Part shown: positions 1 through 64,000 of the stretch, one piece after another
Layout: every line of letters starts with the position of its first letter
Numbering within the stretch: the first letter of the stretch is position 1
NCBI RefSeq assembly: GCF_023062595.1
Contig: NZ_JALLAN010000001.1
Span: forward strand, 248,001 to 312,000
Direction of reading: 5' to 3'
DNA length: 64,000 nt
DNA from: Arthrobacter rhizosphaerae
GTDB taxonomy: Bacteria > Actinomycetota > Actinomycetes > Actinomycetales > Micrococcaceae
Notes under the pieces: generated by a model
What the model was told of the DNA's origin: nothing
Database searches by the model: none
The model's input: the letters and a program-made list of their open reading frames with translations, nothing else
Program-made: the position numbers and the translations under genes

Positions 1-13
1 GTCCTGTGCCATC

Positions 14-3000
14 TCAGTTCCCCATTCCGTAGTCGTCGTCACTCTTCTCGGGTTCGGCCTCAAAGTTCGGCGTCCAGACCGGCCGACGTGCTCCGACGCC
101 GACGGCGTGCACCGAGCGCCGTCCCGCGCCACGTGCCCTGGCAGCGCCGTCTACATCCGGGGCGATTACGTCGCGCTTGACCACCGCGGCGTCCACTGCG
201 ATCTCAGCACTCTCCATACCGTTCAGGCCGTCCAGCCCGAGGATCTCGAACGCGTCCAGCTGCTGGGCCGCCGCCGAGCGCACTCGTCGGGTCCCTGCTG
301 AGGCGAACTGTTCGTTCTTCGCTCCGTCGAAAATGCCTTCGCGATCCTTCGCTGCCTGCAACAGCGCCGCAAAGTCGCCACCGTAAGCCATGCGGTCCAT
401 CACGGTGCCGGCCAGAGACGGGTCCTCCTCCAGATTGCGCACAAGCCCCGTCTTCGGGTCTTCCAAGGCACGTGCGACGCGCGCCACGTGGTCAGGATTG
501 ACCGTGACGTTGAACCCGTCCTTGGCTTCATAGAACTCCGTGAACTGGGCCTCCCACTCCTCGGCCGTTGCCTGGACAGCCTCACCGTCGGAGAACTCGG
601 GCCGCCACTGGCCGGGACCGACATGCTCGAGCTTGCGGCCCCTCCAGAGATCACGCCCCGGGCCCTGAAGCATCTCGTACTTGTGCCGGGCTTCTGCTGC
701 ATCGTGTTTGGCCTGCAGGATCGACTGGGTCACCGGGTAGGTAACCTCCAGCACCGCTTTGAGGTCCGCGCCTCGCAGGGCACGCACGGCCCTCTGCGAG
801 AAAGAGCCACCGAGTCCCGTTCCGTGGGCCTTGATTGCCGTGGCAAACATACTCGCCTCCTGGTCCTCCTGGGTGATGCCGGGCCTGCCCTGGTCGTCGC
901 CGAGGTTGCGGGCATAATCAGCCAGCTTCTTCTCGCTGCCCTTCGCGCCGGTCTCAACGCAGACCTGGCGCACGCTCTGCAGGTGCGCCTCACGGTCGGA
1001 GAACGTCAACGCCGCACCGAATTCACCGCGCTGGGCAGAGCGATAGATACCGCTGAGCTCGTCGGTGAGTGTCTCCCGACCGGTGCCAACCTCGTAGGAG
1101 TCGTCGACGAAACGCAGCCGGTTCGCCTCCGCCAAGGAGCTGTCCAGATCCTCCACCAGGTTCGGGTTCTTCGACAGTGCGACCTGCGTGTCCAGAGAAA
1201 CCTGCATCGCCAAGGGGTGTGAGCCGTCAGGCTTCACCACTCCGGTGTCCAGCAGGTTCGAGGGCACCGAAAGCTTCTCAAGAGCCTCAGCCTTCGCTGC
1301 CTCGCTGTGCAGCTTCACCACTGCGACCGCATCGCCGTCGAAGTCGCCGTCGAAGCACTGATCCATGACCGGGTTGATCGCCGCGCCCGTGAGCCGGTCG
1401 TCGATGGCTACCCGCATGTAGCGCACGCCGGCGTCGCGCAGGACCGGATCGCGCCAAACCAGAGCGTGGTCGCCCTCGGTCAGACCCAGCTGCCCGGCCT
1501 TGACCGAGCTCAGGGCGATCTGGTCGATGTCGAGCCGCGGGTCCGCGGTCCAGACCATTGTCGCCGAGTCGGACAGGCGCGAGGACATCAAACCTGTCTT
1601 GAAGATGTTGTTCTTTCCGGTGAGTACCCGGGTCTGCACATCAGTAGTGATCGCTTCGAAGGAACGCTGGGCCCGGGACACGGACTCACTCATACCCCGC
1701 CGCACTTCCGCGCGCTTCTCCGAGGACAAGCCCTGACCGTCCAGCTGCTCGGCCATAAACCGGTAGCGGCAGGCCTCGACAAAAACGTCCTGGTAGTTGC
1801 GGGTGTAATCGTGTGTGACCGACGTGCCGTCGTCGAATTCCTGCCCGCTGCGCAGGTGCGAGGAAAGCACAGGCAGCTTCCAGGAGGACGCACTGACGGT
1901 CTCGGTCTGCTCGCCGGTCGGATACGCCAGCGGAAACGGGATCTCCATGTCGCCGCCGCGGTCACCGATCAGGTCGCCAAAGGACTTACGCATCGCTGTT
2001 GTGTTCAGCCCCGGGAGCGCGCCCTCACTGCGTGGCTGAGTGCGCATCAACTCCGGCATCGGGATGAGACGGCGCTCGGGACGCTCGTCGATGCTGTCGG
2101 ACTGACCGACGACGCGCAAGGAGCCGTCGGCTTCCATGTCCAGGCCCGCGACAAACAGGTACTCGCGCAGGTTCGACTCGGCCCCGGAGTTGTGACCGTA
2201 GAACTCACGCATGATCGCAGGGCAGTCCTGGGACTGCAGCGCCCACGCCAGCTGCGAAGAAGCCTTGCGGCCCTTACCGGCCCGCACCTGCTCGTCATCG
2301 TAAATTTTGGTCTTCTCGTCGACGGCCATGTGGGTGACGACAAAGCGCATCTGGCCGATACCGTCTGCCACGTTGTTCTCGGGAACAAACGGTGCCACCA
2401 GATCCTGGGTCTCACCCGCCATCAATTCACGGGCCGACCCTGCGTTGCGACGCGAGATCAACGAAAACGGACTCATCACAACGTCCATCTCGGGGTTGGC
2501 GCGGAACCAGTTCAGTTCTTCCTCGATGCCGTGGGACCTGGCTTCGTCCAGCGGCATGTCCCGATCCACAACCAGCGAAATTACACCCTTGTTGCCGTGC
2601 AGGTCCGAGATCTTGTCGCCCACGACGAGGTCACGCGGCTGGCCACCGGCCCCGCGGATACGATGGCGCTCGGCGAACTCACGGCTCACCACGATCGGGT
2701 CGTCGGCCGTCCAGCCGCCGAAGGTCATCAGAGCGGTACCCGTGGGCTTGGTGACCTCAGAGGACTGCATGATTGTCGAGGCCGTCATCTGCTGGCGGTC
2801 GAAGGGGTCGTAGCGCAGCGTCTCCAGCTCCGGCCGGCTCATCAGCGGAGCACGGGACCCGGTCACAGTCTCCGGGTTGCCAGGCTCGATGGTGCCGTCC
2901 GGGCGCACCGCTGCATCCTCGGTGAGATAGCGCACGATGCCCTGGTTGGTTGCGCCACCGGTCATCACCGGGTCGAAGTACCCGCCCGGGGCTGCAACGT

Positions 3001-5566
3001 GGTTGCGATCGGTTCCCGTCAGGACCGTCATGTTCCGCCCGCCGGTGAGCTTCCAGGCGTCGAAGACGTTGTCGTCGGCCGGGTCGGTACGGTCCCGCTC
3101 GGCGCGGTACTCGGCGTAGATCGTCGAGCCCTGCTTGATCTCGTTGGAATAGCGCACGCGCTTCGCCTCGGTCTCCAGGATCGAAGCCGTCCACTCATCC
3201 AGACGTGCCGTGATCTCGCCGGTGGACTCATCGAGCTCGTACGTCGTGGCCTGCTCGACAAAGTCGACCGGGTGCTTGGTGCCGTAAAGCTGCGAGTACA
3301 CGGCGTTGAGCGAGGCCGGCTCTCCGGTCCGGCTGCGTCCGGAGACGAGGTCGCCCGCGATCTGGTACTGGATGCGCTCGTGCATAAGCTGCTCGTAGCC
3401 GCGCAAGACAGTGCGCTCTTCAACTGACTTAGGAGCTTCGCCAGGGATCTGTGCCTTGATGCGCGCTTCGTAGCCGGGGATGATCAGCGCGTTCTCGCCG
3501 CTGGCGAACTTCGTGACGATCTCGCCATATTCGCCGACGTCGAAGACCTGACCGATCTCACCGGAGACCGGGGTCGTCTTGCCGTCGCGTCGCAGCTTCT
3601 CGCCAGTCCAGCTGATCACACCCTGCTCGTCGACCAGGATCTCAGCCGGCGTCGCGGCATTGCGCACCAGGCTCTGGCGCACGGTATCGCCAATGCGGCG
3701 CATGAACTCCGAGGAGTGCTCGGTGATCGGAATGGCGGTGGCCGCATTGAAACCGACGATCCGGTCTTTGAACCGGGTCGCCTGAAAACTGGTACCCATC
3801 AACTCGTCAGGGGAGACCCCGCAACGACGCAGAGCCGAGGCAAGGTTGTCGAGATTCGACCACTGACCTGTGGGGCTGGTCATGTACTTGGCCACCCGGG
3901 ACGGATCGAAGCGTTGCTCCATCCATTCGCCGTCGATGTAATGGGGTTCGGCGTCCCATGTCCCAACCAGCTCGAAGGGAACGTCGTCAGCGTGCCCGCG
4001 GACCTTTTCCGCAGGCGAGCCGCCGTAGACGAGGTTACCCAGATCGGGCACGTCCCCGGCCTGCAGCTCGCCGATCTCGTCCAGGCGCTCCTGGTACATC
4101 TCCTCGGTCGCGCCCGGGCGCAGCAGTTCGCTGCGGGCCCCGATAAGCACGTCCCAGTAAGAGCGCTGGATCGCCGCAACCTCAGGGTCCGATGCGTACT
4201 CGGGCGGCTCGATCTCATCGACCACACCCTCGGTGCGCTGCAGCTCGGACCCGGCACGAAGAATCAATTCTTCAACACCCAAAGCAGCACGCAGATTCTC
4301 CCGCGCGGTTTCGACGGCCTCACGTCCATAGATTTCTGCGGGCTCGGCGTCGACAAAGAAGGTCGGCAGGGAGCGGTTCTTGGCGTCGCGGCGAAGCATG
4401 ATCTTGGACCCGGGACGTGGGGCATTCTCACCGGGGACCACGTAGTCGGCCACTACGAACATGCTCTCGCGGTCGACATGGTAGCTGTCGGGCACATCCA
4501 CAAGTGTGCGGCCGCGGCCGCGTTCGGGATGACTGGTGCCGACCTCGCCGACAGCCACTCCAGGGAGATCCTCACGTTCAACGCGCTGCCCCTGGGCGAA
4601 GCGCAGCAACCGCACTGCCTCCTCCGGAGTGGGCGAAGGAACCGCCATGCCGCCCGGAACCCGGTGGTTGGTGCTGTAACGCAGGACAGTGCCGTTGTCG
4701 TAGATGCGTGCGCCGGCGTACTCCTCCTGCCGTGTGTCGGTAAGACGGATCTCCATGCCGGTCCCGGCGATCTTGGCCTTGATCTGGCCCGGCTCACGGT
4801 CGCGCAACACCTCGTAGGACACGCCCTGCGACTTCAGCTCTTCGAGCAGAGCAGCCGAGCGGGTCACGGCACGCTGGGACATGAAACGGTTGCGGTCAAT
4901 GCGGCCGGTCTGGGGGTCGCGGCCGCCGTCAATGACCCACTCCCGGACCTGGTCGTATTCCTGGCGGCTCATCTTGTCCATGAGCGCCGTAAGCCCTGCT
5001 GCGTCATCATTGGTCATGGCCCGCCCGGCTTCGTAAGGCTTTCCTTCGGCGTCAACGCGCCAGAGCGTCATGTTCCCGCGCCGGGGATCAGCCAGAGTCT
5101 CGACCTCGCCGTCGGCGTTCTTCGTGATCGTTTCATCAGGGATGTACAACAGCTCGGTCCCGGCCCGCTTCACGGTCGCCCGCTCGGACCACGCCGGGTC
5201 GTAGGGGCTGATCGGCAGCCGCGCCGAACGAGGATCCGCCTGCGCGCCGACGCCCGTGGCGCGGGTAAAGTCCCGCTGCAGCGACTGATAGCGCTCGTTC
5301 TTGGGGGAGTGGTCGCCGAACTGCAGCTCATAATCCGGGACCTTCTCCGAGAAAGCCGCGTCGATCGCGCTCAGGCAGTCGGTGACACCCAACCGGGGGT
5401 CAGCCAACGCGGTTCCGCGCTGCCCGAGAATCTGGTCGACTCGTGCGCGGATAGCTTTGGCCTGGGAGATCGGAATGATCTCTCCGCTCTGATCCCTTCC
5501 CTGTTCGACTGCCTTATAGAACACGTACTCGTAGAAGTACCTGCGCAGGCCATGTGCCTTTTTCAT
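14..5566 (-). CDS. Single-chain RNA polymerase with fused beta and beta-prime catalytic cores
   Basis: Predicted DNA-dependent RNA polymerase of 1,850 residues. Residues 920-938 (DPFDRQQMTASTIMQSSEV) and 943-966 resemble the beta fork and the beta segment containing FED..VSE. GDKISDLHGNKGVISL (983-998) keeps both catalytic lysines of the beta double-psi barrel (K985, K993) and is followed by DMP and an SRRNAG stretch, as in beta. WRDPVL (from 1371) leads into CFDGDFDGDAVAV, with metal-binding Asp1408, Asp1410 and Asp1412 of the beta-prime barrel. ETGAKGSEKKLADYARNLG (1538-1556) matches the bridge helix, and about 1581-1616 could be the trigger loop. The first ~900 residues are not recognised. 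AGGAGG lies 10 bases before the start. It is much shorter than rpoB plus rpoC and longer than the YonO type. The polymerase call is firm; activity and target promoters are inferred. Confidence 0.9.
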   Translation of the reverse strand: MKKAHGLRRYFYEYVFYKAVEQGRDQSGEIIPISQAKAIRARVDQILGQRGTALADPRLGVTDCLSAIDAAFSEKVPDYELQFGDHSPKNERYQSLQRDFTRATGVGAQADPRSARLPISPYDPAWSERATVKRAGTELLYIPDETITKNADGEVETLADPRRGNMTLWRVDAEGKPYEAGRAMTNDDAAGLTALMDKMSRQEYDQVREWVIDGGRDPQTGRIDRNRFMSQRAVTRSAALLEELKSQGVSYEVLRDREPGQIKAKIAGTGMEIRLTDTRQEEYAGARIYDNGTVLRYSTNHRVPGGMAVPSPTPEEAVRLLRFAQGQRVEREDLPGVAVGEVGTSHPERGRGRTLVDVPDSYHVDRESMFVVADYVVPGENAPRPGSKIMLRRDAKNRSLPTFFVDAEPAEIYGREAVETARENLRAALGVEELILRAGSELQRTEGVVDEIEPPEYASDPEVAAIQRSYWDVLIGARSELLRPGATEEMYQERLDEIGELQAGDVPDLGNLVYGGSPAEKVRGHADDVPFELVGTWDAEPHYIDGEWMEQRFDPSRVAKYMTSPTGQWSNLDNLASALRRCGVSPDELMGTSFQATRFKDRIVGFNAATAIPITEHSSEFMRRIGDTVRQSLVRNAATPAEILVDEQGVISWTGEKLRRDGKTTPVSGEIGQVFDVGEYGEIVTKFASGENALIIPGYEARIKAQIPGEAPKSVEERTVLRGYEQLMHERIQYQIAGDLVSGRSRTGEPASLNAVYSQLYGTKHPVDFVEQATTYELDESTGEITARLDEWTASILETEAKRVRYSNEIKQGSTIYAEYRAERDRTDPADDNVFDAWKLTGGRNMTVLTGTDRNHVAAPGGYFDPVMTGGATNQGIVRYLTEDAAVRPDGTIEPGNPETVTGSRAPLMSRPELETLRYDPFDRQQMTASTIMQSSEVTKPTGTALMTFGGWTADDPIVVSREFAERHRIRGAGGQPRDLVVGDKISDLHGNKGVISLVVDRDMPLDEARSHGIEEELNWFRANPEMDVVMSPFSLISRRNAGSARELMAGETQDLVAPFVPENNVADGIGQMRFVVTHMAVDEKTKIYDDEQVRAGKGRKASSQLAWALQSQDCPAIMREFYGHNSGAESNLREYLFVAGLDMEADGSLRVVGQSDSIDERPERRLIPMPELMRTQPRSEGALPGLNTTAMRKSFGDLIGDRGGDMEIPFPLAYPTGEQTETVSASSWKLPVLSSHLRSGQEFDDGTSVTHDYTRNYQDVFVEACRYRFMAEQLDGQGLSSEKRAEVRRGMSESVSRAQRSFEAITTDVQTRVLTGKNNIFKTGLMSSRLSDSATMVWTADPRLDIDQIALSSVKAGQLGLTEGDHALVWRDPVLRDAGVRYMRVAIDDRLTGAAINPVMDQCFDGDFDGDAVAVVKLHSEAAKAEALEKLSVPSNLLDTGVVKPDGSHPLAMQVSLDTQVALSKNPNLVEDLDSSLAEANRLRFVDDSYEVGTGRETLTDELSGIYRSAQRGEFGAALTFSDREAHLQSVRQVCVETGAKGSEKKLADYARNLGDDQGRPGITQEDQEASMFATAIKAHGTGLGGSFSQRAVRALRGADLKAVLEVTYPVTQSILQAKHDAAEARHKYEMLQGPGRDLWRGRKLEHVGPGQWRPEFSDGEAVQATAEEWEAQFTEFYEAKDGFNVTVNPDHVARVARALEDPKTGLVRNLEEDPSLAGTVMDRMAYGGDFAALLQAAKDREGIFDGAKNEQFASAGTRRVRSAAAQQLDAFEILGLDGLNGMESAEIAVDAAVVKRDVIAPDVDGAARARGAGRRSVHAVGVGARRPVWTPNFEAEPEKSDDDYGMGN

Positions 5567-5613
5567 CTCTTCTCAGCCTCCTGTGGATGCTCGGGTGACA
5601 TAACTATGTATAG

Positions 5614-5658
5614 ATCATACCCAGACCATTCGATAGAAAGCGAGTAATGAGTCGATAG
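5614..5658 (-). promoter_or_regulatory. Putative promoter/operator of the RNA polymerase gene, two TCGATAG sites
   Basis: The + strand has TCGATAG at 5630-5636 and 5652-5658, exactly 22 bases apart. Read on the minus strand these are CTATCGA direct repeats. TATGAT, a plausible -10 box, follows at 5619-5614, about 50 bases before the start codon. No TTGACA-like -35 box is present. The same paired motif stands before the gene starting at 11933. Direct repeats two helical turns apart suit a DNA-binding protein or a non-standard promoter; which of these is inference. Confidence 0.55.
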
Positions 5659-5662
5659 ATGA

Positions 5663-5703
5663 GAGCCGTGGCAGTCCGACTCATTGAAGGACTGCTACGG
5701 CTC
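5663..5703 (-). terminator. Stem-loop after the coupling-protein gene
   Basis: A 15-base stem (5663-5677 with 5689-5703, one G-T-type mismatch) and an 11-base loop lie just downstream of the minus-strand gene ending at 5717. The U-tract is weak. It separates that unit from the RNA polymerase gene. Confidence 0.6.
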
Positions 5704-5716
5704 GTGAAAGGCGTTA

Positions 5717-8700
5717 CTACTTCGACTTCATCTCGACCGCCATTGCCCGGTCAAAGCTGCCGTCGGCCAGGACCTCCCAGCTGGGCAGCGAAGCGAGGAA
5801 CAGATAGAACGCGGCGTGGACCTTGACCGTCGCCAGCGACCGCAGATCGTCCTCGGTTACGTCCTGTTCGGCGTACACCCGGGAATTTTCGTCGCCGATC
5901 TGACCGTTGAGCCGGCGGGCCGCCTCGGTGAAGGCATCGGAACGGACCTGGCTGATAAAGGTCTTCGTCCCGTCCGCGCTGCGCAGTTCGCCGTCACCGC
6001 CGACCGAGAAATGCTTGTGGTCCTGCTGCATCTCGACCAGCGCTGCCTTGTACGCCTCGCCGATCTCGACGTCCAGTGCTTTGACCTTGGCCGAGCCGTC
6101 GAGATTGATCAGCATATCTTTACTGATCGTGCCCTCGGCGTAGACCATACGCCGGTGGTCATTCAGTGTCGTTGCGTTCGCAGCCACCGCAACAGCGACT
6201 TCGACATTCTCGAGGAACTCCTCGTCGCTGCCCACCATCATCGCTTCGTAGTCATCCGGATCCACGATTACCGGGGCATTAGGATCGTCGCCGTCATGGG
6301 CCATCGTCATCCTGGTGATGACCTCCATGACCTCATCTGAGTAGACGTCCGGATCCAAACGTTCGATGTCAACATCCTTGTAGTCATAGGTCTCCTGGTA
6401 CAGCGTCTTGGCATCCGGAGCCTTGACTGCCTGCGCCATGCGCTTGTCGAGCATCTTCACAAAGTCGGGCTGGTTCATCCGCACGTCGAACTCCATCGCC
6501 GAGCTCAGCGTCGGAATTGTCTGCAGCGAGTACTCGTGCCCGGGGTGCCTGATCGTGTTACCCAGCAGCTTGTACGACATCGGCAGGATCGTCTCGTTGC
6601 GGTTCCATACGGGCGCGTCGCCGGCGCGCAGCACGATGGAGTTACGCGGAGCAAGGAACGCGAAGTCGTTGTACTTGATCAGCGGCTCCTCCTCCGTCGA
6701 GTAGGTGCGCGAGATCGCCCCGTCCGTTTGCCCGCCAACCACTTTGTCCAGGTTCTGCGTGATCTGCTTGGAGCTGGCGTGCGTGCGGTGCGTCTTGCCG
6801 CTCATCTTCTCCAAGGTCTCGATCATCGAGTCGTCGGTGGATTTGAGGAAGACGATGTTTGAGGTGTTGCCTTGGACGATTTTGTCGACGGACTCGCCGT
6901 AGACGTCGCGCAGCTGCTGCAGGGTCTGCAGGATGAGCGTGAACTGCTGCTCCTGTCCGAGGCCAATGCTCAACATCGTCTCGAAGCCGGAAATGCCGTT
7001 GCCGTCGGACTGCAGGTTGCCCAGCTCGTCGAGCATGAACCGCGTGCGGTACAGCGGCTTCTGGTTCGACTTCGTCATGTATGACTGATCGAACGATACG
7101 TCCACGAGCTGCTTGACCAGAATGAGAATCAGCTTCGCGTACTTCATCAGGTGAGGGGGAGTCACCAGGAAGACCGCCTTCGGCGACTCCGAGTACCGTG
7201 CCATCGTCTGAGTGATCGCCCGCGCCTGATATTCGACCTCCTCCGGGTTCCCTCCGCCGGAGAAATCCAGCTTCCGGCTTGGGAACGTCGTATCCCCAGG
7301 CTGGAACGAGAGAATCTTCCCGTCCCGCTTCCCACCCTCACGCACCGGCTTGAGCTCACGCACCACGCCGTTCTTTACGATCTTCTTGCCGGTCACCGGC
7401 TCGACCACGAAGTGGCGTCCGTTGAGCGACAGCTGGTAGTTCTTCTTGAAGTGGAAGTAGAAGGTCCGCACAAGCATCCCGCTCTGGGGATTCTTCAGCT
7501 CCAGCTTCAACCAGGCCTCGTCCTTGGGGAAGATTCCCTTGAAGTTGTAGCGGGCCCAACCCACTCGGCCGACGACCTCAGCGTGCTCGAAATCCTTACC
7601 CAGCGATTCACTGAACATCGGGTCCGCGTACGCCGTCCAGCTGGCCTGCTGTCCCAGCAGGTGGTCGCGCTTGAGAAAGTTCGGTGAGAAGCGCACGCCA
7701 AGCCGCCGCGGAAACGACAGGCCAGCAAGATCGGTGTTCTGCGAAGGCTTGCCCGAGGTCAGCGTCGAGATCGTCGGGTCGGTGAAGAAGCTCATACCGG
7801 TGATCGCGATGCCGTACACCGAGGACATCATCTTCTCTGCGCCAGCCATGGCGACCAGGGCATTGTGCGCGTTTCCGACCAACGTACGCATCGAGTTGCG
7901 GGGGAGTGCCTGTGTCGCGTTGAAGTACAGGGTGAGCAGGTCCTGTTCAGCCTTGCCTTCCCACAGGAAATCCTTCTCGGCGACCTTCGCCTGCTCTTCG
8001 ACCAAAGCCTCCTCGTCTTCCTCGAACTCGCCGGCCTTGATGCGCTTCTCCAGCTCGGCTGCCGGATTCTTCCACTTCTTCGAGGTCAGCTGCACGAACA
8101 ATTGGTAGCAGTTGTAGAGCGTGACCTTGCCCCACATGTCGTCCAGGCGATGCTCAAGCGTCTCGGGATCCATGCCAGTCACAGCGGCATACTCACGCAA
8201 CTCCCGCTCCTCCTCGAGGTAGAAGTCGATAAGGCCGTAGGCTGCTCGCTTGAAGGCGTTGTTTGCCGCGTTCGGCCAAACCGGATCCTCGCCTCCATCG
8301 AGCGGGAAGAACACTTCGCCGATGTTCTCGATGTAGAGCGCGCACTTGGTCGAGTCGCCCTCACGGGCTGCGTCGGCCGCCATCCCCAGCGGATTGTAGA
8401 TGTCGGTCTTCATCGAGTTGATCAGATTGAACTGCACCGGCTCGAATCCGCGGGTGACCAGCGGAATGTAGTTCTTGACAAGAAGCTCGCCCTTGGGGTC
8501 GTTGATGACCATGTTGGAGGGGTTCTTCTCCCGGCTCCACATGTCGATCATCGGCTCGATGTACCCCTGACCCTTACCGGCTCGGGTGATCGCCAGAACC
8601 ATGGTGTTCACCGGTGCTGTGTCCACGATGTACGCACCGGCTGGACGCTGGACCTCATAAGCCGGGAAATCCCAGTCGTCCTTGATCAGGTCCGCCACGG

Positions 8701-9751
8701 TCTTGTACTTGCCGAGCTTGTCGCGGTTCGAACCGTCAGGGTTGTAGGGGATCAACGTCGTGTCATACTTCTTCCGCAGTGCCTTGTCCTGCGGCAGGCC
8801 CGAAGCGTCGAAAAGAGCCTCGCCGAACTCCTCGTCGATAACCGGCAGGGTCTTGACCAACGGATTGCCTTCGGCGTCGTCCATGATCTCGCCCTTGTAG
8901 TAGACGAGTTTGCCATCCTCGTCGATCACGTCGGCCTCGGCCCGCTGGGAGACCTCGACGGAACCCAGGCCCTTTTTCCTGAGCATCATGTGGCTGATCA
9001 TTGAACTGACCTGGACTGCGGAGTGCGCGCCGGCGTCCGGGAACCAATCGTAGGCCTGCTGGATCTCCTCGGGCAGCGCAATGTGCTGGTCATTGCGGTG
9101 GTCGTTGATGTCGGTGTGGTCGACATGCGCGTTGTGCTTCGCGACCTGGCGGCCGGTCCACGTTCCGATCACAAGAGCGACGAGCAATCCCGAACCCAGG
9201 GTGAGGAAGAGCTTGAATACCGAGACAGCGGCCAGCTGCTCACCGAGGCTCGTCGCGCCGGATGCGGTCTCCTTGGGTTCTGCATCTGCCGGGGCATCCT
9301 GGGCCTCCGTCCACCACTCTGGTACGGGCACCTCCGCGAGATCCCTGTGGCACTTGCCCCCGAGTTCCGGGTTGCCCTTCTTATCGAGAGCGCGGTAGCA
9401 GCTAACGGGCACCCCACCCTGCCCGGTCGTCGTGTCCTCGACGTAATACGAGGTCGGCGCACGGCCCTGGCCGTTTCCGCCCAGGCCATCCCCCAGAGTC
9501 GGACCTACCGACATCACCGCCGTGGCGATGACTGAGAAAAGCACCCATGCCACGACTGCGACCAGGCTCCCGACAATCCCCGCAAGCACCATGCCGGGAG
9601 TGTTCGAGCGCTTGCTCAACCGCTCGCCCCGATCAAGCTGCTGATCCTCGTAGACGTCCCTGTTCGTCAACGTCTCACCGGGCCTGCGGGCCGAGAGCTT
9701 CTCCCATCCGCGCGCCTTCGGACGTGACGCCTTCCACCTGCTGCCTGCCAT
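5717..9751 (-). CDS. VirD4/TraG-type conjugative coupling ATPase
   Basis: A 1,344-residue type IV coupling protein, the membrane-bound ATPase that presents the relaxase-DNA complex to the transfer channel. Two membrane segments lie near 54-83 and 172-197. The VirD4-style Walker A AITRAGKGQG is at about 387-396 (GKG instead of GKT/S is common in this family), followed by INDPKGEL near 416-423. The Walker B FMLDELGNL lies near 902-910. About 440 residues follow Walker B, more than I would expect. An upstream extension of 60 codons is open, but the ATG at 9751 fits better: it clears the hairpin ending the previous gene and has a modest AGGCGGG ahead of it. The element-specific tail may read a signal on this element's own relaxase; that is inference. 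Confidence 0.88.
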   Translation of the reverse strand: MAGSRWKASRPKARGWEKLSARRPGETLTNRDVYEDQQLDRGERLSKRSNTPGMVLAGIVGSLVAVVAWVLFSVIATAVMSVGPTLGDGLGGNGQGRAPTSYYVEDTTTGQGGVPVSCYRALDKKGNPELGGKCHRDLAEVPVPEWWTEAQDAPADAEPKETASGATSLGEQLAAVSVFKLFLTLGSGLLVALVIGTWTGRQVAKHNAHVDHTDINDHRNDQHIALPEEIQQAYDWFPDAGAHSAVQVSSMISHMMLRKKGLGSVEVSQRAEADVIDEDGKLVYYKGEIMDDAEGNPLVKTLPVIDEEFGEALFDASGLPQDKALRKKYDTTLIPYNPDGSNRDKLGKYKTVADLIKDDWDFPAYEVQRPAGAYIVDTAPVNTMVLAITRAGKGQGYIEPMIDMWSREKNPSNMVINDPKGELLVKNYIPLVTRGFEPVQFNLINSMKTDIYNPLGMAADAAREGDSTKCALYIENIGEVFFPLDGGEDPVWPNAANNAFKRAAYGLIDFYLEEERELREYAAVTGMDPETLEHRLDDMWGKVTLYNCYQLFVQLTSKKWKNPAAELEKRIKAGEFEEDEEALVEEQAKVAEKDFLWEGKAEQDLLTLYFNATQALPRNSMRTLVGNAHNALVAMAGAEKMMSSVYGIAITGMSFFTDPTISTLTSGKPSQNTDLAGLSFPRRLGVRFSPNFLKRDHLLGQQASWTAYADPMFSESLGKDFEHAEVVGRVGWARYNFKGIFPKDEAWLKLELKNPQSGMLVRTFYFHFKKNYQLSLNGRHFVVEPVTGKKIVKNGVVRELKPVREGGKRDGKILSFQPGDTTFPSRKLDFSGGGNPEEVEYQARAITQTMARYSESPKAVFLVTPPHLMKYAKLILILVKQLVDVSFDQSYMTKSNQKPLYRTRFMLDELGNLQSDGNGISGFETMLSIGLGQEQQFTLILQTLQQLRDVYGESVDKIVQGNTSNIVFLKSTDDSMIETLEKMSGKTHRTHASSKQITQNLDKVVGGQTDGAISRTYSTEEEPLIKYNDFAFLAPRNSIVLRAGDAPVWNRNETILPMSYKLLGNTIRHPGHEYSLQTIPTLSSAMEFDVRMNQPDFVKMLDKRMAQAVKAPDAKTLYQETYDYKDVDIERLDPDVYSDEVMEVITRMTMAHDGDDPNAPVIVDPDDYEAMMVGSDEEFLENVEVAVAVAANATTLNDHRRMVYAEGTISKDMLINLDGSAKVKALDVEIGEAYKAALVEMQQDHKHFSVGGDGELRSADGTKTFISQVRSDAFTEAARRLNGQIGDENSRVYAEQDVTEDDLRSLATVKVHAAFYLFLASLPSWEVLADGSFDRAMAVEMKSK

Positions 9752-9820
9752 GATTACCCGCCTGTTCCTGCGTGTCTTGCTTACTGTGCACTGTCCTTCG
9801 TCCCGCCTCCGGAGACGACA

Positions 9821-9849
9821 ACGGCGCATGGAGTGCCTCCATGCGCCGT
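9821..9849 (-). terminator. Perfect hairpin after the coiled-coil gene
   Basis: A perfect 13-base stem (9821-9833 with 9837-9849) around a TGC loop lies 36 bases downstream of the minus-strand gene ending at 9885. It probably ends that transcript before the coupling-protein gene. Confidence 0.7.
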
Positions 9850-9884
9850 CCATCCGATGCGCTCGGCCCTTACGGGGCGTCGCG

Positions 9885-11933
9885 TCAGCCGCCCATCCCC
9901 GCGCCGCCGATGAAGCCTGCGAGGCCGCCAAGCAAGGGCAGCGCCACGATGAGAGCGACGATCATCTTGTTGTAGCGACCCTGGATCTCCGAGGCCCGCG
10001 TGAGCTCGCTGGCGTACGATTCCTTATCGGCCAGCAGCTCTTCCATCCGCGCCTCATAACGACGCTTGACCGAGTCCTCCACGGACGCCATCTGCTGGAG
10101 CAGATCCGTGTTGCGCTTGGTAGCCGAGTCAGTTTTCTCCTTCTCCAGCTCCAGGCTGTGCTGCCACTCCGAATCGCGCCCCTGCATCTGGGTGATCGCG
10201 TCCTTGCGGCTGCGGTCGAGCTCGTCCTCCATCCGGCGGATGCGATCAGCATGCTCGCTGCGGATCGACTCCAGAAGCGCTTCCTGCTCGCGTCGGACCA
10301 CGCCGATCTCGTCGGTGGTCCGCTGGTGCTCGGCCAGAGCCTCGGCCTGGACGATGTCCGCCTTGCGGTTGTCATCGACGATCCGTTGGATCTCGTCCTT
10401 CCACTGGCCCAGGCGCGCCTCCTCGGCCTCGAGGTACGCCCTCTGCTTCTCAGCGAGCACCTCGAAGATCCGCGTAGTGCCGATCTGCATCTTCAAGGCT
10501 GCGTCGGAGCGGCGCACGCGCAGGATCTCCTGCTGGTCGTGCGAGTAAGCGTTCTCGATGACCCGCTCGATCTCGGCTACAGCGTCGCCCTGCTCGCGTT
10601 CCATACGGGAACGGTTGCGCTCCTTGTACTGGATCTCAGCCTGGATCGCCGCCTGCTCGGCGAGCTTCTTGGCCTGGGTCTCGTGATCCTTGAGGATCTC
10701 AGCCTTGCGGGCACGGATCCGCTGCTCCTTCTCGGACTCGCGCTCCCGGTGGGCCTCCTCGGTGCCGTCCTTGAGCGACTTGTAGCGCGATCCCGGGCGG
10801 TCAGTGGCCACCTCACGGATAACCTGTTCGACGTGTGCCGACATCAGATTCACGTACAAGGTACGCAGCTCGTCCTCATGCGCCCAGCGAAGCTGTGAAA
10901 GGTCGGCGTTGGCCTGCCGGTTGAGCTGAGCAACCTGGTCGCCGAGCCATTCGGTCGCGCCTTGAGGCACGTCGATTTGCACGACCGGTGCGCCGATGGC
11001 AAAGGTCGCGTTGAACTCGGAAAGATCAACCTGGAGATCCAGATCCTCAGAAAGGAAGCGGCGGGCAATGACTTCGCGAACCTGTTCCTGGTCCTCCAGC
11101 AGCACCACATCCTCGGCGCTCTGATCAAGGGCTCCCGATTCCTCGTCCAATTCATCGAGGCCACCGGACCCGTCAAACTCCGGCTCGGCTTCGACGGCAA
11201 ACGACTTGGGATCGACCTCAGTGCCGAAATTGATCGGCTCATCGTCGAACAGAGGTTCGTCAGCACCCGCAGAGTCGAAGATCGGCTCATCGCCAGTATC
11301 AGAGTTGCCGCCAGGGAGTTCGTCAAAAATGTCGTCGCCCCCGTCCTCCACCACCGCGACTGCCTCCGTATCGGTGGATGCACTTCCGGCCGCGACCTCG
11401 TCGAACGCAACTCCGCTGTGGTCCTTCCAGGCCTGCTCTCCAACGGCCTGCTCAAGGCTCATCGCACCAGCGGCGACCTCCTGTGCCTGTTTGAATGTCG
11501 CCTCGTTCACGAGGTCCACCAACAGTTCGCCGCTGGGCTTCTGCCACACGACTGCCCAGGAGTAGTCGGCACCGGTGAAGAGTGAGTACTCCTCCATCCG
11601 GGAAAGCGTCTCCGCGTTCGGGATGATGCCAAAAACTTCTTCACCGAGCATCTCGGCGGTAGCCACGGTCTTGATCTGGTCTGAATCGATGAGCTCGATG
11701 ATCGACCCTTTGGCCTCGTCACGGCCATGCCGCTTGCTCAGCCCTCCGATGTTCTCCGCGGCAAGTACGAGCATGACCCATGCCGTACCGCTGGGGAAGA
11801 CGAACTTCGCGTTCGACCGCAGCAGCTCTACCGCCGCCGGGATCGCCGTCTCCCTGACCACGGAGGACAGCAGCTCGTCAGGCTTCTTCTTCCGATCCTT
11901 GTTCCGGCTTCCAGCCGTGCCCAGAATGCCCAT
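9885..11933 (-). CDS. Large acidic coiled-coil protein with C-terminal membrane anchor
   Basis: A 682-residue protein I do not recognise. It has a basic N-terminus (NKDRKKKP) and a globular region to about 180. An acidic low-complexity linker (about 180-300) repeats DEPIFD and DEPLFD. A long charged helical, coiled-coil region covers about 390-650. One hydrophobic segment at the extreme C-terminus (MIVALIVALPLLGGLAGFIGG) suggests a tail-anchored protein facing the cytoplasm. A longer in-frame start 34 codons upstream would run through the TCGATAG motif, so ATG 11933, preceded by GAAGGGAT, is chosen. It has its own motif-bearing upstream region and lies directly before the coupling protein, suggesting a scaffold at the transfer machine or for its effectors. 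That role is inference. Confidence 0.75.
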   Translation of the reverse strand: MGILGTAGSRNKDRKKKPDELLSSVVRETAIPAAVELLRSNAKFVFPSGTAWVMLVLAAENIGGLSKRHGRDEAKGSIIELIDSDQIKTVATAEMLGEEVFGIIPNAETLSRMEEYSLFTGADYSWAVVWQKPSGELLVDLVNEATFKQAQEVAAGAMSLEQAVGEQAWKDHSGVAFDEVAAGSASTDTEAVAVVEDGGDDIFDELPGGNSDTGDEPIFDSAGADEPLFDDEPINFGTEVDPKSFAVEAEPEFDGSGGLDELDEESGALDQSAEDVVLLEDQEQVREVIARRFLSEDLDLQVDLSEFNATFAIGAPVVQIDVPQGATEWLGDQVAQLNRQANADLSQLRWAHEDELRTLYVNLMSAHVEQVIREVATDRPGSRYKSLKDGTEEAHRERESEKEQRIRARKAEILKDHETQAKKLAEQAAIQAEIQYKERNRSRMEREQGDAVAEIERVIENAYSHDQQEILRVRRSDAALKMQIGTTRIFEVLAEKQRAYLEAEEARLGQWKDEIQRIVDDNRKADIVQAEALAEHQRTTDEIGVVRREQEALLESIRSEHADRIRRMEDELDRSRKDAITQMQGRDSEWQHSLELEKEKTDSATKRNTDLLQQMASVEDSVKRRYEARMEELLADKESYASELTRASEIQGRYNKMIVALIVALPLLGGLAGFIGGAGMGG

Positions 11934-11982
11934 TGGTGTCGATCCCTTCGATGATGAAACGCAGTTCGCCTGGTATATGAGT

Positions 11983-12029
11983 ATCCTATCGCTTTCCAGT
12001 CGATAGGAGCAAGAATGATGAGTCGATAG
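11983..12029 (-). promoter_or_regulatory. Putative promoter/operator with two TCGATAG sites
   Basis: TCGATAG occurs at 12000-12006 and 12023-12029 (23 bases apart), and an inverted CTATCG at 11986-11991 faces the first copy. On the minus strand TAGGAT at 11988-11983 is a possible -10 box, about 50 bases before ATG 11933. The layout is nearly the same as upstream of the RNA polymerase gene, including the flanking CTATCGACTCAT. Confidence 0.55.
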
Positions 12030-12059
12030 AATCAAGACTCGTGTAAGAAAACCACCCGG

Positions 12060-13826
12060 TCAGCGCAATACACTGACCTCAATGTGGGCGTCCGAGGTAA
12101 GCATGTCCTTGTTGTCGCTGACCAATTCGCCGACCACGTCGATCCGGATCCTCCGCTCCGAGGGGTGCTCATTGATAAATGCCGCCACGCCTGTGGTGAC
12201 TTCATCGGTCATTTTCGCCACCGCCGTACGCGCACCGCCGGCATTGGAGTCGGTATCGGCCTTGTCCTCGATCAGGTACTGAAGCACCCTTTCGTCGATG
12301 TCCACACGCACGTTGTGTTTGACCAGTACCTCCTGCACCATGGAGCGCAGCTTGTTGCGCACAATCTTTCGTAGCGTGTCCTCCGACAGCGGCTGGAAGG
12401 GAACAATGGCGTCGATGCGGCCCAGCAGTTCCGGAGGAAACCGATTGTCGGCCGAGGTCTCCGAGATCGAGCGCCGGATGAGCTTGTCGTATTTCAACAG
12501 CTGCTCGCCCGAGCCGGTGTCATCAGCGGCGTACCTCGCGATGGTCTCGTAGATCTCCGATCCGGCGTTCGTGGTGAGCACAATGTATGTATTCAGGAAG
12601 CTGACCTCGCGGTTGTTGTCATCAGAGAGCCGGCCGTCGTCGAGCACCTGGAGCAACAGGCGCGTGACCATCGCCGAGGCCTTCTCGATCTCGTCGAAGA
12701 GCAGCACGGCGTGGGAAAGATCCCAGACCCGCTTCGTCAGCTCAGAACGGAACAGATCCATAGAGGAATCCTGCGCAAACTCGGACATATCGAAGCGGAT
12801 CAGGTGCCGCTGGTCGTCTCCGAAGAGCAGCCGTGCCAGCTGCTTGGTCAACTCGGTCTTACCCACGCCCGTAGACCCAGTCAGGAGCATGGAGGCTTCC
12901 GGGCGGCCCTTGTCGTTCAGATCGGCCACCGACAACTGCAGCCGTCGGGCGACCGCCCGCGTCGCCAGATCCTGGCTGTACACCCGGGCGTCCAACTGCG
13001 TCTTGATCTTTGCGCCGTCGACCTTGAAGGCTACGTTGACGCCCAGGGACTCCTGGAGCACGTCCGAGAGCAGGGCGCGGTCCATCGCCCGCCCAGTCAG
13101 ACGGTGCCAGCCGACCATGCTGTCCAGTACGAGGATCGATTTGCGGGGCTGTGAGCTCGCCGGCATGTAGCGCTGTGTGTATTCGTAGATCTGACGGTAG
13201 ATGTGATCGTCGTAGAACTGGTCAGCCACCTCGTAGCGCTCCGCCATGCCCTGAAGGATCTTGATCGTCGTCACCTGGTCCGGAGGCGTCAGGTTGATGC
13301 GCTGCAGGCGCTCGACCAGGGGCTGGTTCGGCGCGATGTGCTTGTGAAATTCGACGTACGTCGTCGCCGCGATGATCCGGATGCCGCGTGTACCCGAAGC
13401 GGCCAGCACCGGCTTGATCGCCTCCACGGCTGCGGTGGAGAGTTGGATGATCTGGTGGAATTCGTCGATGAAGAGCACCAGCTCCTGCTTCTCGTCCTTG
13501 ACGAAGCGCTCGGCCTCGTCGAAGAATCCCTTGAGCATCGAGGCCATGAGATCACCGTCGCCCGCCTCGGAAACCATTCGGGCCGGATCGGCTTCAAGAT
13601 ATAGGCGCTCTGCGTCGGCCAGCATGGTCGCCTGGACCAGTGCCGTCTTACCCGTACCGGCCTCCGCCAGCAGGAGTGCATTGTTCAGCTCCGGACGGCT
13701 CATGGACGCCATCAGCTGCATCACCTCATGCTCCCGGCCGACAATCTCTCGCTCGGCCTTCTTCAGGGGATCCGACAGCTTGGACAGGAGGGGGTAGCTG
13801 TCATTCAGACTGGCATCGTTGAACAT
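12060..13826 (-). CDS. ClpB/ClpA-like double AAA+ ATPase
   Basis: A 588-residue class I Clp/Hsp100-type unfoldase with two ATPase modules: Walker A AEAGTGKT (54-61) with Walker B LVLFIDEF (117-123), and GSTGVGKTE (about 317-325) with LLFDEIEKAS (about 372-381). The N-terminal double Clp repeat is absent, and the middle domain seems reduced, so it is shorter than host ClpB (about 850). Such proteins remodel complexes by threading polypeptides. An element-encoded copy beside conjugation and polymerase genes could remodel the transfer apparatus or the polymerase; that is inference. ATG 13826 was chosen because the longer reading would run through the upstream motif. It forms its own transcription unit. 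Confidence 0.85.
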   Translation of the reverse strand: MFNDASLNDSYPLLSKLSDPLKKAEREIVGREHEVMQLMASMSRPELNNALLLAEAGTGKTALVQATMLADAERLYLEADPARMVSEAGDGDLMASMLKGFFDEAERFVKDEKQELVLFIDEFHQIIQLSTAAVEAIKPVLAASGTRGIRIIAATTYVEFHKHIAPNQPLVERLQRINLTPPDQVTTIKILQGMAERYEVADQFYDDHIYRQIYEYTQRYMPASSQPRKSILVLDSMVGWHRLTGRAMDRALLSDVLQESLGVNVAFKVDGAKIKTQLDARVYSQDLATRAVARRLQLSVADLNDKGRPEASMLLTGSTGVGKTELTKQLARLLFGDDQRHLIRFDMSEFAQDSSMDLFRSELTKRVWDLSHAVLLFDEIEKASAMVTRLLLQVLDDGRLSDDNNREVSFLNTYIVLTTNAGSEIYETIARYAADDTGSGEQLLKYDKLIRRSISETSADNRFPPELLGRIDAIVPFQPLSEDTLRKIVRNKLRSMVQEVLVKHNVRVDIDERVLQYLIEDKADTDSNAGGARTAVAKMTDEVTTGVAAFINEHPSERRIRIDVVGELVSDNKDMLTSDAHIEVSVLR

Positions 13827-13870
13827 GCTGTGGAAGACCTCTCGACAAGACTCTGATTCACCTGATAGAT

Positions 13871-13904
13871 CAGTCGAAAGTCTATCATGAATGGCATTCG
13901 ATAG
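13871..13904 (-). promoter_or_regulatory. Putative promoter, TCGA-N11-GATAGA motif
   Basis: Read on the minus strand: TCGA (13901-13898), exactly 11 bases, then GATAGACTT (from 13886). This gives TAGACT as a TANNNT-type -10 box about 55 bases before ATG 13826. A second TCGA lies at 13874-13877. The same TCGA-N11-GATAGA arrangement precedes the genes starting at 21246 and 23030. Confidence 0.6.
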
Positions 13905-13923
13905 ATGATGGATAGAACATGGA

Positions 13924-13953
13924 GAGGCCCCCGGACTTGTATCCGGAGGCCTC
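13924..13953 (-). terminator. Hairpin after the 88-residue gene
   Basis: A 12-base GC-rich stem with one mismatch (13924-13935 with 13942-13953) and a 6-base loop lies downstream of the minus-strand gene ending at 13983 and before the ClpB-like gene's control region. Confidence 0.6.
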
Positions 13954-13982
13954 CTCAATGCCCAGTGCCCTGGCCGATTCCG

Positions 13983-14249
13983 TCACTGACCCTGTTCGGG
14001 CCCGTCGTCCTGCCGCTCCCCGGACTGCTCGAACCGGTAGTCGTAGCGTTCACTGAGCGGCCGATTGGACTCTCTGGCCTGCTGTGCCACCCGCCGTCGC
14101 TCCTCCCGCAGCGACTCATCCATCCGGTCAATCAGCGCCCGCCCGGCGGCAGCCCACCGGTCCTGCCCCTCGTCAGGGGCCGTGATCTCATCCAGTCCCA
14201 GGTCCAGAAGGCTGGTACCGTTCATCGGGTTGCTGTCATTCGCCGCCAT
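13983..14249 (-). CDS. Small unrecognised protein sharing a PLSERYDY tail
   Basis: An 88-residue hydrophilic protein with no family I recognise. It is acidic, probably helical, with no membrane segment. Its C-terminal third contains NRPLSERYDYRFEQ, nearly identical to RQPLSERYDYQFEG at the end of the neighbouring 229-residue protein (start 14956). A strong AGGAGG sits 5 bases before ATG 14249. It follows the 229-residue gene by 17 bases, so the two are co-transcribed. The shared tail suggests both bind the same partner (coupling protein, pore or polymerase); which one cannot be told from sequence. Confidence 0.7.
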   Translation of the reverse strand: MAANDSNPMNGTSLLDLGLDEITAPDEGQDRWAAAGRALIDRMDESLREERRRVAQQARESNRPLSERYDYRFEQSGERQDDGPEQGQ

Positions 14250-14266
14250 GTCACCCTCCTCTTTGC

Positions 14267-14956
14267 TCAGTCATGCTGCTGCTCGACGCCGCGGCTCTGG
14301 TCCTGCCCCTCAAACTGGTAGTCGTACCTCTCGCTCAACGGCTGCCTGGTCCGCTCCGGGGGACTCTTCGGGACCTCGGGTGCCCTGCCAACCACCGCCC
14401 CCAAGCGCCCGACGAGATCCGTTCCCACCGGGGTGCCCTTTGTCTCCTGGTCATGTCCCTGCTGCGTGAGTTGATCGTTGCGGCTGGCTATTTCTGTGCG
14501 CAAACCCCGGGCCATGCCCACGGCTGCACCCTTGGCTGCGCTGGCCACAACGCCCTTGGTGTTGGATCCGCCCTGCTTGGCGCGGACTGCCTCCGCGCCC
14601 GCGTCCCGCATTACCCCGACGCCAACGCGTTTGACTCCGCTCTTGAAGTCCTCGGACTGCACAACCTGACCGACCTTCTCCTTGAGCCTCCGGCCCGCCG
14701 GCAGCCTCTTGGGCTGCACTGAACTCCCGGGCCCTGGAACGTCGGCCGAGGTCACCATATCCGGGATCCCGGGGACCTTGGGGCTGACCTTGCGATCGCG
14801 CACTACGGGGTTGAACCGCGAGCCTGGCTGGCCGGGAGCGGGGGAGGAGGGGGCCGATCGCACAGGTCCTCTTGCCGCGGCCAGACCCGCCTGTGAGCTC
14901 ACGCCTGGTCGGGAGGGTGTGATACCTCCGGTGCGCTGCGGTGTGTCATTTGCCAT
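14267..14956 (-). CDS. Unrecognised basic protein sharing a PLSERYDY tail
   Basis: A 229-residue protein of unknown family. The N-terminal 75 residues are Pro/Ser/Gly-rich and look disordered. The middle (about 85-160) is basic and alanine-rich and could be helical or DNA-binding. The C-terminus has RQPLSERYDYQFEG, shared with the 88-residue protein just downstream. AAGGAG lies 9 bases before ATG 14956. It precedes the relaxase cluster in genome order and is preceded by a strong hairpin ending the 178-residue gene. An accessory relaxosome protein or a substrate of the transfer channel is possible but unproven. Confidence 0.7.
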   Translation of the reverse strand: MANDTPQRTGGITPSRPGVSSQAGLAAARGPVRSAPSSPAPGQPGSRFNPVVRDRKVSPKVPGIPDMVTSADVPGPGSSVQPKRLPAGRRLKEKVGQVVQSEDFKSGVKRVGVGVMRDAGAEAVRAKQGGSNTKGVVASAAKGAAVGMARGLRTEIASRNDQLTQQGHDQETKGTPVGTDLVGRLGAVVGRAPEVPKSPPERTRQPLSERYDYQFEGQDQSRGVEQQHD

Positions 14957-14992
14957 GTTCTTTCACTCCTTTCAATTGGTCCCGGGATGCAA

Positions 14993-15030
14993 AAGAGGGC
15001 TGCGTTCCATTACTGGAACGCAGCCCTCTT
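14993..15030 (-). terminator. Strong intrinsic terminator
   Basis: A perfect 16-base stem (14993-15008 with 15015-15030) and 6-base loop, followed on the minus strand by a short U-rich tail. It lies 28 bases after the gene ending at 15059. Confidence 0.8.
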
Positions 15031-15058
15031 GTCAGTCCCGCGGACGGCCCTCGCCGGC

Positions 15059-15595
15059 TCAGCCGACGGCGGGCTCCTCGACTTCAACGGCCTGTTCGAC
15101 CGACTGTTCAGGGGCCGCGGTCTGCGCTTCCTTGGTTGCCGACTGGGCATCCTTCGCCGCCTTCATCGAGGCGAACTGGGTGTCCAGAGTGTTGGCGTCG
15201 ACCTTGAAGTCAGAGGCTTCGACGGACTTGGTGTTGACCACCAGACCGGTGCCGCGTGATGCTGGCATCACGTTGCCCTTGAAGCCGTAGAGGGTACCGA
15301 CGGCATTGCCGTCCTTATCCTTGATCGGCTCCTTGTTCGGACCGGCGGCCTTGACGATTTCCTCCAGCTGGCCGACTGAGTACGGTGCGCTGTTGTTGAA
15401 TCCCGGCTTGCCGTCGGGACGCTGGATGCGCTCCGACTTCAAGTGCAGGTTGCTCTGCTCGGGGCCGCGTGCGTCGCGGGCATCAACCTGGACGTCCGCG
15501 TAATGCGACTTGCCGTCCTTGGTCTTGCCGTTGTCGTAGACCTTCGCGATGAGGTTGACCCCGGTCATCGCGCCCTTGCCCTTGAGAAGTGCCAT
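15059..15595 (-). CDS. Unrecognised 178-residue protein, own transcription unit
   Basis: A 178-residue soluble protein with no family I can name. Residues 1-130 look like a compact beta-rich domain (MTGVNLIAKVYDNGKTKDG, then a GTLYGFKGNV stretch). The last 40 residues are Ala/Glu/Gln-rich, acidic and likely disordered. AAGGA lies 8 bases before the ATG. It is monocistronic, with its own palindromic control region upstream and the strongest terminator in the element downstream. This suggests a highly expressed or separately controlled product, such as a single-strand-binding or regulatory protein; these are guesses from context only. Confidence 0.7.
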   Translation of the reverse strand: MALLKGKGAMTGVNLIAKVYDNGKTKDGKSHYADVQVDARDARGPEQSNLHLKSERIQRPDGKPGFNNSAPYSVGQLEEIVKAAGPNKEPIKDKDGNAVGTLYGFKGNVMPASRGTGLVVNTKSVEASDFKVDANTLDTQFASMKAAKDAQSATKEAQTAAPEQSVEQAVEVEEPAVG

Positions 15596-15691
15596 GATCT
15601 TGTCCTTTCGTCGTTCCGGCCACCAATTGGCGAACCGGCCATGATCATTCGCATCGTCCTGGCAAGACCTGTGGGTACCTGCCGAACTGAT

Positions 15692-15737
15692 CTATACACT
15701 AATACGGTATAGAGCATTCTGCAACCATTCGAATGGT
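15692..15737 (-). promoter_or_regulatory. Two palindromes upstream of the 178-residue gene
   Basis: ACCATTCGAATGGT at 15724-15737 is a perfect 14-base palindrome around the TCGA core seen at the other promoters. CTATAC...GTATAG (15692-15712) is an inverted repeat with 9-base spacing, resembling an operator over a promoter. This unit lacks the CTATCGACT form, so it may be controlled differently. Confidence 0.45.
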
Positions 15738-15740
15738 GAC

Positions 15741-18014
15741 TTACTCGTGTTGCATGTCCTCGGACAGGTCAATCTCTTCCGAGTCAGTGATACGAGCCGC
15801 ATCAGGACTGGTCACTGCCGCGTCGATCCGCTCCTGGACGCGCACCACAAGCCCTGCGTCCAGAGAAGCTGTCCTCGACCTGCGCAGCCGCGCTACCTGC
15901 TCCCGTTCTTCGCGCAGCTCGGCGAGCCTCGAGCGCAACACCGGATTCCCGCTGCCGTGCTCGGGTGTCAGGCTCCGGGAAAGGCGGGTCATGGATGCGA
16001 TGTCATCGACCGGAAGGTCAACAATTGCCTCGGACTGACCCGACTGGTCCAGGTACTCCATCGCTGCCAGCAGCAGCCTGCGGCGCTGCATGGCTGCGGC
16101 GGAAAAGTCCTGGCGTGCACGTTGACCAATTTCGACATCGGTGACGAAGTCATAGCCGAGATGGTGCAGGTCCAGAGCTTTGACCTCGTCGAAAGGGTGC
16201 GGAGTCCCCGGCTCTATGGAGAGCTCCGCGGTGACGCCGGACTCCTTGGCCTCTGCCTGACCTGCCGCACCTGCAACGAGCACCAGACCCGAGTCGGCGA
16301 GATCCGACCGAAGCTCATTGACCCGCTCGTTGTAGATCTCCTTCATCGCTGCGATCCGGCCATCAAGCACAACCCGGCCGGCCTTGCCCTCAGTCAAATG
16401 CCGGCCACCAGGTTGGTCATAAATTTCCCTGCCCAGGCGCTCGGCCTCCTCCGAATCCTTCATGCGCTGCAGCGAGGCATCCTGGCGGAGGGCCATGAGG
16501 GAGAGCAGGCGCTGGCCATAGTCGGCAACGTGCTGCTGCCGCTCGTACCACTGGCCGACGTCGCCGATAAACGGCAGGAAATGCTGGTACTTGCTCATCA
16601 CCCGTCGGTGGTAGTCCTCCTCGAATCGGTAGAAGTCATAGAGCGGCCGTGAGTCTTCATCAGCCACATCGGCCTTCTCGGCCCGCTCCCACTGGCGGAC
16701 CAGGTCGCGATAGACACCGGCTTTGGTCTTGTGGTGCTGCAGGCGGGAGGCGTAGCTGCGCAGCCGGAAGCCGAAGGTCACCAGATCGTCCTCGCCTCCA
16801 TGCTCGTCCCCGGCCTGTTCCTGGCGTTCCGCGGCGAGCACTGCCATCTGTGCGTAATCCATACCCATGACCTCGAGCATCGGAGTGCGCACGCGCAATT
16901 CCTCCGGTGGCAGGGCGCGCAGCATCTGATAAACGCCGTTGACAGCCCGCTCGGTGATCCGATCCCTGCCCGCGTCGATCAAGCGCTGCCACTGATCCTT
17001 GGACAGACCTTCGGACCCGCGGCGCTGGTTGGCGTAGTCCACGACTTTCTCCATCGCCTCCGGCAGCGGCGACCCTGGACGTTCCAGCTGCTCGGCAACC
17101 AGCTCGGAGACGAGTTGGTTTGCCTTGCGCATGCGCAGATCATTGGAGCCGGCCCGCCACAACGAACGATCAGCCGGCAGACAGGCCAGCAGAAACTGGG
17201 GGAGCGACTCAGCCCGCATGCGGTCGTGCGCCCACCGCTTGATATACGTGGTGACGTTCCTGCGTTCGTAGCCCACAGCGCTGGAGAGGTGGGCCACCGC
17301 TTGCTTCTCGTCAAGCCAGCCGTCCATACCGCGGCGCAGCCTCGACTTATGCCGGTCCAACAGCTTGCCGCGCTGCGTGCCGTCCTTGGCCAGGTTTCCG
17401 TGCCCGGCATCGACCATGGCGAGATGACAGTGCACGTGCTCGGTGTCGACCTGGATCACGCCCACATAGCGCAGGTCATCAAATCCGCTGGTGCCCGAGC
17501 TCATCCGCTCCAAACCGTGCATGATCGCCATGCGCAACTTCATCTGATCGATATGGCCCCGGTAGTCCCCGCGGCCCTCGCAGTGAAAGTCCTCGCTGAC
17601 GATCCCTCGTCTCTTCAAATAATCCTCGTCAAAGGAAAGCACCGTCTTGAGGACGGTCTTGCCGCTCTCGAAATGCCGCTGAATGTCCTTGGACGCCGCA
17701 CGCAGTTGTTCATCCGAGAGTGAAACGGAGCCATAGCCGAACGCGACACCCCCGTCACCCTGTGCCTGGCGCATCGCCGTCTTAGTGTCGAGCCGACTGG
17801 TCCCCGCACGCTCGACGGCGCTCTCGCGCGCCATATAGCGCAGGATGAAGTCATCGGTGCGCAGCCGCTGGATCGGTGCGAGCGACTCAGTGGCCTGCTC
17901 GCGGGCCATGTACCGGGTGACATAGTCGCCGGGTGTCCCACCCCGGGAGCCCTTACCGCCCGGCAGCGGTACCGAATACTCGTTGACCAGAACGATGTCC
18001 TGTTTCAGTCCCAT
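15741..18014 (-). CDS. Conjugative relaxase (HUH type)
   Basis: A 757-residue relaxase that would nick oriT and stay attached to the transferred strand. IQVDTEHVHCHLAMVDAG has the histidine triad H193, H195 and H197 of HUH/MOB relaxases. Tyr31, Tyr35 and Tyr60 in the N-terminal region are candidate nucleophiles (two RYMARE repeats at about 34-39 and 59-64). The remaining ~500 residues are helical and unassigned. ATG 18014 is preferred over the ATG four codons earlier because GAGG lies at a proper distance from it. It follows the 341-residue gene across a strong hairpin. I could not place oriT; family assignment within MOB is open. Confidence 0.85.
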   Translation of the reverse strand: MGLKQDIVLVNEYSVPLPGGKGSRGGTPGDYVTRYMAREQATESLAPIQRLRTDDFILRYMARESAVERAGTSRLDTKTAMRQAQGDGGVAFGYGSVSLSDEQLRAASKDIQRHFESGKTVLKTVLSFDEDYLKRRGIVSEDFHCEGRGDYRGHIDQMKLRMAIMHGLERMSSGTSGFDDLRYVGVIQVDTEHVHCHLAMVDAGHGNLAKDGTQRGKLLDRHKSRLRRGMDGWLDEKQAVAHLSSAVGYERRNVTTYIKRWAHDRMRAESLPQFLLACLPADRSLWRAGSNDLRMRKANQLVSELVAEQLERPGSPLPEAMEKVVDYANQRRGSEGLSKDQWQRLIDAGRDRITERAVNGVYQMLRALPPEELRVRTPMLEVMGMDYAQMAVLAAERQEQAGDEHGGEDDLVTFGFRLRSYASRLQHHKTKAGVYRDLVRQWERAEKADVADEDSRPLYDFYRFEEDYHRRVMSKYQHFLPFIGDVGQWYERQQHVADYGQRLLSLMALRQDASLQRMKDSEEAERLGREIYDQPGGRHLTEGKAGRVVLDGRIAAMKEIYNERVNELRSDLADSGLVLVAGAAGQAEAKESGVTAELSIEPGTPHPFDEVKALDLHHLGYDFVTDVEIGQRARQDFSAAAMQRRRLLLAAMEYLDQSGQSEAIVDLPVDDIASMTRLSRSLTPEHGSGNPVLRSRLAELREEREQVARLRRSRTASLDAGLVVRVQERIDAAVTSPDAARITDSEEIDLSEDMQHE

Positions 18015-18042
18015 AGCACCTCGCATCCTTCATCTCGGGAAC

Positions 18043-18083
18043 CGAAGGCCCCGGCTGCTGTTATCCAGCGGCCGGGGCCTTCG
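18043..18083 (-). terminator. Long GC-rich hairpin between the 341-residue gene and the relaxase
   Basis: An 18-base stem with one mismatch (18043-18060 with 18066-18083) around a 5-base loop, placed 27 bases after the minus-strand gene ending at 18111. No other promoter is visible before the relaxase, so partial read-through may set relaxase level. Confidence 0.65.
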
Positions 18084-18110
18084 CATGCTCTTCTCTGCCC
18101 GCCAGATCCC

Positions 18111-19136
18111 TCAGGACCCGAGGTCGTGCCCGCGGTCCTGGCCGAAGTCGAGATCGGCCGCGCGCTGCTTGGCCTCGCGCTTGCGTTCATCAAGCGTGGT
18201 CCCGGTCTTGACCTGTTCCTCGGTTTCAAGACCGAAATCGAGATCACTGCCGCGCTCTGTCTCAATGCCCGTCCGGTCCTGATCGCCGTCGGTGGCATCC
18301 GGCGCATCAACCTCGTCCGCACGCAGTACCTGGGCCACACGCTCGTGGTACAAGTTCTCCGGGGTACCTTCGGTGAGCTTGAGCTCGTCCTGGAACTGCT
18401 CGCGCTCAGCAGCAATCTCGGCCTCGAGCTCCTGCAGCCTTGTGTTCACGCCATCGGCCGCAGTCTTCTCCGGACTCTCGGGTCCGGCCTGACGTTCTGC
18501 CTGCTCGACCAGATCCAGCTCGTCCTCTGTGAACAGCGAATTGATCGCGTCCGAGCGGGCCCGCAGGCCCCGCTCGTCAACTACGGCCTCAGCCTTACCC
18601 TTGCCGTCCTTCGAGTGGTCAGCGAAGTAGTCGCTGAGGTCGTAGCCGGAAGACTCCAAGTCGATCTCAAGATCGGCGATGCGGTGCACGTTCATGAAGA
18701 CCACGGGGGCATCGGCCTGGTGCTCAGACGGAGTAAGTACAAGAGCGTCCACCGTGGCGGGCAGCTCCCACTCGATTCCCGTGAGCTGCTCCGGCACTAC
18801 GAAGGAAGAGCTGAAGTAGCCCTTGGCGGCCAGCGCGACCAACTGTGTGTCGTCGAACTCGTAGAAGGCATCAACCTTCTCACCTTGGCCGTGGGAGTAC
18901 GTCACCTGGGTGATCCCATACGGCAGGGACACTGCGGGGGTGATCGAACGCAGTTCGCCGATGACGTGCAGATACGGGCGGTGGTTCTCATCCTTGCCTT
19001 TGTGCTTGAGCTCAACGGAGTCGACCAGGACGCCAATCTCCGCTTCCAGCCCGTCGTAGCGGTGGGCTTCGACGCCTCGCTCCCGCAAGGCCCGGTCGGC
19101 CCACACATCGTTCATCATCAATCCAGCGGTGCGCAT
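18111..19136 (-). CDS. Unrecognised protein with repeated DLDFG tail motif
   Basis: A 341-residue protein of unknown family. Residues 1-170 look like a folded alpha/beta domain. About 170-270 is acidic and helical with coiled-coil character. The C-terminal 60 residues contain two copies of a short motif, SDLDFGLETEE and ADLDFGQDRG. The start overlaps the stop of the membrane protein upstream (TGATG), with GAGGAG 6 bases before the ATG, so translation is coupled and this start is firm. It lies immediately upstream of the relaxase. The tail motifs may be docking sites for another element protein; no function is assigned. Confidence 0.72.
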   Translation of the reverse strand: MRTAGLMMNDVWADRALRERGVEAHRYDGLEAEIGVLVDSVELKHKGKDENHRPYLHVIGELRSITPAVSLPYGITQVTYSHGQGEKVDAFYEFDDTQLVALAAKGYFSSSFVVPEQLTGIEWELPATVDALVLTPSEHQADAPVVFMNVHRIADLEIDLESSGYDLSDYFADHSKDGKGKAEAVVDERGLRARSDAINSLFTEDELDLVEQAERQAGPESPEKTAADGVNTRLQELEAEIAAEREQFQDELKLTEGTPENLYHERVAQVLRADEVDAPDATDGDQDRTGIETERGSDLDFGLETEEQVKTGTTLDERKREAKQRAADLDFGQDRGHDLGS

Positions 19137-19651
19137 CAGTTGCTCCTCTTTCGGTTGGCGTTCTTGTTCTGGGAATTGGTGCGGGGAGTCGTTACCAGGG
19201 CGTCACCGGCCCGTGCGTCGCGAATGCTCTGGATCCGGCGGCTGGCCCAACGCCACATGGCGCGCATTACCGCGATCTCAGCGGCTGCCAGGACCAGAAC
19301 CAGGAACAGCAGCGGAGCGATCCACATCGCGATGGTCCCGGACATGGTCAGATCGCCGTACACGTCACCGGACTGCTGGTGCAGCCACGCACCGAGCATC
19401 GGAATGAGAGCAATCGCAGTGCTGAGCACCAACAGGTAGTCGGCGATGAGGACGACCAGGCGGAAGAACACCGTCCAGATCAAGACCGGAAATCCGGCTG
19501 AACTCTTCTCCGGGGTCAGGCCGCGCAGCACGCCGGCCAGCTTCGAGGGCTTGCGCTCCTTCGCCGCCTTCTTTGATGCGGGTGTGGCCACCTCGCGGAC
19601 GTCCTCCGCCTCGGTCGTACCATTCTTCTTGTCCAGGGTCTGGGTCGTCAT
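19136..19651 (-). CDS. Small membrane protein of the conjugation cluster
   Basis: A 171-residue integral membrane protein with three likely hydrophobic segments near 50-85 and 105-135, a charged N-terminus and a basic C-terminus (RTNSQNKNANRKRSN). Three in-frame ATGs exist (19693, 19669, 19651). Only 19651 has a good AAGGA at 7 bases, so it is used here; the longest form would add 14 residues. It sits between the four membrane-paralogue genes and the 341-residue gene, with coupled translation at its stop. It is plausibly an inner-membrane part of the transfer channel, but I recognise no family. Confidence 0.7.
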   Translation of the reverse strand: MTTQTLDKKNGTTEAEDVREVATPASKKAAKERKPSKLAGVLRGLTPEKSSAGFPVLIWTVFFRLVVLIADYLLVLSTAIALIPMLGAWLHQQSGDVYGDLTMSGTIAMWIAPLLFLVLVLAAAEIAVMRAMWRWASRRIQSIRDARAGDALVTTPRTNSQNKNANRKRSN

Positions 19652-19705
19652 GTTCTCGTCCTTCGTCATTGTCGTCGTGCGTATCGTGTTCATGGGTCGC
19701 GCCTG

Positions 19706-20443
19706 TCAGCCGTTTTCAGTAGGCTCGGCGCTCGGAATCTTGGTCGGGACTGCCGTCGCCTTGGCAACGGGCTCTTGCGCAACAAGCAGATCGCGTGTCC
19801 GGCTGGAGGCGCGATACGCCTCGAAAGCGGACACTGAGCCGTCCTGACGGGTGCTAAAGGTAAAAAACACATACTCTCGCTTGGCTGTGCTCTCACCGTC
19901 TGCCCGGACGGGATCGAACCGGGCCACTCCCGCGTAGGAATAGTCCAGGCCCCGCACTTCTGTCACATCGATGTCGAGCGTGACCAGCCGGTAGGTCGTT
20001 CCTGAGCCGTGGCCCGATCCGGTGGCCGCCATCCACTCGGGGATGAACTCGGTAAGAACGCGCGAGGTCGGGCCCAAAAACTCGTATCGGGCGTCGAGGA
20101 AAGCCTGTGTCCCTGCCAGATCTCTGGTCGATGATGAAGGGCTGATGAGGCCCAAGAGCACCGAGCGCGCAAAGGCACGATCCCGGTCTGCCCGTTCGGC
20201 GTCCAACCCCGGCAGATCCGCAAGCAACTGGGCGTGCGTGGCGTCCAGTGCTTTTTCAGCCGTCTCCAAATCACCTTGGAGTCCGACGATGAGCTGGTCT
20301 GCCTTGGTCTCGGCGTCAGCGGATCCGTTGCCCAGCAACGCTGATCCCAGCGGGATAAGTGACAGTGCCAACAGGGTCCCGGTGCTGCAGACGAGTACCT
20401 TCCCGGCCCGCTGACGCACCCAGTCCTTCGCCTCTTCGATCAC
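19706..20443 (-). CDS. Single-pass membrane protein, paralogue 4 of 4
   Basis: A 245-residue protein: short cytoplasmic N-terminus, one membrane helix at about 15-37, a helical stalk (about 45-85), then an outside domain ending in a Pro/Ala-rich tail. GTG start overlapping the previous stop (GTGA), with AGGAGG 8 bases upstream. It has the same architecture as the three genes before it. Residues 145-215 (DIDVTEVRGLDYSYAGVARF and onward) look like the NTF2-like extracytoplasmic domain of VirB8/TcpC or Mce-associated proteins, but I assign this by shape and context only. Probable component of the transfer channel. Confidence 0.72.
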   Translation of the reverse strand: MIEEAKDWVRQRAGKVLVCSTGTLLALSLIPLGSALLGNGSADAETKADQLIVGLQGDLETAEKALDATHAQLLADLPGLDAERADRDRAFARSVLLGLISPSSSTRDLAGTQAFLDARYEFLGPTSRVLTEFIPEWMAATGSGHGSGTTYRLVTLDIDVTEVRGLDYSYAGVARFDPVRADGESTAKREYVFFTFSTRQDGSVSAFEAYRASSRTRDLLVAQEPVAKATAVPTKIPSAEPTENG

Positions 20444-21246
20444 TGTGTCTTCACCTCCTGCCGCAGGGCCTCACCCGTGGTCGTCGTGCCGGTCTCCACG
20501 TTCGAGAACGTCTTGCGGGTCATGTCATAGTCGGCGTGTGCCCATGCCAGCACCGTCGGAGTGCGACCCGCGGCAGGCCGGGTTTCGACGGCCAGCCATG
20601 TGACCCGGATGGTGCTGTCCTCATTCAGCGAGTAGGGACGCTGCGCAACCCACTTGAATCCGGAGTCAAAGCTCATGGGGAGCCCGTTACCCGCAGGTAC
20701 CTCCTTGTCGCTTGCCAGCAGGTACCACGGCTCCAGGGCCGGCTGCCCGACTTCGGGGGAGAAATACGGGGTCAGGTTCCGTCGCGTCGACTCTGACGCC
20801 GATGCTTCAAGCGTCCCGCCTTTGGCTGCCACCAAGGGCGTCAGATGTCGGTAGTCGTTCTGCAGTTGGGCAATCTGCACGGCTGAGGACTGCGCCGTCA
20901 CCAGAGCCCGGTCGGCGTCTTCAGCCTTGGGAAGGGCATCGGCCTTCGTTTCAGCGACTCTGATCTGGTCGCGCAGTTCCATGACTTCCCGGGCGGTGGA
21001 GCCGCTCACTGCGGAACCGCCACCGGAGAGCCCTGCACCGAGTACGAAGCACAGTACGGCTGCTGCACCCATGCACACGCCGCCGATGGCCGCACGCCGA
21101 CTCATCAGCGCGCCATCGGCCTCCACGTGCTCTGCCACACCTGCGCCGTTCGACGTCGGCTCAGCCGTGGGGGAGGTCACGAAGCGTGTCCTGCGCGCAG
21201 GGCTCTCAACCTGCTCGCCTGACTTGCCGATCTCTGTCTTTGCCAT
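20440..21246 (-). CDS. Single-pass membrane protein, paralogue 3 of 4
   Basis: A 268-residue protein with a 50-residue cytoplasmic N-terminus, a membrane helix near 52-72, a helical stalk, and an outside domain. TVLAWAHADYD near 222-232, followed by KTFSNVETG, parallels VLAWANASYT and GTFKDLDVVVT in the 327-residue paralogue, which is the clearest evidence that these proteins are related. The start follows GAGG at 5-6 bases. It is the first gene of a unit preceded by the TCGA-N11-GATAGA motif and is coupled to the 245-residue gene. Likely a VirB8/TcpC-like pore subunit by context. Confidence 0.72.
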   Translation of the reverse strand: MAKTEIGKSGEQVESPARRTRFVTSPTAEPTSNGAGVAEHVEADGALMSRRAAIGGVCMGAAAVLCFVLGAGLSGGGSAVSGSTAREVMELRDQIRVAETKADALPKAEDADRALVTAQSSAVQIAQLQNDYRHLTPLVAAKGGTLEASASESTRRNLTPYFSPEVGQPALEPWYLLASDKEVPAGNGLPMSFDSGFKWVAQRPYSLNEDSTIRVTWLAVETRPAAGRTPTVLAWAHADYDMTRKTFSNVETGTTTTGEALRQEVKTQ

Positions 21247-21287
21247 TGACCCCTCAACTCACTGTTCCACTCGGATACCAGTAAAAC

Positions 21288-21311
21288 TCTATCAAGAATA
21301 CGAGTCGATAG
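21288..21311 (-). promoter_or_regulatory. Putative promoter, TCGA-N11-GATAGA motif
   Basis: On the minus strand CTATCGACT leads to GATAGAGTT with exactly 11 bases between TCGA and GATAGA. TAGAGT would be the -10 box, about 40 bases before ATG 21246. It would drive the 21246-to-18111 gene cluster independently of the two genes upstream. Confidence 0.6.
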
Positions 21312-21321
21312 GGAGTCGGAA

Positions 21322-22047
21322 TCACCCCGAATGGCGAGTCGATCCGATGGCCGGAACGCCGGAGAGGTTCGACACCGTGCCCTCAGCGTCGACGGCGAGA
21401 AAGAGCAACATCCTCCGCTGTGTCGAAACCGAGCCCGGATTAGCGTTGTTTCGGATCACCGCGTCAGAAGTGATTGAGACGTCGACCATCACTGCATAGG
21501 TGTATTGATCGGCATTGACCTTCACGACCTCTATGTCAGGATCGAGAGCGACGGAGGAGTTCATCCCCTGCGTGTCGATGTAGTAGTAGCGCTTGCCCGA
21601 GTCGTCCTCATTGAACCTCGACGGAGGCATGAACTGCTGCAGGAACGGCTGGTCCTCGGAGAGGTTGTGACGTTCCTTCAGGTCTGCCCGGGCCGACTCA
21701 TAGGACTGACCCGAGTCCCAGGTGAAGGCCGTACGCACCAAACGATCGATGACTGGCCTGTCCTTGTCGATCCGCCCCTGACTTACGCCCAGCGCCTCAA
21801 GTACGTTCTGCTCCACCTGCTCCGACTTCGCCAGTTCCGCGCTCTTCAGCTGACCCTCCAACCCGCCGATCCGCTGTCCCTGAGCATCCAGTACCGCCTG
21901 CTGGGATCCCCAGGTCATCCCAGTCACAACTGAGGCAGTTGCCAGGATTGCCGCGACCGCCAACACCAGGGCGTTGCGCCTTGCGAACCCGGGCCGTGCC
22001 GATGTGGTCTCGTCGCACTCGGCGCTCATAATCTGTTCCTGCACCAT
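21322..22047 (-). CDS. Single-pass membrane protein, paralogue 2 of 4
   Basis: A 241-residue protein: short cytoplasmic N-terminus, one membrane helix at about 27-49, helical stalk (about 50-80), then an outside domain with a YYYIDTQG stretch near 156-163. It starts inside the stop of the 327-residue gene (TGATG) with GGAG 7 bases upstream, so the two are translationally coupled. Similarity to its neighbours is mainly architectural; VDVSITSDAVIRNNANPG replaces the more conserved C-terminal pattern. Probable transfer-channel component, function inferred from position. Confidence 0.7.
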   Translation of the reverse strand: MVQEQIMSAECDETTSARPGFARRNALVLAVAAILATASVVTGMTWGSQQAVLDAQGQRIGGLEGQLKSAELAKSEQVEQNVLEALGVSQGRIDKDRPVIDRLVRTAFTWDSGQSYESARADLKERHNLSEDQPFLQQFMPPSRFNEDDSGKRYYYIDTQGMNSSVALDPDIEVVKVNADQYTYAVMVDVSITSDAVIRNNANPGSVSTQRRMLLFLAVDAEGTVSNLSGVPAIGSTRHSG

Positions 22048-23030
22048 CAGCCTTCTCCGTTCTCGTCCGTCGTTCCGGTTGCCGGCCCGCTGATCTCCGG
22101 CACCTTCGGCGCGTTCGGTTCCTGACCCGCGCCCTGCTGGTGCTCGTGCCCGGCAGCGGTCACCACGACGTCCAGGTCCTTGAAGGTGCCATGCCCGCCG
22201 TTCGGGGTGTAGCTCGCGTTCGCCCAGGCCAGGACCCGGTCGGTTCCAACCTCACGGCACAGCCAGACCACCTGCGCTGTACGCGCCACACCCGCGGCGT
22301 CCCGCGCGTCCAAGTCAGGCATCACGGTCTCGACGGTCCACGTATAGGCGTCGGGGGGTGAGGCTTTCGTGCCGTCATAACGCACGTACCAGGCAAAGCG
22401 CGGATCGATCTGCGTACTCGGGTCGAACGGGGTTATCGATGACGGAGAATAGGCCTCCTTTTCATTGGCCAGGTAGGTGCGGTCGTCGAACAACGGGGCA
22501 ACAACCCTGCGGTGCTCTACGATCTGCAGCATCGCCGTATTAGGAGTGCCGTTGCCTGCACTTGGCTCGGTGCTTGCTCTGTTATGAAGCTCTGAGAAGA
22601 CCTGCTGCGCATCCGCCACCTTTCCGGCGTCTCTTGCGGCGGTCTCCGCCAGGCGGGTCATCTTCCCCGACAGGTCCGGGTCCACCGGGACGACCTGTGC
22701 TTTCTGCATCTCAGACTCCAGCTGAGCGATCCGACCGTCATTCCGGGCCTGCGAGGCCTCGAAGCCCTGTCCCGTCAGTGCGCTGACTACGGCCAACGCC
22801 AGGATCCCCACCCCCATTGCCACGCTCAATCCGCGGCGCATCCGTCGTGCATCGTCCTCAGGGGTACGTGCGTCCTGCTTCCCGCGCCGCTCGTCGCGCC
22901 AGTGCTCGAAGCGGGCCTCCAGCTCGACTCCGCTGAACGTCCTGCGCGTAGCAGGAGCCTTGGGCTTCGTCGGTGCGTCCTCAGCAGCGTCCTCCTGAGC
23001 CCTGTCGTGCGTCTCGTCGGCACTCGTCAC
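22047..23030 (-). CDS. Single-pass membrane protein, paralogue 1 of 4
   Basis: The longest of the four paralogues at 327 residues. About 72 charged cytoplasmic residues precede a membrane helix near 75-93, then a stalk and an outside domain with FAWYVRYDG and VLAWANASYT. The last 35 residues are disordered (HEHQQGAGQEPNAP). GTG start at 23030 with GAAGGGACGG upstream. It is the first gene of its unit, directly behind a TCGA-N11-GATAGA promoter-like motif. A gene family expanded to four adjacent copies suggests a hetero-oligomeric assembly, as for VirB8/TcpC-type pore proteins; that comparison is inference. Confidence 0.72.
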   Translation of the reverse strand: MTSADETHDRAQEDAAEDAPTKPKAPATRRTFSGVELEARFEHWRDERRGKQDARTPEDDARRMRRGLSVAMGVGILALAVVSALTGQGFEASQARNDGRIAQLESEMQKAQVVPVDPDLSGKMTRLAETAARDAGKVADAQQVFSELHNRASTEPSAGNGTPNTAMLQIVEHRRVVAPLFDDRTYLANEKEAYSPSSITPFDPSTQIDPRFAWYVRYDGTKASPPDAYTWTVETVMPDLDARDAAGVARTAQVVWLCREVGTDRVLAWANASYTPNGGHGTFKDLDVVVTAAGHEHQQGAGQEPNAPKVPEISGPATGTTDENGEG

Positions 23031-23075
23031 CTTGCCCGTCCCTTCACTCGATTTGTCCTCACATACGACTCCAAG

Positions 23076-23096
23076 TCTATCTCTAACGGGAGTCGA
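23076..23096 (-). promoter_or_regulatory. Putative promoter, TCGA-N11-GATAGA motif
   Basis: On the minus strand GACTCGACTC, then 11 bases after TCGA, GATAGACTTGG, giving TAGACT as a candidate -10 box about 46 bases before GTG 23030. No TTGACA-like -35 box is evident. Confidence 0.58.
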
Positions 23097-23142
23097 GTCA
23101 TGACTCTGTCATCATTCAAAAGGTTGAGTGAGTGGCCCGGGC

Positions 23143-23186
23143 AAGACGAAGCCGGAGCCCGGATCACCGGGCACCGGCTTCGTCTT
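23143..23186. terminator. Hairpin between the cell-wall hydrolase gene and the next unit
   Basis: A perfect 13-base stem (23143-23155 with 23174-23186) around an 18-base loop that itself can pair. It lies just after the minus-strand gene ending at 23211. The U-rich flank is on the plus-strand side, so efficiency in the minus direction is uncertain. Confidence 0.55.
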
Positions 23187-23210
23187 TTCTCTCTTCTGAT
23201 CCTTCCGGCC

Positions 23211-25727
23211 CTACGCGGCGACCTCCGACGCCGGCAGGGGGCCAGTCTCGCTGATCAGATCAGCGACATCGACGAATACCCAGCCCTCGGCCTTCATTCG
23301 TGCCGCGCTGTCCACGCGCACACGACCCATATGCGCGCAGTAACCGGCTTCGCCAATGATGACCTGGTCACCGTTGACGCCCAGCACCACCAGTGTGTGA
23401 CCGGCGGAGCCGGTGCCAGGTCCCGAGCCGACGGAGTAAGCCGTCGGCGTGTCCGAAACCTGCTTGCCTGTCATTGACGCGATCGAGTGCGCAGTCTGGA
23501 TCCCGTCGCCTGCGGGGTACTGCTGGAACGAGGTGTACTTGTTCACGAAGTAGACCGAGAACGACACGCAGTTCATCGCATGGTTATCACCACACGATCC
23601 CGGGCCACCGCCGTTGCCGTACCTCTCGTCAAGGAACTTGTCGCCTTCCTGGTTGTACAGCTCGATCAGCTGCTGCGCCTGCTCCTCGTTCATACCGCCG
23701 TCGACCAGGTCGCCGCCGGCTACGGTCTCGTTGTTCTCGCAGTTGCCGAGGATCGTATTGACGCCTCCACCGATGGTGGCGATGATGCCGCCCACAATGT
23801 CCTCGACGCCGCCGACGATCGAACCATCGACCTCCCAACCGCTCATCTTGCCGTACCACATTTCGGCATCCACGACACGCTCGGCCATCATCGAAGCGTT
23901 GTCCGCAGAACGTTCCCACTTGTCATGGAAGTGCCGGGCCGCAGCCCCGGGTGAGCCCAGCGAAGTCTCGATCATGCCCTTGAATACATCCACGTCACCG
24001 GGATTGTCGCCCTCGACCATGAACGCCAGCTGTGCCTCGATCGTGTACCAGTCCAGACCCTTGGACTGCGCGTAGTTCAGGAGCATCGGGGTACGGCCGT
24101 TCGACCACTGGCCCAGGCCGATGCCGCCGTGCGACTGGCCGGGAATGTGGGTGAACTCGTTGTCCCAGGCTTCCTGCTTGCGCTGGCCGATCCGGTAGGG
24201 CTCGTTGTAGATACCCTCGACGCTGGTCGGGTCGATGCCCGACTCCTGCGACCAGTTGCCCAGGATGCCTGCGATGTTCTCGTCGGACATGCCCCAGCTC
24301 TTCAATACCGAGTACACGGCCTTGGCATTCGCCTCAGTGCTGGCCGGGACTTCCGCGCCAGGACCGTTGTTGCCGACTCTCACGACACAGCTTGCCGAAC
24401 CGCGGTCGCTGCTGCCGTCGAGGCCGGCTTGGTCGAGAATGCCAGTGACCACCGTGCTCAGCACGGCCACCGCAGTGATAGACGCGATGATGCCGGAGGT
24501 AGCGGTAGCCACGGGCGCGACCGTTGCCGTGACCGCCACCCCAAACACAGCACCCGCACCTTTGGCCGCGAGCCCTCCGATTGCCACGAACGGTGCTGCG
24601 ATCGCCTTGCCCATGACCTTGGCGACGCCGACGATGAAGCCCCATACGAGATTGGCCGCGTTCGCGGCCATCGCCATCATCGCGAAGAACATGGTCTTCA
24701 GCCACTTCAACAGGGCCATGAGCATGACCAGGCCCATGGCCGGGGGAGCGGCTGCTGCAGCGCCACCGATAGCGACACCCTTGGCGGTCTTGGAGACCAG
24801 CTCCCCGTCCTTCTTGGCGGCCCGTTCGTAGCCCGTTCCGCCAGCGCCGAGTCGCTTGTCGGCAGGCTCTGCGTCAGGCCCTCCACCGGTGATTTTGGAC
24901 GCACCATCGACGACGTCCTTGCCACCCTCCATACCAACGTTCTTGGCTGCGCCGATGGCAGCCCCGGGCAGAGCTCCGATACCTCCTGCCGCGGCTCCGG
25001 CCTGTGCACCGGCCACCGCACCCGAGGCAGCAGCCCCTGCGTAACGGCCTGCATTACTTCGGGCCTTACTGTCGCCCTTTCCCTCGATCGCCTTTTGGGC
25101 TGCTCCTCCTGCAGCGTTCGCAGCGACACCATCCAAGCTCTTGCCCGCCTTCTTGGCGGTGTCCATCGCACCCTTGGCCTGCCCGGCCTTGTCCGCTGCC
25201 TCGCTCGCCTTGCCAGCAGTATCCGCTGTGCTCCCCGCGGCCTGCGCGGCCGTCGAAGTCTTTGAGGAGGAACCGGTGCCGCTCGTCGAGCCGTCCTGGT
25301 GTGTTGTCGAACCTGTCCGGTTGCTGCTCGCCGGTCCGGATCCCGGACCAGCAGGACCAGTTCCCCCAGCTGCGCCCGCTGCTCCGGGAAGGGACTTGGT
25401 CCCGCGCGCCCCGGGCGTGCCCTGGTTACCGCCTTCAGGACCGTACGCGCCGTTTTTCGCATCTCTGGTCGCCCCGGCCCCAACCTTCTTCGGCCCGGCT
25501 GCAGCTGCACCAGGGGCTCCTGTGCGAGTGCCGGGAACGGCTCCTGAGGCTGCAGCCCCGGCAGAGCCGCCTGCGTTGCTGCGGCCCTGGCTCTGACCCC
25601 CACGCCGTGCGCGCTGAGCATCATTCCCCGCAGTTTTCCCGACCTTGTGTCCGGCTCCCTGACTCTGGTCGGGCGACCCTCCGGGCCGAGTCGAGGCATC
25701 CGGCTTCTCAGGCTTGTCAGTGGCCAT
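23211..25727 (-). CDS. Membrane-anchored lysozyme-CHAP cell-wall hydrolase (VirB1-like)
   Basis: An 838-residue peptidoglycan-degrading protein likely to open the wall for the transfer channel. Residues 1-300 are Gly/Ala/Lys/Thr-rich low-complexity. About 305-445 is hydrophobic with several membrane segments (LVMLMALLKWLKTMFF, then NLVWGFIVGVAKV). About 475-650 is a phage-lysozyme-like domain: ILGNWSQESGIDP with a catalytic Glu, and GGIGLGQW. The C-terminal ~120 residues are CHAP-like, with MNCVSF supplying Cys and GHTLVV supplying His. AAGGA lies 7 bases before the ATG. The fusion of a VirB6-like hydrophobic region to two wall-cleaving domains is unusual; the VirB6 comparison is inference. 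Confidence 0.85.
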   Translation of the reverse strand: MATDKPEKPDASTRPGGSPDQSQGAGHKVGKTAGNDAQRARRGGQSQGRSNAGGSAGAAASGAVPGTRTGAPGAAAAGPKKVGAGATRDAKNGAYGPEGGNQGTPGARGTKSLPGAAGAAGGTGPAGPGSGPASSNRTGSTTHQDGSTSGTGSSSKTSTAAQAAGSTADTAGKASEAADKAGQAKGAMDTAKKAGKSLDGVAANAAGGAAQKAIEGKGDSKARSNAGRYAGAAASGAVAGAQAGAAAGGIGALPGAAIGAAKNVGMEGGKDVVDGASKITGGGPDAEPADKRLGAGGTGYERAAKKDGELVSKTAKGVAIGGAAAAAPPAMGLVMLMALLKWLKTMFFAMMAMAANAANLVWGFIVGVAKVMGKAIAAPFVAIGGLAAKGAGAVFGVAVTATVAPVATATSGIIASITAVAVLSTVVTGILDQAGLDGSSDRGSASCVVRVGNNGPGAEVPASTEANAKAVYSVLKSWGMSDENIAGILGNWSQESGIDPTSVEGIYNEPYRIGQRKQEAWDNEFTHIPGQSHGGIGLGQWSNGRTPMLLNYAQSKGLDWYTIEAQLAFMVEGDNPGDVDVFKGMIETSLGSPGAAARHFHDKWERSADNASMMAERVVDAEMWYGKMSGWEVDGSIVGGVEDIVGGIIATIGGGVNTILGNCENNETVAGGDLVDGGMNEEQAQQLIELYNQEGDKFLDERYGNGGGPGSCGDNHAMNCVSFSVYFVNKYTSFQQYPAGDGIQTAHSIASMTGKQVSDTPTAYSVGSGPGTGSAGHTLVVLGVNGDQVIIGEAGYCAHMGRVRVDSAARMKAEGWVFVDVADLISETGPLPASEVAA

Positions 25728-25785
25728 TAGTTGTCCTTTCCGGCTCGATGCCTGGAGGTCGTTTTGTGTGGGATCCGGAAGGCGC

Positions 25786-27093
25786 TCAGTAGAGCGTCTT
25801 CAGAAAGTCCTTGGACTCGTTGACAGTGCTGTTGGACTGCACGTCGCGCAGCTGCACGTCCAGCCGCAAAAGGTCGAGCAGGAGCGTCGACTGGTACTCG
25901 GACTTGCTCTTGCCGTAGTCCTGGTACGCCTGCGACAGGTTGTTCATCACATTCGTCAGAGGCCGCATCGTGACATCTGAAGACTGGTAGTCGTTTTTGA
26001 GGTCGGAACCATCCGAGAGGATCCACTTCATACTGGAGATCTGCTGGCTCGTGGCGTCCGAGCCTTCCTGGCGCTTGGCTGCCAGGAATTCGACGTATCC
26101 CTCGCCCGAGGGCACCAACACATCGAGGTAACCGTCGTAGACGTTGCCCGCGCGCCAGTTGAGATCAAAACCGCCAGGGACCGTGTGATCGGTCTCCAAA
26201 GCCAGCGTTGAAACGCCGTTCTCCGCCTCGGCGGCCGAGGCTCCGCTGATCTCGTCACCGGTGACGGTTGTCGGTACCGACGGCGGACGCAGGAACAAAC
26301 CGTCAACCTTGGTCGTCTGCAGGTCCGAGGTGTAGGACTGGATCTGCGCCAAATTCGTGCGCATCGCCAGTAACTTCTGATCCAGCTTCTCTCGGGTCTT
26401 GGCCTCCTCGGCCTTGAGAACCACGTCGTAGTAAGCCCGGGCGGGGTCGAAGTTCATAGCTTCGAGGGCCGGGATCTTCTCCGCTCCGTCCGCGCCGGGA
26501 TTGAAGAAGACACGCCACTGGTCATACTTGGAGAAGCTCGAGTCACGCGCGGCCTCGTCAGTGTTTCCGGTGGCTTGCTGACGCTCGTCGTAGGAAAGCT
26601 CGGCGTTCGCCCGGATCGTCAGGTTGAGCACCTGCCTGTCGAAGGGTTCGTCCGCCTCGAGCAGCACTCCGACGTAGCCGGTCGAACCGAAGACGTGGAA
26701 GGTGCCCCGGATTCCGCCGGTCTTCACGGTCTTGGTACTGAGATCGGTGTCGGAACCCAGCAGGAAGGCCTGATAGTCTGCCGCGTTGTATGAGATCGAC
26801 GCCTTGGTCCCGAAGTGCATCATGACCAGCGCCCTGTCGCCGGCCTTGTTGGTGTAAATGCCGTCGACGTCGCCCTTGAGCTGCGTCTTCGAACTCGTGA
26901 ACTCGGTGTTGTAAAGCGCCGTGTGGGACAGTGTGTCACTGCCTGCCTTGATGGCCGCTGCTCCCGACCCGGCGATCACGATCGTGCCCATGAGCGCGAA
27001 AATGCCGAAGAACACCCCGAAACGCTCGATCGCGTGATGCGAATCGAGCTTGAACTTCTTGCCAAAGGCCTTCGCCTTGTCTTTGATCCCCAT
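25786..27093 (-). CDS. Membrane-anchored extracytoplasmic protein of the conjugation cluster
   Basis: A 435-residue protein I do not recognise. A basic N-terminus (KDKAKAFGKKFKL) and one membrane helix (about 25-49) are followed by a large outside region: a mixed domain (50-220), a helical stretch (about 225-265), a beta-rich domain (270-350) and a helical C-terminus. It lies between the pilin-like gene and the cell-wall hydrolase gene in the same direction. A short AAGGG precedes the ATG closely. Probably a structural part of the transfer apparatus, on context alone. Confidence 0.7.
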   Translation of the reverse strand: MGIKDKAKAFGKKFKLDSHHAIERFGVFFGIFALMGTIVIAGSGAAAIKAGSDTLSHTALYNTEFTSSKTQLKGDVDGIYTNKAGDRALVMMHFGTKASISYNAADYQAFLLGSDTDLSTKTVKTGGIRGTFHVFGSTGYVGVLLEADEPFDRQVLNLTIRANAELSYDERQQATGNTDEAARDSSFSKYDQWRVFFNPGADGAEKIPALEAMNFDPARAYYDVVLKAEEAKTREKLDQKLLAMRTNLAQIQSYTSDLQTTKVDGLFLRPPSVPTTVTGDEISGASAAEAENGVSTLALETDHTVPGGFDLNWRAGNVYDGYLDVLVPSGEGYVEFLAAKRQEGSDATSQQISSMKWILSDGSDLKNDYQSSDVTMRPLTNVMNNLSQAYQDYGKSKSEYQSTLLLDLLRLDVQLRDVQSNSTVNESKDFLKTLY

Positions 27094-27160
27094 AATCCCT
27101 TGCCTGCCTGTCCTCGCTCTTATTGCCGCCTGTGCCGTGGTCCAGTCCCGGAAACGACGA

Positions 27161-27198
27161 ACCGGGCCGGCGGAGGCATCACACCTCTACCGGCCCGG
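27161..27198 (-). terminator. GC-rich hairpin after the pilin-like gene
   Basis: A 10-base perfect stem (27161-27170 with 27189-27198) extended inward by a GGAGG/CCTC pairing, 53 bases after the minus-strand gene ending at 27251. It may attenuate rather than stop transcription, letting the small membrane protein be made in excess over downstream genes. Confidence 0.65.
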
Positions 27199-27250
27199 TT
27201 CGACGACGCCTTGTAATTCCGGTCGTGTGCGTGGCCTCTGTCGGCGACGC

Positions 27251-27637
27251 CTACCAGCCGGAAGTAATGTCAAAGACTCCGTTGAAGGACTGGACGATTG
27301 CAGTGCCGCCGCCGAGGTCTTCAATGGTTTGCTGTCCGCCGGAGCCGATCGTCGAGACCAGCGACCAGCCGCCGGTGCCGAATGCGCCGCCGACCAGGAT
27401 GAGCAGGGCGATCGTGCCCCAGCCCTGCTGCTGGCCTGCGGTCTGCGGGTTGGCCATCAGTTTCTTGATCAGGAGCACGCCGCCCCAGACCAGACCGACA
27501 GCACCCAGCAGCATGAGCACCAGACCGCCCCAGAGCTGGATCTGCGTCTTGGTGTTTTCCAGGAAGCTGGTCAGGTCCCAGGCCGCGGTGGGCAGGCTCG
27601 CCTGCGTCAGGACTGCTGCCTCGTAGATCTTCGTCAT
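27251..27637 (-). CDS. Small two-helix membrane protein, pilin-like (VirB2/TrbC-type candidate)
   Basis: A 128-residue protein with two membrane helices near 32-57 (LWGGLVLMLLGAVGLVWGGVLLI) and 75-95 (TIALLILVGGAFGTGGW), a short polar loop between them, and glycine-rich ends. Size and layout match VirB2/TrbC-type conjugative pilins, although no cleavage signal is obvious. ATG 27637 is chosen over an ATG 19 codons earlier because GAGAGGAAAGAA sits just ahead. It is the first gene of the conjugation block after the divergent control region, and a hairpin follows it, both fitting a major structural subunit. Confidence 0.68.
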   Translation of the reverse strand: MTKIYEAAVLTQASLPTAAWDLTSFLENTKTQIQLWGGLVLMLLGAVGLVWGGVLLIKKLMANPQTAGQQQGWGTIALLILVGGAFGTGGWSLVSTIGSGGQQTIEDLGGGTAIVQSFNGVFDITSGW

Positions 27638-28094
27638 GGTTCTTTCCTCTCGCCTTTCGTATGATTCGTGACATGACAGTGAGTCACAAGGCACCTAGCA
27701 CCACTCTCGCATAGATAGAGCATACGGTGCCCTGTCATTGATGTCTCGTGATGCGACTCGACTCCCGACCAAGAGGGCCGGAGTGTTTGCAATCATGCGG
27801 CCAACCTCGCTTAGAGACTCGTATACGTGCACATCCTCAAGGTCTAATCTACATCATTCGACTGACCTATCGCATCATCACTCGACTAATCGATCCATAG
27901 GCAGTCGAATATCCTCGTAGATCAGGCGAAACGTACCCATGGAGCGGCGTGATGAAGTTCAGCTCAAAGACGTGTAGATTTCGCATGACGGCGCTTTCAA
28001 CATGCTGCGCCGGCATGACCGCGTAGCCTTGTTATTCAGAAGTGCCACTGTCCCGTCCGACCGCCAAACCACCCCGACCAGGAGCCCCAGCCCC
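27638..28094. promoter_or_regulatory. Divergent control region with an array of TCGA sites
   Basis: This 457-base gap separates the minus-strand conjugation genes from the plus-strand XRE gene and holds no convincing ORF. TCGA cores lie near 27757 (ACTCGACTC), and at 27858, 27882 and 27905, spaced 24 and 23 bases, with extra copies at 27890 and CTATCG at 27867. GTGAC/GTCAC arms surround 27670-27687. The spacing repeats that seen at the other promoters. Cooperative binding by the adjacent XRE protein, or an oriT, are possible roles; neither is shown. Confidence 0.6.
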
Positions 28095-28562
28095 ATGAAT
28101 TCATTGCCCGGAGACCTCTTTGCACGCCGTCTGCGCCAAGAGAGAGAGCGCCTGGGCATCAGCCAGGCCGAATTGGCCCGAAGGATTGCAGAAATTCTTG
28201 GCACGAATGTGGACCCGTCGGCAGTGACGCGTATCGAGCAGCAAATCCGCGCTGTTCGGCTAGATGAAGCCGTCGCGGCCGCCAAGGCCCTCGATGTCCC
28301 ACTGGCACTCCTGGTCGCCGACGACCATGAGGCCGAGTCCGAGGCTCAGCTGCAGCAGTACCTGGCGGACCTTGCTCTGGCCCAGCGTGAATGGGAGAAG
28401 AGCCGGCTGGAAGTCCTGCGTATCACCCGGGCAATCCAGGCGCTGGGTGGAAGCGCTGAGCTCCAGGCCCGGATCGACCCCAGACTCATGGACAGCATCG
28501 ACGCCCGCGTCCCGCTTGAAGACGAGACCGAAGAACCAGGCCCTACAAGCCCAAGCGCGTAA
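28095..28562 (+). CDS. XRE-family transcriptional regulator
   Basis: A 155-residue DNA-binding protein. Residues 6-68 form a Cro/CI-type helix-turn-helix (RLRQERERLGISQAELARRI, then SAVTRIEQ). About 75-125 is helical and probably dimerises. Start ATG 28095 has AGGAG 10 bases upstream. It reads away from the conjugation genes across the TCGA-site array, so it is the natural candidate for the element's master repressor. Its 3' end overlaps the convergent recombinase gene by 20 bases. Confidence 0.82.
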   Translation: MNSLPGDLFARRLRQERERLGISQAELARRIAEILGTNVDPSAVTRIEQQIRAVRLDEAVAAAKALDVPLALLVADDHEAESEAQLQQYLADLALAQREWEKSRLEVLRITRAIQALGGSAELQARIDPRLMDSIDARVPLEDETEEPGPTSPSA

Positions 28563-29733
28563 CACTGTTGCGAGCCGCGGGGTTGTACTCCCGATCGTAG
28601 ATGTTTACCGTCTCGGCCCGCCTCCAGCGGCCGGCGCGCATGATCTCCTCAGTGGTCGCACCGTTTCGCCGGGCTTGGGTGACGTGCCCTGCCCTCAATG
28701 AGTGGAAGCCGTACGCCGACGGATCCATACCTGCCTCGGCCATTCGAACAAGCAGCATCGAATGCAGAGCATCACCGCTGACGCTCACCTTATGGATCCG
28801 CGCGTCGTACCTGTTGCGGTAGGTCGCCCGCATCAGAGGTGTCACAGACGCCAGGTCCGCGCTGCTGATGAGTCCGTATCCTCCTTCGGAGCCGCACACA
28901 TGATCGTCCAGCTGGTAGGCGAACAACTGACGCATGGTCCTGCGCCGGCGCTGTGAGGCGTCGGCCTCCTGGGCTATTCCGACCAGCGCGACCCAGCGAT
29001 GTACCGCACACGGAGCACAGGTCATTGCCGTCGACCCGAAGGGGAGCACCACCACATCCGCCTCGGCGTTCTCCTGGTCTGCTTTTGATGCACCAACATG
29101 CACATGGATCCCGTCCTTGGGATGCAGTTCCAGGTCCTTCATCTGCAGGCCAGCTGCCTCGCTGCGCCTCAGGGCACCAGCGAAGCCCAGCCATAAAGCG
29201 ACTGCGTCGCGTGCTGCAGACACGCCGTTCGGATATACGTCGTGGTCCATGGTTCCGATAATCCTGGTCACGTCGTCCAGCAGCAGGGGCCTTTTCCTCA
29301 CCGGCCGCGTTGCCCTGAGCTTTGCCAGTCCGCGGACCAGATCACTGACGGCCTTGTGACCAGTCGGGTCGAGGTAGCCGTCTTTCACGTGACGATTCGC
29401 GACTCCCGCCAAATGCTGTCTGATGGTTGCCGTCGCAAACCGGGGCAAACCCCATTCGTCGGTCTGCGTGGACATCCAGGCGACATACCAGCGGACAGCC
29501 TCAGGGTGGGCTGGAAGCGCCTCAAGTGAATGCAAGTCGCAGAACCATGTGAACGACCTCCATGCCTTTTCGTATGCCCGCCGTGTATTCGCCGAAAGCG
29601 TGTGCTCCTCGAGACCGCGCGAGATTGCTTCGAGCTCTTCCAGCTCTTCATCGATCTCCGGATCCAGGATCAGTGGAGGCTCGGCAACCGCCGCCAGTTG
29701 GGATCGCCGCCCGTTTCCCGCTATCGCGCTCAT
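28543..29733 (-). CDS. Tyrosine site-specific recombinase/integrase
   Basis: A 396-residue phage-integrase-family protein. A SAM-like N-terminal core-binding domain is followed by the catalytic domain with GALRRSE (first Arg), HSLRAGH (H-x-x-R), GRWRR (Trp in place of the usual second His) and NIYDRE (nucleophilic Tyr near the C-terminus). The start is uncertain: ATG 29733 has GGAG very close, and the reading frame is open to 29826. Placed between the conjugation module and the cargo, it could serve either. The 20-base overlap with the XRE gene is tail to tail. Confidence 0.85.
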   Translation of the reverse strand: MSAIAGNGRRSQLAAVAEPPLILDPEIDEELEELEAISRGLEEHTLSANTRRAYEKAWRSFTWFCDLHSLEALPAHPEAVRWYVAWMSTQTDEWGLPRFATATIRQHLAGVANRHVKDGYLDPTGHKAVSDLVRGLAKLRATRPVRKRPLLLDDVTRIIGTMDHDVYPNGVSAARDAVALWLGFAGALRRSEAAGLQMKDLELHPKDGIHVHVGASKADQENAEADVVVLPFGSTAMTCAPCAVHRWVALVGIAQEADASQRRRRTMRQLFAYQLDDHVCGSEGGYGLISSADLASVTPLMRATYRNRYDARIHKVSVSGDALHSMLLVRMAEAGMDPSAYGFHSLRAGHVTQARRNGATTEEIMRAGRWRRAETVNIYDREYNPAARNSVTRLGL

Positions 29734-29950
29734 GTCTCCAGTGTTGCCCACCGGCCCAGACACAAGTGCGACATTCGATCGCAGGTTCCTGATAATTGCT
29801 CTTATCGGGGCATGGAAGAGGACCACCCTCGCGTGACGCGATGACTGTCGAATCGGTCACATTGAGCACATCATCATGCGCTCGGATTCAGGTGGACACA
29901 GGAGCGGAAGATAGAGCTCGCGCCCAGCGCCCGGTGGGACAATCAGGAGA

Positions 29951-30787
29951 ATGACGATTGCCCTGCCCGACCTTTGGACCGACTGGTGCTCCGTGGCGGG
30001 AAGGCCCGCCGAACGTGTCGACGATACAGTCCTCGCTCTGTTCTCCAGGCAAGCAAGACCCTCGCGCGCCGTGCTGGCCTCGCTGCGCCGAATGATCGAT
30101 CCGGAGCCGACCGTCGCCCCTGCCTGGCCGCACGCCCACAAAGACGACCCCGGGTCACTTCACCGGCTCATGAAGCGCGCCACCATCCTGATACAGGACC
30201 CGGCGACCCACTGGGTCTTCCGCCTGCGGCTGCGGCGGATGCTCTTCGCCGCGGTGCTGATCGCGCTACCCGAACACGGAGGACTGGGCCTGAATCGGTC
30301 GGCCGCTCTAGGTCTTCGTTCCGAAGAGATGCAGCGGCTGCGCCCGCGCATCGGCGTCACCCCCGATCCGCAGTCCTGCCCCGCATGCGCCGCGTGGTCG
30401 TGGCTCGACGTCATCGGCACCAACAACGGATGGTCACACGAATCCGTCAAGGCACTGGGCCGCCGCCGCGACCAGAAGGACGACGAGCACCGTCATGTGC
30501 TTCCCGACGCGAGTCCCGACTGGCTCCTCTGCGTCGGTATGCTGCCGGCGATCGATCGGTGGGGCTACATCGACCCTTATTCCTCAATGCACCCCTCGTC
30601 ACTCTCGGCGGTCATCCGCGCCATGGACGCACTGCTCGAGGGCCCCGTGCCTGTCCCAACCCCAGTGTTGGATCCCGAACCTCGTCCCGCCGCGCGCACG
30701 ATCTCGCCGGAGGAAGAAGAGCGGATCCTCGCCAGGGCCGACGAGCTCACCGACCGTGTCGCCAAGATCCTCCGCGAGTACGGCTGA
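29951..30787 (+). CDS. Unrecognised 278-residue protein, complete copy of a family with a remnant at 57.9 kb
   Basis: A 278-residue soluble protein I cannot assign. About 90-115 is hydrophobic and helical, CPACAAWSWLDV (near 141-152) may bind metal or form a disulphide, and the tail has ISPEEEERILARADELTDRV. That tail is closely matched by ISLEEEAGILSRADELNARV at 57.93-58.03 kb. AGGAG abuts the ATG. It is divergent from the recombinase gene and may be a helper of it or of plasmid maintenance; no function is assigned. Confidence 0.72.
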   Translation: MTIALPDLWTDWCSVAGRPAERVDDTVLALFSRQARPSRAVLASLRRMIDPEPTVAPAWPHAHKDDPGSLHRLMKRATILIQDPATHWVFRLRLRRMLFAAVLIALPEHGGLGLNRSAALGLRSEEMQRLRPRIGVTPDPQSCPACAAWSWLDVIGTNNGWSHESVKALGRRRDQKDDEHRHVLPDASPDWLLCVGMLPAIDRWGYIDPYSSMHPSSLSAVIRAMDALLEGPVPVPTPVLDPEPRPAARTISPEEEERILARADELTDRVAKILREYG

Positions 30788-31015
30788 CGCGGGAGCAACG
30801 CCTGCCCGAGCCCGCCGAGCTGCGTAGAACTCGTGGACCGACTCAGGAAGCGAATCAGGCTCCGAAAGGCCTCCACTCAGCTAGAGTCGCCGCATGGCGG
30901 TCGAGGGGCCTTCCTGTGCGCTGACATACTATCTCTATCATGGTGACGTTACTCCATTTACTGGATAACCATGGAGTCAAAGCTCGACGTTGCTAAGGAA
31001 GATCGGAGTTGGGGG

Positions 31016-32167
31016 ATGGCAACTGGAACCGAGGCTGGACTGCTGGAGAGTCCGAAGCCGCAGTCGGTCTACAAGCACGGGATTCTTGAGCAGTACGTCA
31101 TTAGGTTTGCAACGATGACGGCGAGCAAGCTGACGCCGAAGAGGGCGGTGCTGTTCGACGGCTTTGCTGGCAGGGGACGCTTTGACACCGGCGAGGCAGG
31201 ATCCGCCGAGCGCATGATGCTCGCAGCCCAGAAGGCTAAGAACTCCACAAGGATCGACCTCTTCCTGGTCGAGAGGAACCGCGAGGACTTTGTGTCTCTC
31301 GATAAGGTGGCCGATGAGTACCGTAACCGTGGCATCCATGTTGACAGCCGGAACGGGGATTGCGGGCAGCACCTCGACGAGGTCAGGCAGCTCGCCGTAG
31401 GCGCGAGCCTGTTCGTTTTCCTTGACCCCTGCGGCGCGGGGCTGCCCATGGATTCGATCAAGAACGTCCTCCACAAGCGAGGTTCATGGCCTCGGACGGA
31501 GGTTCTGCTGAATTTCAACGCTGACCTCATTCGCCGTGCTGGCGGACAGTTGAAGAAGGGGCAACTCGACCTTGGAGGCGTCGCCAAAGCGGACTCAGTG
31601 TGCGGGGGCGAGTGGTGGCGTGACGTGGCATTGCAAGCGCACGCGGCTTCTGGCGGGACCTCCTGGGAGGCGGCCGCGGATGCTGTCGCACACGAGTACG
31701 CCCGACGACTCGCGGCCGGCACCAACTATGGCAGCGTCGTCGCGCCGGTGCGACGGCAGGTTCATCACCAGCCCGTGTACTACTTGATTTTCCTCACCCA
31801 GGCTCCGTATGGCTTCTGGGTGTTCGGGGTTGCTTCGGCAAAGGCACGGGAAAAATGGATCGACTGCCTCGGACCGGACCCCGACGAACGCGAGGGCATG
31901 CTCTGGGACACTGTCGCAGTTCAGTTCGAACGTGAACACGACTCGGCGATCAGACACATCACCGACAACCTGCGTTCTTTGGTGTCGGACGGTCGGCCGA
32001 AGGCGGTAGTCGAACACGTCCGGGAGGTCTATGGCGATCTCTACGGAGAGGCCAAGGAGACGGCCTTCTCGGCCGCACTTCGTGCGCTCGTGAAGTCAGG
32101 CGAGATCGAGTTCGCTACCAAAGGAGCCAAGCCCCACCAACACGTCATTCGCAAGGCCACCGGCTAG
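31016..32167 (+). CDS. tcmP: Three-Cys-motif partner protein TcmP
   Basis: A 383-residue protein of the TcmP family, which co-occurs with three-cysteine-motif (DUF5131, phage Gp37/Gp68) proteins. Seen: YKHGILEQYV near the N-terminus, LFDGFAGRGRFDTGEAGS (about 44-61) and FVFLDPCGAGLPM (about 137-149), which resemble nucleotide/SAM-pocket loops. ATG 31016 is chosen over the ATG 15 codons earlier because GGAG lies 7 bases upstream. Its partner gene faces it, and the two stop codons share CTAG. The pair is common in mobile and defence regions; its reaction is unknown to me. Confidence 0.82.
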   Translation: MATGTEAGLLESPKPQSVYKHGILEQYVIRFATMTASKLTPKRAVLFDGFAGRGRFDTGEAGSAERMMLAAQKAKNSTRIDLFLVERNREDFVSLDKVADEYRNRGIHVDSRNGDCGQHLDEVRQLAVGASLFVFLDPCGAGLPMDSIKNVLHKRGSWPRTEVLLNFNADLIRRAGGQLKKGQLDLGGVAKADSVCGGEWWRDVALQAHAASGGTSWEAAADAVAHEYARRLAAGTNYGSVVAPVRRQVHHQPVYYLIFLTQAPYGFWVFGVASAKAREKWIDCLGPDPDEREGMLWDTVAVQFEREHDSAIRHITDNLRSLVSDGRPKAVVEHVREVYGDLYGEAKETAFSAALRALVKSGEIEFATKGAKPHQHVIRKATG

Positions 32168-32916
32168 GCTGACGCTGCAGCGAGTTGCGGCATGTCATCC
32201 CAGGTGCGTCCTCCGAGTTCGCGTCCGTTGGCCTTTGGCGTCCGCCCGCCCCACTGCTTGAAGAAGAACGCCACATCGGCTTCAAGGCACTGGTCACGGA
32301 TGTCTTCGGCCCAGGTCGGATCCATGGGTCGTGCGCGCGGACCGGACTCGCCACCGACGATCACCCAGTCGATGCTTTCAAGGTTCAGTGTCGGCAATGC
32401 TGTGATGAGCGGTTCGCAGGACAGGAATCGTGTTGCGGCTGGTACAGCTCGAAGGTAGTCAATGCGATCGACGACATCAAACGACTCCACCGAGACTCCC
32501 ATCCACAGGTTGTCTGGCCAATCAAGCTTGTCTGCCACCCTCGCCATCCGATGAGCCCGCTTGGTCAACACCTGGTAGGTGTGCTGTGGTGTCTGGCGCA
32601 TGACGTCAAAGATGTCGCGAATGAAGTCGAGCGGAACCTTGGCATGGAACAAGTCGCTCATCGAATTCACGAAGACAATTTTGGGTTTACGCCAGCTAAG
32701 GGGCTGCTTCAATGCTGCCGGGTGCGTCGTGACCCCGAATCCAGGACCGGAGGTCCGGGGGTCACCGTCGGTCTGGTACTTCTCCGCACCCATGGCCTTC
32801 AGACGCTTCGCGAGCGCCAGAGCGTAACAGTTGTCGCACCCTGCAGCGACCCGATCGCAACCTGTGACAGGGTTCCATGTCACCTCAGTCCACTCAATCC
32901 CACTGTTCGTCGACAC
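32164..32916 (-). CDS. DUF5131 (phage Gp37/Gp68) three-Cys-motif protein
   Basis: A 250-residue protein of the DUF5131 family, related in pattern to radical-SAM enzymes. IEWTEVTWNPVTGC carries Cys20, followed by Cys27 and Cys30 (C-x6-C-x2-C), a probable iron-sulphur site. VNSMSDLFH, YQVLTKRAHR, VSVESFDVVDRI and VIVGGESGPRARP are the usual conserved blocks. GTG 32916 with AGAAGGG upstream matches the normal family N-terminus, so an earlier ATG 15 codons upstream is rejected. It lies convergent to and overlaps by 4 bases its TcmP partner. It probably modifies a nucleic acid or small molecule together with TcmP. Confidence 0.85.
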   Translation of the reverse strand: MSTNSGIEWTEVTWNPVTGCDRVAAGCDNCYALALAKRLKAMGAEKYQTDGDPRTSGPGFGVTTHPAALKQPLSWRKPKIVFVNSMSDLFHAKVPLDFIRDIFDVMRQTPQHTYQVLTKRAHRMARVADKLDWPDNLWMGVSVESFDVVDRIDYLRAVPAATRFLSCEPLITALPTLNLESIDWVIVGGESGPRARPMDPTWAEDIRDQCLEADVAFFFKQWGGRTPKANGRELGGRTWDDMPQLAAASA

Positions 32917-33194
32917 AGTCTCACCCTTCTCATAACCACTGCGACTAGCAATGCGTTCCATGCAGTTGCTGATCGTCGCGCGAACCGCGGTTATCCGACC
33001 GGCGCATGGATCTAGATCTTGGCCCGATCATCTCACGGCACGAACGACGTATGGCTTTCCACCACGCCGCTACGAGGGGTGAGATGTACCGATTGGACTC
33101 TCGAATGCAAGGCGCGGTATCCCCCACGAACTGTTGCCCGACCGCGCGATCAGGCAAGAACAAGATCAACCCTTGCCCCATCGCGGCGCATTGA

Positions 33195-34511
33195 TCATGC
33201 TGATACGCCATTCGGATGTTGAGCCTCTAACTCCTCGCCGGACTGGACTTCAATTGGCACGAGCTGATGGATCTCACCCGAAGGAAGCGCGATGTACTGC
33301 ACGGTGTCAGGCGGATCGATCCGTGGAGGCGTCACCCGTTCACGAAAAGCTGTCTGCCGGCCAGCCATCGACTTCTTGGTCTTATGCCAACGACCAGTGA
33401 GCTCCAGCGTGGTGAGTGCCTCGGTGACCTGAGCCTCGCGGCTCTCAGCCCTTCTCACATCCGCTGCGTCTCGCTCAAGAGACTTTCGAAAGGCAAGGTA
33501 TGGGTTGCCAGGATCGGCAAGCGCTGCTTTCGCGGCGTCGGCGAGAAGCGCTTTTCGTCCGAGGGCGACAGCGGCACGAGCGAAGTGAAGTTCGCGAAAG
33601 AAATGGTCGAGATCTTTCGTCTTGCCGCCGAGGGCTTTTTCCAGTTTGCGATAGTCAACAGCACCGCTGCCCACACCAGACTCCAGGAGTGACTGGATGG
33701 CAGACCAGGTTTGCTCCAAGAATATGTCCGCGTTGTGGAACTCCTCGCCGGCACTTTGCTGAACAACGTCCAGATCAGGAAGCCCGCCGTCGAGCATGGA
33801 ACTGATTGCTTTGGACAGTCGTTTGTCCGTCGTTCGTTGGGCCGCAATACGCATGTCTACGTATCGCTTCTCCTGACGTCCCAGGATTGTCTCGACCCGC
33901 CGCTGATGAACCCTCTGTTCCCGCTGAGCGAGCATGTCCAGAGCCATCACCGAGGCACCCACTGCCAAGATCGGCCAACCAGCAACCGCGGCACCTCCGA
34001 CCCCCACCGGATACAGGACAGCCTGAGCCGAGATACTGGCGGGTCCGCGCGCGAATCCGCGGAACCCGCTGGTGCCAACCGCGCGAACAAGCTCGGCACC
34101 CTTCGGCACCACTACCTTGAAAAGTGTGGCACTCTTCGGATCCACTGCACGGACGACGTTGGTGAGTGCCTGCTGAATGGCAGCATTCACTGGAACCGAC
34201 TTGTACTTTGTTAGCTCAATGTCGGTGATCGGGTGGTACTCGAACGCCATCGGAATTGAAGCGACCTCAAGCGCCTCCTCGACCGAGACGGATGCGCCGG
34301 TTGCAGACAAGACGGCCTCTGGAACCAGGAGCCCCGAAGCGGGGAGAACCCGGACGGGTGCCAAGGTCTCGCTCGGCGAAGTCTCAGTCGTCACTGTGGT
34401 TCTTGCGGCGTCGTCTCGGCTAGCACTTCTGTGCCTGCGAAGAGTTAGAGTGAGGAGGCCGCCGGCGGCCACAACAACTGCGACTACCAACGCAATCCAG
34501 AGTTCTGTCAT
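33195..34511 (-). CDS. Membrane-anchored protein beside the BREX operon
   Basis: A 438-residue protein of no family I recognise. It has an N-terminal signal-anchor (about 4-25), a domain to about 130, a Gly/Ala-rich hydrophobic stretch (about 165-190, AVLYPVGVGGAAVAGWPILAVGA) that could insert into membrane, a long helical region (195-380), and a polar C-terminus. It is divergent from the BREX regulator, sharing its upstream inverted repeat. A membrane-associated defence accessory or effector is conceivable from position; nothing in the sequence proves it. No clear ribosome site precedes ATG 34511. Confidence 0.65.
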   Translation of the reverse strand: MTELWIALVVAVVVAAGGLLTLTLRRHRSASRDDAARTTVTTETSPSETLAPVRVLPASGLLVPEAVLSATGASVSVEEALEVASIPMAFEYHPITDIELTKYKSVPVNAAIQQALTNVVRAVDPKSATLFKVVVPKGAELVRAVGTSGFRGFARGPASISAQAVLYPVGVGGAAVAGWPILAVGASVMALDMLAQREQRVHQRRVETILGRQEKRYVDMRIAAQRTTDKRLSKAISSMLDGGLPDLDVVQQSAGEEFHNADIFLEQTWSAIQSLLESGVGSGAVDYRKLEKALGGKTKDLDHFFRELHFARAAVALGRKALLADAAKAALADPGNPYLAFRKSLERDAADVRRAESREAQVTEALTTLELTGRWHKTKKSMAGRQTAFRERVTPPRIDPPDTVQYIALPSGEIHQLVPIEVQSGEELEAQHPNGVSA

Positions 34512-34546
34512 TGCGACAGCCTAACGTGACGTTCCGGACGATCTGC

Positions 34547-34600
34547 GGGTCAAGCCTCGTAACTCATGCAGGCTTAACCCGGTCAAACCCAGCCAAACCC
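34547..34600. promoter_or_regulatory. Operator-like repeats between the membrane-protein gene and the BREX operon
   Basis: GGGTCAAGCCT (34547-34557) and AGGCTTAACCC (34570-34580) are inverted arms with one mismatch. Overlapping the right arm, AACCC occurs at 34576, 34586 and 34596, exactly 10 bases apart, two copies as CAAACCC. TAGGAT at 34623-34628 may be the -10 box of the BREX regulator gene. Helically phased repeats suggest cooperative binding by the HTH protein encoded just downstream. Confidence 0.55.
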
Positions 34601-34670
34601 TAAGAAGACATGCAGTTGAAGCTAGGATGGCTTTTATCCGACGTTGCCAATCCCGACTGGAGGCTCCACC

Positions 34671-34874
34671 GTGGCCGAACCATGGCTGTCCGCCGATGGC
34701 ATTGCCGCGCATCTGGGGATCACAAAAGACACGGTTTATACGTGGATCACCGATAAACGCATGCCAGCCCACAAGGTCGGCAGGCTCTGGAAGTTCCAGG
34801 CAAGCGAGGTCGATGAGTGGGTCCGCAGCGGCGGCAGCGACGTGTCAAAGGACCCCGGTGACGGGATCAACTGA
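34671..34874 (+). CDS. Excisionase-type HTH protein, probable BREX regulator
   Basis: A 67-residue DNA-binding protein of the excisionase/MerR-like HTH class: WLSADGIAAHLGITKDTVYT then KRMPAHKVGRLWKFQASEVDEW. GTG 34671 is chosen for GGAGG 7 bases upstream. It precedes brxA by 53 bases and follows operator-like repeats, so autoregulation of the BREX operon is likely. It differs from the WYL-domain BrxR proteins known to repress other BREX loci. Confidence 0.8.
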   Translation: MAEPWLSADGIAAHLGITKDTVYTWITDKRMPAHKVGRLWKFQASEVDEWVRSGGSDVSKDPGDGIN

Positions 34875-34927
34875 CGTCCGAGTGCCCAAGTGCCTACTTA
34901 CCGTGAGATCTGAGATGAGGCCTCCCT

Positions 34928-35557
34928 TTGGTTGAGCAGCATGCGACGACGCAGCGCTATGCGCTCTCATTTACCAGTGGAGCCCTCCTCATGCGTGAGG
35001 CCGCGATCGTTGCGCCCGTCTACTTGCGCGAACGCGACTGGGCAAAAGTTCGAACGGTGATCGCTGAGGAGAACCTACTGCAAGCCCGCACGGTCTCCTC
35101 TGGGTCCAGGCTCGCGCGCGAGGTTGTGCAGCGGCTCGCTGTGCTAACCGTCGACGAGATCGAACTGCTCACTGAGGCAACGTCAACCGAGCGCGGACAT
35201 TTGCTGTGGGCGGCGGCCTGCCGTCGATATGACCTCATAGGAGAGTTCGCTGAGGAGGTCCTACGAGAGCGGTTCCTTTTGCTTACGCCGACCCTCACAC
35301 ATGACGACTTCGACAGCTTCGTGCGTAGCAAGTCTTTGTGGCACAACGAGTTGGCTGAACTCAAGGACTCCACGCGGCGCAAACTGCGGTCAAACTTGAT
35401 CCGGATGCTCATTGAGGCGGGCTTTGTTTCAGGGGGCGGACGCATACAACAGGCCGTGATGTCTCAACGCGTCGCCACTGCCTTAGCGACGCATGCCCCC
35501 AATGACATGCGGTTCTTCCCGACTTCTGATGACGCTGCAGTCAGGGCCCGGTCGTGA
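34928..35557 (+). CDS. brxA: BREX type 1 protein BrxA
   Basis: A 209-residue BrxA (DUF1819, NusB-like inner-membrane-protein family in older names), a small DNA-binding-fold component of BREX phage defence. Family signs: YALSFTSGALLMREAAIVA at the N-terminus, DDFDSFVRSKSLWHNELAELKDSTRRK (about 127-153, quoted in part only), and IRMLIEAGF. TTG start at 34928 with GAGG upstream. Its stop overlaps the GTG start of brxB (GTGA). It lies in the canonical order at the head of the operon. Confidence 0.88.
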   Translation: MVEQHATTQRYALSFTSGALLMREAAIVAPVYLRERDWAKVRTVIAEENLLQARTVSSGSRLAREVVQRLAVLTVDEIELLTEATSTERGHLLWAAACRRYDLIGEFAEEVLRERFLLLTPTLTHDDFDSFVRSKSLWHNELAELKDSTRRKLRSNLIRMLIEAGFVSGGGRIQQAVMSQRVATALATHAPNDMRFFPTSDDAAVRARS

Positions 35558-36153
35558 CGCGGACTGAGATAGCTAATCAGGAAGAGCACCTGTTTGCCGT
35601 TCTTAGTGGCAGACGATTTCTCCAGATGGAGGGCCTGAGCAACGAGGTGCCGTTTTTCATCTACCCCTACGACCCCGAGGATGCACTCGCGGTCGCGGAG
35701 TCGAAGAAGCGCATCAAGAACCGGCTGGCGAACAAGGGCGTCGTGGTCCGCGAGGTTAATCTCTACGACCTGTCGGTGGAGATCCTCAAAGCGCGCGGGG
35801 TATGGGATCGGCTGATCGCTCTCGAACCCGAGCAGGACAAGGCCGACTTCATGAAGCCCCTACAAAACCTTCTCGATCCGGAGACGAAGATCGCTCCCGC
35901 AATCCGCGCGAAGCTCGCCGACGGCGACTTTGACATCTTCTTCCTTACCGGCATCGGCGAAGTATTTCCGTACATCCGGTCGCACAACGTGCTGAATAAC
36001 TTGCAGAGCGTCGTGACAAGCAAGCCGATGCTCATGTTCTTTCCCGGGGATTACAAGCAATCAGATTCGATGGGCTCGTCGCTCGTCCTTTTCAATTTGC
36101 TCACCGACGATCAGTACTACCGTGCAAAAGACATACGGCAGCAGGAGGCCTGA
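35554..36153 (+). CDS. brxB: BREX type 1 protein BrxB
   Basis: A 199-residue BrxB (DUF1788), a conserved small BREX component of unclear biochemistry needed with BrxC and PglZ. Recognisable blocks: FFIYPYDPEDALAVAESKK, VVREVNLYDLSVEIL, FFLTGIGEVFPYIRSHNVLN and MLMFFPGDY. It starts at GTG 35554 inside the brxA stop, so translation is coupled. The following brxC start lies 5 bases beyond its stop, with brxC's ribosome site inside brxB. Confidence 0.9.
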   Translation: MTRTEIANQEEHLFAVLSGRRFLQMEGLSNEVPFFIYPYDPEDALAVAESKKRIKNRLANKGVVVREVNLYDLSVEILKARGVWDRLIALEPEQDKADFMKPLQNLLDPETKIAPAIRAKLADGDFDIFFLTGIGEVFPYIRSHNVLNNLQSVVTSKPMLMFFPGDYKQSDSMGSSLVLFNLLTDDQYYRAKDIRQQEA

Positions 36154-36157
36154 CCCA

Positions 36158-39100
36158 ATGAACCTCAATGAGATTTTCGTCAAAGACGTCCAGCGCACGA
36201 TCGAGGGCGTAATCAAGGCTGACGACACCGCTCACCTTGGTACTGAGGTCGACGAGTACGTTCTGACCAACGAGGTCGCCAAAGGCCTGGAGTTGCTGCT
36301 GGAGGCCTATTCGAACTATACGAACGCCAACGGCGTCTGGATCTCAGGTTTTTTCGGTTCCGGTAAGTCGCACCTGCTGAAGATGCTCGCGCACTTGCTC
36401 GGTGACGTGGATGGTCAGGACTTCCCGCGTGAGCGCGTATCGGAGAGCTTCCGATCCAAGGCTCTGGATGCGTTCCTCCCGGCGCTGCTGACCAAGGCTG
36501 AGCGGATCCCGGCGAAGAGCCTGCTGTTCAACATCGACCAGAAGGCCACGCTAATCACGAAGGACCAGACTGATGCGCTGCTGAAGGTATTCGTCAAGGT
36601 CTTCGACGAGAGCCGCGGCTACTACGGCAACCAGGGCCATGTTGCCCGGTTCGAGCGAGATCTGGATAACCGCGGCCAGTACGATGCGTTCAAGGCCGCA
36701 TACGCAAGGATCGCCGGGATCAACTGGGCTGAGGGGCGCGAGCTTGATGTTCTCGAAGAGTCCAATGTCGCCGCCGCCTATGCCGCCGTTATCGGAGACA
36801 ACTCTGCGAGTCCTACGAACATTCTGACCAAATACCGTGACTCATACGCAGTGTCGATCGAGGATTTTGCCGAAGAGGTGAAGGCCTGGCTCCACAAGCA
36901 GGAAGCCGGCTTCCGGCTGAACTTCTACGTCGATGAGGTCGGCCAGTTCATTGGGTCCAACACACACCTAATGCTCAACCTCCAGACCATCGCCGAGTCG
37001 CTGAACACCAAATGCCAGGGACGAGCATGGGTGTTTGTGACCTCGCAGGAGGACATGGACAAAGTGGTCGGTGACCGCACCCGGCAGCAAGGCAACGACT
37101 TCTCCAAGATTCAGGCCCGCTTCGCCACACGAGTGAAGCTCACCAGCGCCGACGTGGAAGAAGTCATCCGCAAGCGCCTGTTGGAGAAAAACGTGGCCGG
37201 CGAGGCAGCGCTGAACGCGATCTACGCCGACCAGCACGCAAACTTCAAGACACTGTTCGACTTCGTAGACGGCGCTAAAACGTATCGCAACTACACCGAC
37301 GAAACGCACTTCGTCGGCACCTACCCATTTGTCAGCTACCAGTTCCCGTTATTCCAGGCAGCGATCGAGGGCATCTCTGACCATAACGTGTTCGAGGGGC
37401 GCAACAGCTCAGTCGGTGAACGCTCCATGCTCGGCGTCGTCCAGCAGGTCGCCAAGGATATCGGGGATGTTGAGGTCGGAAGGCTCGCAACGTTCGACCA
37501 AATGTTTGCGGGCATTCGCGCTTCGTTGAAGTCCGCCGCTCAACGTGCCATCGACCGTGCCGAGCGAGATCTCCCCGATCCCGACTCCGACCTAACGAAG
37601 CTGGCCGTGCGCCTGCTCAAGGCTCTGTTCCTGGTCAAATACGTCGAAGGATTCCACGCCACGCCCCGCAACCTGACCGTACTCGTCTACGACCGGTTCG
37701 GACTTGACCTGCCCGCACTATCGAAACAGGTGCAGGAGGCCCTAACCCTTCTGGAGACGCAAACTTACGTACAGCGCAACGGCAACGTCTACGAGTATCT
37801 GACCAACGAAGAGCAGGTCATCGAAGAGGAGATAAAGAACGTCGACATCGATGCCTCGGAGGTCAGCGGTCGCCTGTTCAAGATCCTCTCCGGCGACGTC
37901 GTTCGCACAAGCAAGCTGCGATATGCCAAAAACGGACAGGACTTCGCTTTCGGGTACAAGCTAGACGACCAGGTCTACGGGCAGCAACGCGAGCTGACCG
38001 TCCACTTCATAACCCCGGAATACCCATTCGGTCCCGAAAATACCCGGATGCACAGTGCCGGCAAGGACGAGCTGCGCGTCATCCTGGAACCCGACGAGCG
38101 AGCCCTGTCGGACCTGCGCCTGCTCATCAAAACGGAGAAATACACCAAGCGCAAGCAGACGACCTCACTGTCGGCGATCGAGGAACTGATTCTGCGCTCG
38201 AAGGCTGCCCAGAACGTCGAGCGCGAAAAGGAGCTAATAGAGCGCATCCGTCGGGCCGTTGGCAAGGCGGACCTCGTGATCAATGCCGCCGATGTGACCT
38301 CCTCCTCGCAGGACGCCATCACGCGTGTCACAGACGGCTTTCAGGACCTCATCAGCCGCACCTACACCCAGCTCAGCCTGCTCGGCGGGTCCACGTACAG
38401 CGAACAGCAGGTCGCTGTGTTCGCCAACCCCGACCAAGCGAACATCATCAACGACCCGTCGCTGTCGAGGCTCGCTACCCCAGGCGACGCGGTGCTCTCA
38501 TTCGTCCTGCAACGCGACCGCCTCGGTGAGCAGGTGACAGTCAAGGCCATCGTGGATGCTTTCCAGGCCAAGCCCTACGGCTGGGATCTCGCCTCGATCG
38601 AGGTCGTCGTCGCCTGGCTCGTTGGCATCTCAAAGATCACAGTCACGGTCGATGGAAACTTGCTGAAGCGCACGGAGGTTGCGCCGGTGCTGCGTAATAC
38701 GCAAAAGCACTCGCATGCGGTAGTTGCTCCGCAGAAGATTTTTGACGAGCGCAAGGTCGCAACCTTCCGAAAGTTCTGCACTGACTTCTTCGACGAGGCG
38801 ACCGCACCGAAAGACCCGCTGGAACTGGCCCGGCACGGCAGCGAGAAGCTAGGGGCAAAGCTCGATGAGCTGAAGGCGCGGGTGATCGGGTCCAAGTACC
38901 CGTTCGTGGAACAGTTGGCTTCCCCCATCACATCGCTCGAACGGGCCGTGGGCAAACCCGACGAATGGTATCTGACCGAGTTCGTTCTTGGAGACGAGCT
39001 GCTCGACGCCAAAGAGAACGTGATAGACCCAATCCAGTCGTTCCTGGGCGGCGGCCAAAGAGTCATTTACGACCAGGCCGCCGATCTGCTGATTGCAAAC

Positions 39101-39664
39101 GCGAACAACCTCAGGTATCTGCCAGCAGGAAGCGACACCGACGTCCAGCGGCTTCTGGACGATCCAAACGCGTTCCGCGGTAATCGCATGACCCAGCTCA
39201 AGCACGCCGCAGACGCCCTCGGCGCGCAGGTCGAGAACTCGCTCGCTGCCAACCGCAGGATGGTCCTGGAAGTCATCGAGAGGCGCAAGGCGGAGGTGCT
39301 CGATAGCGCCTACTACAGCAACGCCATCGAAGAGGCACAGCAACGGGTCACTCGCACAATCGACCAGATCGTCGCCACCGTAGGCAGTGAGCGGCAGATC
39401 GCACTTATCCGTGAGCAGGGCAACAGCTTCGAGGAAAAGACCTATCCGGAGCTGCTCGACCAGCTCGCGTCCTCTGCCCGGCCGAAAGGCGGCACGGACA
39501 GCCCTGAGCCAACGCCGGCCAGGCAGACCGTCTCGGTCAAGAGGATCACGGTATCCGGTGCCCACGGTGTACTCGAGAACCCCGAGGACGTCGACCGCTA
39601 CCTCGACGCGCTCCGGATTGCGCTGCTGAACGCACTAAACGACGGAAAGCGAATCGCACTCTGA
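36158..39664 (+). CDS. brxC: BREX type 1 ATPase BrxC
   Basis: A 1,168-residue BrxC, the large AAA+-like ATPase of BREX. Seen: MNLNEIFVKDVQRTIEGVI at the N-terminus, then Walker A GFFGSGKS at 64-71, a following LLFNIDQKA block and FYVDEVGQFIG (Walker B-like, about 258-268). Length matches the family (about 1,200). ATG 36158 is used, with GGAGG about 9 bases upstream, rather than an in-frame ATG 12 codons earlier inside brxB. The stop overlaps the pglX start (TGATG). Confidence 0.92.
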   Translation: MNLNEIFVKDVQRTIEGVIKADDTAHLGTEVDEYVLTNEVAKGLELLLEAYSNYTNANGVWISGFFGSGKSHLLKMLAHLLGDVDGQDFPRERVSESFRSKALDAFLPALLTKAERIPAKSLLFNIDQKATLITKDQTDALLKVFVKVFDESRGYYGNQGHVARFERDLDNRGQYDAFKAAYARIAGINWAEGRELDVLEESNVAAAYAAVIGDNSASPTNILTKYRDSYAVSIEDFAEEVKAWLHKQEAGFRLNFYVDEVGQFIGSNTHLMLNLQTIAESLNTKCQGRAWVFVTSQEDMDKVVGDRTRQQGNDFSKIQARFATRVKLTSADVEEVIRKRLLEKNVAGEAALNAIYADQHANFKTLFDFVDGAKTYRNYTDETHFVGTYPFVSYQFPLFQAAIEGISDHNVFEGRNSSVGERSMLGVVQQVAKDIGDVEVGRLATFDQMFAGIRASLKSAAQRAIDRAERDLPDPDSDLTKLAVRLLKALFLVKYVEGFHATPRNLTVLVYDRFGLDLPALSKQVQEALTLLETQTYVQRNGNVYEYLTNEEQVIEEEIKNVDIDASEVSGRLFKILSGDVVRTSKLRYAKNGQDFAFGYKLDDQVYGQQRELTVHFITPEYPFGPENTRMHSAGKDELRVILEPDERALSDLRLLIKTEKYTKRKQTTSLSAIEELILRSKAAQNVEREKELIERIRRAVGKADLVINAADVTSSSQDAITRVTDGFQDLISRTYTQLSLLGGSTYSEQQVAVFANPDQANIINDPSLSRLATPGDAVLSFVLQRDRLGEQVTVKAIVDAFQAKPYGWDLASIEVVVAWLVGISKITVTVDGNLLKRTEVAPVLRNTQKHSHAVVAPQKIFDERKVATFRKFCTDFFDEATAPKDPLELARHGSEKLGAKLDELKARVIGSKYPFVEQLASPITSLERAVGKPDEWYLTEFVLGDELLDAKENVIDPIQSFLGGGQRVIYDQAADLLIANANNLRYLPAGSDTDVQRLLDDPNAFRGNRMTQLKHAADALGAQVENSLAANRRMVLEVIERRKAEVLDSAYYSNAIEEAQQRVTRTIDQIVATVGSERQIALIREQGNSFEEKTYPELLDQLASSARPKGGTDSPEPTPARQTVSVKRITVSGAHGVLENPEDVDRYLDALRIALLNALNDGKRIAL

Positions 39665-42600
39665 TGGAAACCGCTCCCCTGAAGTCCTTCGCCACCTGGG
39701 CTCGCACTGCACTCATCCGTGAGGTGTCAGCCCGCATCTCCGTCGTGCTCGCATCGCAGGAACTGCGCCATGAGCAGCCCAAAGCCGTCGCCGCCCTGGA
39801 GAAGGCCGTCAACGGCGCTGGAGGCGGTGACAAGGGCCGCGACGCCATAGCCGACAGGGTCGCCTACATATGGTTCAACCGCATTATCGCGTTGCGCTTC
39901 ATGGACGCCAACGGCTACACGGGCATCGGCGTAGTCTCGCCCGAACATGGCCGCGAGGGCGGGCAACCCGAGATCCTGGCTGACGCTAACCGCGGGAACA
40001 TCGACCCCGATATCGTGCGCGCTGCAATCGCGACGACCGTGACGAGCCTGCTCAACGGCACGCGCCGAAGTCCTGACCCACTGGGTGAGGCCTATGCGCT
40101 GCTGCTCGCGGAGTACTGCCGACACTGGAACCGCTCGATGCCGTTTATGTTCGAGTCCGAGGGCGACTACACCGAGCTGCTCATCCCCGCAAACCTGCTC
40201 GCCGACGACTCCGTGCTTGCCCGCGCCGCGATCGTGCTAACCGAAAAGGTCTGCCTGGACGTCGAGGTCATCGGCTGGCTCTACCAGTTCTACATCTCGG
40301 AGCGGAAAGATGAAGTCTTCGCCGGGTTCAAGAAAAACAAGAAGGCCGGCCCCGACGAAATCCCCGCCGCGACCCAGCTCTTCACCCCGCACTGGATCGT
40401 TCGGTACCTGGTCGAGAACTCCGTTGGTCGCCTGTGGATGCTCAACCGCCCGTCGTCCAGGCTTGTCGACCAGATGGACTACTACATCGCCCCGGTCGAT
40501 GAGGAGACCGGATTCCTGAAGATCGTCAGGCCCGAAGAACTCAAGGTCGTCGACCCTGCCTGCGGGTCCGGACACATGCTGACGTACGCCTTCGACCTGC
40601 TCTATGCGATCTACGAGGAAGAGGGATACGCACCGTCGGACATCCCGGCACTCATCCTCACCAACAACCTCTATGGGATTGAGATCGACCCACGCGCCGG
40701 GGCGCTTGCAGCGTTCGCCCTGACGATGAAGGCTCGTGCGAAGCAGCGCACGTTCTTCAACCAGCAGGTCGAGCAGAACGTCTGCGTCCTCGATCCGATC
40801 AGCTTCACGCCCGACGAGATCGAGTTCCTGCTGACCTCCGGAGGCGATCGACACGCGGAGTCGTCGTTCTGGAACCAGTTCGAGCGTGCAGACGTCTTCG
40901 GCTCTCTGATTCAGCCTGACCCCGCGATGATCGTTCACCTGAAGCAGCACGTCGCGCAACTCGACCACGACGGAGACCTGCTGAATGCCGATGTGGTCGG
41001 CTGGGCGCAGCGAGTCGTGCTCCAGGCCGAGTACCTATCGCCTAGCTACTCCGTGGTTGTCGCAAACCCGCCCTACATGGGTAGCAACAGCATGGGCGAC
41101 GCGCTGGCTCGGTTCGCCAAAAGCAATTTCCCGATGACGAGATTCGACTTCTACAACATGTTCATGGAACGGGCGATGTCCTTGTGTGTCAGGGGTGGAG
41201 CTTGGGGGGTCATCTCTCCGCATGGGTGGATGTTCCAGTCGTCATTCTCGGACTGGCGACGTCTATTTCTATCCGAGAACACCGTCATGAGCCTTGTCCA
41301 TTTTGGCCGTGGCGTCTTCGGATCTGACTGGGCTTCGGCGGCATTCGTCGCCCTGCGGTCCAAGCCTGACGTGAACTGTTCCGCCACCTATCGGAAGCTC
41401 TACGAGCGCGCACTCGAAGTGAGACAGAGGGACGCGCTTGAGCAATTCTTCCTTGACCCCACATATCAGAGATTTGTCGTTAACCAGCATTCGTTCCTTG
41501 GCATTGACGGCAGTCCGTTCGCCTACTGGTTGCGGCCAGATGAGCTGGCGATCTACCGCGACCACCCTCCACTCTCGACGCTTGGAGCGACGCGCCAGGG
41601 CCTTGCGACCGGTGAAAATAATCGCTTCCTTCGCTATTGGTGGGAGGTGTCGGTTTCACGGACCAATCGGAACGCAACCGACGGCGCGGAGGCTGCAAGG
41701 TCGCAGGCGAAGTGGTTCCCTCTGCAGAAGGGAGGGACTCCACGTCGATGGGCTGGTAACGATGAGTACCTCGTCGACTGGTATGACGACGGCAAGTCCA
41801 TCAGGACATTTGGAACCGAGTCAGGCGGCCGGCCCAAGTCGCGAGCCCAGAACACCGCCTACTACTTTCGTGAGGGAGCAACCTGGTCGAGCCTGGCGGG
41901 CGACTTCGCGATGCGGTTCTCTCCCAGTGGATACATCTTCGAGACCAAGGGCTCAATGCTGTTCCCCTCGCGAGAGAGCGATCTCCGCTGGTTGCTTGGC
42001 TATCTGAACACGCCGATCGCTCGGGAGCTGATTGACTCTATGTCTCCGACCCTGGACTATCACGAGGGTCCGGTCGGTCGTATCCCCGTTATTTTCCCGA
42101 ACGATCCGGGCTTCGTGACCGCCTGCGTCGAGCAAGCACTGGCCCACGCAACTGCAATCTGGGGCCGCCTGGAGACTTCTCCAGCATTCAGTAGTTTCCA
42201 CCTTGGGCCGCGGGCAGCCTTGCTCAAGACTCAAGACGTTCTTGCGGCTGACTGTGCAGAGCGGCTTGCGATGGAAGACGCCATCTTGGGGATCGAGCGA
42301 GAGATCGAGGCGCACTTCCGAGCCTCTGGCGGAGTTGGTGAGGATGCCTTCGCGCTGGAAGTTCAGCGCCCCACTGGCCTCCTCGACGATCGTCTCCGCG
42401 ATCGGCCGGCCGCTACTCGACTCCTGGTCGAACACTTTCTCTCTTTCGCCGTTGGCTGCATGTTTGGTCGCTACAGCGTCGACGAACCCGGCCTGATCCT
42501 CGCCGACCAGGGCGCGACGTTGCAGGACTACCTCGCGAGGGTGCAGACACCAAGTTTCATGCCCGATGCAGACAACGTCATCCCGATCGTGGACGGCGAC

Positions 42601-43152
42601 TGGTTCGAGGACGACATCGTGTCGCGGTTCCGGCAGTTCCTACGGGTGACGTTCGGAGAGCAGCACTTCGAGGAGAACCTGCGTTTCGTCACGGAGTCAC
42701 TTGGCGTGAAGGACTTGCGCGACTATTTCGTGAAGTCTTTCTACAAGGATCATGTGCAGCGGTACAAGAAGCGCCCGATCTACTGGCTGTTCTCCAGTCC
42801 GAAAGGGTCTTTCAACGCGCTGGTATACATGCACCGCTACACGCCGTCGACCGTCTCGACCGTGCTCAACGAGTACCTGCGCGAGTTCAAAGCAAAGCTG
42901 GAAGCCAGCCGCCATCACCACGAGCGCCTCACCGCGGGCAGCGGCACACCACGCGAGAAGGCTGCCGCGCAGAAGGAAGTCGACCGGCTGCGCAAAGTGC
43001 TGCTGGAACTCGACGAGTATGAGCACGACGTCCTGTACCCGCTCGCCACCCAGCAGGTCCAGATCCACCTCGATGACGGTGTGAAGGCGAACTACCCGAA
43101 GCTGGGTGCCGCCCTAAAGAAGATCCCGGGACTAGAGGCAAGCGATGAATGA
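39664..43152 (+). CDS. pglX: BREX type 1 adenine methyltransferase PglX
   Basis: A 1,162-residue N6-adenine DNA methyltransferase that marks host DNA so BREX blocks only foreign DNA. The SAM-binding motif DPACGSGHML is near 298-307 and the catalytic NPPY (VVANPPYMGS) near 466-475. The C-terminal part would read the recognition sequence. Length agrees with type 1 PglX. It overlaps brxC by 1 base and pglZ by 8. No homopolymer or tandem-repeat tract that could cause phase variation stood out, and the frame is intact. Confidence 0.93.
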   Translation: METAPLKSFATWARTALIREVSARISVVLASQELRHEQPKAVAALEKAVNGAGGGDKGRDAIADRVAYIWFNRIIALRFMDANGYTGIGVVSPEHGREGGQPEILADANRGNIDPDIVRAAIATTVTSLLNGTRRSPDPLGEAYALLLAEYCRHWNRSMPFMFESEGDYTELLIPANLLADDSVLARAAIVLTEKVCLDVEVIGWLYQFYISERKDEVFAGFKKNKKAGPDEIPAATQLFTPHWIVRYLVENSVGRLWMLNRPSSRLVDQMDYYIAPVDEETGFLKIVRPEELKVVDPACGSGHMLTYAFDLLYAIYEEEGYAPSDIPALILTNNLYGIEIDPRAGALAAFALTMKARAKQRTFFNQQVEQNVCVLDPISFTPDEIEFLLTSGGDRHAESSFWNQFERADVFGSLIQPDPAMIVHLKQHVAQLDHDGDLLNADVVGWAQRVVLQAEYLSPSYSVVVANPPYMGSNSMGDALARFAKSNFPMTRFDFYNMFMERAMSLCVRGGAWGVISPHGWMFQSSFSDWRRLFLSENTVMSLVHFGRGVFGSDWASAAFVALRSKPDVNCSATYRKLYERALEVRQRDALEQFFLDPTYQRFVVNQHSFLGIDGSPFAYWLRPDELAIYRDHPPLSTLGATRQGLATGENNRFLRYWWEVSVSRTNRNATDGAEAARSQAKWFPLQKGGTPRRWAGNDEYLVDWYDDGKSIRTFGTESGGRPKSRAQNTAYYFREGATWSSLAGDFAMRFSPSGYIFETKGSMLFPSRESDLRWLLGYLNTPIARELIDSMSPTLDYHEGPVGRIPVIFPNDPGFVTACVEQALAHATAIWGRLETSPAFSSFHLGPRAALLKTQDVLAADCAERLAMEDAILGIEREIEAHFRASGGVGEDAFALEVQRPTGLLDDRLRDRPAATRLLVEHFLSFAVGCMFGRYSVDEPGLILADQGATLQDYLARVQTPSFMPDADNVIPIVDGDWFEDDIVSRFRQFLRVTFGEQHFEENLRFVTESLGVKDLRDYFVKSFYKDHVQRYKKRPIYWLFSSPKGSFNALVYMHRYTPSTVSTVLNEYLREFKAKLEASRHHHERLTAGSGTPREKAAAQKEVDRLRKVLLELDEYEHDVLYPLATQQVQIHLDDGVKANYPKLGAALKKIPGLEASDE

Positions 43153-45640
43153 AACAGCCTCCGTCCGGCCCCACCTAGAGCGACGCTTCGAGACTCAGCG
43201 GGTGGTGTTCTGGCACGACCCCGAGGGCGAGTACGCTGCAGACTTCGAAACGCTCGGTTTGGAGGGCGTGCAGACAGTGCGCGTCACCAACAACGAGTTC
43301 GCGATCAAGAACCGGCTACTGCATCAGGAGCCCAAGGCAAAGTTCCTCGTCTACCGCTCAGGTGCCGTGCCGAAAGGGATAGCCAACTGGCTGCTTGACC
43401 TGGAGCTCGCCCACGGGGTGTTCACCGCGGACCGGACCTCGCTCGTGCAGCAGGAGCTGGGACTCACTGCTGACGGCATCGGTGAGGTCGTGCAGGCGTG
43501 TGAGAAGTTCTTCCGGGCAGCCAAGCGCGTGCAGGGGTTGAAAAACATGCTCAACGCTGACGATGACGCCCGACTGCTGCAAGCCAAGATGTCAGCCGTC
43601 CTCCTCAGTCAAAGCGAGCACAGCTTGCTGGAGATCACGCGCACCCTGCTGATCGAGAACGCCAGTGGAGCGAATGCAAAGTACACATCGCTCGTCGAGT
43701 ACGGCCTCGACCGGTTTTATTGGCAGGGCGCAGGATCCATTTACGGCTACACGTCGCCGAGCCCCAGCATTACAGACTTTGTGCTTTGGATGTTTCGGCA
43801 GGCCAACGCCGGATTCAAGTCCGAACGGCCTGGCGAGCTGCGCAACATCCAGCTCGACTTCGGGAGCCTGCGCTACGACGTACGGAGCCAGAGGGCATTA
43901 ACGACGCTAGCGAAGCGCGCGGCGAGCGATCTGGACTACGCCAGCACCATCGAAGACTCGAACTTCCGCGACCTGTTGGGCAGCGATCTGTTCGAGGAAG
44001 TCGACCGGAAGATCGTCAGCGCCCTGGCGCGCGGGGTGGCCGAGCGAACGCTGACAGCGCGTGAGGTCACCGAGGTCATCCGTAGCCGCCAGAGCAGCAT
44101 TTGGATCGAGGGATACCGTATTCTGTATGCCGCGATCGGCAGCGCCTCCGAACTGCTGGCTGAGCTCAGCTCGCTAGACCTGTCGATGCAGTCCTTTGAT
44201 GAGGGTCTGGAGCGGTACCGGAGTGACTGGTTCCGCATCGATCAGCTCTACCGCCAGTTCACGCACGCAGCCCGCACCGCCGAATTCAACGGCCCCTTGG
44301 AGACGCTGCGCGCCCAGGTGGAGAAGTTCTACGCGAACAAGTTCCTTTACGAACTGGGCAATGCCTGGCAGAAGCAGGTCGATGGCGTCGATCTGTGGCG
44401 TTCCGCGGCGCTCAGGCCACAGACCGCGTTCTTCGCGGACCACGTAACGCCCATCACGAGGGATGGCCGACGCAAAGCCGTCGTCATCATCTCGGACGCC
44501 CTGCGGTATGAAGTGGCCGACGAACTCGGCTCACGTATCCGCCAGGAAGACCGCTACGACGCGACCCTCGAAGCCATGCTCGGGGTACTGCCGAGCTACA
44601 CGCAGCTAGGCATGGCCGCGCTCCTGCCCCACACCACGATCGGACACTCCAAGGACGGCGATCCCGTCTTGGCCGACGGTCAACGCACAGACGGCACCGC
44701 AAACCGAAGCAAGATTCTCGACACCGTGGACGGGAAGGCGATCCAGGCCGAGGACGTGTTCTCGCTGACCCGAGACGAGTTAAGAGAGCTGTACCAGCAA
44801 CATCAGGTGCTGTACGTCTACCACAACCGTATCGACGCCACCGGGGACAAGGCCGGTACCGAACGCCAGGTCTTCGAAGCAGTCGACGACACACTTCGTG
44901 AACTCGTCGATCTAGTCAAGCGTCTGACGAACGCAAACGCGACCAACATCCTCATCACGGCAGACCACGGATTCCTTTTCCAAGACACGGCACTCGCGGA
45001 GTCCTTCTACCTGTCGACCCTGCCGCAAGGAAACGAGATCAAGGTCAGCAACCGACGATACGTCCTGGGCCGCGGATTAAGGGAGGACCCTGCGTTTAGA
45101 ACCTTCACGCCGGCTCAACTAGGCCTCGGCAGCGACCTCGACGTGCAGATTCCGAAGTCCATTCATCGGCTGCGACTTCCCGGCGCGGGCTCGCGGTTCG
45201 TCCACGGCGGTGCGGCCTTGCAGGAGGTCGTAGTTCCGGTGCTGGCGATCAACAAGAAGCGCAAGAGTGACGTGCGCGCGGTGGACGTCAAGATCATGCC
45301 CGAGTCGGACAAGATCACCACCGGCCAGCTGGTCGTCAAGTTGTTCCAGGCAGAGCCGGTGAGCGAGAAGGTCCACCCCCTGGTGCTGCGCGCTGGCCTG
45401 TACGTTGGCGAGACCCTCATCTCGAACCATCTCTCGCTCACGTTCGATCAGGACTCGACGGACCAGCGAGACCGTTACCAGAACGCTCACATGTTGCTCA
45501 GCCAGGACGCGAACGATTACAACAACCGCGCGGTGGAGTTCCGGCTCGAAGAACTCATCCCGGGTACCAACCAGTGGCGCGGCTACGCCAAGGCGATCTA
45601 CACGCTGAAGCGCTCGTTCGGCTCGGATTTCGACTTCTAA
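43145..45640 (+). CDS. pglZ: BREX type 1 phosphatase-like protein PglZ
   Basis: An 831-residue PglZ of the type A (BREX-1) kind. An N-terminal domain (RVVFWHDPEGEY near 19-30) is followed by an alkaline-phosphatase-superfamily core: VVIISDALRYEVADELG near 447-463 and ILITADHGFLFQ near 602-613, which carry metal-binding Asp and His residues. ATG 43145 lies inside the pglX end. PglZ is the one component present in all BREX types and acts with BrxB/BrxC and PglX. The stop is 13 bases before brxL. Confidence 0.93.
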   Translation: MNETASVRPHLERRFETQRVVFWHDPEGEYAADFETLGLEGVQTVRVTNNEFAIKNRLLHQEPKAKFLVYRSGAVPKGIANWLLDLELAHGVFTADRTSLVQQELGLTADGIGEVVQACEKFFRAAKRVQGLKNMLNADDDARLLQAKMSAVLLSQSEHSLLEITRTLLIENASGANAKYTSLVEYGLDRFYWQGAGSIYGYTSPSPSITDFVLWMFRQANAGFKSERPGELRNIQLDFGSLRYDVRSQRALTTLAKRAASDLDYASTIEDSNFRDLLGSDLFEEVDRKIVSALARGVAERTLTAREVTEVIRSRQSSIWIEGYRILYAAIGSASELLAELSSLDLSMQSFDEGLERYRSDWFRIDQLYRQFTHAARTAEFNGPLETLRAQVEKFYANKFLYELGNAWQKQVDGVDLWRSAALRPQTAFFADHVTPITRDGRRKAVVIISDALRYEVADELGSRIRQEDRYDATLEAMLGVLPSYTQLGMAALLPHTTIGHSKDGDPVLADGQRTDGTANRSKILDTVDGKAIQAEDVFSLTRDELRELYQQHQVLYVYHNRIDATGDKAGTERQVFEAVDDTLRELVDLVKRLTNANATNILITADHGFLFQDTALAESFYLSTLPQGNEIKVSNRRYVLGRGLREDPAFRTFTPAQLGLGSDLDVQIPKSIHRLRLPGAGSRFVHGGAALQEVVVPVLAINKKRKSDVRAVDVKIMPESDKITTGQLVVKLFQAEPVSEKVHPLVLRAGLYVGETLISNHLSLTFDQDSTDQRDRYQNAHMLLSQDANDYNNRAVEFRLEELIPGTNQWRGYAKAIYTLKRSFGSDFDF

Positions 45641-45653
45641 GGAGAGTGCTACC

Positions 45654-47792
45654 GTGAGCGAAGAAGTCAGCCAAGAGACATCCGCTGGGGCCAATGCGTT
45701 GGCAGTTGCCACCCCTGTACAGAGCGACCTGGACCGAAAGATCAACCAACTCTTCCCCGGCGTTGTAGTACGCAAGGACCTGGTGAAGGCGGTCAAGGGC
45801 AACGCCATCGTGCCCTCCTACGTGCTGGAGTACCTGCTCGGCCAGTACGCGGCATCCGACGACGAAGCCACCATCCAGGCAGGCATCGACACGGTGCGCA
45901 AGATCCTCGCCGAACACTACGTGAACCGGAACGAGTCCGAGCTCGTGAAGTCCACGATTCGAGAGCGCGGGCGGCATCGCATCATCGATAAGGTGACGGT
46001 CGCGCTCAACGAGAAAGATGACGTCTACCAGGCCGAGTTCGCCAACCTCGGAATCAAGGGCGTACTCGTCGAATCGGCGACGATAAAGACCCACCCGAAG
46101 CTGCTCGTTGGCGGTGTGTGGTGCATCTGCGACATCGAGTATTTCCACAGTGACGACGCCCGTATGGTGCCGTGGACACTGGGGTCGATTAAGCCCATCC
46201 AGTTGTCAAAGTTCGACTTCGAGGGTTATCTCGCGGCGCGGAGCGAGTTCACAACCGGCGAGTGGACTGACCTGCTCGTGCAGTCGATCGGGTTCAACCC
46301 CGAACTTTTCGGACGCCGCGCCAAGCTCATCCAACTCGTGCGGCTCATTCCGTTCGTCGAGCGAAACTACAACCTCGTAGAACTCGGCCCCAAGGGCACC
46401 GGCAAGTCGCACATCTTCTCTGAGTTCTCACCCCACGGCATGCTCATCTCCGGTGGCGAGGTCACCGTCCCAAAGCTGTTCGTCAACAACTCCAACGGCC
46501 GCATCGGGCTGGTCGGCTACTGGGATGTCGTAGCGTTCGACGAATTCGCGGGTAAGAAGAAGCGCACCGACAAGGCGCTCGTCGACATCATGAAGAATTA
46601 CATGGCGAACAAGTCGTTCTCCCGCGGCGTCGAGACGCTCGGCGCGGAGGCGTCAATGGTGTTCGTCGGCAACACTTCGCACACCGTGCCCTACATGCTC
46701 AAACACTCTGATCTGTTCGACGAGCTTCCCGAAAGCTACCACGACTCGGCGTACCTTGACCGCCTGCACCACTACATCCCAGGCTGGGAGGTCGACACCA
46801 TCCGCGGCGAGATGTTCTCCAACGGGTATGGGTTCGTTGTCGACTACATCGCCGAGGTGCTCAAGTCGATGCGTTCGGCAGACTACTCCGACCGCTACCA
46901 GTCGCACTTCACACTCTCATCGGACATTTCGACGCGAGATCGCGACGGCATCCACAAGACCTTCTCCGGGCTAATGAAAATCCTTTACCCGCACGGAGAA
47001 GCCTCGGCCGACGAGATCGAAGAGATCCTGCAGTTCGCCATCGAGGGCCGCAAGCGCGTCAAAGACCAGATCCTCCGCATCGACTCAACGATGGCAAACG
47101 TAAAGTTCGGCTACCTCGACAAGGCCGGTACATGGCATTCAGTCTCTACGCTTGAAGAGGATGAGTACCCGGCGTACTACTACCGTGAGCGCCGCGTAAG
47201 CACTGACGCGGAGGAGGCAACGGGCGATCCAACTGGGCACGCCGCGGCTTCTGCGGAAGACGGTCAACCAATTGCGCCCTCGCCAGCCACCATAAAACCG
47301 CTGTTTGAGGGTCACCAGGAGTTCCAGGAGAACCAGCGTGGAATCTCCTTCGAGACTCTCTTGGTCCCGTACCTGCGCGGAGCCACGCAGATCACCATAA
47401 CTGACCCTTACATCCGGCAGTTCCACCAGGCCCGTAATCTCATGGAACTCATCGAGTGCATCGCGGCCACCAAGGACGCGGCCGACGAAGTGAGTGTCCG
47501 GCTCGTTACTTCTGAGAACACCGAGGGACAAGACAAGCTCCGCAAGCAGTACGAACTACTGCTGAAGGTCAAGCAGGGAGCCTCTGTCGCCGGCATCAAC
47601 GTCGACATCGTCTTCGACGGCGCTATCCATGATCGGTCCATCCTCACCGACACCGGATGGAGGATCCTGCTCGGCCGCGGGTTGGACATCTTTCAGTACA
47701 TCACGGGCGATGCGTTCGAACTTGCCACTAAGCTTCAGGAATATCGGCAAGTCAAGGCCTTTGGCATAACTTACATCCGAGACGACGCGTGA
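45654..47792 (+). CDS. brxL: BrxL AAA+ protein with a MITD1-C-terminal-like domain
   Basis: A 712-residue BrxL, the AAA+ motor of type 1 BREX. Walker A GPKGTGKS (245-252) and Walker B VVAFDEFAGK (292-301) are clear, and the N-terminal LDRKINQLFPGVVVRKDL matches the BrxL/Lon-related family. I see no Lon protease Ser/Lys region. Instead, after a linker (about 515-550), residues 555-712 resemble the phospholipase-D-like C-terminal domain of MITD1: TITDPYIR, then HDRSI (659-663) and GWRILLGRGLDIFQ. GTG 45654 has AAGGAG 9 bases upstream. The added domain may bind membrane lipid or nucleic acid; its role in BREX is unknown to me. Confidence 0.9.
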   Translation: MSEEVSQETSAGANALAVATPVQSDLDRKINQLFPGVVVRKDLVKAVKGNAIVPSYVLEYLLGQYAASDDEATIQAGIDTVRKILAEHYVNRNESELVKSTIRERGRHRIIDKVTVALNEKDDVYQAEFANLGIKGVLVESATIKTHPKLLVGGVWCICDIEYFHSDDARMVPWTLGSIKPIQLSKFDFEGYLAARSEFTTGEWTDLLVQSIGFNPELFGRRAKLIQLVRLIPFVERNYNLVELGPKGTGKSHIFSEFSPHGMLISGGEVTVPKLFVNNSNGRIGLVGYWDVVAFDEFAGKKKRTDKALVDIMKNYMANKSFSRGVETLGAEASMVFVGNTSHTVPYMLKHSDLFDELPESYHDSAYLDRLHHYIPGWEVDTIRGEMFSNGYGFVVDYIAEVLKSMRSADYSDRYQSHFTLSSDISTRDRDGIHKTFSGLMKILYPHGEASADEIEEILQFAIEGRKRVKDQILRIDSTMANVKFGYLDKAGTWHSVSTLEEDEYPAYYYRERRVSTDAEEATGDPTGHAAASAEDGQPIAPSPATIKPLFEGHQEFQENQRGISFETLLVPYLRGATQITITDPYIRQFHQARNLMELIECIAATKDAADEVSVRLVTSENTEGQDKLRKQYELLLKVKQGASVAGINVDIVFDGAIHDRSILTDTGWRILLGRGLDIFQYITGDAFELATKLQEYRQVKAFGITYIRDDA

Positions 47793-47823
47793 GCGCAGCG
47801 CGTTACTAACGTGTCCGGCAGAC

Positions 47824-48603
47824 TTACCCAGGCTCGGTGGCTGAGTTTTGCGCGGTTCCCAATTGCGTTACGCGATCCCGGATGTCAGCAAGCGGTTCCG
47901 TCAACTGGTCTGCCATGCCGGCCAGATGCACGAAGGCCTCGGTGCCTAGCAGCATCAAGCTTGGCAGCATCGCACGGAAGCGATTGTGAGGGGTTGGTTC
48001 CATGTGAAGATGCATTCCGGGCTCATCAGGGTCGTACTCGGCATAGGATTCTGAACTGGTCAGCGTTGCGTGGGATTCTTGGGTGTCCGTAAGCCAGATT
48101 TGGAAAAGAATCTGGTAATCGGGGATGTCGTTCATCAAGGACTTGAGGTCTTTGAAGGAGACGCTGTCCGATCCGGGATCCGCTTCGGACTTTAGTAATT
48201 CGATGATATCCAGCGCGCCATCGGGTAGAGGGGTGCCGGCCTCTGCCGCAAGTGTGATGTTGCCCAAGCTATGTTTGCGCTTGTTCAATGCTGCTTCGAC
48301 GAATCTGCGGGTGTCGACGGTGGTGGCCCAGTGGAGCCTGATGACGTGTTCAACGACGGAGCGTCGGAGCGGAGCGCACTCGACGCCGAATCCGCGCTGT
48401 TCTAAGAGCCTGATGGCCTCGGCAGTGCGTAGGGTTCGCATAAGCCACCCCCACGCGATGCCGACGGCACGGACCGCGGCCTCGTCATCTCGGTTCCAGT
48501 CATCAATCGGAGTCGGAGGCAGCGGCGGTAACTTTTCGATCATTGTTCTGAAATCAGCCAGGATCTTGTCTTCTTCGTCACCTGGGCTCTTCGTGGTCGT
48601 CAT
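47824..48603 (-). CDS. Unrecognised helical protein after brxL
   Basis: A 259-residue, mostly helical protein without membrane segments, convergent with brxL (31 bases between stops). WGWLMRTLRTAEAIRLLEQ and RSVVEHVIRLHWATT resemble the uncharacterised DUF5677-type proteins often met in defence islands, but I cannot confirm the family. ATG 48603 has GGAG very close. No function is assigned. Confidence 0.65.
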   Translation of the reverse strand: MTTTKSPGDEEDKILADFRTMIEKLPPLPPTPIDDWNRDDEAAVRAVGIAWGWLMRTLRTAEAIRLLEQRGFGVECAPLRRSVVEHVIRLHWATTVDTRRFVEAALNKRKHSLGNITLAAEAGTPLPDGALDIIELLKSEADPGSDSVSFKDLKSLMNDIPDYQILFQIWLTDTQESHATLTSSESYAEYDPDEPGMHLHMEPTPHNRFRAMLPSLMLLGTEAFVHLAGMADQLTEPLADIRDRVTQLGTAQNSATEPG

Positions 48604-48752
48604 GCTCCAAGACTGACGCCCGATTTGGCCAGCTGCAATTCAGGACAGCGACGGCTCGGCTCGAGCAGGCAACCGCCGCACATCCCCTCCGGACACAACC
48701 AAGGGACGGGCCACTAAGCCACCGCGCCCGGTTGGTGACATAAGGTGTTTCA

Positions 48753-49676
48753 GTGTCTGATCTTGTTCTCGATGTAGCTGCGGATTCACTGGTGCCGGCT
48801 TCGCGCGCGTCCCTCACTCTCGGTCATGTACTGACTGGCATGGGCGCAGACCGCGACCCGGCCGTCCGGCTGGAGGATGTATTGCTGATCCGCCATGCCT
48901 TCAGGCCCGGCGACCCGACCGCCCTGCGTGGTCCCGAAGACCTGACGGAGGAACTGGTCCTCGCTTACACCAGGGAGCAGGGTCTCTCACCCCGGCAATT
49001 CCCCACGGACCCTCCCCGTTTTTGGGTGATCCTCATCGCCGACGGCAAACGTCGCTCCCGGCTCTGGGGCACCTTTGAGAACCACGGCGAGGTGGTCGCA
49101 GAGCGCACTGACGTGAACCGGTCCTTCGACCTGCGCCTGTCACGTTTCCTTGCGCCTTTGAATGACCGGCTGGTGATCGAATGGGACAGCCCGCGGAATT
49201 GGCACCGGCGCGCCGCCAGCGCCGCGAACCTGCCCGTGCTGGAGATCGCAGACCGAGACAAGGAACCGTTCCCAGGATTCGACGGGGTGTTGCTCACCTA
49301 CCACCGACTTTGCGAAATGGTAGAGAGCCCCCGCTACGCCGATTGGCGCACTGCCTTGAAGGAAGTGCAGGGCATCTACCTCATCACTGACTCCACCAAC
49401 GGCAAGCAATACGTTGGAAAGGCGGATGGTGCTGAGCGCATTCTCGGACGGTGGACGAGCTACGCGCGCGACGGCCACGGCGGGAACGTCGCACTCCGCG
49501 AACTTGCCTACGACAGCGCAGCCGGAGAAACGACCAAGACAGACCACGCCCGGCACTTTGTCTTCAGCCTTCTTCGCGTGTTCGGACCCAGCACACCCTC
49601 CACAGAGGTGGATTCAGCTGAGTCCCACTACAAGGACGCGCTGATGACACGACAATTCGGCCTCAACAGAAACTGA
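48753..49676 (+). CDS. GIY-YIG nuclease-domain protein
   Basis: A 307-residue protein with an N-terminal domain (1-195) I do not recognise and a C-terminal GIY-YIG endonuclease domain: VQGIYLITDSTNGKQYVGKA at about 205-224, followed by RWTSYARDGHGGN and a final catalytic-Glu candidate in SAESHYKDAL. GTG start at 48753. GIY-YIG domains cut DNA in homing endonucleases, repair and restriction. Here, next to BREX and a restriction enzyme, a defence role is likely but inferred. A small Cys-containing gene follows after 7 bases. Confidence 0.82.
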   Translation: MSDLVLDVAADSLVPASRASLTLGHVLTGMGADRDPAVRLEDVLLIRHAFRPGDPTALRGPEDLTEELVLAYTREQGLSPRQFPTDPPRFWVILIADGKRRSRLWGTFENHGEVVAERTDVNRSFDLRLSRFLAPLNDRLVIEWDSPRNWHRRAASAANLPVLEIADRDKEPFPGFDGVLLTYHRLCEMVESPRYADWRTALKEVQGIYLITDSTNGKQYVGKADGAERILGRWTSYARDGHGGNVALRELAYDSAAGETTKTDHARHFVFSLLRVFGPSTPSTEVDSAESHYKDALMTRQFGLNRN

Positions 49677-49683
49677 TCGATCA

Positions 49684-49977
49684 ATGACACCACGTCCACG
49701 CCGTGCCTGGCAGGCGGCAGCAAAAGCCAAGCAGGAGTCCAAAGAACTGGGCGAGCTGCACGCGATCGAACCAGCGTCCCGCCGCAGCGATGGCTCACCC
49801 AAAGTAGGACCGGGCCAGGTTTACGTGGTGAGCTCCGGCAAGGTCTATCACCCGGCCTGGTGCAACTCAGTGGGCAACGTCTGGGACGACAACCCCAAAC
49901 GGCTGCTGGTCGTCGAAGAAGCCGGCGTCGGTGGCCGGAAGGCCTGCAAAGCCTGCGACGAACCCCTGCAGGCCTGA
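49684..49977 (+). CDS. Small Cys/His protein downstream of the GIY-YIG gene
   Basis: A 97-residue protein. A basic N-terminus (PRPRRAWQAAAKAKQ) is followed by a small domain with KVYHPAWCNSV and ACKACDEP near the C-terminus. One His and three Cys could hold a zinc ion. It starts 7 bases after the GIY-YIG stop, so the two are co-transcribed. Unknown function; a DNA-binding helper of the nuclease is possible. Confidence 0.68.
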   Translation: MTPRPRRAWQAAAKAKQESKELGELHAIEPASRRSDGSPKVGPGQVYVVSSGKVYHPAWCNSVGNVWDDNPKRLLVVEEAGVGGRKACKACDEPLQA

Positions 49978-50061
49978 CTTTGCATATTTAGCGGCTACGA
50001 CTGAGTCAGGCCTCCGGCGGTCCTCTCCGTAAGAGACGGTCCTCCCGCATAGGATGATCCC

Positions 50062-50391
50062 ATGTCTGAATCCGAGCCCATCACGATCCGGAACAGTCTG
50101 CCGAACATCCTCGCAAATGAGGCGTACGGCCCGGATTGGAAACGCACGCAGGATGTCATGGTGGTCATAACAGTAGGTGGTACTTCCACTCACCTGGCTT
50201 TGAAGTCTGCACCCACCACGACGCTATGCGGTCAGAATTCCCGGTTCGTGGCCCGCGCCTGATTTCTCCTCAGTGGTTGCAAGAAGTGTTTAAAGGCTGC
50301 TCTCAAACAGGGCATAGCCACGATCACCGATACGGACGGCACACTCATCGACCTCGCCACCAACACCGAGATCAAGCTGCCGGAACACTAA
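50062..50391 (+). pseudogene. 109-codon gene interrupted by an in-frame TGA
   Basis: ATG 50062 (AGGATG upstream) opens a frame that meets TGA at 50260-50262, then continues in the same frame to TAA 50389-50391. The second part (SGCKKCLKAALKQGI, then ITDTDGTLIDL) reads like the end of a real small Cys-rich protein, with TTLCG before the stop and CKKC after it making a plausible metal site. A nonsense mutation is the simplest reading; recoding or a base error are alternatives. Its end overlaps the convergent restriction gene. Confidence 0.55.
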
Positions 50392-52289
50392 GCTCTTGCC
50401 GCTTCGTAGGCCGCTTCCTGGATCTCCATTGAGGGACCGGACCAAATCTCAGTGATTGCCTTGGTCAGGGCCACAGAGCGCTCCTTGATGTCGGCTTCAG
50501 TCCAGAGATCGATGTGTCCCTGGATGATTTCCTTGTTGAGCACCAGAAGGCTGAAGGCGTCGAGCAGCGTTCGCTTGCCCTTGCCTGACTCACCGCCGTC
50601 GATGAGTCCAGCGGCGTCGCTATCTGTCCACGGACGGTTGGATAGCGAACCATTCAGTGACTTGGTCACGAGCGTGAGATTACCGATCGTATTTACGACC
50701 CGGTCACGCACAGCGGCCTCTTCAGGCGTGAGTCTTGGCTGCGGATCCCAGTGAGTTCGCCAACCCTGCGGCATAACGTGCTCGATTTCCAATCCCCATG
50801 GAAGCTCGACTGCTTCGTACTTCGTGCTCTGGCTGCGAAGTTGTTGTTCCACAGCACGGAGGACTACCTGGAGTCGCCACTGGCGGATGTTCCCGTAGAG
50901 CTTCACATCAGGAAGGGTCGTCAGCATCTCCTGATCGGAAGGCCAGTAACGGGTCTCCGCGGTCTGCTCCGAAAGAAAGTCCCGGATGGCGCTTCCGGCT
51001 TCGCGAGCATCAACGCTTCCGAGCGACTTCAAGGTGGCCACCATGAAGCGATTTACATCCTTGGAGGTCTTCCGCAGGAGTGTACGGCGAATAACCCAGC
51101 TCTCGATTGCATCCAGTGCTATCCGCAACTGGTCACGGGGAACCGAATGGTTCTCGGAGAGGAGCCAGAGAAAGACGGGAGTGGTGGCCGCCAGCTCCAT
51201 CGTTTCTATAACCCGGGAGCGGAACCGTCCTTCGGGCGTTCCTACGTCCAGTTCGCTGAGGCCCCGGTAGGTGTCGGCATCCTTCCGCAGTTCCGTCAGC
51301 AAGGCTTCCGCGCCAAGGGGCGTAGTCAGTCGTGACCCTGCGTAGTCCGCGAAAATTCTAAACACCAACTCCGCTTTGACTTCTTCCTGTAAACGCATCG
51401 TGAGCCAGTACTGCAGGAAGATGTCCACACGGGACCGAATTTGACGGCCCTGGGAGATTTCAGCCCGCCACCATACGGTATCGAAGTCGGCCCAGTGCGT
51501 CCTGGACCACTTGTCCACATCAGCACCAATCTGTTCGCCCTTGCGGAAGACCCAGTTCTTGATGAGGTCCGCTTTCAGCAGGGGTGTGCCCCGGTCGTTC
51601 AGCGTTTCGAAGATCAGCTGTGAGTCTTCATGTCCTGACAAGTCGATGGCGACGACGACGAGTCGATGTTCAAGCGTTGAACATAGTTCCTTGGCACGGA
51701 GTTCTTCAGTGCCGGGTGGGACGATCCCTTCCTCGTCCGGTGTTCCTGTCAGCCACTGTTCTATTTCGCGCCGGAAAAAGTCGTGGGCCTCGATGACTCG
51801 ATGCTCCTCGACCCGCGGTTCCTCCGGATCCATGGCATGGGCAAAGGCGCTTCGATCCGCCTGGGATGGCCAGAGTTTGAAGCGTTCGATGCGGCCTTTG
51901 AAGGTCAACGCCTTGTTCAGAATGAGCTCTTCGAGCTGATCCGCTTCCGTCTGGTGTCCCCGCCCGGCGACGATTTCATGTGCAGCATCAAGCAAGAGCT
52001 GAAGTGTCGTCATGCGCTGTTGGCCGTCGATGACCTCATGCCGTGTCACATCGCCGGCAGATGGTGGCTTCGACTCATAAACGACCGCACCCAGGAAGTG
52101 ATTGGGAATTGGGGGCTTGCCCCCGTCAAGAAGATAGCTCTCGGTGACGCGGACCACGTCGTCCCACAGAGGGGCCCATTGGCTCTCCTCATCCCAGACA
52201 TAGGGGCGTTGAAATGCGGGAATCTCAAAATGGCGACGACCCTCGAAAAGATCTCGCGGGCTTCGAGGATGAGTATCCACTGCATGCAC
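50388..52289 (-). CDS. GmrSD/BrxU-like type IV restriction enzyme (DUF262-DUF1524)
   Basis: A 633-residue single-chain type IV restriction enzyme that would cut modified phage DNA. The GmrS part (DUF262, ParB-like NTPase) has IPAFQRPYVW (23-32) and IDGQQRMTTL (87-96). The GmrD part (DUF1524) has an HNH/His-Me-type nuclease, IEHVMPQGW near 503-511 and IGNLTLVTKSLNGSLSN near 542-558. GTG start at 52289. A fused DUF262-DUF1524 enzyme (BrxU) is known to complement BREX against phages with modified DNA, and this gene sits in the same island. All key motifs look intact. Confidence 0.88.
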   Translation of the reverse strand: MHAVDTHPRSPRDLFEGRRHFEIPAFQRPYVWDEESQWAPLWDDVVRVTESYLLDGGKPPIPNHFLGAVVYESKPPSAGDVTRHEVIDGQQRMTTLQLLLDAAHEIVAGRGHQTEADQLEELILNKALTFKGRIERFKLWPSQADRSAFAHAMDPEEPRVEEHRVIEAHDFFRREIEQWLTGTPDEEGIVPPGTEELRAKELCSTLEHRLVVVAIDLSGHEDSQLIFETLNDRGTPLLKADLIKNWVFRKGEQIGADVDKWSRTHWADFDTVWWRAEISQGRQIRSRVDIFLQYWLTMRLQEEVKAELVFRIFADYAGSRLTTPLGAEALLTELRKDADTYRGLSELDVGTPEGRFRSRVIETMELAATTPVFLWLLSENHSVPRDQLRIALDAIESWVIRRTLLRKTSKDVNRFMVATLKSLGSVDAREAGSAIRDFLSEQTAETRYWPSDQEMLTTLPDVKLYGNIRQWRLQVVLRAVEQQLRSQSTKYEAVELPWGLEIEHVMPQGWRTHWDPQPRLTPEEAAVRDRVVNTIGNLTLVTKSLNGSLSNRPWTDSDAAGLIDGGESGKGKRTLLDAFSLLVLNKEIIQGHIDLWTEADIKERSVALTKAITEIWSGPSMEIQEAAYEAARA

Positions 52290-52636
52290 CTTTCGACTAC
52301 GACGTCCTCCGTCACACGCTATCGGTCAACCCGGGACGACAGCCACAAATCCAGCAGTGTTGCCTTTCGAGTCGCCGTCAAACTCAATCGCCGCGTCGTG
52401 CGGGATCCGCCTGCGCGACAAGACTGGGCGGTACAAGCTGGCGAAGTCGCCCGGCTACGACGTCGTACGGGGCGCTGGCCTAAAATCCGGTTTTGCACCG
52501 AGCAGGACCGGGGCAGAATCCTCCGCGCCGTATCTGGTCGTGTTGAGTCCGCCTGCACCAGGCATTGATTTCGTCCACTGTGGGGTAAAGAGCATTGCAC
52601 GTCAGGGTTGTTGTTGAATCGTTCGGGTTGGATCAT
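52290..52636. other. Intergenic region without a convincing gene
   Basis: About 350 bases lie between the divergent restriction gene and the 461-residue gene. Short open frames exist on both strands, but none has a believable start site or protein character. I see no clear repeat. It must hold the promoters for both neighbours. Confidence 0.5.
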
Positions 52637-54022
52637 ATGACCATGGGGAGGATCCTGGACGGCGCAGCCGATGATGTCCGACGTCGCCTTGAGGCGCTGG
52701 AGGTGCCGTCTTCTATTGCTATCGCAATGGGGCAGGTAGCCTACCTGCCTCGTAACAGCAGGATCCCCGGCGTTCCCCAACCCATAGTTGGACGAGCAGA
52801 AGCGGCCTGGTTGATCAGCAAGTACGAGGAGCAACTCAAGATCGACCAGGACCCCTTTGCCAAAGCCGGCCTGGTCCAGGGCTTATGCGCTCAGATTTTC
52901 GGCGCGTCCGGCGAGACCTTGTATAACTCTGGCTATCCACCGGGAACGGTGGGGTATGAATCAGAGTCGCTGGTTAAAGGAGCGCTGCGCTACTTCGAGA
53001 CGTTCGACCCGTCCTTCGCGGGGGACGAGGTGATGGTCCCGGCCACTTATGTTCTCGGCGAAGGAGAAGATGAGCGGCGATGGGATGGGTGGATCCTGAC
53101 CAAGGATGGCGTCATCGGTTTCTTCGAGGAAAGCGATCTCCTTCCGGCAGATACTGCCCAGGGCAGCCCTGTACTTGCACAACTGGGCGACCTCCGGCAG
53201 TGCTCCGTTCTGATGCCTTCCTACTCAGCTCCAGCTCTCACCCATATCGACCGTCAAGGGCCGTCGAAAAATTTCATTGCCTCGCTCCGGTTCGATGACG
53301 GCAAACGAATGCGCTTGGCCGTATGGCTGGAGGATCTTCCCCCAAACCTTCGTGAGGAAGCGATGGACGGCATATCCGAGCTACTTCGGATCCTTGACAA
53401 AGCCCTGACTCTTAGCCTGCAATCAACATCATCAGGCCGCATACCGCCGCGCTCAGATCCCACGAATATCCAGGAGTCAAGGCCAGCCATCCGAGTACCT
53501 GACCTTGCGGATGCGCGTTCTCTGCCAGCCTTTGACGCAGCCATGGAAGAGCTGTCGTTTAGGTACTTTGAAAACGGCAACAACCCCCGGATGCTGTGGC
53601 CGCTTATGGAGCAGTACCTTCAACCCATGCTCTACCGGTACTCCTTGAGGACCTACATGACCAATGACGAAGTGGATGGTCAATGGCTCATTGAGAAGTA
53701 CATTTCATACGCGGGACAAAGCCTTTGCTTGCTTCAACATAGCAATCATCACCTCCAGCACGGCGATCTAGGCGCATCCGAACACGCGGCCCTAAGGGAC
53801 TTCATCCTCGACTCCACACAGGAGATGTACGGTCTAGTCGTTTGTGCCATTCAAAATGCGGGCAGAGAACGACCGACTTCTTTTGACGGGTCGCCACTTG
53901 AGTGGGACCGCGAGCTTCGCGCCTACCTAACATCGAAGCTCAATGAAATTGTGTCGGCTCAGGACCCCAATGATCCGATTCGTTTGGCGCAGCAAATGAT
54001 GAAAGGTGATGGAGCCCTGTAG
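52637..54022 (+). CDS. Unrecognised 461-residue protein of the defence island
   Basis: A 461-residue soluble protein I cannot place. Residues 1-300 are mixed alpha/beta (WDGWILTKDGVIGFFEESDLL near 150-170, RLAVWLEDLPPNLREEAMDGI near 233-253), then a Ser/Pro-rich linker (about 265-300) and a helical C-terminal domain. ATG 52637 is used; a TTG 14 codons earlier is possible, and neither has a strong ribosome site. It lies alone between a type IV restriction enzyme and an SOS-controlled gene, so a role in defence or stress is possible only by position. Confidence 0.62.
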   Translation: MTMGRILDGAADDVRRRLEALEVPSSIAIAMGQVAYLPRNSRIPGVPQPIVGRAEAAWLISKYEEQLKIDQDPFAKAGLVQGLCAQIFGASGETLYNSGYPPGTVGYESESLVKGALRYFETFDPSFAGDEVMVPATYVLGEGEDERRWDGWILTKDGVIGFFEESDLLPADTAQGSPVLAQLGDLRQCSVLMPSYSAPALTHIDRQGPSKNFIASLRFDDGKRMRLAVWLEDLPPNLREEAMDGISELLRILDKALTLSLQSTSSGRIPPRSDPTNIQESRPAIRVPDLADARSLPAFDAAMEELSFRYFENGNNPRMLWPLMEQYLQPMLYRYSLRTYMTNDEVDGQWLIEKYISYAGQSLCLLQHSNHHLQHGDLGASEHAALRDFILDSTQEMYGLVVCAIQNAGRERPTSFDGSPLEWDRELRAYLTSKLNEIVSAQDPNDPIRLAQQMMKGDGAL

Positions 54023-54051
54023 CTGGCTCGAGGCTCACAGTCGAAGATGTT

Positions 54052-54070
54052 CGAACATATGTTCTATAAT
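54052..54070 (+). promoter_or_regulatory. LexA (SOS) box overlapping a TATAAT promoter
   Basis: CGAACATATGTTCT (54052-54065) matches the Gram-positive LexA box CGAAC-N4-GTTCG at nearly every position. A perfect TATAAT lies at 54065-54070, so bound LexA would cover the promoter. The first base expected to be transcribed falls at about 54077, which is the GTG of the following gene. Confidence 0.75.
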
Positions 54071-54076
54071 CAAGCC

Positions 54077-54361
54077 GTGATCAAGCGAGGTACTCCTGAG
54101 GACTCTGAGCGTATGTTCGCCCGGATCCAAGCGGAAGAGAGCCGACCGATTGATGACCCGGCTCCCATCAGAGAGTTCCCGAAGTATGGCCGGCCCCTGG
54201 TCTACGTGAGCGGCATCTACGGCAAAGCTGTGGGCTGGACCCGGAACTATGGCCTGATTGAATGGCTCGACTCATCCGGCAAATACCACGTGGGTTGGGC
54301 GCATTCGTCGAGCATCAAGCGGGTGAAGCCTGAAGAGTGGAAGGGCGGCGGCGGGCTGTAG
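54077..54361 (+). CDS. SOS-controlled small protein, probably leaderless
   Basis: A 94-residue protein of unknown family: charged N-terminus (TPEDSERMFARIQAEESR), then a small beta-rich domain (PLVYVSGIYGKAVGWTRNYG, IEWLDSSGKYHVGWAHSSSI) that looks like an SH3-like fold. GTG 54077 lies 6 bases after TATAAT, with no ribosome site, so a leaderless message (common in actinobacteria) is likely. An earlier ATG at 54047 would place the LexA box inside the gene. DNA damage should induce it. Function unknown. Confidence 0.68.
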   Translation: MIKRGTPEDSERMFARIQAEESRPIDDPAPIREFPKYGRPLVYVSGIYGKAVGWTRNYGLIEWLDSSGKYHVGWAHSSSIKRVKPEEWKGGGGL

Positions 54362-54435
54362 CGGGCGTGAACGTCCGGCGAGTGGGCGCGGGATTCAACG
54401 GACTTTAGGCCGCTGCCCGCACACAGGATGAACCG

Positions 54436-54693
54436 GTGACCGAAGAACCCAAGAAGCACCGATTCCTGACCATCGAGCAGGCAGCCGAGGAACTCAACGT
54501 GTCCCACAGCCAGATCCGGGCACTGCTGAAGACAGGTGAGCTTCGCGCCATTCAGGTCGGCGGGAGGGGCATGTGGCGTATCGGCCGCCAGGACATCGAA
54601 GACTATGTCAGTGAGGCTTATCGGCGCACCGCGGAACGCATCGCCGCCGGGGAGATCGAAGACGACGGAGAGCCCGACACCGAGCAGGCCTAA
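54436..54693 (+). CDS. Excisionase-family HTH DNA-binding protein
   Basis: An 85-residue protein with an excisionase/MerR-type helix-turn-helix: LTIEQAAEELNVSHSQIRAL, then IQVGGRGMWRIGRQDIEDY. The acidic C-terminus (EDDGEPDTEQA) is typical of actinobacterial members. GTG 54436 has AGGATG about 6 bases ahead. It could control the adjacent SOS gene or a nearby recombinase, or be a host-type regulator. It is not obviously paired with an integrase here. Confidence 0.78.
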   Translation: MTEEPKKHRFLTIEQAAEELNVSHSQIRALLKTGELRAIQVGGRGMWRIGRQDIEDYVSEAYRRTAERIAAGEIEDDGEPDTEQA

Positions 54694-54798
54694 CAGCGGA
54701 TCACTTGCGCTGTCGGCCAAAGCCGACGGAATGGTGTTGCCGGTGCTAAGCAAAGCAGTGTCACGCTATCGAGCCAGGCCTCAGGTTGGCTCCGGTGG

Positions 54799-54930
54799 CG
54801 GCAACCAGGAGATCGCTGCCCGTCTTGGAATCAGCACGCGAACGATCGAGAACCACCTATCGAAAGCCATGAGGAACTGCGCGCCTTCGTCGTTCAAAGC
54901 CTGCGTTGCCAAGAAATCCCCGGTCAATAG
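54799..54930 (+). pseudogene. Sigma/LuxR-type HTH fragment with a frameshift
   Basis: NQEIAARLGISTRTIENHLSKAM is a region 4/LuxR-like helix-turn-helix that starts without any upstream domain. After the AM (about 54870) the reading must shift frame to continue as ELRAFVVQSLR to a TAG at 54928-54930. It is the broken end of a sigma-70-family factor or LuxR regulator. The rest of the 54694-55070 gap shows nothing else. Confidence 0.5.
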
Positions 54931-55070
54931 AACAACCGCATGTGGAACCTGAGAAGACGAGCGGGAATAGCGGGTTCTAAATCGACCGCGACGAGGCCGG
55001 CAATTCCCCGCTGATACCGTGTGAAGGCGGCCAATGGCTGGTTATCAAGTATTTTCGGGGCAGGGGGAGC

Positions 55071-57734
55071 ATGACGGAATGGAAGCCAGGCTGGTGGGCT
55101 CGAATGTTCATCGGCGCAGGGTCATGGGTGCTGTCGATCGGCGAGGGCAGTCTCCATGTCCGCGGAATTCCACAAGAGCTCGCGGTCGATGTACTGGACA
55201 TCCACGAGCTCGCCGTCGATGAGGGCTCGAGACGGATCGTCATCAGTCTCGCCCACCGAACAGAAACCGTACTTACCGGGCTCCCTCGCCGCGCGGTGCG
55301 GGAAGTCGCTGCTGCGTACCGCTCTGAGCTAGAAGAACGGCGACATCTCATAGCTTTGCTCTCAAGGGCTGGGGAGCAGGGCGAGGCAGCCCGCCTGTGG
55401 TGGTCCCAGGTACAAGATGTGATGAACCGAGCCAGATGGGCGGACCAGGACACGATCGCCACGGTCGAAGGCTCCCGTCCAGACGTCGCTGTGTGGTTGG
55501 CTGCCGACAGCGATCCGAGGCTCTCCGGGCTTCCCAGGGACAAACGCGAGGACCAGCGTGCCGCGGTCCAGGCTTGCTGTACCACTGACTTACCTGCGTG
55601 GGCAGCTCAGCGGAACGAAGCATTCCTGGAGTGGGAGAAGAACGAATTGGCGGACTTCTTCCGCACGGTTGAGAAATCCCCACTGACAGACGAGCAGACA
55701 AGGGCGACCGTCTGCTTCGAAAACCGGGTGCGCGTGATCGCTGCCGCGGGCTCCGGGAAGACTTCGACGATGGTTGCACGCGCCGGGTACGCGATACGGC
55801 GCGGCATCGCACAACCAGCTGAGATCCTCGCTCTCGCCTTCAATAAGAAGGCAGCCGGTGAACTTTCGGACCGGCTCGTCTCCCGCCTCGGCGACGATGG
55901 TGCCGGGGTAGCGTCGAGCACGTTTCATGCCTTCGGGTTGCGCGTCGTTGGCGAGGCCACTGGCCGCAAGCCGTCCCTCCCCGACGACCTTGCCACTGAC
56001 AATGGCATCGGGCGGCTCGCGAGGATCGTGGACGTCCTCCGCGACCAGGACCCGGCCTTTCGGCGGGACTGGGACCTCTTCCGGCTCGTCTTCGGCCGGC
56101 AGCTGCCGGACCTCGGGGATGAAGCTGATCCTGAGAGGTCGGACCGGAACACCGGCAATAACGGCTTCGGAACTCTCGCCGGGGAGGTCGTGAAGAGCCA
56201 GGAAGAGGTAATGATTGCCAACTGGCTCTTCCTGAACGGGGTCCGGTATGAGTACGAGCGGCCGTACGCGCACGATGTCGCGGACGCGCACCACCGTCAG
56301 TACCAGCCCGACTTCTACTACCCGGACATCGATGTGTGGCATGAGCACTGGGCGCTCGGCCCCGATGGCACCCCGCCGCCCCACTTCGACGGGTATGCCG
56401 AGAGCATGGCGTGGCGGCGTCAGACCCACACGCGTTTCAGTACCCAGTTGATCGAGACGACATCGGCGACCATCCGGGACGGGTCCGGGTTCGACCATCT
56501 CGAACAGGAGCTTCGCAGGCACGGAATCCAGCTCAAGGAAGACCCGTACCGGGAAGCGGTCGGGGAGCCTCCGATCACCGACCAGGCGATGGTGGCGCTG
56601 ATGCGGTCCTTCATGGCCCACGCGAAGGGCAACCGCCTCGACCCTGACACACTCGCACAACGGGCCGACCGGACCTTGCGGGCCAGGCTCTTCACCCGCC
56701 TGTACGGCGTCATCCTTGCCGAATGGGACCGCCGGCTCCGAGCCGCGGGCCAGATTGACTTCGAGGACATGCTGAACCTCGCCACCGATCACGTCGAATC
56801 CGGCCGGTGGACCAGCCCGTATCGCGTTGTCATGGTAGATGAGATGCAGGACACCAGCGCTGCGCGAGCGGCTTTGGTGCGGGCGCTGCTGAAGGCACCC
56901 GACACCTACCTGTACGCAGTCGGCGACGACTGGCAGTCCATCAACAGATTCGCGGGCTCAGACCTCAGCGTGATGACCCGCTTCGATGACTGGTTTGGCG
57001 CGGGATCAACGATTTGGCTGGACCGCACTTTCCGGTCCCCGCAGTCCCTGTGCGACGCTGCCGGCGGGTTCGTGATGAAGAACCCCGTTCAGATATCCAA
57101 GAGCGTTCAATCTTCAGCGCCGGATACTGACGAGACCATACTCGCAGTCAGCGTGCGGGACCGCAGCCACTACGGATCGGCCGTTCGACAACACCTCATG
57201 AACCTTGATGCAGAGCTCACTGGGCCGGCAACGGCCCTGCTGCTCGGCCGATACACCCGGTCCAAGGACGATGTGACCTCAGCCTTGGACGCGGAGTATG
57301 CCAATCTGACCGTCCAGTTCAACACCGTCCACGCCTCGAAGGGAAAAGAAGCCGACTACGTGGTCGTCCTCGGCCTTGAGAGAAGCGGTTTCCCGAGCAC
57401 CATCGAGGACGATCGACTCCTGCAGCTGGCCATGGCGGCACCGGATCCCTACCCGTTTGCCGAGGAACGACGCCTGTTCTACGTCGCGCTGACCCGCGCG
57501 CGGCATTCCGCGCTCCTGGTCACCCGCAGCGGCGCAGAATCAGCATTCCTCCTCGAACTGGTTCGAGACCGAGCCCTCAAGATCCGGTCCGCCAAAGGCG
57601 ATGACATCACCCCGGTGGTCTGCCCGAAATGCAAGAAGCGCACCATGAAGGAACGCAAAGGGCGCTACGGCCAGTTCTTCGGCTGTACGGGCTATCCAAT
57701 TTGCGCCGGAACTATGAAGCTCGCGGATGCTTAG
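55071..57734 (+). CDS. UvrD/HelD-type helicase with PD-(D/E)XK-like insert and zinc finger
   Basis: An 887-residue superfamily 1 helicase. Order: an N-terminal domain (1-180) as in helicase IV; Walker A AAAGSGKTSTM (about 222-232); an insert at about 374-460 with EVMIANWLFLNGVRYEYERPY, then YQPDFYYP and WHEHWAL, which fits a PD-(D/E)XK nuclease-like fold; MVDEMQDTS as motif II (near 589); QSINRFAGSD as motif III; RRLFYVALTRAR as motif VI; and a C-terminal topoisomerase-type zinc finger (CPKC at about 850, then CTGYPIC). It likely unwinds DNA at recombination or defence intermediates. Confidence 0.87.
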   Translation: MTEWKPGWWARMFIGAGSWVLSIGEGSLHVRGIPQELAVDVLDIHELAVDEGSRRIVISLAHRTETVLTGLPRRAVREVAAAYRSELEERRHLIALLSRAGEQGEAARLWWSQVQDVMNRARWADQDTIATVEGSRPDVAVWLAADSDPRLSGLPRDKREDQRAAVQACCTTDLPAWAAQRNEAFLEWEKNELADFFRTVEKSPLTDEQTRATVCFENRVRVIAAAGSGKTSTMVARAGYAIRRGIAQPAEILALAFNKKAAGELSDRLVSRLGDDGAGVASSTFHAFGLRVVGEATGRKPSLPDDLATDNGIGRLARIVDVLRDQDPAFRRDWDLFRLVFGRQLPDLGDEADPERSDRNTGNNGFGTLAGEVVKSQEEVMIANWLFLNGVRYEYERPYAHDVADAHHRQYQPDFYYPDIDVWHEHWALGPDGTPPPHFDGYAESMAWRRQTHTRFSTQLIETTSATIRDGSGFDHLEQELRRHGIQLKEDPYREAVGEPPITDQAMVALMRSFMAHAKGNRLDPDTLAQRADRTLRARLFTRLYGVILAEWDRRLRAAGQIDFEDMLNLATDHVESGRWTSPYRVVMVDEMQDTSAARAALVRALLKAPDTYLYAVGDDWQSINRFAGSDLSVMTRFDDWFGAGSTIWLDRTFRSPQSLCDAAGGFVMKNPVQISKSVQSSAPDTDETILAVSVRDRSHYGSAVRQHLMNLDAELTGPATALLLGRYTRSKDDVTSALDAEYANLTVQFNTVHASKGKEADYVVVLGLERSGFPSTIEDDRLLQLAMAAPDPYPFAEERRLFYVALTRARHSALLVTRSGAESAFLLELVRDRALKIRSAKGDDITPVVCPKCKKRTMKERKGRYGQFFGCTGYPICAGTMKLADA

Positions 57735-58029
57735 TGCGTTGCTCAAGACGGAGACTGCCGTGTCCGCGATGAGCTCCGCGGGTGTGCTCAGGGTTCTGCA
57801 GAACCTCCCGGCGCATCTCCCAGGCCGGGTCAACTGCAACGGCAGCCATGGCGCTGTGGGGGAGCAGCTCGTGCCGTTCGCCGTGGCCCCTGTCGTCGAG
57901 TTCCCGCAGACCGAACCTGTTCAGGCCACTCCCGCCAGGCACATCAGTCTGGAAGAGGAAGCCGGGATCCTCAGCCGGGCGGACGAGCTCAACGCTCGTG
58001 TCGCCAAGATCCTTCATGCGTACAGCTGA
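57735..58029 (+). pseudogene. Truncated relative of the 278-residue gene at 29.95 kb
   Basis: The last ~100 bases read ISLEEEAGILSRADELNARV and on to KILHAYS, matching the end of the 278-residue protein (ISPEEEERILARADELTDRV...KILREYG). A Pro-rich VPFAVAPVVEFPQTEP stretch just before corresponds to VPVPTPVLDPEPRP there. The first ~175 residues of the family are missing, and the frame is open into the end of the helicase gene. It looks like the 3' remnant of a second copy cut by island insertion. Confidence 0.6.
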
Positions 58030-58046
58030 ACGATAAAGTCGTGCAC

Positions 58047-58217
58047 ATGGCATTCAACTGGGAGCAAGTCCTCGGGACCACTGGCACGGGTCTATCCAGC
58101 ACCTACGATGAACATGCGTCTGACGCTCTCTACCAGGACCACCCAACAGCGGCTCCACCGGGGTCGCCCATTGATCCCGGCGATGAAAAGGTAAGCCTGC
58201 CATTCGAGGAGAACTGA
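58047..58217 (+). CDS. Small acidic 56-residue protein
   Basis: ATG 58047 to TGA 58215-58217 gives a 56-residue protein beginning MAFNWEQVLG, with TYDEHASDALYQDHP and a C-terminus LPFEEN. It starts 18 bases after the truncated gene and lacks a clear ribosome site. Sequence composition looks protein-like. It may have been translated together with the intact form of that gene. No function suggested. Confidence 0.45.
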   Translation: MAFNWEQVLGTTGTGLSSTYDEHASDALYQDHPTAAPPGSPIDPGDEKVSLPFEEN

Positions 58218-58236
58218 CTCGACTGACGAGTCGAGT
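58217..58236. repeat. Perfect ACTCGACT palindrome
   Basis: ACTCGACT-GACG-AGTCGAGT is an 8-base perfect inverted repeat carrying the TCGA core found at the conjugation promoters. It lies 15 bases after the 76-residue gene and next to the 56-residue gene's stop, so it may be an operator or a small terminator. Confidence 0.55.
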
Positions 58237-58251
58237 GACTGCTGGCTCGTC

Positions 58252-58482
58252 TCAGGCTGCCGCACGGTCATCATCGTCGAGTTGCACATAATCGCCCTCC
58301 ACCACAACAACTGGTTTGTCCAGTGCCTGAGTGAACAGCCCTATCAGCTTCATAACCTGGACGTCAGTGGGTGCGGGGGCCTCTGCCACCGTCCGTTTAC
58401 ACCACTCGGCGAACGACTCGCCTGTGCTCGCGACGCGGACGCCTCGCAGCAATGCGGCTCTCTCGCTCGCCTTTGTACTCAT
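58252..58482 (-). CDS. Small protein flanked by the element's TCGA motifs
   Basis: A 76-residue protein of unknown family, helical at the N-terminus (SERAALLRGVRV, then FAEWCKRTV), ending in an acidic DDDDRAAA tail. The gene is short and enclosed by TCGA palindromes at 58217-58236 and 58504-58528, the same core as at the left-hand promoters 30-50 kb away. This ties it to the conjugative element rather than to the BREX island. A regulator or anti-regulator of the system is a reasonable guess; no motif proves it. Confidence 0.6.
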   Translation of the reverse strand: MSTKASERAALLRGVRVASTGESFAEWCKRTVAEAPAPTDVQVMKLIGLFTQALDKPVVVVEGDYVQLDDDDRAAA

Positions 58483-58528
58483 GACTTGAATGATATTTGA
58501 TAGACGAGTCGAAAGGCAAGCGACTCGT
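58483..58528 (-). promoter_or_regulatory. Inverted TCGA-containing repeat upstream of the 76-residue gene
   Basis: ACGAGTCG (58504-58511) and CGACTCGT (58521-58528) are perfect 8-base arms with a 9-base spacer. On the minus strand they are followed by CTATCAAATATCAT, which could hold the -10 box about 20 bases before the ATG. Confidence 0.5.
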
Positions 58529-58545
58529 GAACCAGTCGGGAATGG

Positions 58546-60072
58546 TCAACGCCAGTCCATCACGACCCTGTCAGGGTCCACGCCTCGGGTGCCCTTCTTT
58601 GCGGCCCTCATGATCTTGGGGGTGGCCACCGCGCGGATGACATGGCGGCACCAGTCCAGGTCGCCGGCCTCCTCGCGCTCCGACCAGATCTCACGGACAC
58701 GACCCGAACGGGCCAGCTCCAGCACCACCGGATCGACGTCGGCCAGCAGCAGCAGTTTGGCCTCGGCCGCGTCGATCTTCGGCTGCACGATGTCCTCTTG
58801 GCGCGTGAGGTAGCTGAGGTCCCTGCGGCGCTCGGCCTCGGCGTGCACCTGCTCGAGCCACCGTTTGTGATCCGCGATCTCGTCTAGGAGCGCCTTGCGC
58901 TCAGAATCGACGTCCCGATCCTGCTGCCCGATGCGGGCCATGAAGTCGGGCCTTTCGATCCACGCAAGCACGAGCTCAATCACGACGGCATCGAGGTGCG
59001 TCTCCTTCATCGCAACATGAAAACCGGTCCTGCCGGGCACACCGACGCAAAGGTAGGTGTTGTAGTGCTGGCGAGGGAGGAGATTGCCGTCTTCGTCCGA
59101 CTGCTTCCGGCCCTTATTCTGCTTGCCGATTCGAGTGCCCGCTCCACACACGCCGCAGACTGCTATTCCCGAAAGTAAGTGCTTCGCTGGCCAGACGTTC
59201 GTCTGCTTTCTCCACTCAGGGTTCATGAGCACCTGCAGCTTCCGCCACGCAGTCTCGTCGATGAGCGGCGGCCAAATTGCATTGCCAAGGATCTCACCCT
59301 GATGCTGCCGCAGCCCGGCATAGGCAGGCATCCCCAACATCTGCTTGATCGCGACAGCCGTCCATCCCAGGTTCTGGCGCTGCTGTCGGTATGCCTTCCG
59401 ACGCGGCGGGATGGAGCGGCGGTTGAAATCCTTAGCGATCATGTAGAACGTCTCACCGGCCAGCACCCGCCGCGCGGACTCCTTGACGATCGGTGCTTGC
59501 TCGGGATGAGGGATGACCTCGATCAGCTGCCGCGTTTCCTGGTCATAGATCCGCTGGTATCCGTAGATCTGCTTGCCGTGTGGGCGACCCTTCTCGGCAT
59601 TGGCTCTGACGTCGCGGAGCAGTCGTTCGGACGACTTGTCGCTCTCGTACTCAGCGTCGGAGGCGTCCTCGCGCAAGCTTCGGCGGTCGCGAGCGTTGTT
59701 CGGGTCGTAGACACGGCCGTGGGTGAGAACCCAGATCTTGACGTCCCGCTCCATGCACAGATCGATGAGTTCCAACCACTCGCTCGTGCGTCTGGATCCT
59801 CGGGAAGACTCCCAGATGCCCAGCAGATCGGCACCGAAGGTCCCCGTTTTGAGGTCGGCCATGAGATCAAGGAAGCCCTCACGGGTCTTGCGGGCGTAAC
59901 GACTCGCGCTGCGGTTGTCATCCCGATATGGAACCGGGTGTAGCCGCCAGCTCCGCGCTCGGCACTCGCGCTCCATCTCGTCATGCTGTTGGTCTGGGCT
60001 CTTGCCGATGCCCGAGCGGTCCTGGGAAACACGCAGGTACTCCCTGACGGTGACGTTCGCGAGGTCGATCAT
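58546..60072 (-). CDS. Large serine recombinase
   Basis: A 508-residue large serine recombinase/integrase. The resolvase domain (1-140) begins VREYLRVSQDRSG with catalytic Ser16. The recombinase domain follows (HGKQIYGYQRIYDQ; NRRSIPPRR near 218-226), then a zinc-ribbon region with CGVCGAG (about 308-314) and a coiled-coil stretch near 385-430. All expected parts are present, though the N-terminal SPDQQHDEM region and overall length are on the short side. It could integrate or excise the element, next to the DUF4193 gene on its right. No attachment site was identified. Confidence 0.9.
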   Translation of the reverse strand: MIDLANVTVREYLRVSQDRSGIGKSPDQQHDEMERECRARSWRLHPVPYRDDNRSASRYARKTREGFLDLMADLKTGTFGADLLGIWESSRGSRRTSEWLELIDLCMERDVKIWVLTHGRVYDPNNARDRRSLREDASDAEYESDKSSERLLRDVRANAEKGRPHGKQIYGYQRIYDQETRQLIEVIPHPEQAPIVKESARRVLAGETFYMIAKDFNRRSIPPRRKAYRQQRQNLGWTAVAIKQMLGMPAYAGLRQHQGEILGNAIWPPLIDETAWRKLQVLMNPEWRKQTNVWPAKHLLSGIAVCGVCGAGTRIGKQNKGRKQSDEDGNLLPRQHYNTYLCVGVPGRTGFHVAMKETHLDAVVIELVLAWIERPDFMARIGQQDRDVDSERKALLDEIADHKRWLEQVHAEAERRRDLSYLTRQEDIVQPKIDAAEAKLLLLADVDPVVLELARSGRVREIWSEREEAGDLDWCRHVIRAVATPKIMRAAKKGTRGVDPDRVVMDWR

Positions 60073-60322
60073 GCACCCATCTTCTCATTCATCTTTGTCC
60101 CACAAGACCATGTGAGGTGACTCCAGCATCCGACTCTCGATTCCCGGCCATACTGGACTTATCGACCTAGATTTAGGGATCCGATCCACCCGCTCACAAC
60201 GCTTCAGCAGGACAGGGCGGCAGCAGAGAGGCTGGCAACCGCCGGGCTCTTTAGGGGAATTCTTCCGATGTCCTGTTCGTTGCAGGACCGGTAACCCCTC
60301 AACAGAGAAGAGATGCACCTCC

Positions 60323-60622
60323 GTGGCAACCGATTACGATGAACTGCGCACCGAGGTCAAGGAGTCCCAGGAAAACTCACTGGAGGCCCTGAAATCCGCC
60401 AAAGCCCCGGATGCCAAGTCCGTGGTTCAGGAACTCGACGAGGCTGACACTTTTGACGGCCTGACCCCTGGCGGCGAGTTCATCGCCGAAGAGCTTGTGG
60501 TCCAGGTCATTCCGCAGGCCGACGATGAGTTCACCTGCTACTCGTGCTTCCTGGTCCGCCACCGTTCTCAGAAGGCGCGCGAGAAGGACGGCCATGCCTA
60601 CTGCGTCGAATGTGAGGGCTGA
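60323..60622 (+). CDS. DUF4193 protein
   Basis: A 99-residue DUF4193 protein, an actinobacterial family: MATDYDELR start, acidic middle, AEELVVQVIPQADDEFTCYSC, FLVRHRSQ and a C-terminal CVEC. The two Cys pairs form a probable zinc site. GTG start at 60323. The family is normally chromosomal and constitutively present in actinobacteria; its occurrence here gives the clearest taxonomic hint, and it may mark the junction between element and other DNA or be an element-borne copy. Confidence 0.85.
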   Translation: MATDYDELRTEVKESQENSLEALKSAKAPDAKSVVQELDEADTFDGLTPGGEFIAEELVVQVIPQADDEFTCYSCFLVRHRSQKAREKDGHAYCVECEG

Positions 60623-60920
60623 GCGGGTCTGGCCGGCTGTCCCGGAGCACATCTGGGAAAGCATCCGAGAAGAATTCACCCTGCCGACCGCGATAGACAT
60701 GGACACGCATTTTCAGTCGCTCGGCGATCCGGAGGCGATGCGCCGGGCGGTCCGGGTCTTCTTATCCGGACTACTGAGGGTGGGACACCCCCAGCTCCAT
60801 GCCTCGAAGAATTCCGTGGCCAGCTTCATTGGTCGCGCCCTCCAAGCGAGCAGAGCGGTCCTTCACATTGTCCAGCCAACTCTTGTAAGCCACGCTCCGG
60901 TTGGAGGACCATTGCATTGA
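60612..60920 (+). CDS. Small unrecognised protein overlapping DUF4193
   Basis: GTG 60612 lies inside the DUF4193 end (11-base overlap) and opens a 102-residue frame. The first 60 residues (VWPAVPEHIWESIREEFTLP, then EAMRRAVRVFLSGLLR) look like a real helical protein. The last 35 are less convincing and may be read past a degenerate end. No family recognised. Confidence 0.42.
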   Translation: MRAERVWPAVPEHIWESIREEFTLPTAIDMDTHFQSLGDPEAMRRAVRVFLSGLLRVGHPQLHASKNSVASFIGRALQASRAVLHIVQPTLVSHAPVGGPLH

Positions 60921-60938
60921 AATAAGAAGGGGATGACC

Positions 60939-61187
60939 GTGAGTGACCGTTACGCAGGCATGGGGCCGAAAACGAAGCGGTTCGTGAAGGCATCTGTCAT
61001 CCTGCCAACCCCTGTCATCGTTGGAGGCATTCTGTTATCCAACTACCTGGGATTCTGGCCAGTTCTTCTGATTGTCATGACGATCGCCGCTGCTGTTTTC
61101 GTGCCTCTTGGCTTTGCTGCTCGGCGAGAGGGACGAGAAATTGCCGAGCCTGAGTCAGAACAGGGAGGGATGGGCCCGAAGCTATAG
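60939..61187 (+). CDS. Small two-helix membrane protein
   Basis: An 82-residue membrane protein: VKASVILPTPVIVGGILLSNY and FWPVLLIVMTIAAAVFVPLGF are two hydrophobic helices, followed by a charged tail. GTG 60939 has AAGGGG 6 bases upstream; the ATG two codons earlier overlaps that site and is less likely. It sits 18 bases after the preceding small gene. No function recognised. Confidence 0.6.
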   Translation: MSDRYAGMGPKTKRFVKASVILPTPVIVGGILLSNYLGFWPVLLIVMTIAAAVFVPLGFAARREGREIAEPESEQGGMGPKL

Positions 61188-61224
61188 GGGCGTTGGCACC
61201 GGTTCATCGGCTTGGATATTTCAG

Positions 61225-63639
61225 TCAGTCATCCTGTGAATCGTTGGCCTCCTTTACGTTCCTGATTCGGGGTGTTCCGAGTTCGACGACTTCTCGGTCG
61301 TGGTGATTGTGCAGCTTATACATTTGCGCGAGCTTCAGCTCGGCGCTGTTGAGAGTCACGCGCAGTCCTTCGACGTCCCCTACCCAGCCGTGTTGTTTGG
61401 CTTCGACGATGCGCTCCTGGAGGTTGTCGATGATGTCCTGGAGTCTTCCGATCTGGGCTGGGTCGGGACGGAGGAGCGCGCAGCGCAGGCAGGCGTGTTC
61501 GTGTTGGCAGCCTGTGCCATATGCGCGCCCGCAGCTGCCCAGGCTGAGCTTGCGCTGCACAAAGTGGGCCTCGAACTCGTCCCACTCGGAGGCGGTCGGT
61601 TCGCGGTATTCCTCGGTGGGCCGAATGACCCGTCGCTTTTCGATGAAGGTGCGGTGGTGCCGAATGACGTCCCTGGGATAAATCGCTGCGTATCCCTGAG
61701 TCGTCGCCAGACTGGCATGCCCCATCAGCACCTGCACAATATGTGGAGGCAGGCCGCTGGCAAGTGCCTCAGTCGCGAAGATCCGACGGAAATCGTGCGG
61801 GGTGAACCTCACCTCGGCACCGCTGACCTTGATCTGCGCGCGTCGCGCCAGGTCATTGAGCAGCGTGGAGACGGTGGCCGTCGTCATCACGTTCGGCGGT
61901 CCGGCGCCACGGCGGCGGACGAACAGGTGCGGAAGAGGTGAGCTCAGCACTTTCTCAGCTGAGTCCCATCGCTGTGTCAGCGGTGCACCACCCGTGTCCT
62001 TGGTGATACGAGAAAGCACTCGGTAGAGCACGTGCACGAGCTCGGGGCCTGCCACCATCAGACGCTCTGTGTCGGTCTTGCTCGGAGCGAAGTGCAGCAG
62101 CGGTATGGTCTCCCCGGTCCCTGGAACCTTATAGGGCTGGATGCTCATGTGCACCAACTCGAGGACTTCTTCGATCCGTGCACCGGTGTGTCGAAGTGTC
62201 TCAACAAGCGCCCAAGTCCAGAAGGCGTTGTCCTCTTCAAAGGACAGGTCCCGGTCCTTTCCATTGCGCCGAATCCGGACATGTGCATACTCACTGCTCT
62301 GGAAGACTTCCCAAGCCTCGCCGTCCATGTCGATGTTTTGGCCGGCGCCGGCCATCTTGGCATCCGCCAGGGTTGCTTCTGCTGCGCGGAGGGCCTGTTC
62401 GGCAGCCTCCACCAGACGGGGCAACACGGGAGCCAGTTCACGGGTGCGCTGTTGCATCGTTGCGATGGTCGCGCGCCGGTGCTTCACGTAACCGCGGGTT
62501 TCGGCGAAGGTTACGGGGCTTGGTGCTGCCCACTGCGCCCAGAAGGCATCTTCGAGTGCCCATTGGCTGATGTCGAGATAGAACGCCCGGACGGAGAAGA
62601 AGACGCTGTAAACTTCCCGGCGCGGCGAGCCGTCGGCTTTGAGTTTGACCCTGGCTTTCCAGTCAGCCGCCTGCTTCGGAGTCAGTGCGAAGCTGCGTTG
62701 GTCAGGGTAGTGCTTGAGGATGTCTGCGAAGAAGAGCCCCGCCAGATACCTGCCCAAAGCACAGAGTGAGGAGTAGTCGAGGCCAGCCGACCGGACCTGA
62801 AGATAGCGGATGAGTGGTTCCCGGCAGGGGCCGGTGATGTCGTAGTAGTCGACCATCTCATCCACCGTTTTCGGTCCGACGCGGAGCCGCGTGGGCATGG
62901 TCCCGGAATCGTGTCTGATCCATCCCAGCCCGTGCAGCACGGGCCATACTGCGGTCAGCCCGCTGCGGCTGACGTCGATCAGCTTCCCGGGAAGCTGGGT
63001 CGTCAGGTCAAGGATGTCTTCGGCTGTGAGCTGGCGGATCGATTTGCCTGTATGGGCCTGAATGCGACCTAGGGTGAGGATCCCGCTAGTGGCCTGGGCC
63101 GGTGAAGCCTTCGCATGGAGGAGGGCGTTTTCGAGTTCAGCTGTGTGAGCGGGATCCCGGAACCGGCTGAGTGCTTTCCAGAAGGCAAAGCGCTGACCCG
63201 CGAGCCACCGGTGGGACGGGCGCATGACGTCCAGAGCCAGCAGCGGTCCCATCGCCGCATTGAGTCCTTCGACTTCGTTCCGGTTCTTCGTGTTCTTGCT
63301 TGAACCGCCGGCTATTCTAAGCCGCCACGTCAGCGCGTCATGCCCGACCTGGCCCTCGAACAGCGCCCAGCGGTCCTGCCAGGTTTCACCCGGCAACTGC
63401 CTCAAATGACCGAGTAAGCGCCGAATGCCCGCCCTGTGCTCATGCACCTGGGGCCAGTACGGGCGGCAGTGCTCAAGACGGTTGATGATGTCCTCAATGC
63501 TGGCGCTGGTCAGCGGTCCAGAAGGAGTGGGTGCCAGTGCAGGCGGTTGTTGTGCCTGTGGTGGCGGCGTGTGGTCATTCCAGCTTCGTCGTGCGGTCTG
63601 GATCTTATTGATGGGGGGAGTTTTCACTGGTTCCCCCAA
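61225..63639 (-). CDS. Large tyrosine recombinase with Cys-rich C-terminus
   Basis: An 804-residue phage-integrase-family recombinase. A long helical N-terminal region (1-460) precedes the catalytic domain with HTGARIEE (Arg, about 481-488), SKTDTERL (Lys), HDFRR (His and Arg, about 617-621), GHASL (second His) and YAAIY (Tyr near 652). A C-terminal extension has [18 protein letters not shown], a likely zinc site, and a helical stretch. Size and tail resemble the recombinases of Tn554-like or recombinase-trio elements. It overlaps the recombinase gene upstream by 16 bases, so the two are coupled. Confidence 0.87.
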
Positions 63640-64000
63640 AGCACGCGCAACTCATCGGGGTTATAGGGCTGACCGGCCGGTGAACTGTCATCGGCGGGGG
63701 AAGTCCTGCTGCTCAGGTGGGTCCGGTAATGCTCTATGACTTCCTCCATATGTGGAACCGCATAGATCGTGGTCGTAGTTAGCGACTGGTGACCCAGTAA
63801 CTCCTGGACTTCATGAAGGCCCATCCCGCCCTCGAGCGCTCGGATCGCGAACGTGTGCCGCAGATCGTGCAGTGTCCAGTTCGAACCGAGCAGGTCGTTG
63901 CAGCCTCTGAGGACGGCGCGCATGGCTTCGTAGGTCAGAGGACGGGGCTCGCCTCGCAGCGTGAGCCAAACCGGCTCATCCGGACCGGCAACGCCTCCTT
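63624..64000 (-). CDS. Tyrosine recombinase, partial at the window edge
   Basis: The frame is open from before the right edge (reading [20 protein letters not shown]) to TGA at 63624. HDLRHTFA holds the catalytic His and Arg, GHQSL the second His, and TIYAV the nucleophilic Tyr. It is the C-terminal ~125 residues of a Xer-like recombinase. Its stop overlaps the start of the 804-residue recombinase, the arrangement seen in multi-recombinase mobile elements; a third member may lie beyond the window. Confidence 0.82.

Follow-up and report, generated by a model that had tools for sequence, protein, structure and literature searches.

The window, the whole 64,000-nucleotide stretch of Arthrobacter rhizosphaerae DNA analysed here, carries an intact frame of 1850 residues at 14-5566, with an ATG start and an AGGAGG just 5' of it in the gap alignment, whose predicted product is a fused beta/beta-prime two-barrel RNA polymerase (Table 1). 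The original prediction had placed this gene among relaxase, coupling-protein and cell-wall-hydrolase genes, and we find all three, as a MobL relaxase, a TraG/VirD4-type coupling protein and a lysozyme/CHAP protein; the relaxase, the coupling protein, an integrase and plasmid relatives are the features of mobile-element membership found. The content of its claim of an element-borne polymerase is borne out as well, with the correction that the genes lie on the minus strand.

Table 1. Features of the window, with their positions and the basis on which they were assigned
Feature	Position	Strand	Basis or remark
Fused beta/beta-prime two-barrel RNA polymerase (predicted), 1850 aa	14..5566	minus	Pfam, family alignment, profile matches
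Proposed trigger-loop N-terminal helix, residues 1606-1623, TQ-x2-L-x3-H	698..751	minus	motif spacing
Proposed bridge helix, residues 1570-1597	776..859	minus	position and spacing, not significant alone
TGAKGS, residues 1537-1546, equivalent of beta-prime SGARGS	929..958	minus	position right, E=0.09
Switch-2-like segment, R1372-x-P1374, NP, DFDGD, residues 1325-1412 (beta-prime)	1331..1594	minus	alignment, profiles
DFDGD by itself	1331-1345	minus	
NPEMDVVMSPFSLISRRNAGSARE, residues 1024-1047, aligned with beta segment	2426..2497	minus	hhalign
Beta-type barrel GDKISDLHGNK, residues 983-993, two lysines	2588..2620	minus	Pfam, alignment, hhalign
FED-like motif GGWTADDPIVVS, residues 946-962	2681..2731	minus	hhalign, motif alignment
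Weak beta-subunit matches, residues 618-762	3281..3715	minus	25 of 50 rows, Z 3.8-5.5; porphobilinogen deaminase ties
N-terminal region, residues 1-600	3767..5566	minus	mostly less conserved between phyla than core
Promoter-like or operator site GGTATGATCTATACATAGTTATGT, upstream of polymerase gene	5598..5621	minus	gap alignment, matrix scan
TraG/VirD4-type coupling protein, 1404 aa	5717..9931	minus	Pfam, loci comparison
716-aa protein, module-conserved	9885..12035	minus	Pfam scan, loci comparison
Two-AAA-domain (Clp-like) ATPase, module-conserved	12060..13958	minus	Pfam, loci comparison
CGANTS-N8-GATAGAST site, 5' end of AAA ATPase frame	13879..13900	minus	pattern scan
178-aa protein, module-conserved	15059..15595	minus	loci comparison
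MobL relaxase	15741..18026	minus	Pfam, E=1.7e-100
CGANTS-N8-GATAGAST site, upstream of 268-aa gene	21286..21307	minus	pattern scan
CGANTS-N8-GATAGAST site, upstream of 327-aa gene	23074..23095	minus	pattern scan
Cell-wall hydrolase: phage-type lysozyme, weak CHAP	23211..25727	minus	Pfam (CHAP match below cut-off)
Tyrosine integrase	28543..29826	minus	Pfam

The family is rare, with members on actinobacterial elements and plasmids and on Staphylococcus and Lactococcus plasmids, and in two phyla, Actinomycetota and Bacillota, the polymerase gene adjoins that of the coupling protein. Among 19 loci, several of them close copies, the coupling-protein gene lies near the polymerase in 18 and the AAA ATPase in 16, and its retention beside transfer genes in relatives points to elements that produce RNA of their own on moving or settling. 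Distances between polymerases track those between coupling proteins across 11 elements (r=0.985; 0 of 5000 permutations as high), which we read as co-transmission, not interaction, since genes of one element share their history. This set holds complete frames from 11 of 20 copies (the window and 19 loci), leaving out L002, L004, L005, L006 and L010 as close copies, L012 and L013 with an interrupted coupling gene, L021 where none is seen, and L053 with 19% covered. None of the 21 element frames scanned with Pfam matched a sigma, alpha or primase family. In a phylum search, 361 of 396 genomes gave matches, the best score outside G000 being 58 bits, from cellular rpoC-type frames that were not counted as family, and three further viral-contig scans yielded no new member, the third turning up L053 once more.

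Polymerase homology and motif order

As originally predicted, both double-psi-barrel signatures are intact in one chain, with the beta-type barrel (GDKISDLHGNKG, carrying K985 and K993) first and the beta-prime-type barrel (DFDGD, residues 1408-1412) second. The residues of G-D-K, H-G-N-K and D-F-D-G-D, K985 and K993 included, are invariant in 13 of 13 aligned family members from two phyla, at identities down to 22-26%; a fourteenth member, L053, has GDKISDFGGNKG, in which both lysines are kept and the histidine is changed. Homologues range from 99% to 22% identity, and a dN/dS of 0.10-0.24 (five pairs) indicates purifying selection.

Profile matches bear out the same signatures. Pfam RNA_pol_Rpb2_6 matches with 31.2 bits (E=1.6e-7), above its cut-off of 23.4, whereas RNA_pol_Rpb1_2, with 24.9 bits (E=2.7e-5), falls slightly below its own of 25.3. 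Among the best 60 of 156 matches to PDB sequences the family profile aligns with Pol II RPB1 over 214 profile columns at E=1.5e-14. By hhalign, the family matches cellular rpoB and rpoC (10 sequences each) at 9e-10 and 9e-11, and a two-sequence alignment of the fused phage beta-beta-prime enzyme at 4e-25, in a single alignment that spans both barrels. As controls, these three alignments (rpoB, rpoC and fused) were reversed, and they then reach probabilities of 0.2-0.3%. We are confident that the window protein is genuinely homologous to two-barrel polymerases and that its site is intact, and nearly as confident in the prediction that it would make RNA on DNA.

Along the chain the motifs follow the expected order (FED-like, switch-2-like, R-x-P, SGARGS-like, trigger-helix-like TQ..L...H), and the bridge helix, among the flanking segments named in the original prediction, is placed by position and spacing. 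Both helix assignments are based on spacing, the profile matches (E 0.09-0.46) being not significant and one of them misplaced: for the trigger helix, the match to the fused phage enzyme is right in position but has E=0.46, and it is the rpoC match that is misplaced. K1579, T1583, G1587 and Q1591 of the proposed bridge helix are invariant in 13 members, and TQ-x2-L-x3-H occurs in 13 of 13 family rows, preceded by P in 12 of 13; when the 165-residue segment of the window protein is shuffled 100,000 times, TQ..[LM]...H arises in 108 cases. The FED of relatives (GGWNFEDGIVVS in Gordonia, GYTFEDGSVIS in Staphylococcus) corresponds to WTADD in the window copy, the close group having diverged to ADD. 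Because GDK begins 27 residues after D956, a flap-sized insert is absent from the window protein; in L053, roughly 100 additional residues stand between the FED-like motif and GDK.

Structure prediction

AlphaFold models of the core (residues 600-1725, 12 sequences) and of the N-terminal part (residues 1-870, 11 sequences) reached pTM 0.33 with mean pLDDT 54 and pTM 0.36 with mean pLDDT 64.5, respectively. For the low-confidence core model, RNA polymerase largest subunits occupy Foldseek ranks 1-31, with a best E of 3e-3, none below 1e-3, and TM-scores of at most 0.13 in the listed RNA polymerase rows, and a largest subunit also ranks first in VIA-align (Z 9.2, rmsd 3.6, 111 residues), where the tool's own guidance puts the usual best Z at 7-8 even without a true match. 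Because the AlphaFold, Foldseek and VIA-align scores are all low, the barrels are unconfirmed by structure; the comparison with rpoB and rpoC that the original prediction had proposed is significant by sequence profile, the pTM values being too low to decide on superposed barrels.

The N-terminal stretch of about 900 residues had been left without assignment, and this holds for residues 1 to about 600. For residues 618-762 or thereabouts, beta-subunit chains make up 25 of 50 listed rows at a weak Z of 3.8-5.5 and are tied, on that very stretch, by porphobilinogen deaminase with Z up to 5.5. The N-terminal model gave a best Foldseek E of 0.43, and in VIA-align it drew two rows of the T4 MotA DNA-binding domain (Z 5.2; 81 residues at rmsd 2.2, 88 residues at 2.7), which amounts to a weak match of residues 227-327 (4586-4888) to that fold. 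We treat it as a hint only, since such Z values are common according to the tool and a Pfam scan of seven family members at E up to 10 found no MotA family, HMMER filters dropping most weak matches.

Promoter-like sites

A matrix trained on six typed sites finds the 24-nt motif upstream of the polymerase gene at that gene only, in 7 of 18 loci scanned; L007, L009, L010, L012, L013 and L019 have no hit of at least 11 bits, and the few others are at chance level only. Being found solely at the polymerase gene, this motif is not an element-wide promoter.

A second pattern, CGANTS-N8-GATAGAST, has three copies in the 5.02-Mb genome, every one of them in this operon, and its reverse has none, a count that is descriptive because the composite was read off the same sites after they were seen. 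One copy falls at the 5' end of the AAA ATPase frame, whose true start probably lies downstream of 13879. The GATAGA[CG]T box, picked by eye from intergenic regions and counted afterwards, gives a post hoc tally of 12 sense versus 0 antisense occurrences in nine elements (2.6 expected per strand), three of which (L007, L009 and L011) have no box, and 0 in 205 kb elsewhere (5.2 expected). Allowing one mismatch removes any excess: the 262 kb of elements then hold 81 sense and 71 antisense copies, and 409 kb of non-element strands hold 128. Requiring in addition CGA 13-15 nt upstream gives 16, 4 and 16 in the same scopes. The extended form GATAGASTNG is found 11 times in the genome and once in the window (control 46), and 10-mers shared among the window's intergenic regions reach at most 3 regions, no excess over the 2-3 of shuffles. 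A hairpin promoter as in N4 or Frpo was rejected, the 16 sites folding no better than shuffles (mean z -0.39). The CGANTS-N8-GATAGAST sites may equally be repressor operators beside a host sigma-A -10 box; TAGACT fits TANNNT, the pattern of that box, and the polymerase gene's own site likewise resembles an operator beside such a box.

Discussion

Profiles, motif order, invariant residues, purifying selection and transfer-gene linkage, all of them read from sequence, support the original reading, in which a conjugative element encodes a fused beta/beta-prime polymerase. We propose that the window protein would act as a single-chain, two-barrel DNA-dependent RNA polymerase, to which the beta-type barrel would supply K985 and K993 and the beta-prime-type barrel the D1408/D1410/D1412 triad. 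Presumably the triad holds the metal ions, with R1372, the proposed bridge helix and the proposed trigger helix (Q1614, L1617, H1621) surrounding the site. The cellular multisubunit layout, with separate beta and beta-prime, flap, alpha and sigma, is replaced here by a single chain, and since this has no flap-sized insert and the 21 frames scanned hold no sigma, alpha or primase family, it would probably initiate unaided or together with an element-encoded partner, for instance the 584-aa protein from the gene just downstream. The polymerase is part of the conjugation module, and element genes would most likely be transcribed from element-specific promoters during transfer or establishment. 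Activity, promoters and timing are what we infer here, as is the template (duplex element DNA or the incoming single strand). We lean towards this explanation as a whole; on the role in transcribing element genes, taken by itself, we stand evenly balanced.

Alternatively, the polymerase may work in the recipient on the single strand as it enters, having either travelled along with the DNA or been synthesised very early, and may there make primers or first transcripts, replacing both the transferred primases of IncP and IncI and Frpo-type host transcription. Its position beside the coupling protein in two phyla and the lack of a primase family in the 21 frames would fit such a role. Transferred primases (TraC1, SogL) and the N4-like virion RNA polymerase, described as an early-phase protein, offer a possible functional parallel (PMC5512222), and host RNA polymerase is described as active on single-strand Frpo promoters (PMC11541004); the N4 enzyme, with an RRM-type palm like that of T7 (PMC7824862), has no fold relation to the window protein. 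The promoter-like sites, however, fold no better than shuffles, and YonO is described as a processive enzyme transcribing phage genes (PMC5467207), so that we consider either form of this alternative unlikely, if still a serious contender.

The protein might instead be a two-barrel polymerase that uses a different template or yields a different product, as a PolD-like DNA polymerase or RNA-dependent polymerase would. Both uses have precedents in the superfamily, as described (PMC7281927, PMC7824862), but this reading is a long shot here, given that the top matches among the best 60 of 156 are DNA-dependent RNA polymerase subunits, RPB1 among them, and that R-x-P, SGARGS-like and trigger-helix-like motifs of RNA polymerase type are present. 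It is more improbable again that the protein no longer polymerises and serves as a structural component within the transfer complex or as a decoy of host RNA polymerase: the divergence of the FED-like motif to ADD in the close group would suit such a loss, whereas the Asp triad and both lysines are invariant across the 13 aligned members from two phyla and the gene is under purifying selection. Chance motifs in a long frame, many of which arise in GC-rich DNA, are refuted by the breadth of homologues, the significant profile matches and a dN/dS well below 1.

For the preferred reading, a single-chain RNA polymerase within a conjugation module, the naming of YonO and killer plasmids as the known relatives understates what is known, as other element-borne RNA polymerases exist. 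NCgl1702-type RNA polymerases also belong to bacterial mobile elements and have no SBHM/flap insert in the beta barrel; by this description, not by sequence comparison, the window protein probably belongs to their group, which probably includes the diverged actinobacterial homologues mentioned in the original prediction and for which the source cited is presumably Iyer and Aravind 2012. The family profile matches the barrel of the single-chain, element-borne phage P23-45 gp96 (hhalign 94%, E=1e-7), but its agreement with the fused multisubunit-type phage enzyme is far closer (E=4e-25); P23-45 gp64 reaches 5% (one sequence) and phi14:2 gp077, which we take to be the published gp66 of the crAss-like phage RNA polymerase, 0.1%, a weak test with one sequence. 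The best profile match is the viral contig L055 with L064. The fused enzymes of viral contigs L055 and L073 share the single chain and the barrel order, but differ in having about 140 residues from FED to GDK, a length that would fit a flap, and in carrying motifs of full cellular type, GEPVTQMQMRTFH for example. YonO of phage SPbeta, too, is borne by a mobile element and combines two barrels and an Asp triad in one chain, of ~100 kDa and reported without trigger-loop homology (PMC5467207); compared by description, the window protein differs in its 1850 aa, its putative trigger-helix-like motif and its place in a transfer operon.

The general view is that conjugative elements depend on transcription by the host. 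A transfer module that keeps its own polymerase next to the coupling protein in two phyla would explain host-independent expression and, if our reading is true, would provide a single-chain model of cellular RNA polymerase; it would also open to direct test, on a candidate promoter unique in the genome, what the two-barrel polymerases of mobile elements do. In a bolder version, which we consider distinctly unlikely, a flapless single-chain polymerase, independent of sigma and alpha and ancestral to the transfer module of Actinomycetota and Bacillota, would read CGANTS-N8-GATAGAST as a compact promoter confined to the element, through DNA recognition by a domain of its N-terminal region; if true, genes for transfer and establishment could be switched on in every recipient, irrespective of the sigma factors it has.

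Results

Sequence and profile comparisons

The polymerase gene, in a 5.02-Mb draft host genome, is a single frame of 1850 codons with an ATG start. On its product, Pfam RNA_pol_Rpb2_6 exceeds its cut-off at residues 976-1056 (E=1.6e-7) and RNA_pol_Rpb1_2 lies 0.4 bits under it at residues 1362-1430 (E=2.7e-5); the PHROGs RNAP beta family matches (E=4.7e-5), and the NCBIfam rpoB and rpoA1/rpoC models stay far under their cut-offs (best E=1.7e-4). Searched as a single sequence against PDB chains, the protein has as its top match 8h2n_A (E=6e-4), a record named 'Tape tail measure protein' that we read as the P23-45 RNAP, with RNAP subunits at E=0.13-0.87. A family HMM run against PDB sequences gives RPB1 at E=1.5e-14; the best 60 of 156 also include the largest subunits from bacteria, plastids and archaea, with E of about 1e-12 to 1e-10.

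When the 13-row family alignment (Neff 2.6) was compared by hhalign with ten sequences each of rpoB and rpoC, it matched the former at 96.5% (E=9e-10) and the latter at 97.0% (9e-11, 200 columns), and it matched the fused phage enzymes of viral contigs L055 and L064 at 99.6% (4e-25) over 437 columns spanning both barrels, with reversed controls for these three alignments at 0.2-0.3%. P23-45 gp96 reached 94% (1e-7), P23-45 gp64 5% and phi14:2 gp077 0.1%. These profile results point, weakly, to a family closer to the multisubunit type than to the phage single-chain polymerases compared, each of them being represented by one sequence. Taken in blocks, residues 860-1060 matched rpoB (97.4%) and not rpoC, and residues 1200-1460 matched rpoC (98.2%) and not rpoB. 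The two blocks that cover the proposed bridge helix and trigger helix did not reach significance: 1520-1640 aligns with SGARGS in rpoC (E=0.09) and, in the fused enzyme, with its equivalent SGAKSD (E=0.17), and 1560-1640 falls on the trigger helix in the fused enzyme and on the wrong place in rpoC (E=0.46 each).

With motif names and roles that we take from general knowledge of RNA polymerases, the chain reads in beta then beta-prime order: a FED-like motif, GDK..HGNK, VMSPFSLISRRNAGSARE, a switch-2-like segment, R-x-P and DFDGD, followed by TGAKGS (compare SGARGS), a segment at the place of the bridge helix, and YPVTQSILQAKH. GDK begins 27 residues past D956 of the FED-like motif, and thus there is no flap-sized insert. 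The counterpart of YPVTQSILQAKH is TEPLTQATLKLKH in Staphylococcus and YNSTQAPLQLKH in Lactococcus, whereas cellular rpoC has GEPGTQLTMRTFH and the fused phage enzyme EPVTQMQMRTFH; when the 165-residue segment of the window protein was shuffled 100,000 times, TQ..[LM]...H arose in 108 cases. Across 13 members, 88 to 22% identical to the window protein, the invariant residues are G983-D984-K985, H990-G-N-K993 and S1038-R1039 in the beta part, R1372, P1374, N1398-P1399 and D1408-F-D-G-D1412 in the beta-prime barrel part, and G1540, K1542-G1543, K1579, T1583, G1587, Q1591, T1613, Q1614, L1617, K1620 and H1621 downstream; the HGNK histidine ceases to be invariant once viral-contig relative L053 is added. 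The polymerase has a dN/dS of 0.10-0.24 in five pairs (widest dS 1.4).

Predicted structure

AlphaFold models of the polymerase are of poor quality. For the core model (residues 600-1725), Foldseek ranks 1-31 are RNAP largest subunits with probabilities up to 0.96, a best E of 3e-3 and TM-scores of at most 0.13, matches that are not independent of sequence because Foldseek scores residues too. VIA-align of the Foldseek candidates gave RNAP chains in all 50 rows shown, the best being Pol V (Z 9.2, 111 residues, rmsd 3.6); Z 8 was reached by 4 of 996, and according to the program's own warning, searches that lack a true match still typically have a best Z of 7-8. The N-terminal model (residues 1-870) had no Foldseek match. 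In VIA-align, 25 of 50 rows set its residues from about 618 onto the beta N-terminal part (Z 3.8-5.5), and porphobilinogen deaminase rows span the same stretch (Z up to 5.5); we infer that the beta reading is the likelier because of the stretch's place in the chain.

Transfer module

Ahead of the polymerase the operon encodes an integrase, a lysozyme-type protein, a MobL relaxase, an AAA ATPase, a 716-aa protein and a TraG/VirD4-type coupling protein; downstream, in locus L015, lie genes for a 584-aa protein, a 121-aa protein, an HU-like protein and an ATP-dependent DNA ligase. The coupling protein is present near the polymerase in 18 of 19 loci, the AAA ATPase in 16, the 716-aa and 584-aa proteins in 15 each and HU in 14, the absences carrying little weight because flanks are limited and close copies (L003-L006, L009-L010) make up several of the loci. 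One Staphylococcus plasmid retains the order AAA, coupling protein, RNAP, and a second has coupling protein then RNAP close to the record's start. The Lactococcus plasmid polymerase sits within a 2382-aa protein, with no coupling protein found in the stretch examined. In 11 elements the distances of RNAP and coupling protein correlate at r=0.985, and in the 8 closest at 0.864; in neither set did any of 5000 permutations reach the observed value.

The 584-aa protein, directly 3' of the polymerase gene in L015, has no match in Pfam or PHROG and is a candidate polymerase partner. Within the transfer module, the double-AAA ATPase has a match to PHROG 4871 (E=8.5e-96), a phage family that bears the name ATP-dependent protease. 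Either the tyrosine or the serine recombinase listed below may be what moves the element, and a search of the window and of L015-L017 yielded no tRNA.

Features of the window and of related loci
Feature	Location	Strand
Fused polymerase	window 14-5566	-
Double-AAA ATPase	window 12060-13958	-
Region with palindrome, upstream of 178-aa gene	window 15596-15740	
BREX set BrxA, BrxB, BrxC, PglX, PglZ, BrxL, consecutive	window 34928-47792	+
GmrSD/Orf5-like restriction protein, near BREX set	window 50388-52289	-
Serine recombinase, close to tyrosine recombinase	window 58546-60072	-
Tyrosine recombinase, unusually long (804 aa)	window 61225-63639	-
AAA, weakly VWA-like, double-AAA and UvrD-like helicase genes, consecutive, left of element; possibly a defence cluster	L015:622-9223	+
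584-aa protein	L015:18192-19946	-
Broken polymerase copy, two frames	L013:9998-11509 and 11293-15597	
Polymerase of Gordonia pGKT2	L019:17953-23826	

Transcription signals

GGTATGATCTATACATAGTTATGT precedes the polymerase gene and is recognisable, often as a dyad, in 7 of 18 loci scanned; a matrix scan found no such site in L007, L009, L010, L012, L013 or L019. Elsewhere in the operon a GATAGA[CG]T box, picked after being seen, occurs 12 times in sense and never in antisense across nine elements (present in six) and is absent from 205 kb of other DNA; with one mismatch allowed there is no enrichment. CGA stands exactly 14 nt 5' of the box in 6 of 13 cases (12 elements). The composite CGANTS-N8-GATAGAST, likewise chosen after inspection, has three sites genome-wide, all within the window operon, and GATAGASTNG has 11, one of them in the window. 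The composite may be the promoter that the polymerase reads, or it may serve as an operator next to a -10 box of the host. In the region ahead of the 178-aa gene, a perfect palindrome, ACCATTCGAATGGT, precedes AATGCTCTATAC; it has a CGAATGG half-site in common with the polymerase gene's upstream region and looks like a regulator's operator.

Relatives and distribution

Pseudarthrobacter sp. GA104 carries a 99% identical copy. A pattern-based scan, limited in reach to close relatives, covered 84,980 species with one genome each and detected 13 loci, every one of them actinobacterial (Arthrobacter, Pseudarthrobacter, Promicromonospora, Kribbella, Brevibacterium). The family is rare: 5 genomes carry it among 395 from the taxonomic family, and 1 does among 296 from the class (window genome counted in both). 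Plasmid matches number 13 of 72,556 records (E up to 0.01): five each in Staphylococcus and Lactococcus and one each in Streptomyces, Gordonia and Rhodococcus. Six of 50,697 phage records match over just 4-8% of the protein (E 3e-4 to 0.07), one annotated RNAP beta, three hypothetical and two without annotation. At least 25 viral-contig loci match; among those listed, L053 aligns over residues 577-1760 (31%) and the others over less. Frames were read in five (L053, L055, L059, L064, L073), and L055, L064 and L073 encode fused beta-beta-prime polymerases of about 2000-2100 residues, with a flap-sized insert retained in L055 and L073.

Twelve Clostridioides difficile plasmid records (H33-H44, 97-150 kb) have a short RNAP-beta-type match, within genes annotated RNAP subunit beta in 11. 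The copy in Arthrobacter sp. Hiyo8 (L013) is broken, through either decay or sequencing errors, and the best match to its coupling protein covers 30%. The polymerase start annotated in Gordonia pGKT2, at 19366, omits as many as about 470 residues of open frame, and a portion of these aligns with the family N-terminus.

Discussion

This kind of polymerase is already known. A literature search found no study of the family's function or of a link to conjugation, and the family seems uncharacterised; because surveys of 2003 and 2012 lay outside that search, the link is possibly already in print. As an alternative, the polymerase may act on the incoming strand, as a primase or first transcriptase; we favour the reading in which it would transcribe the element's genes. 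The findings are consistent with an active, flapless, single-chain RNA polymerase forming a standing part of the transfer module.
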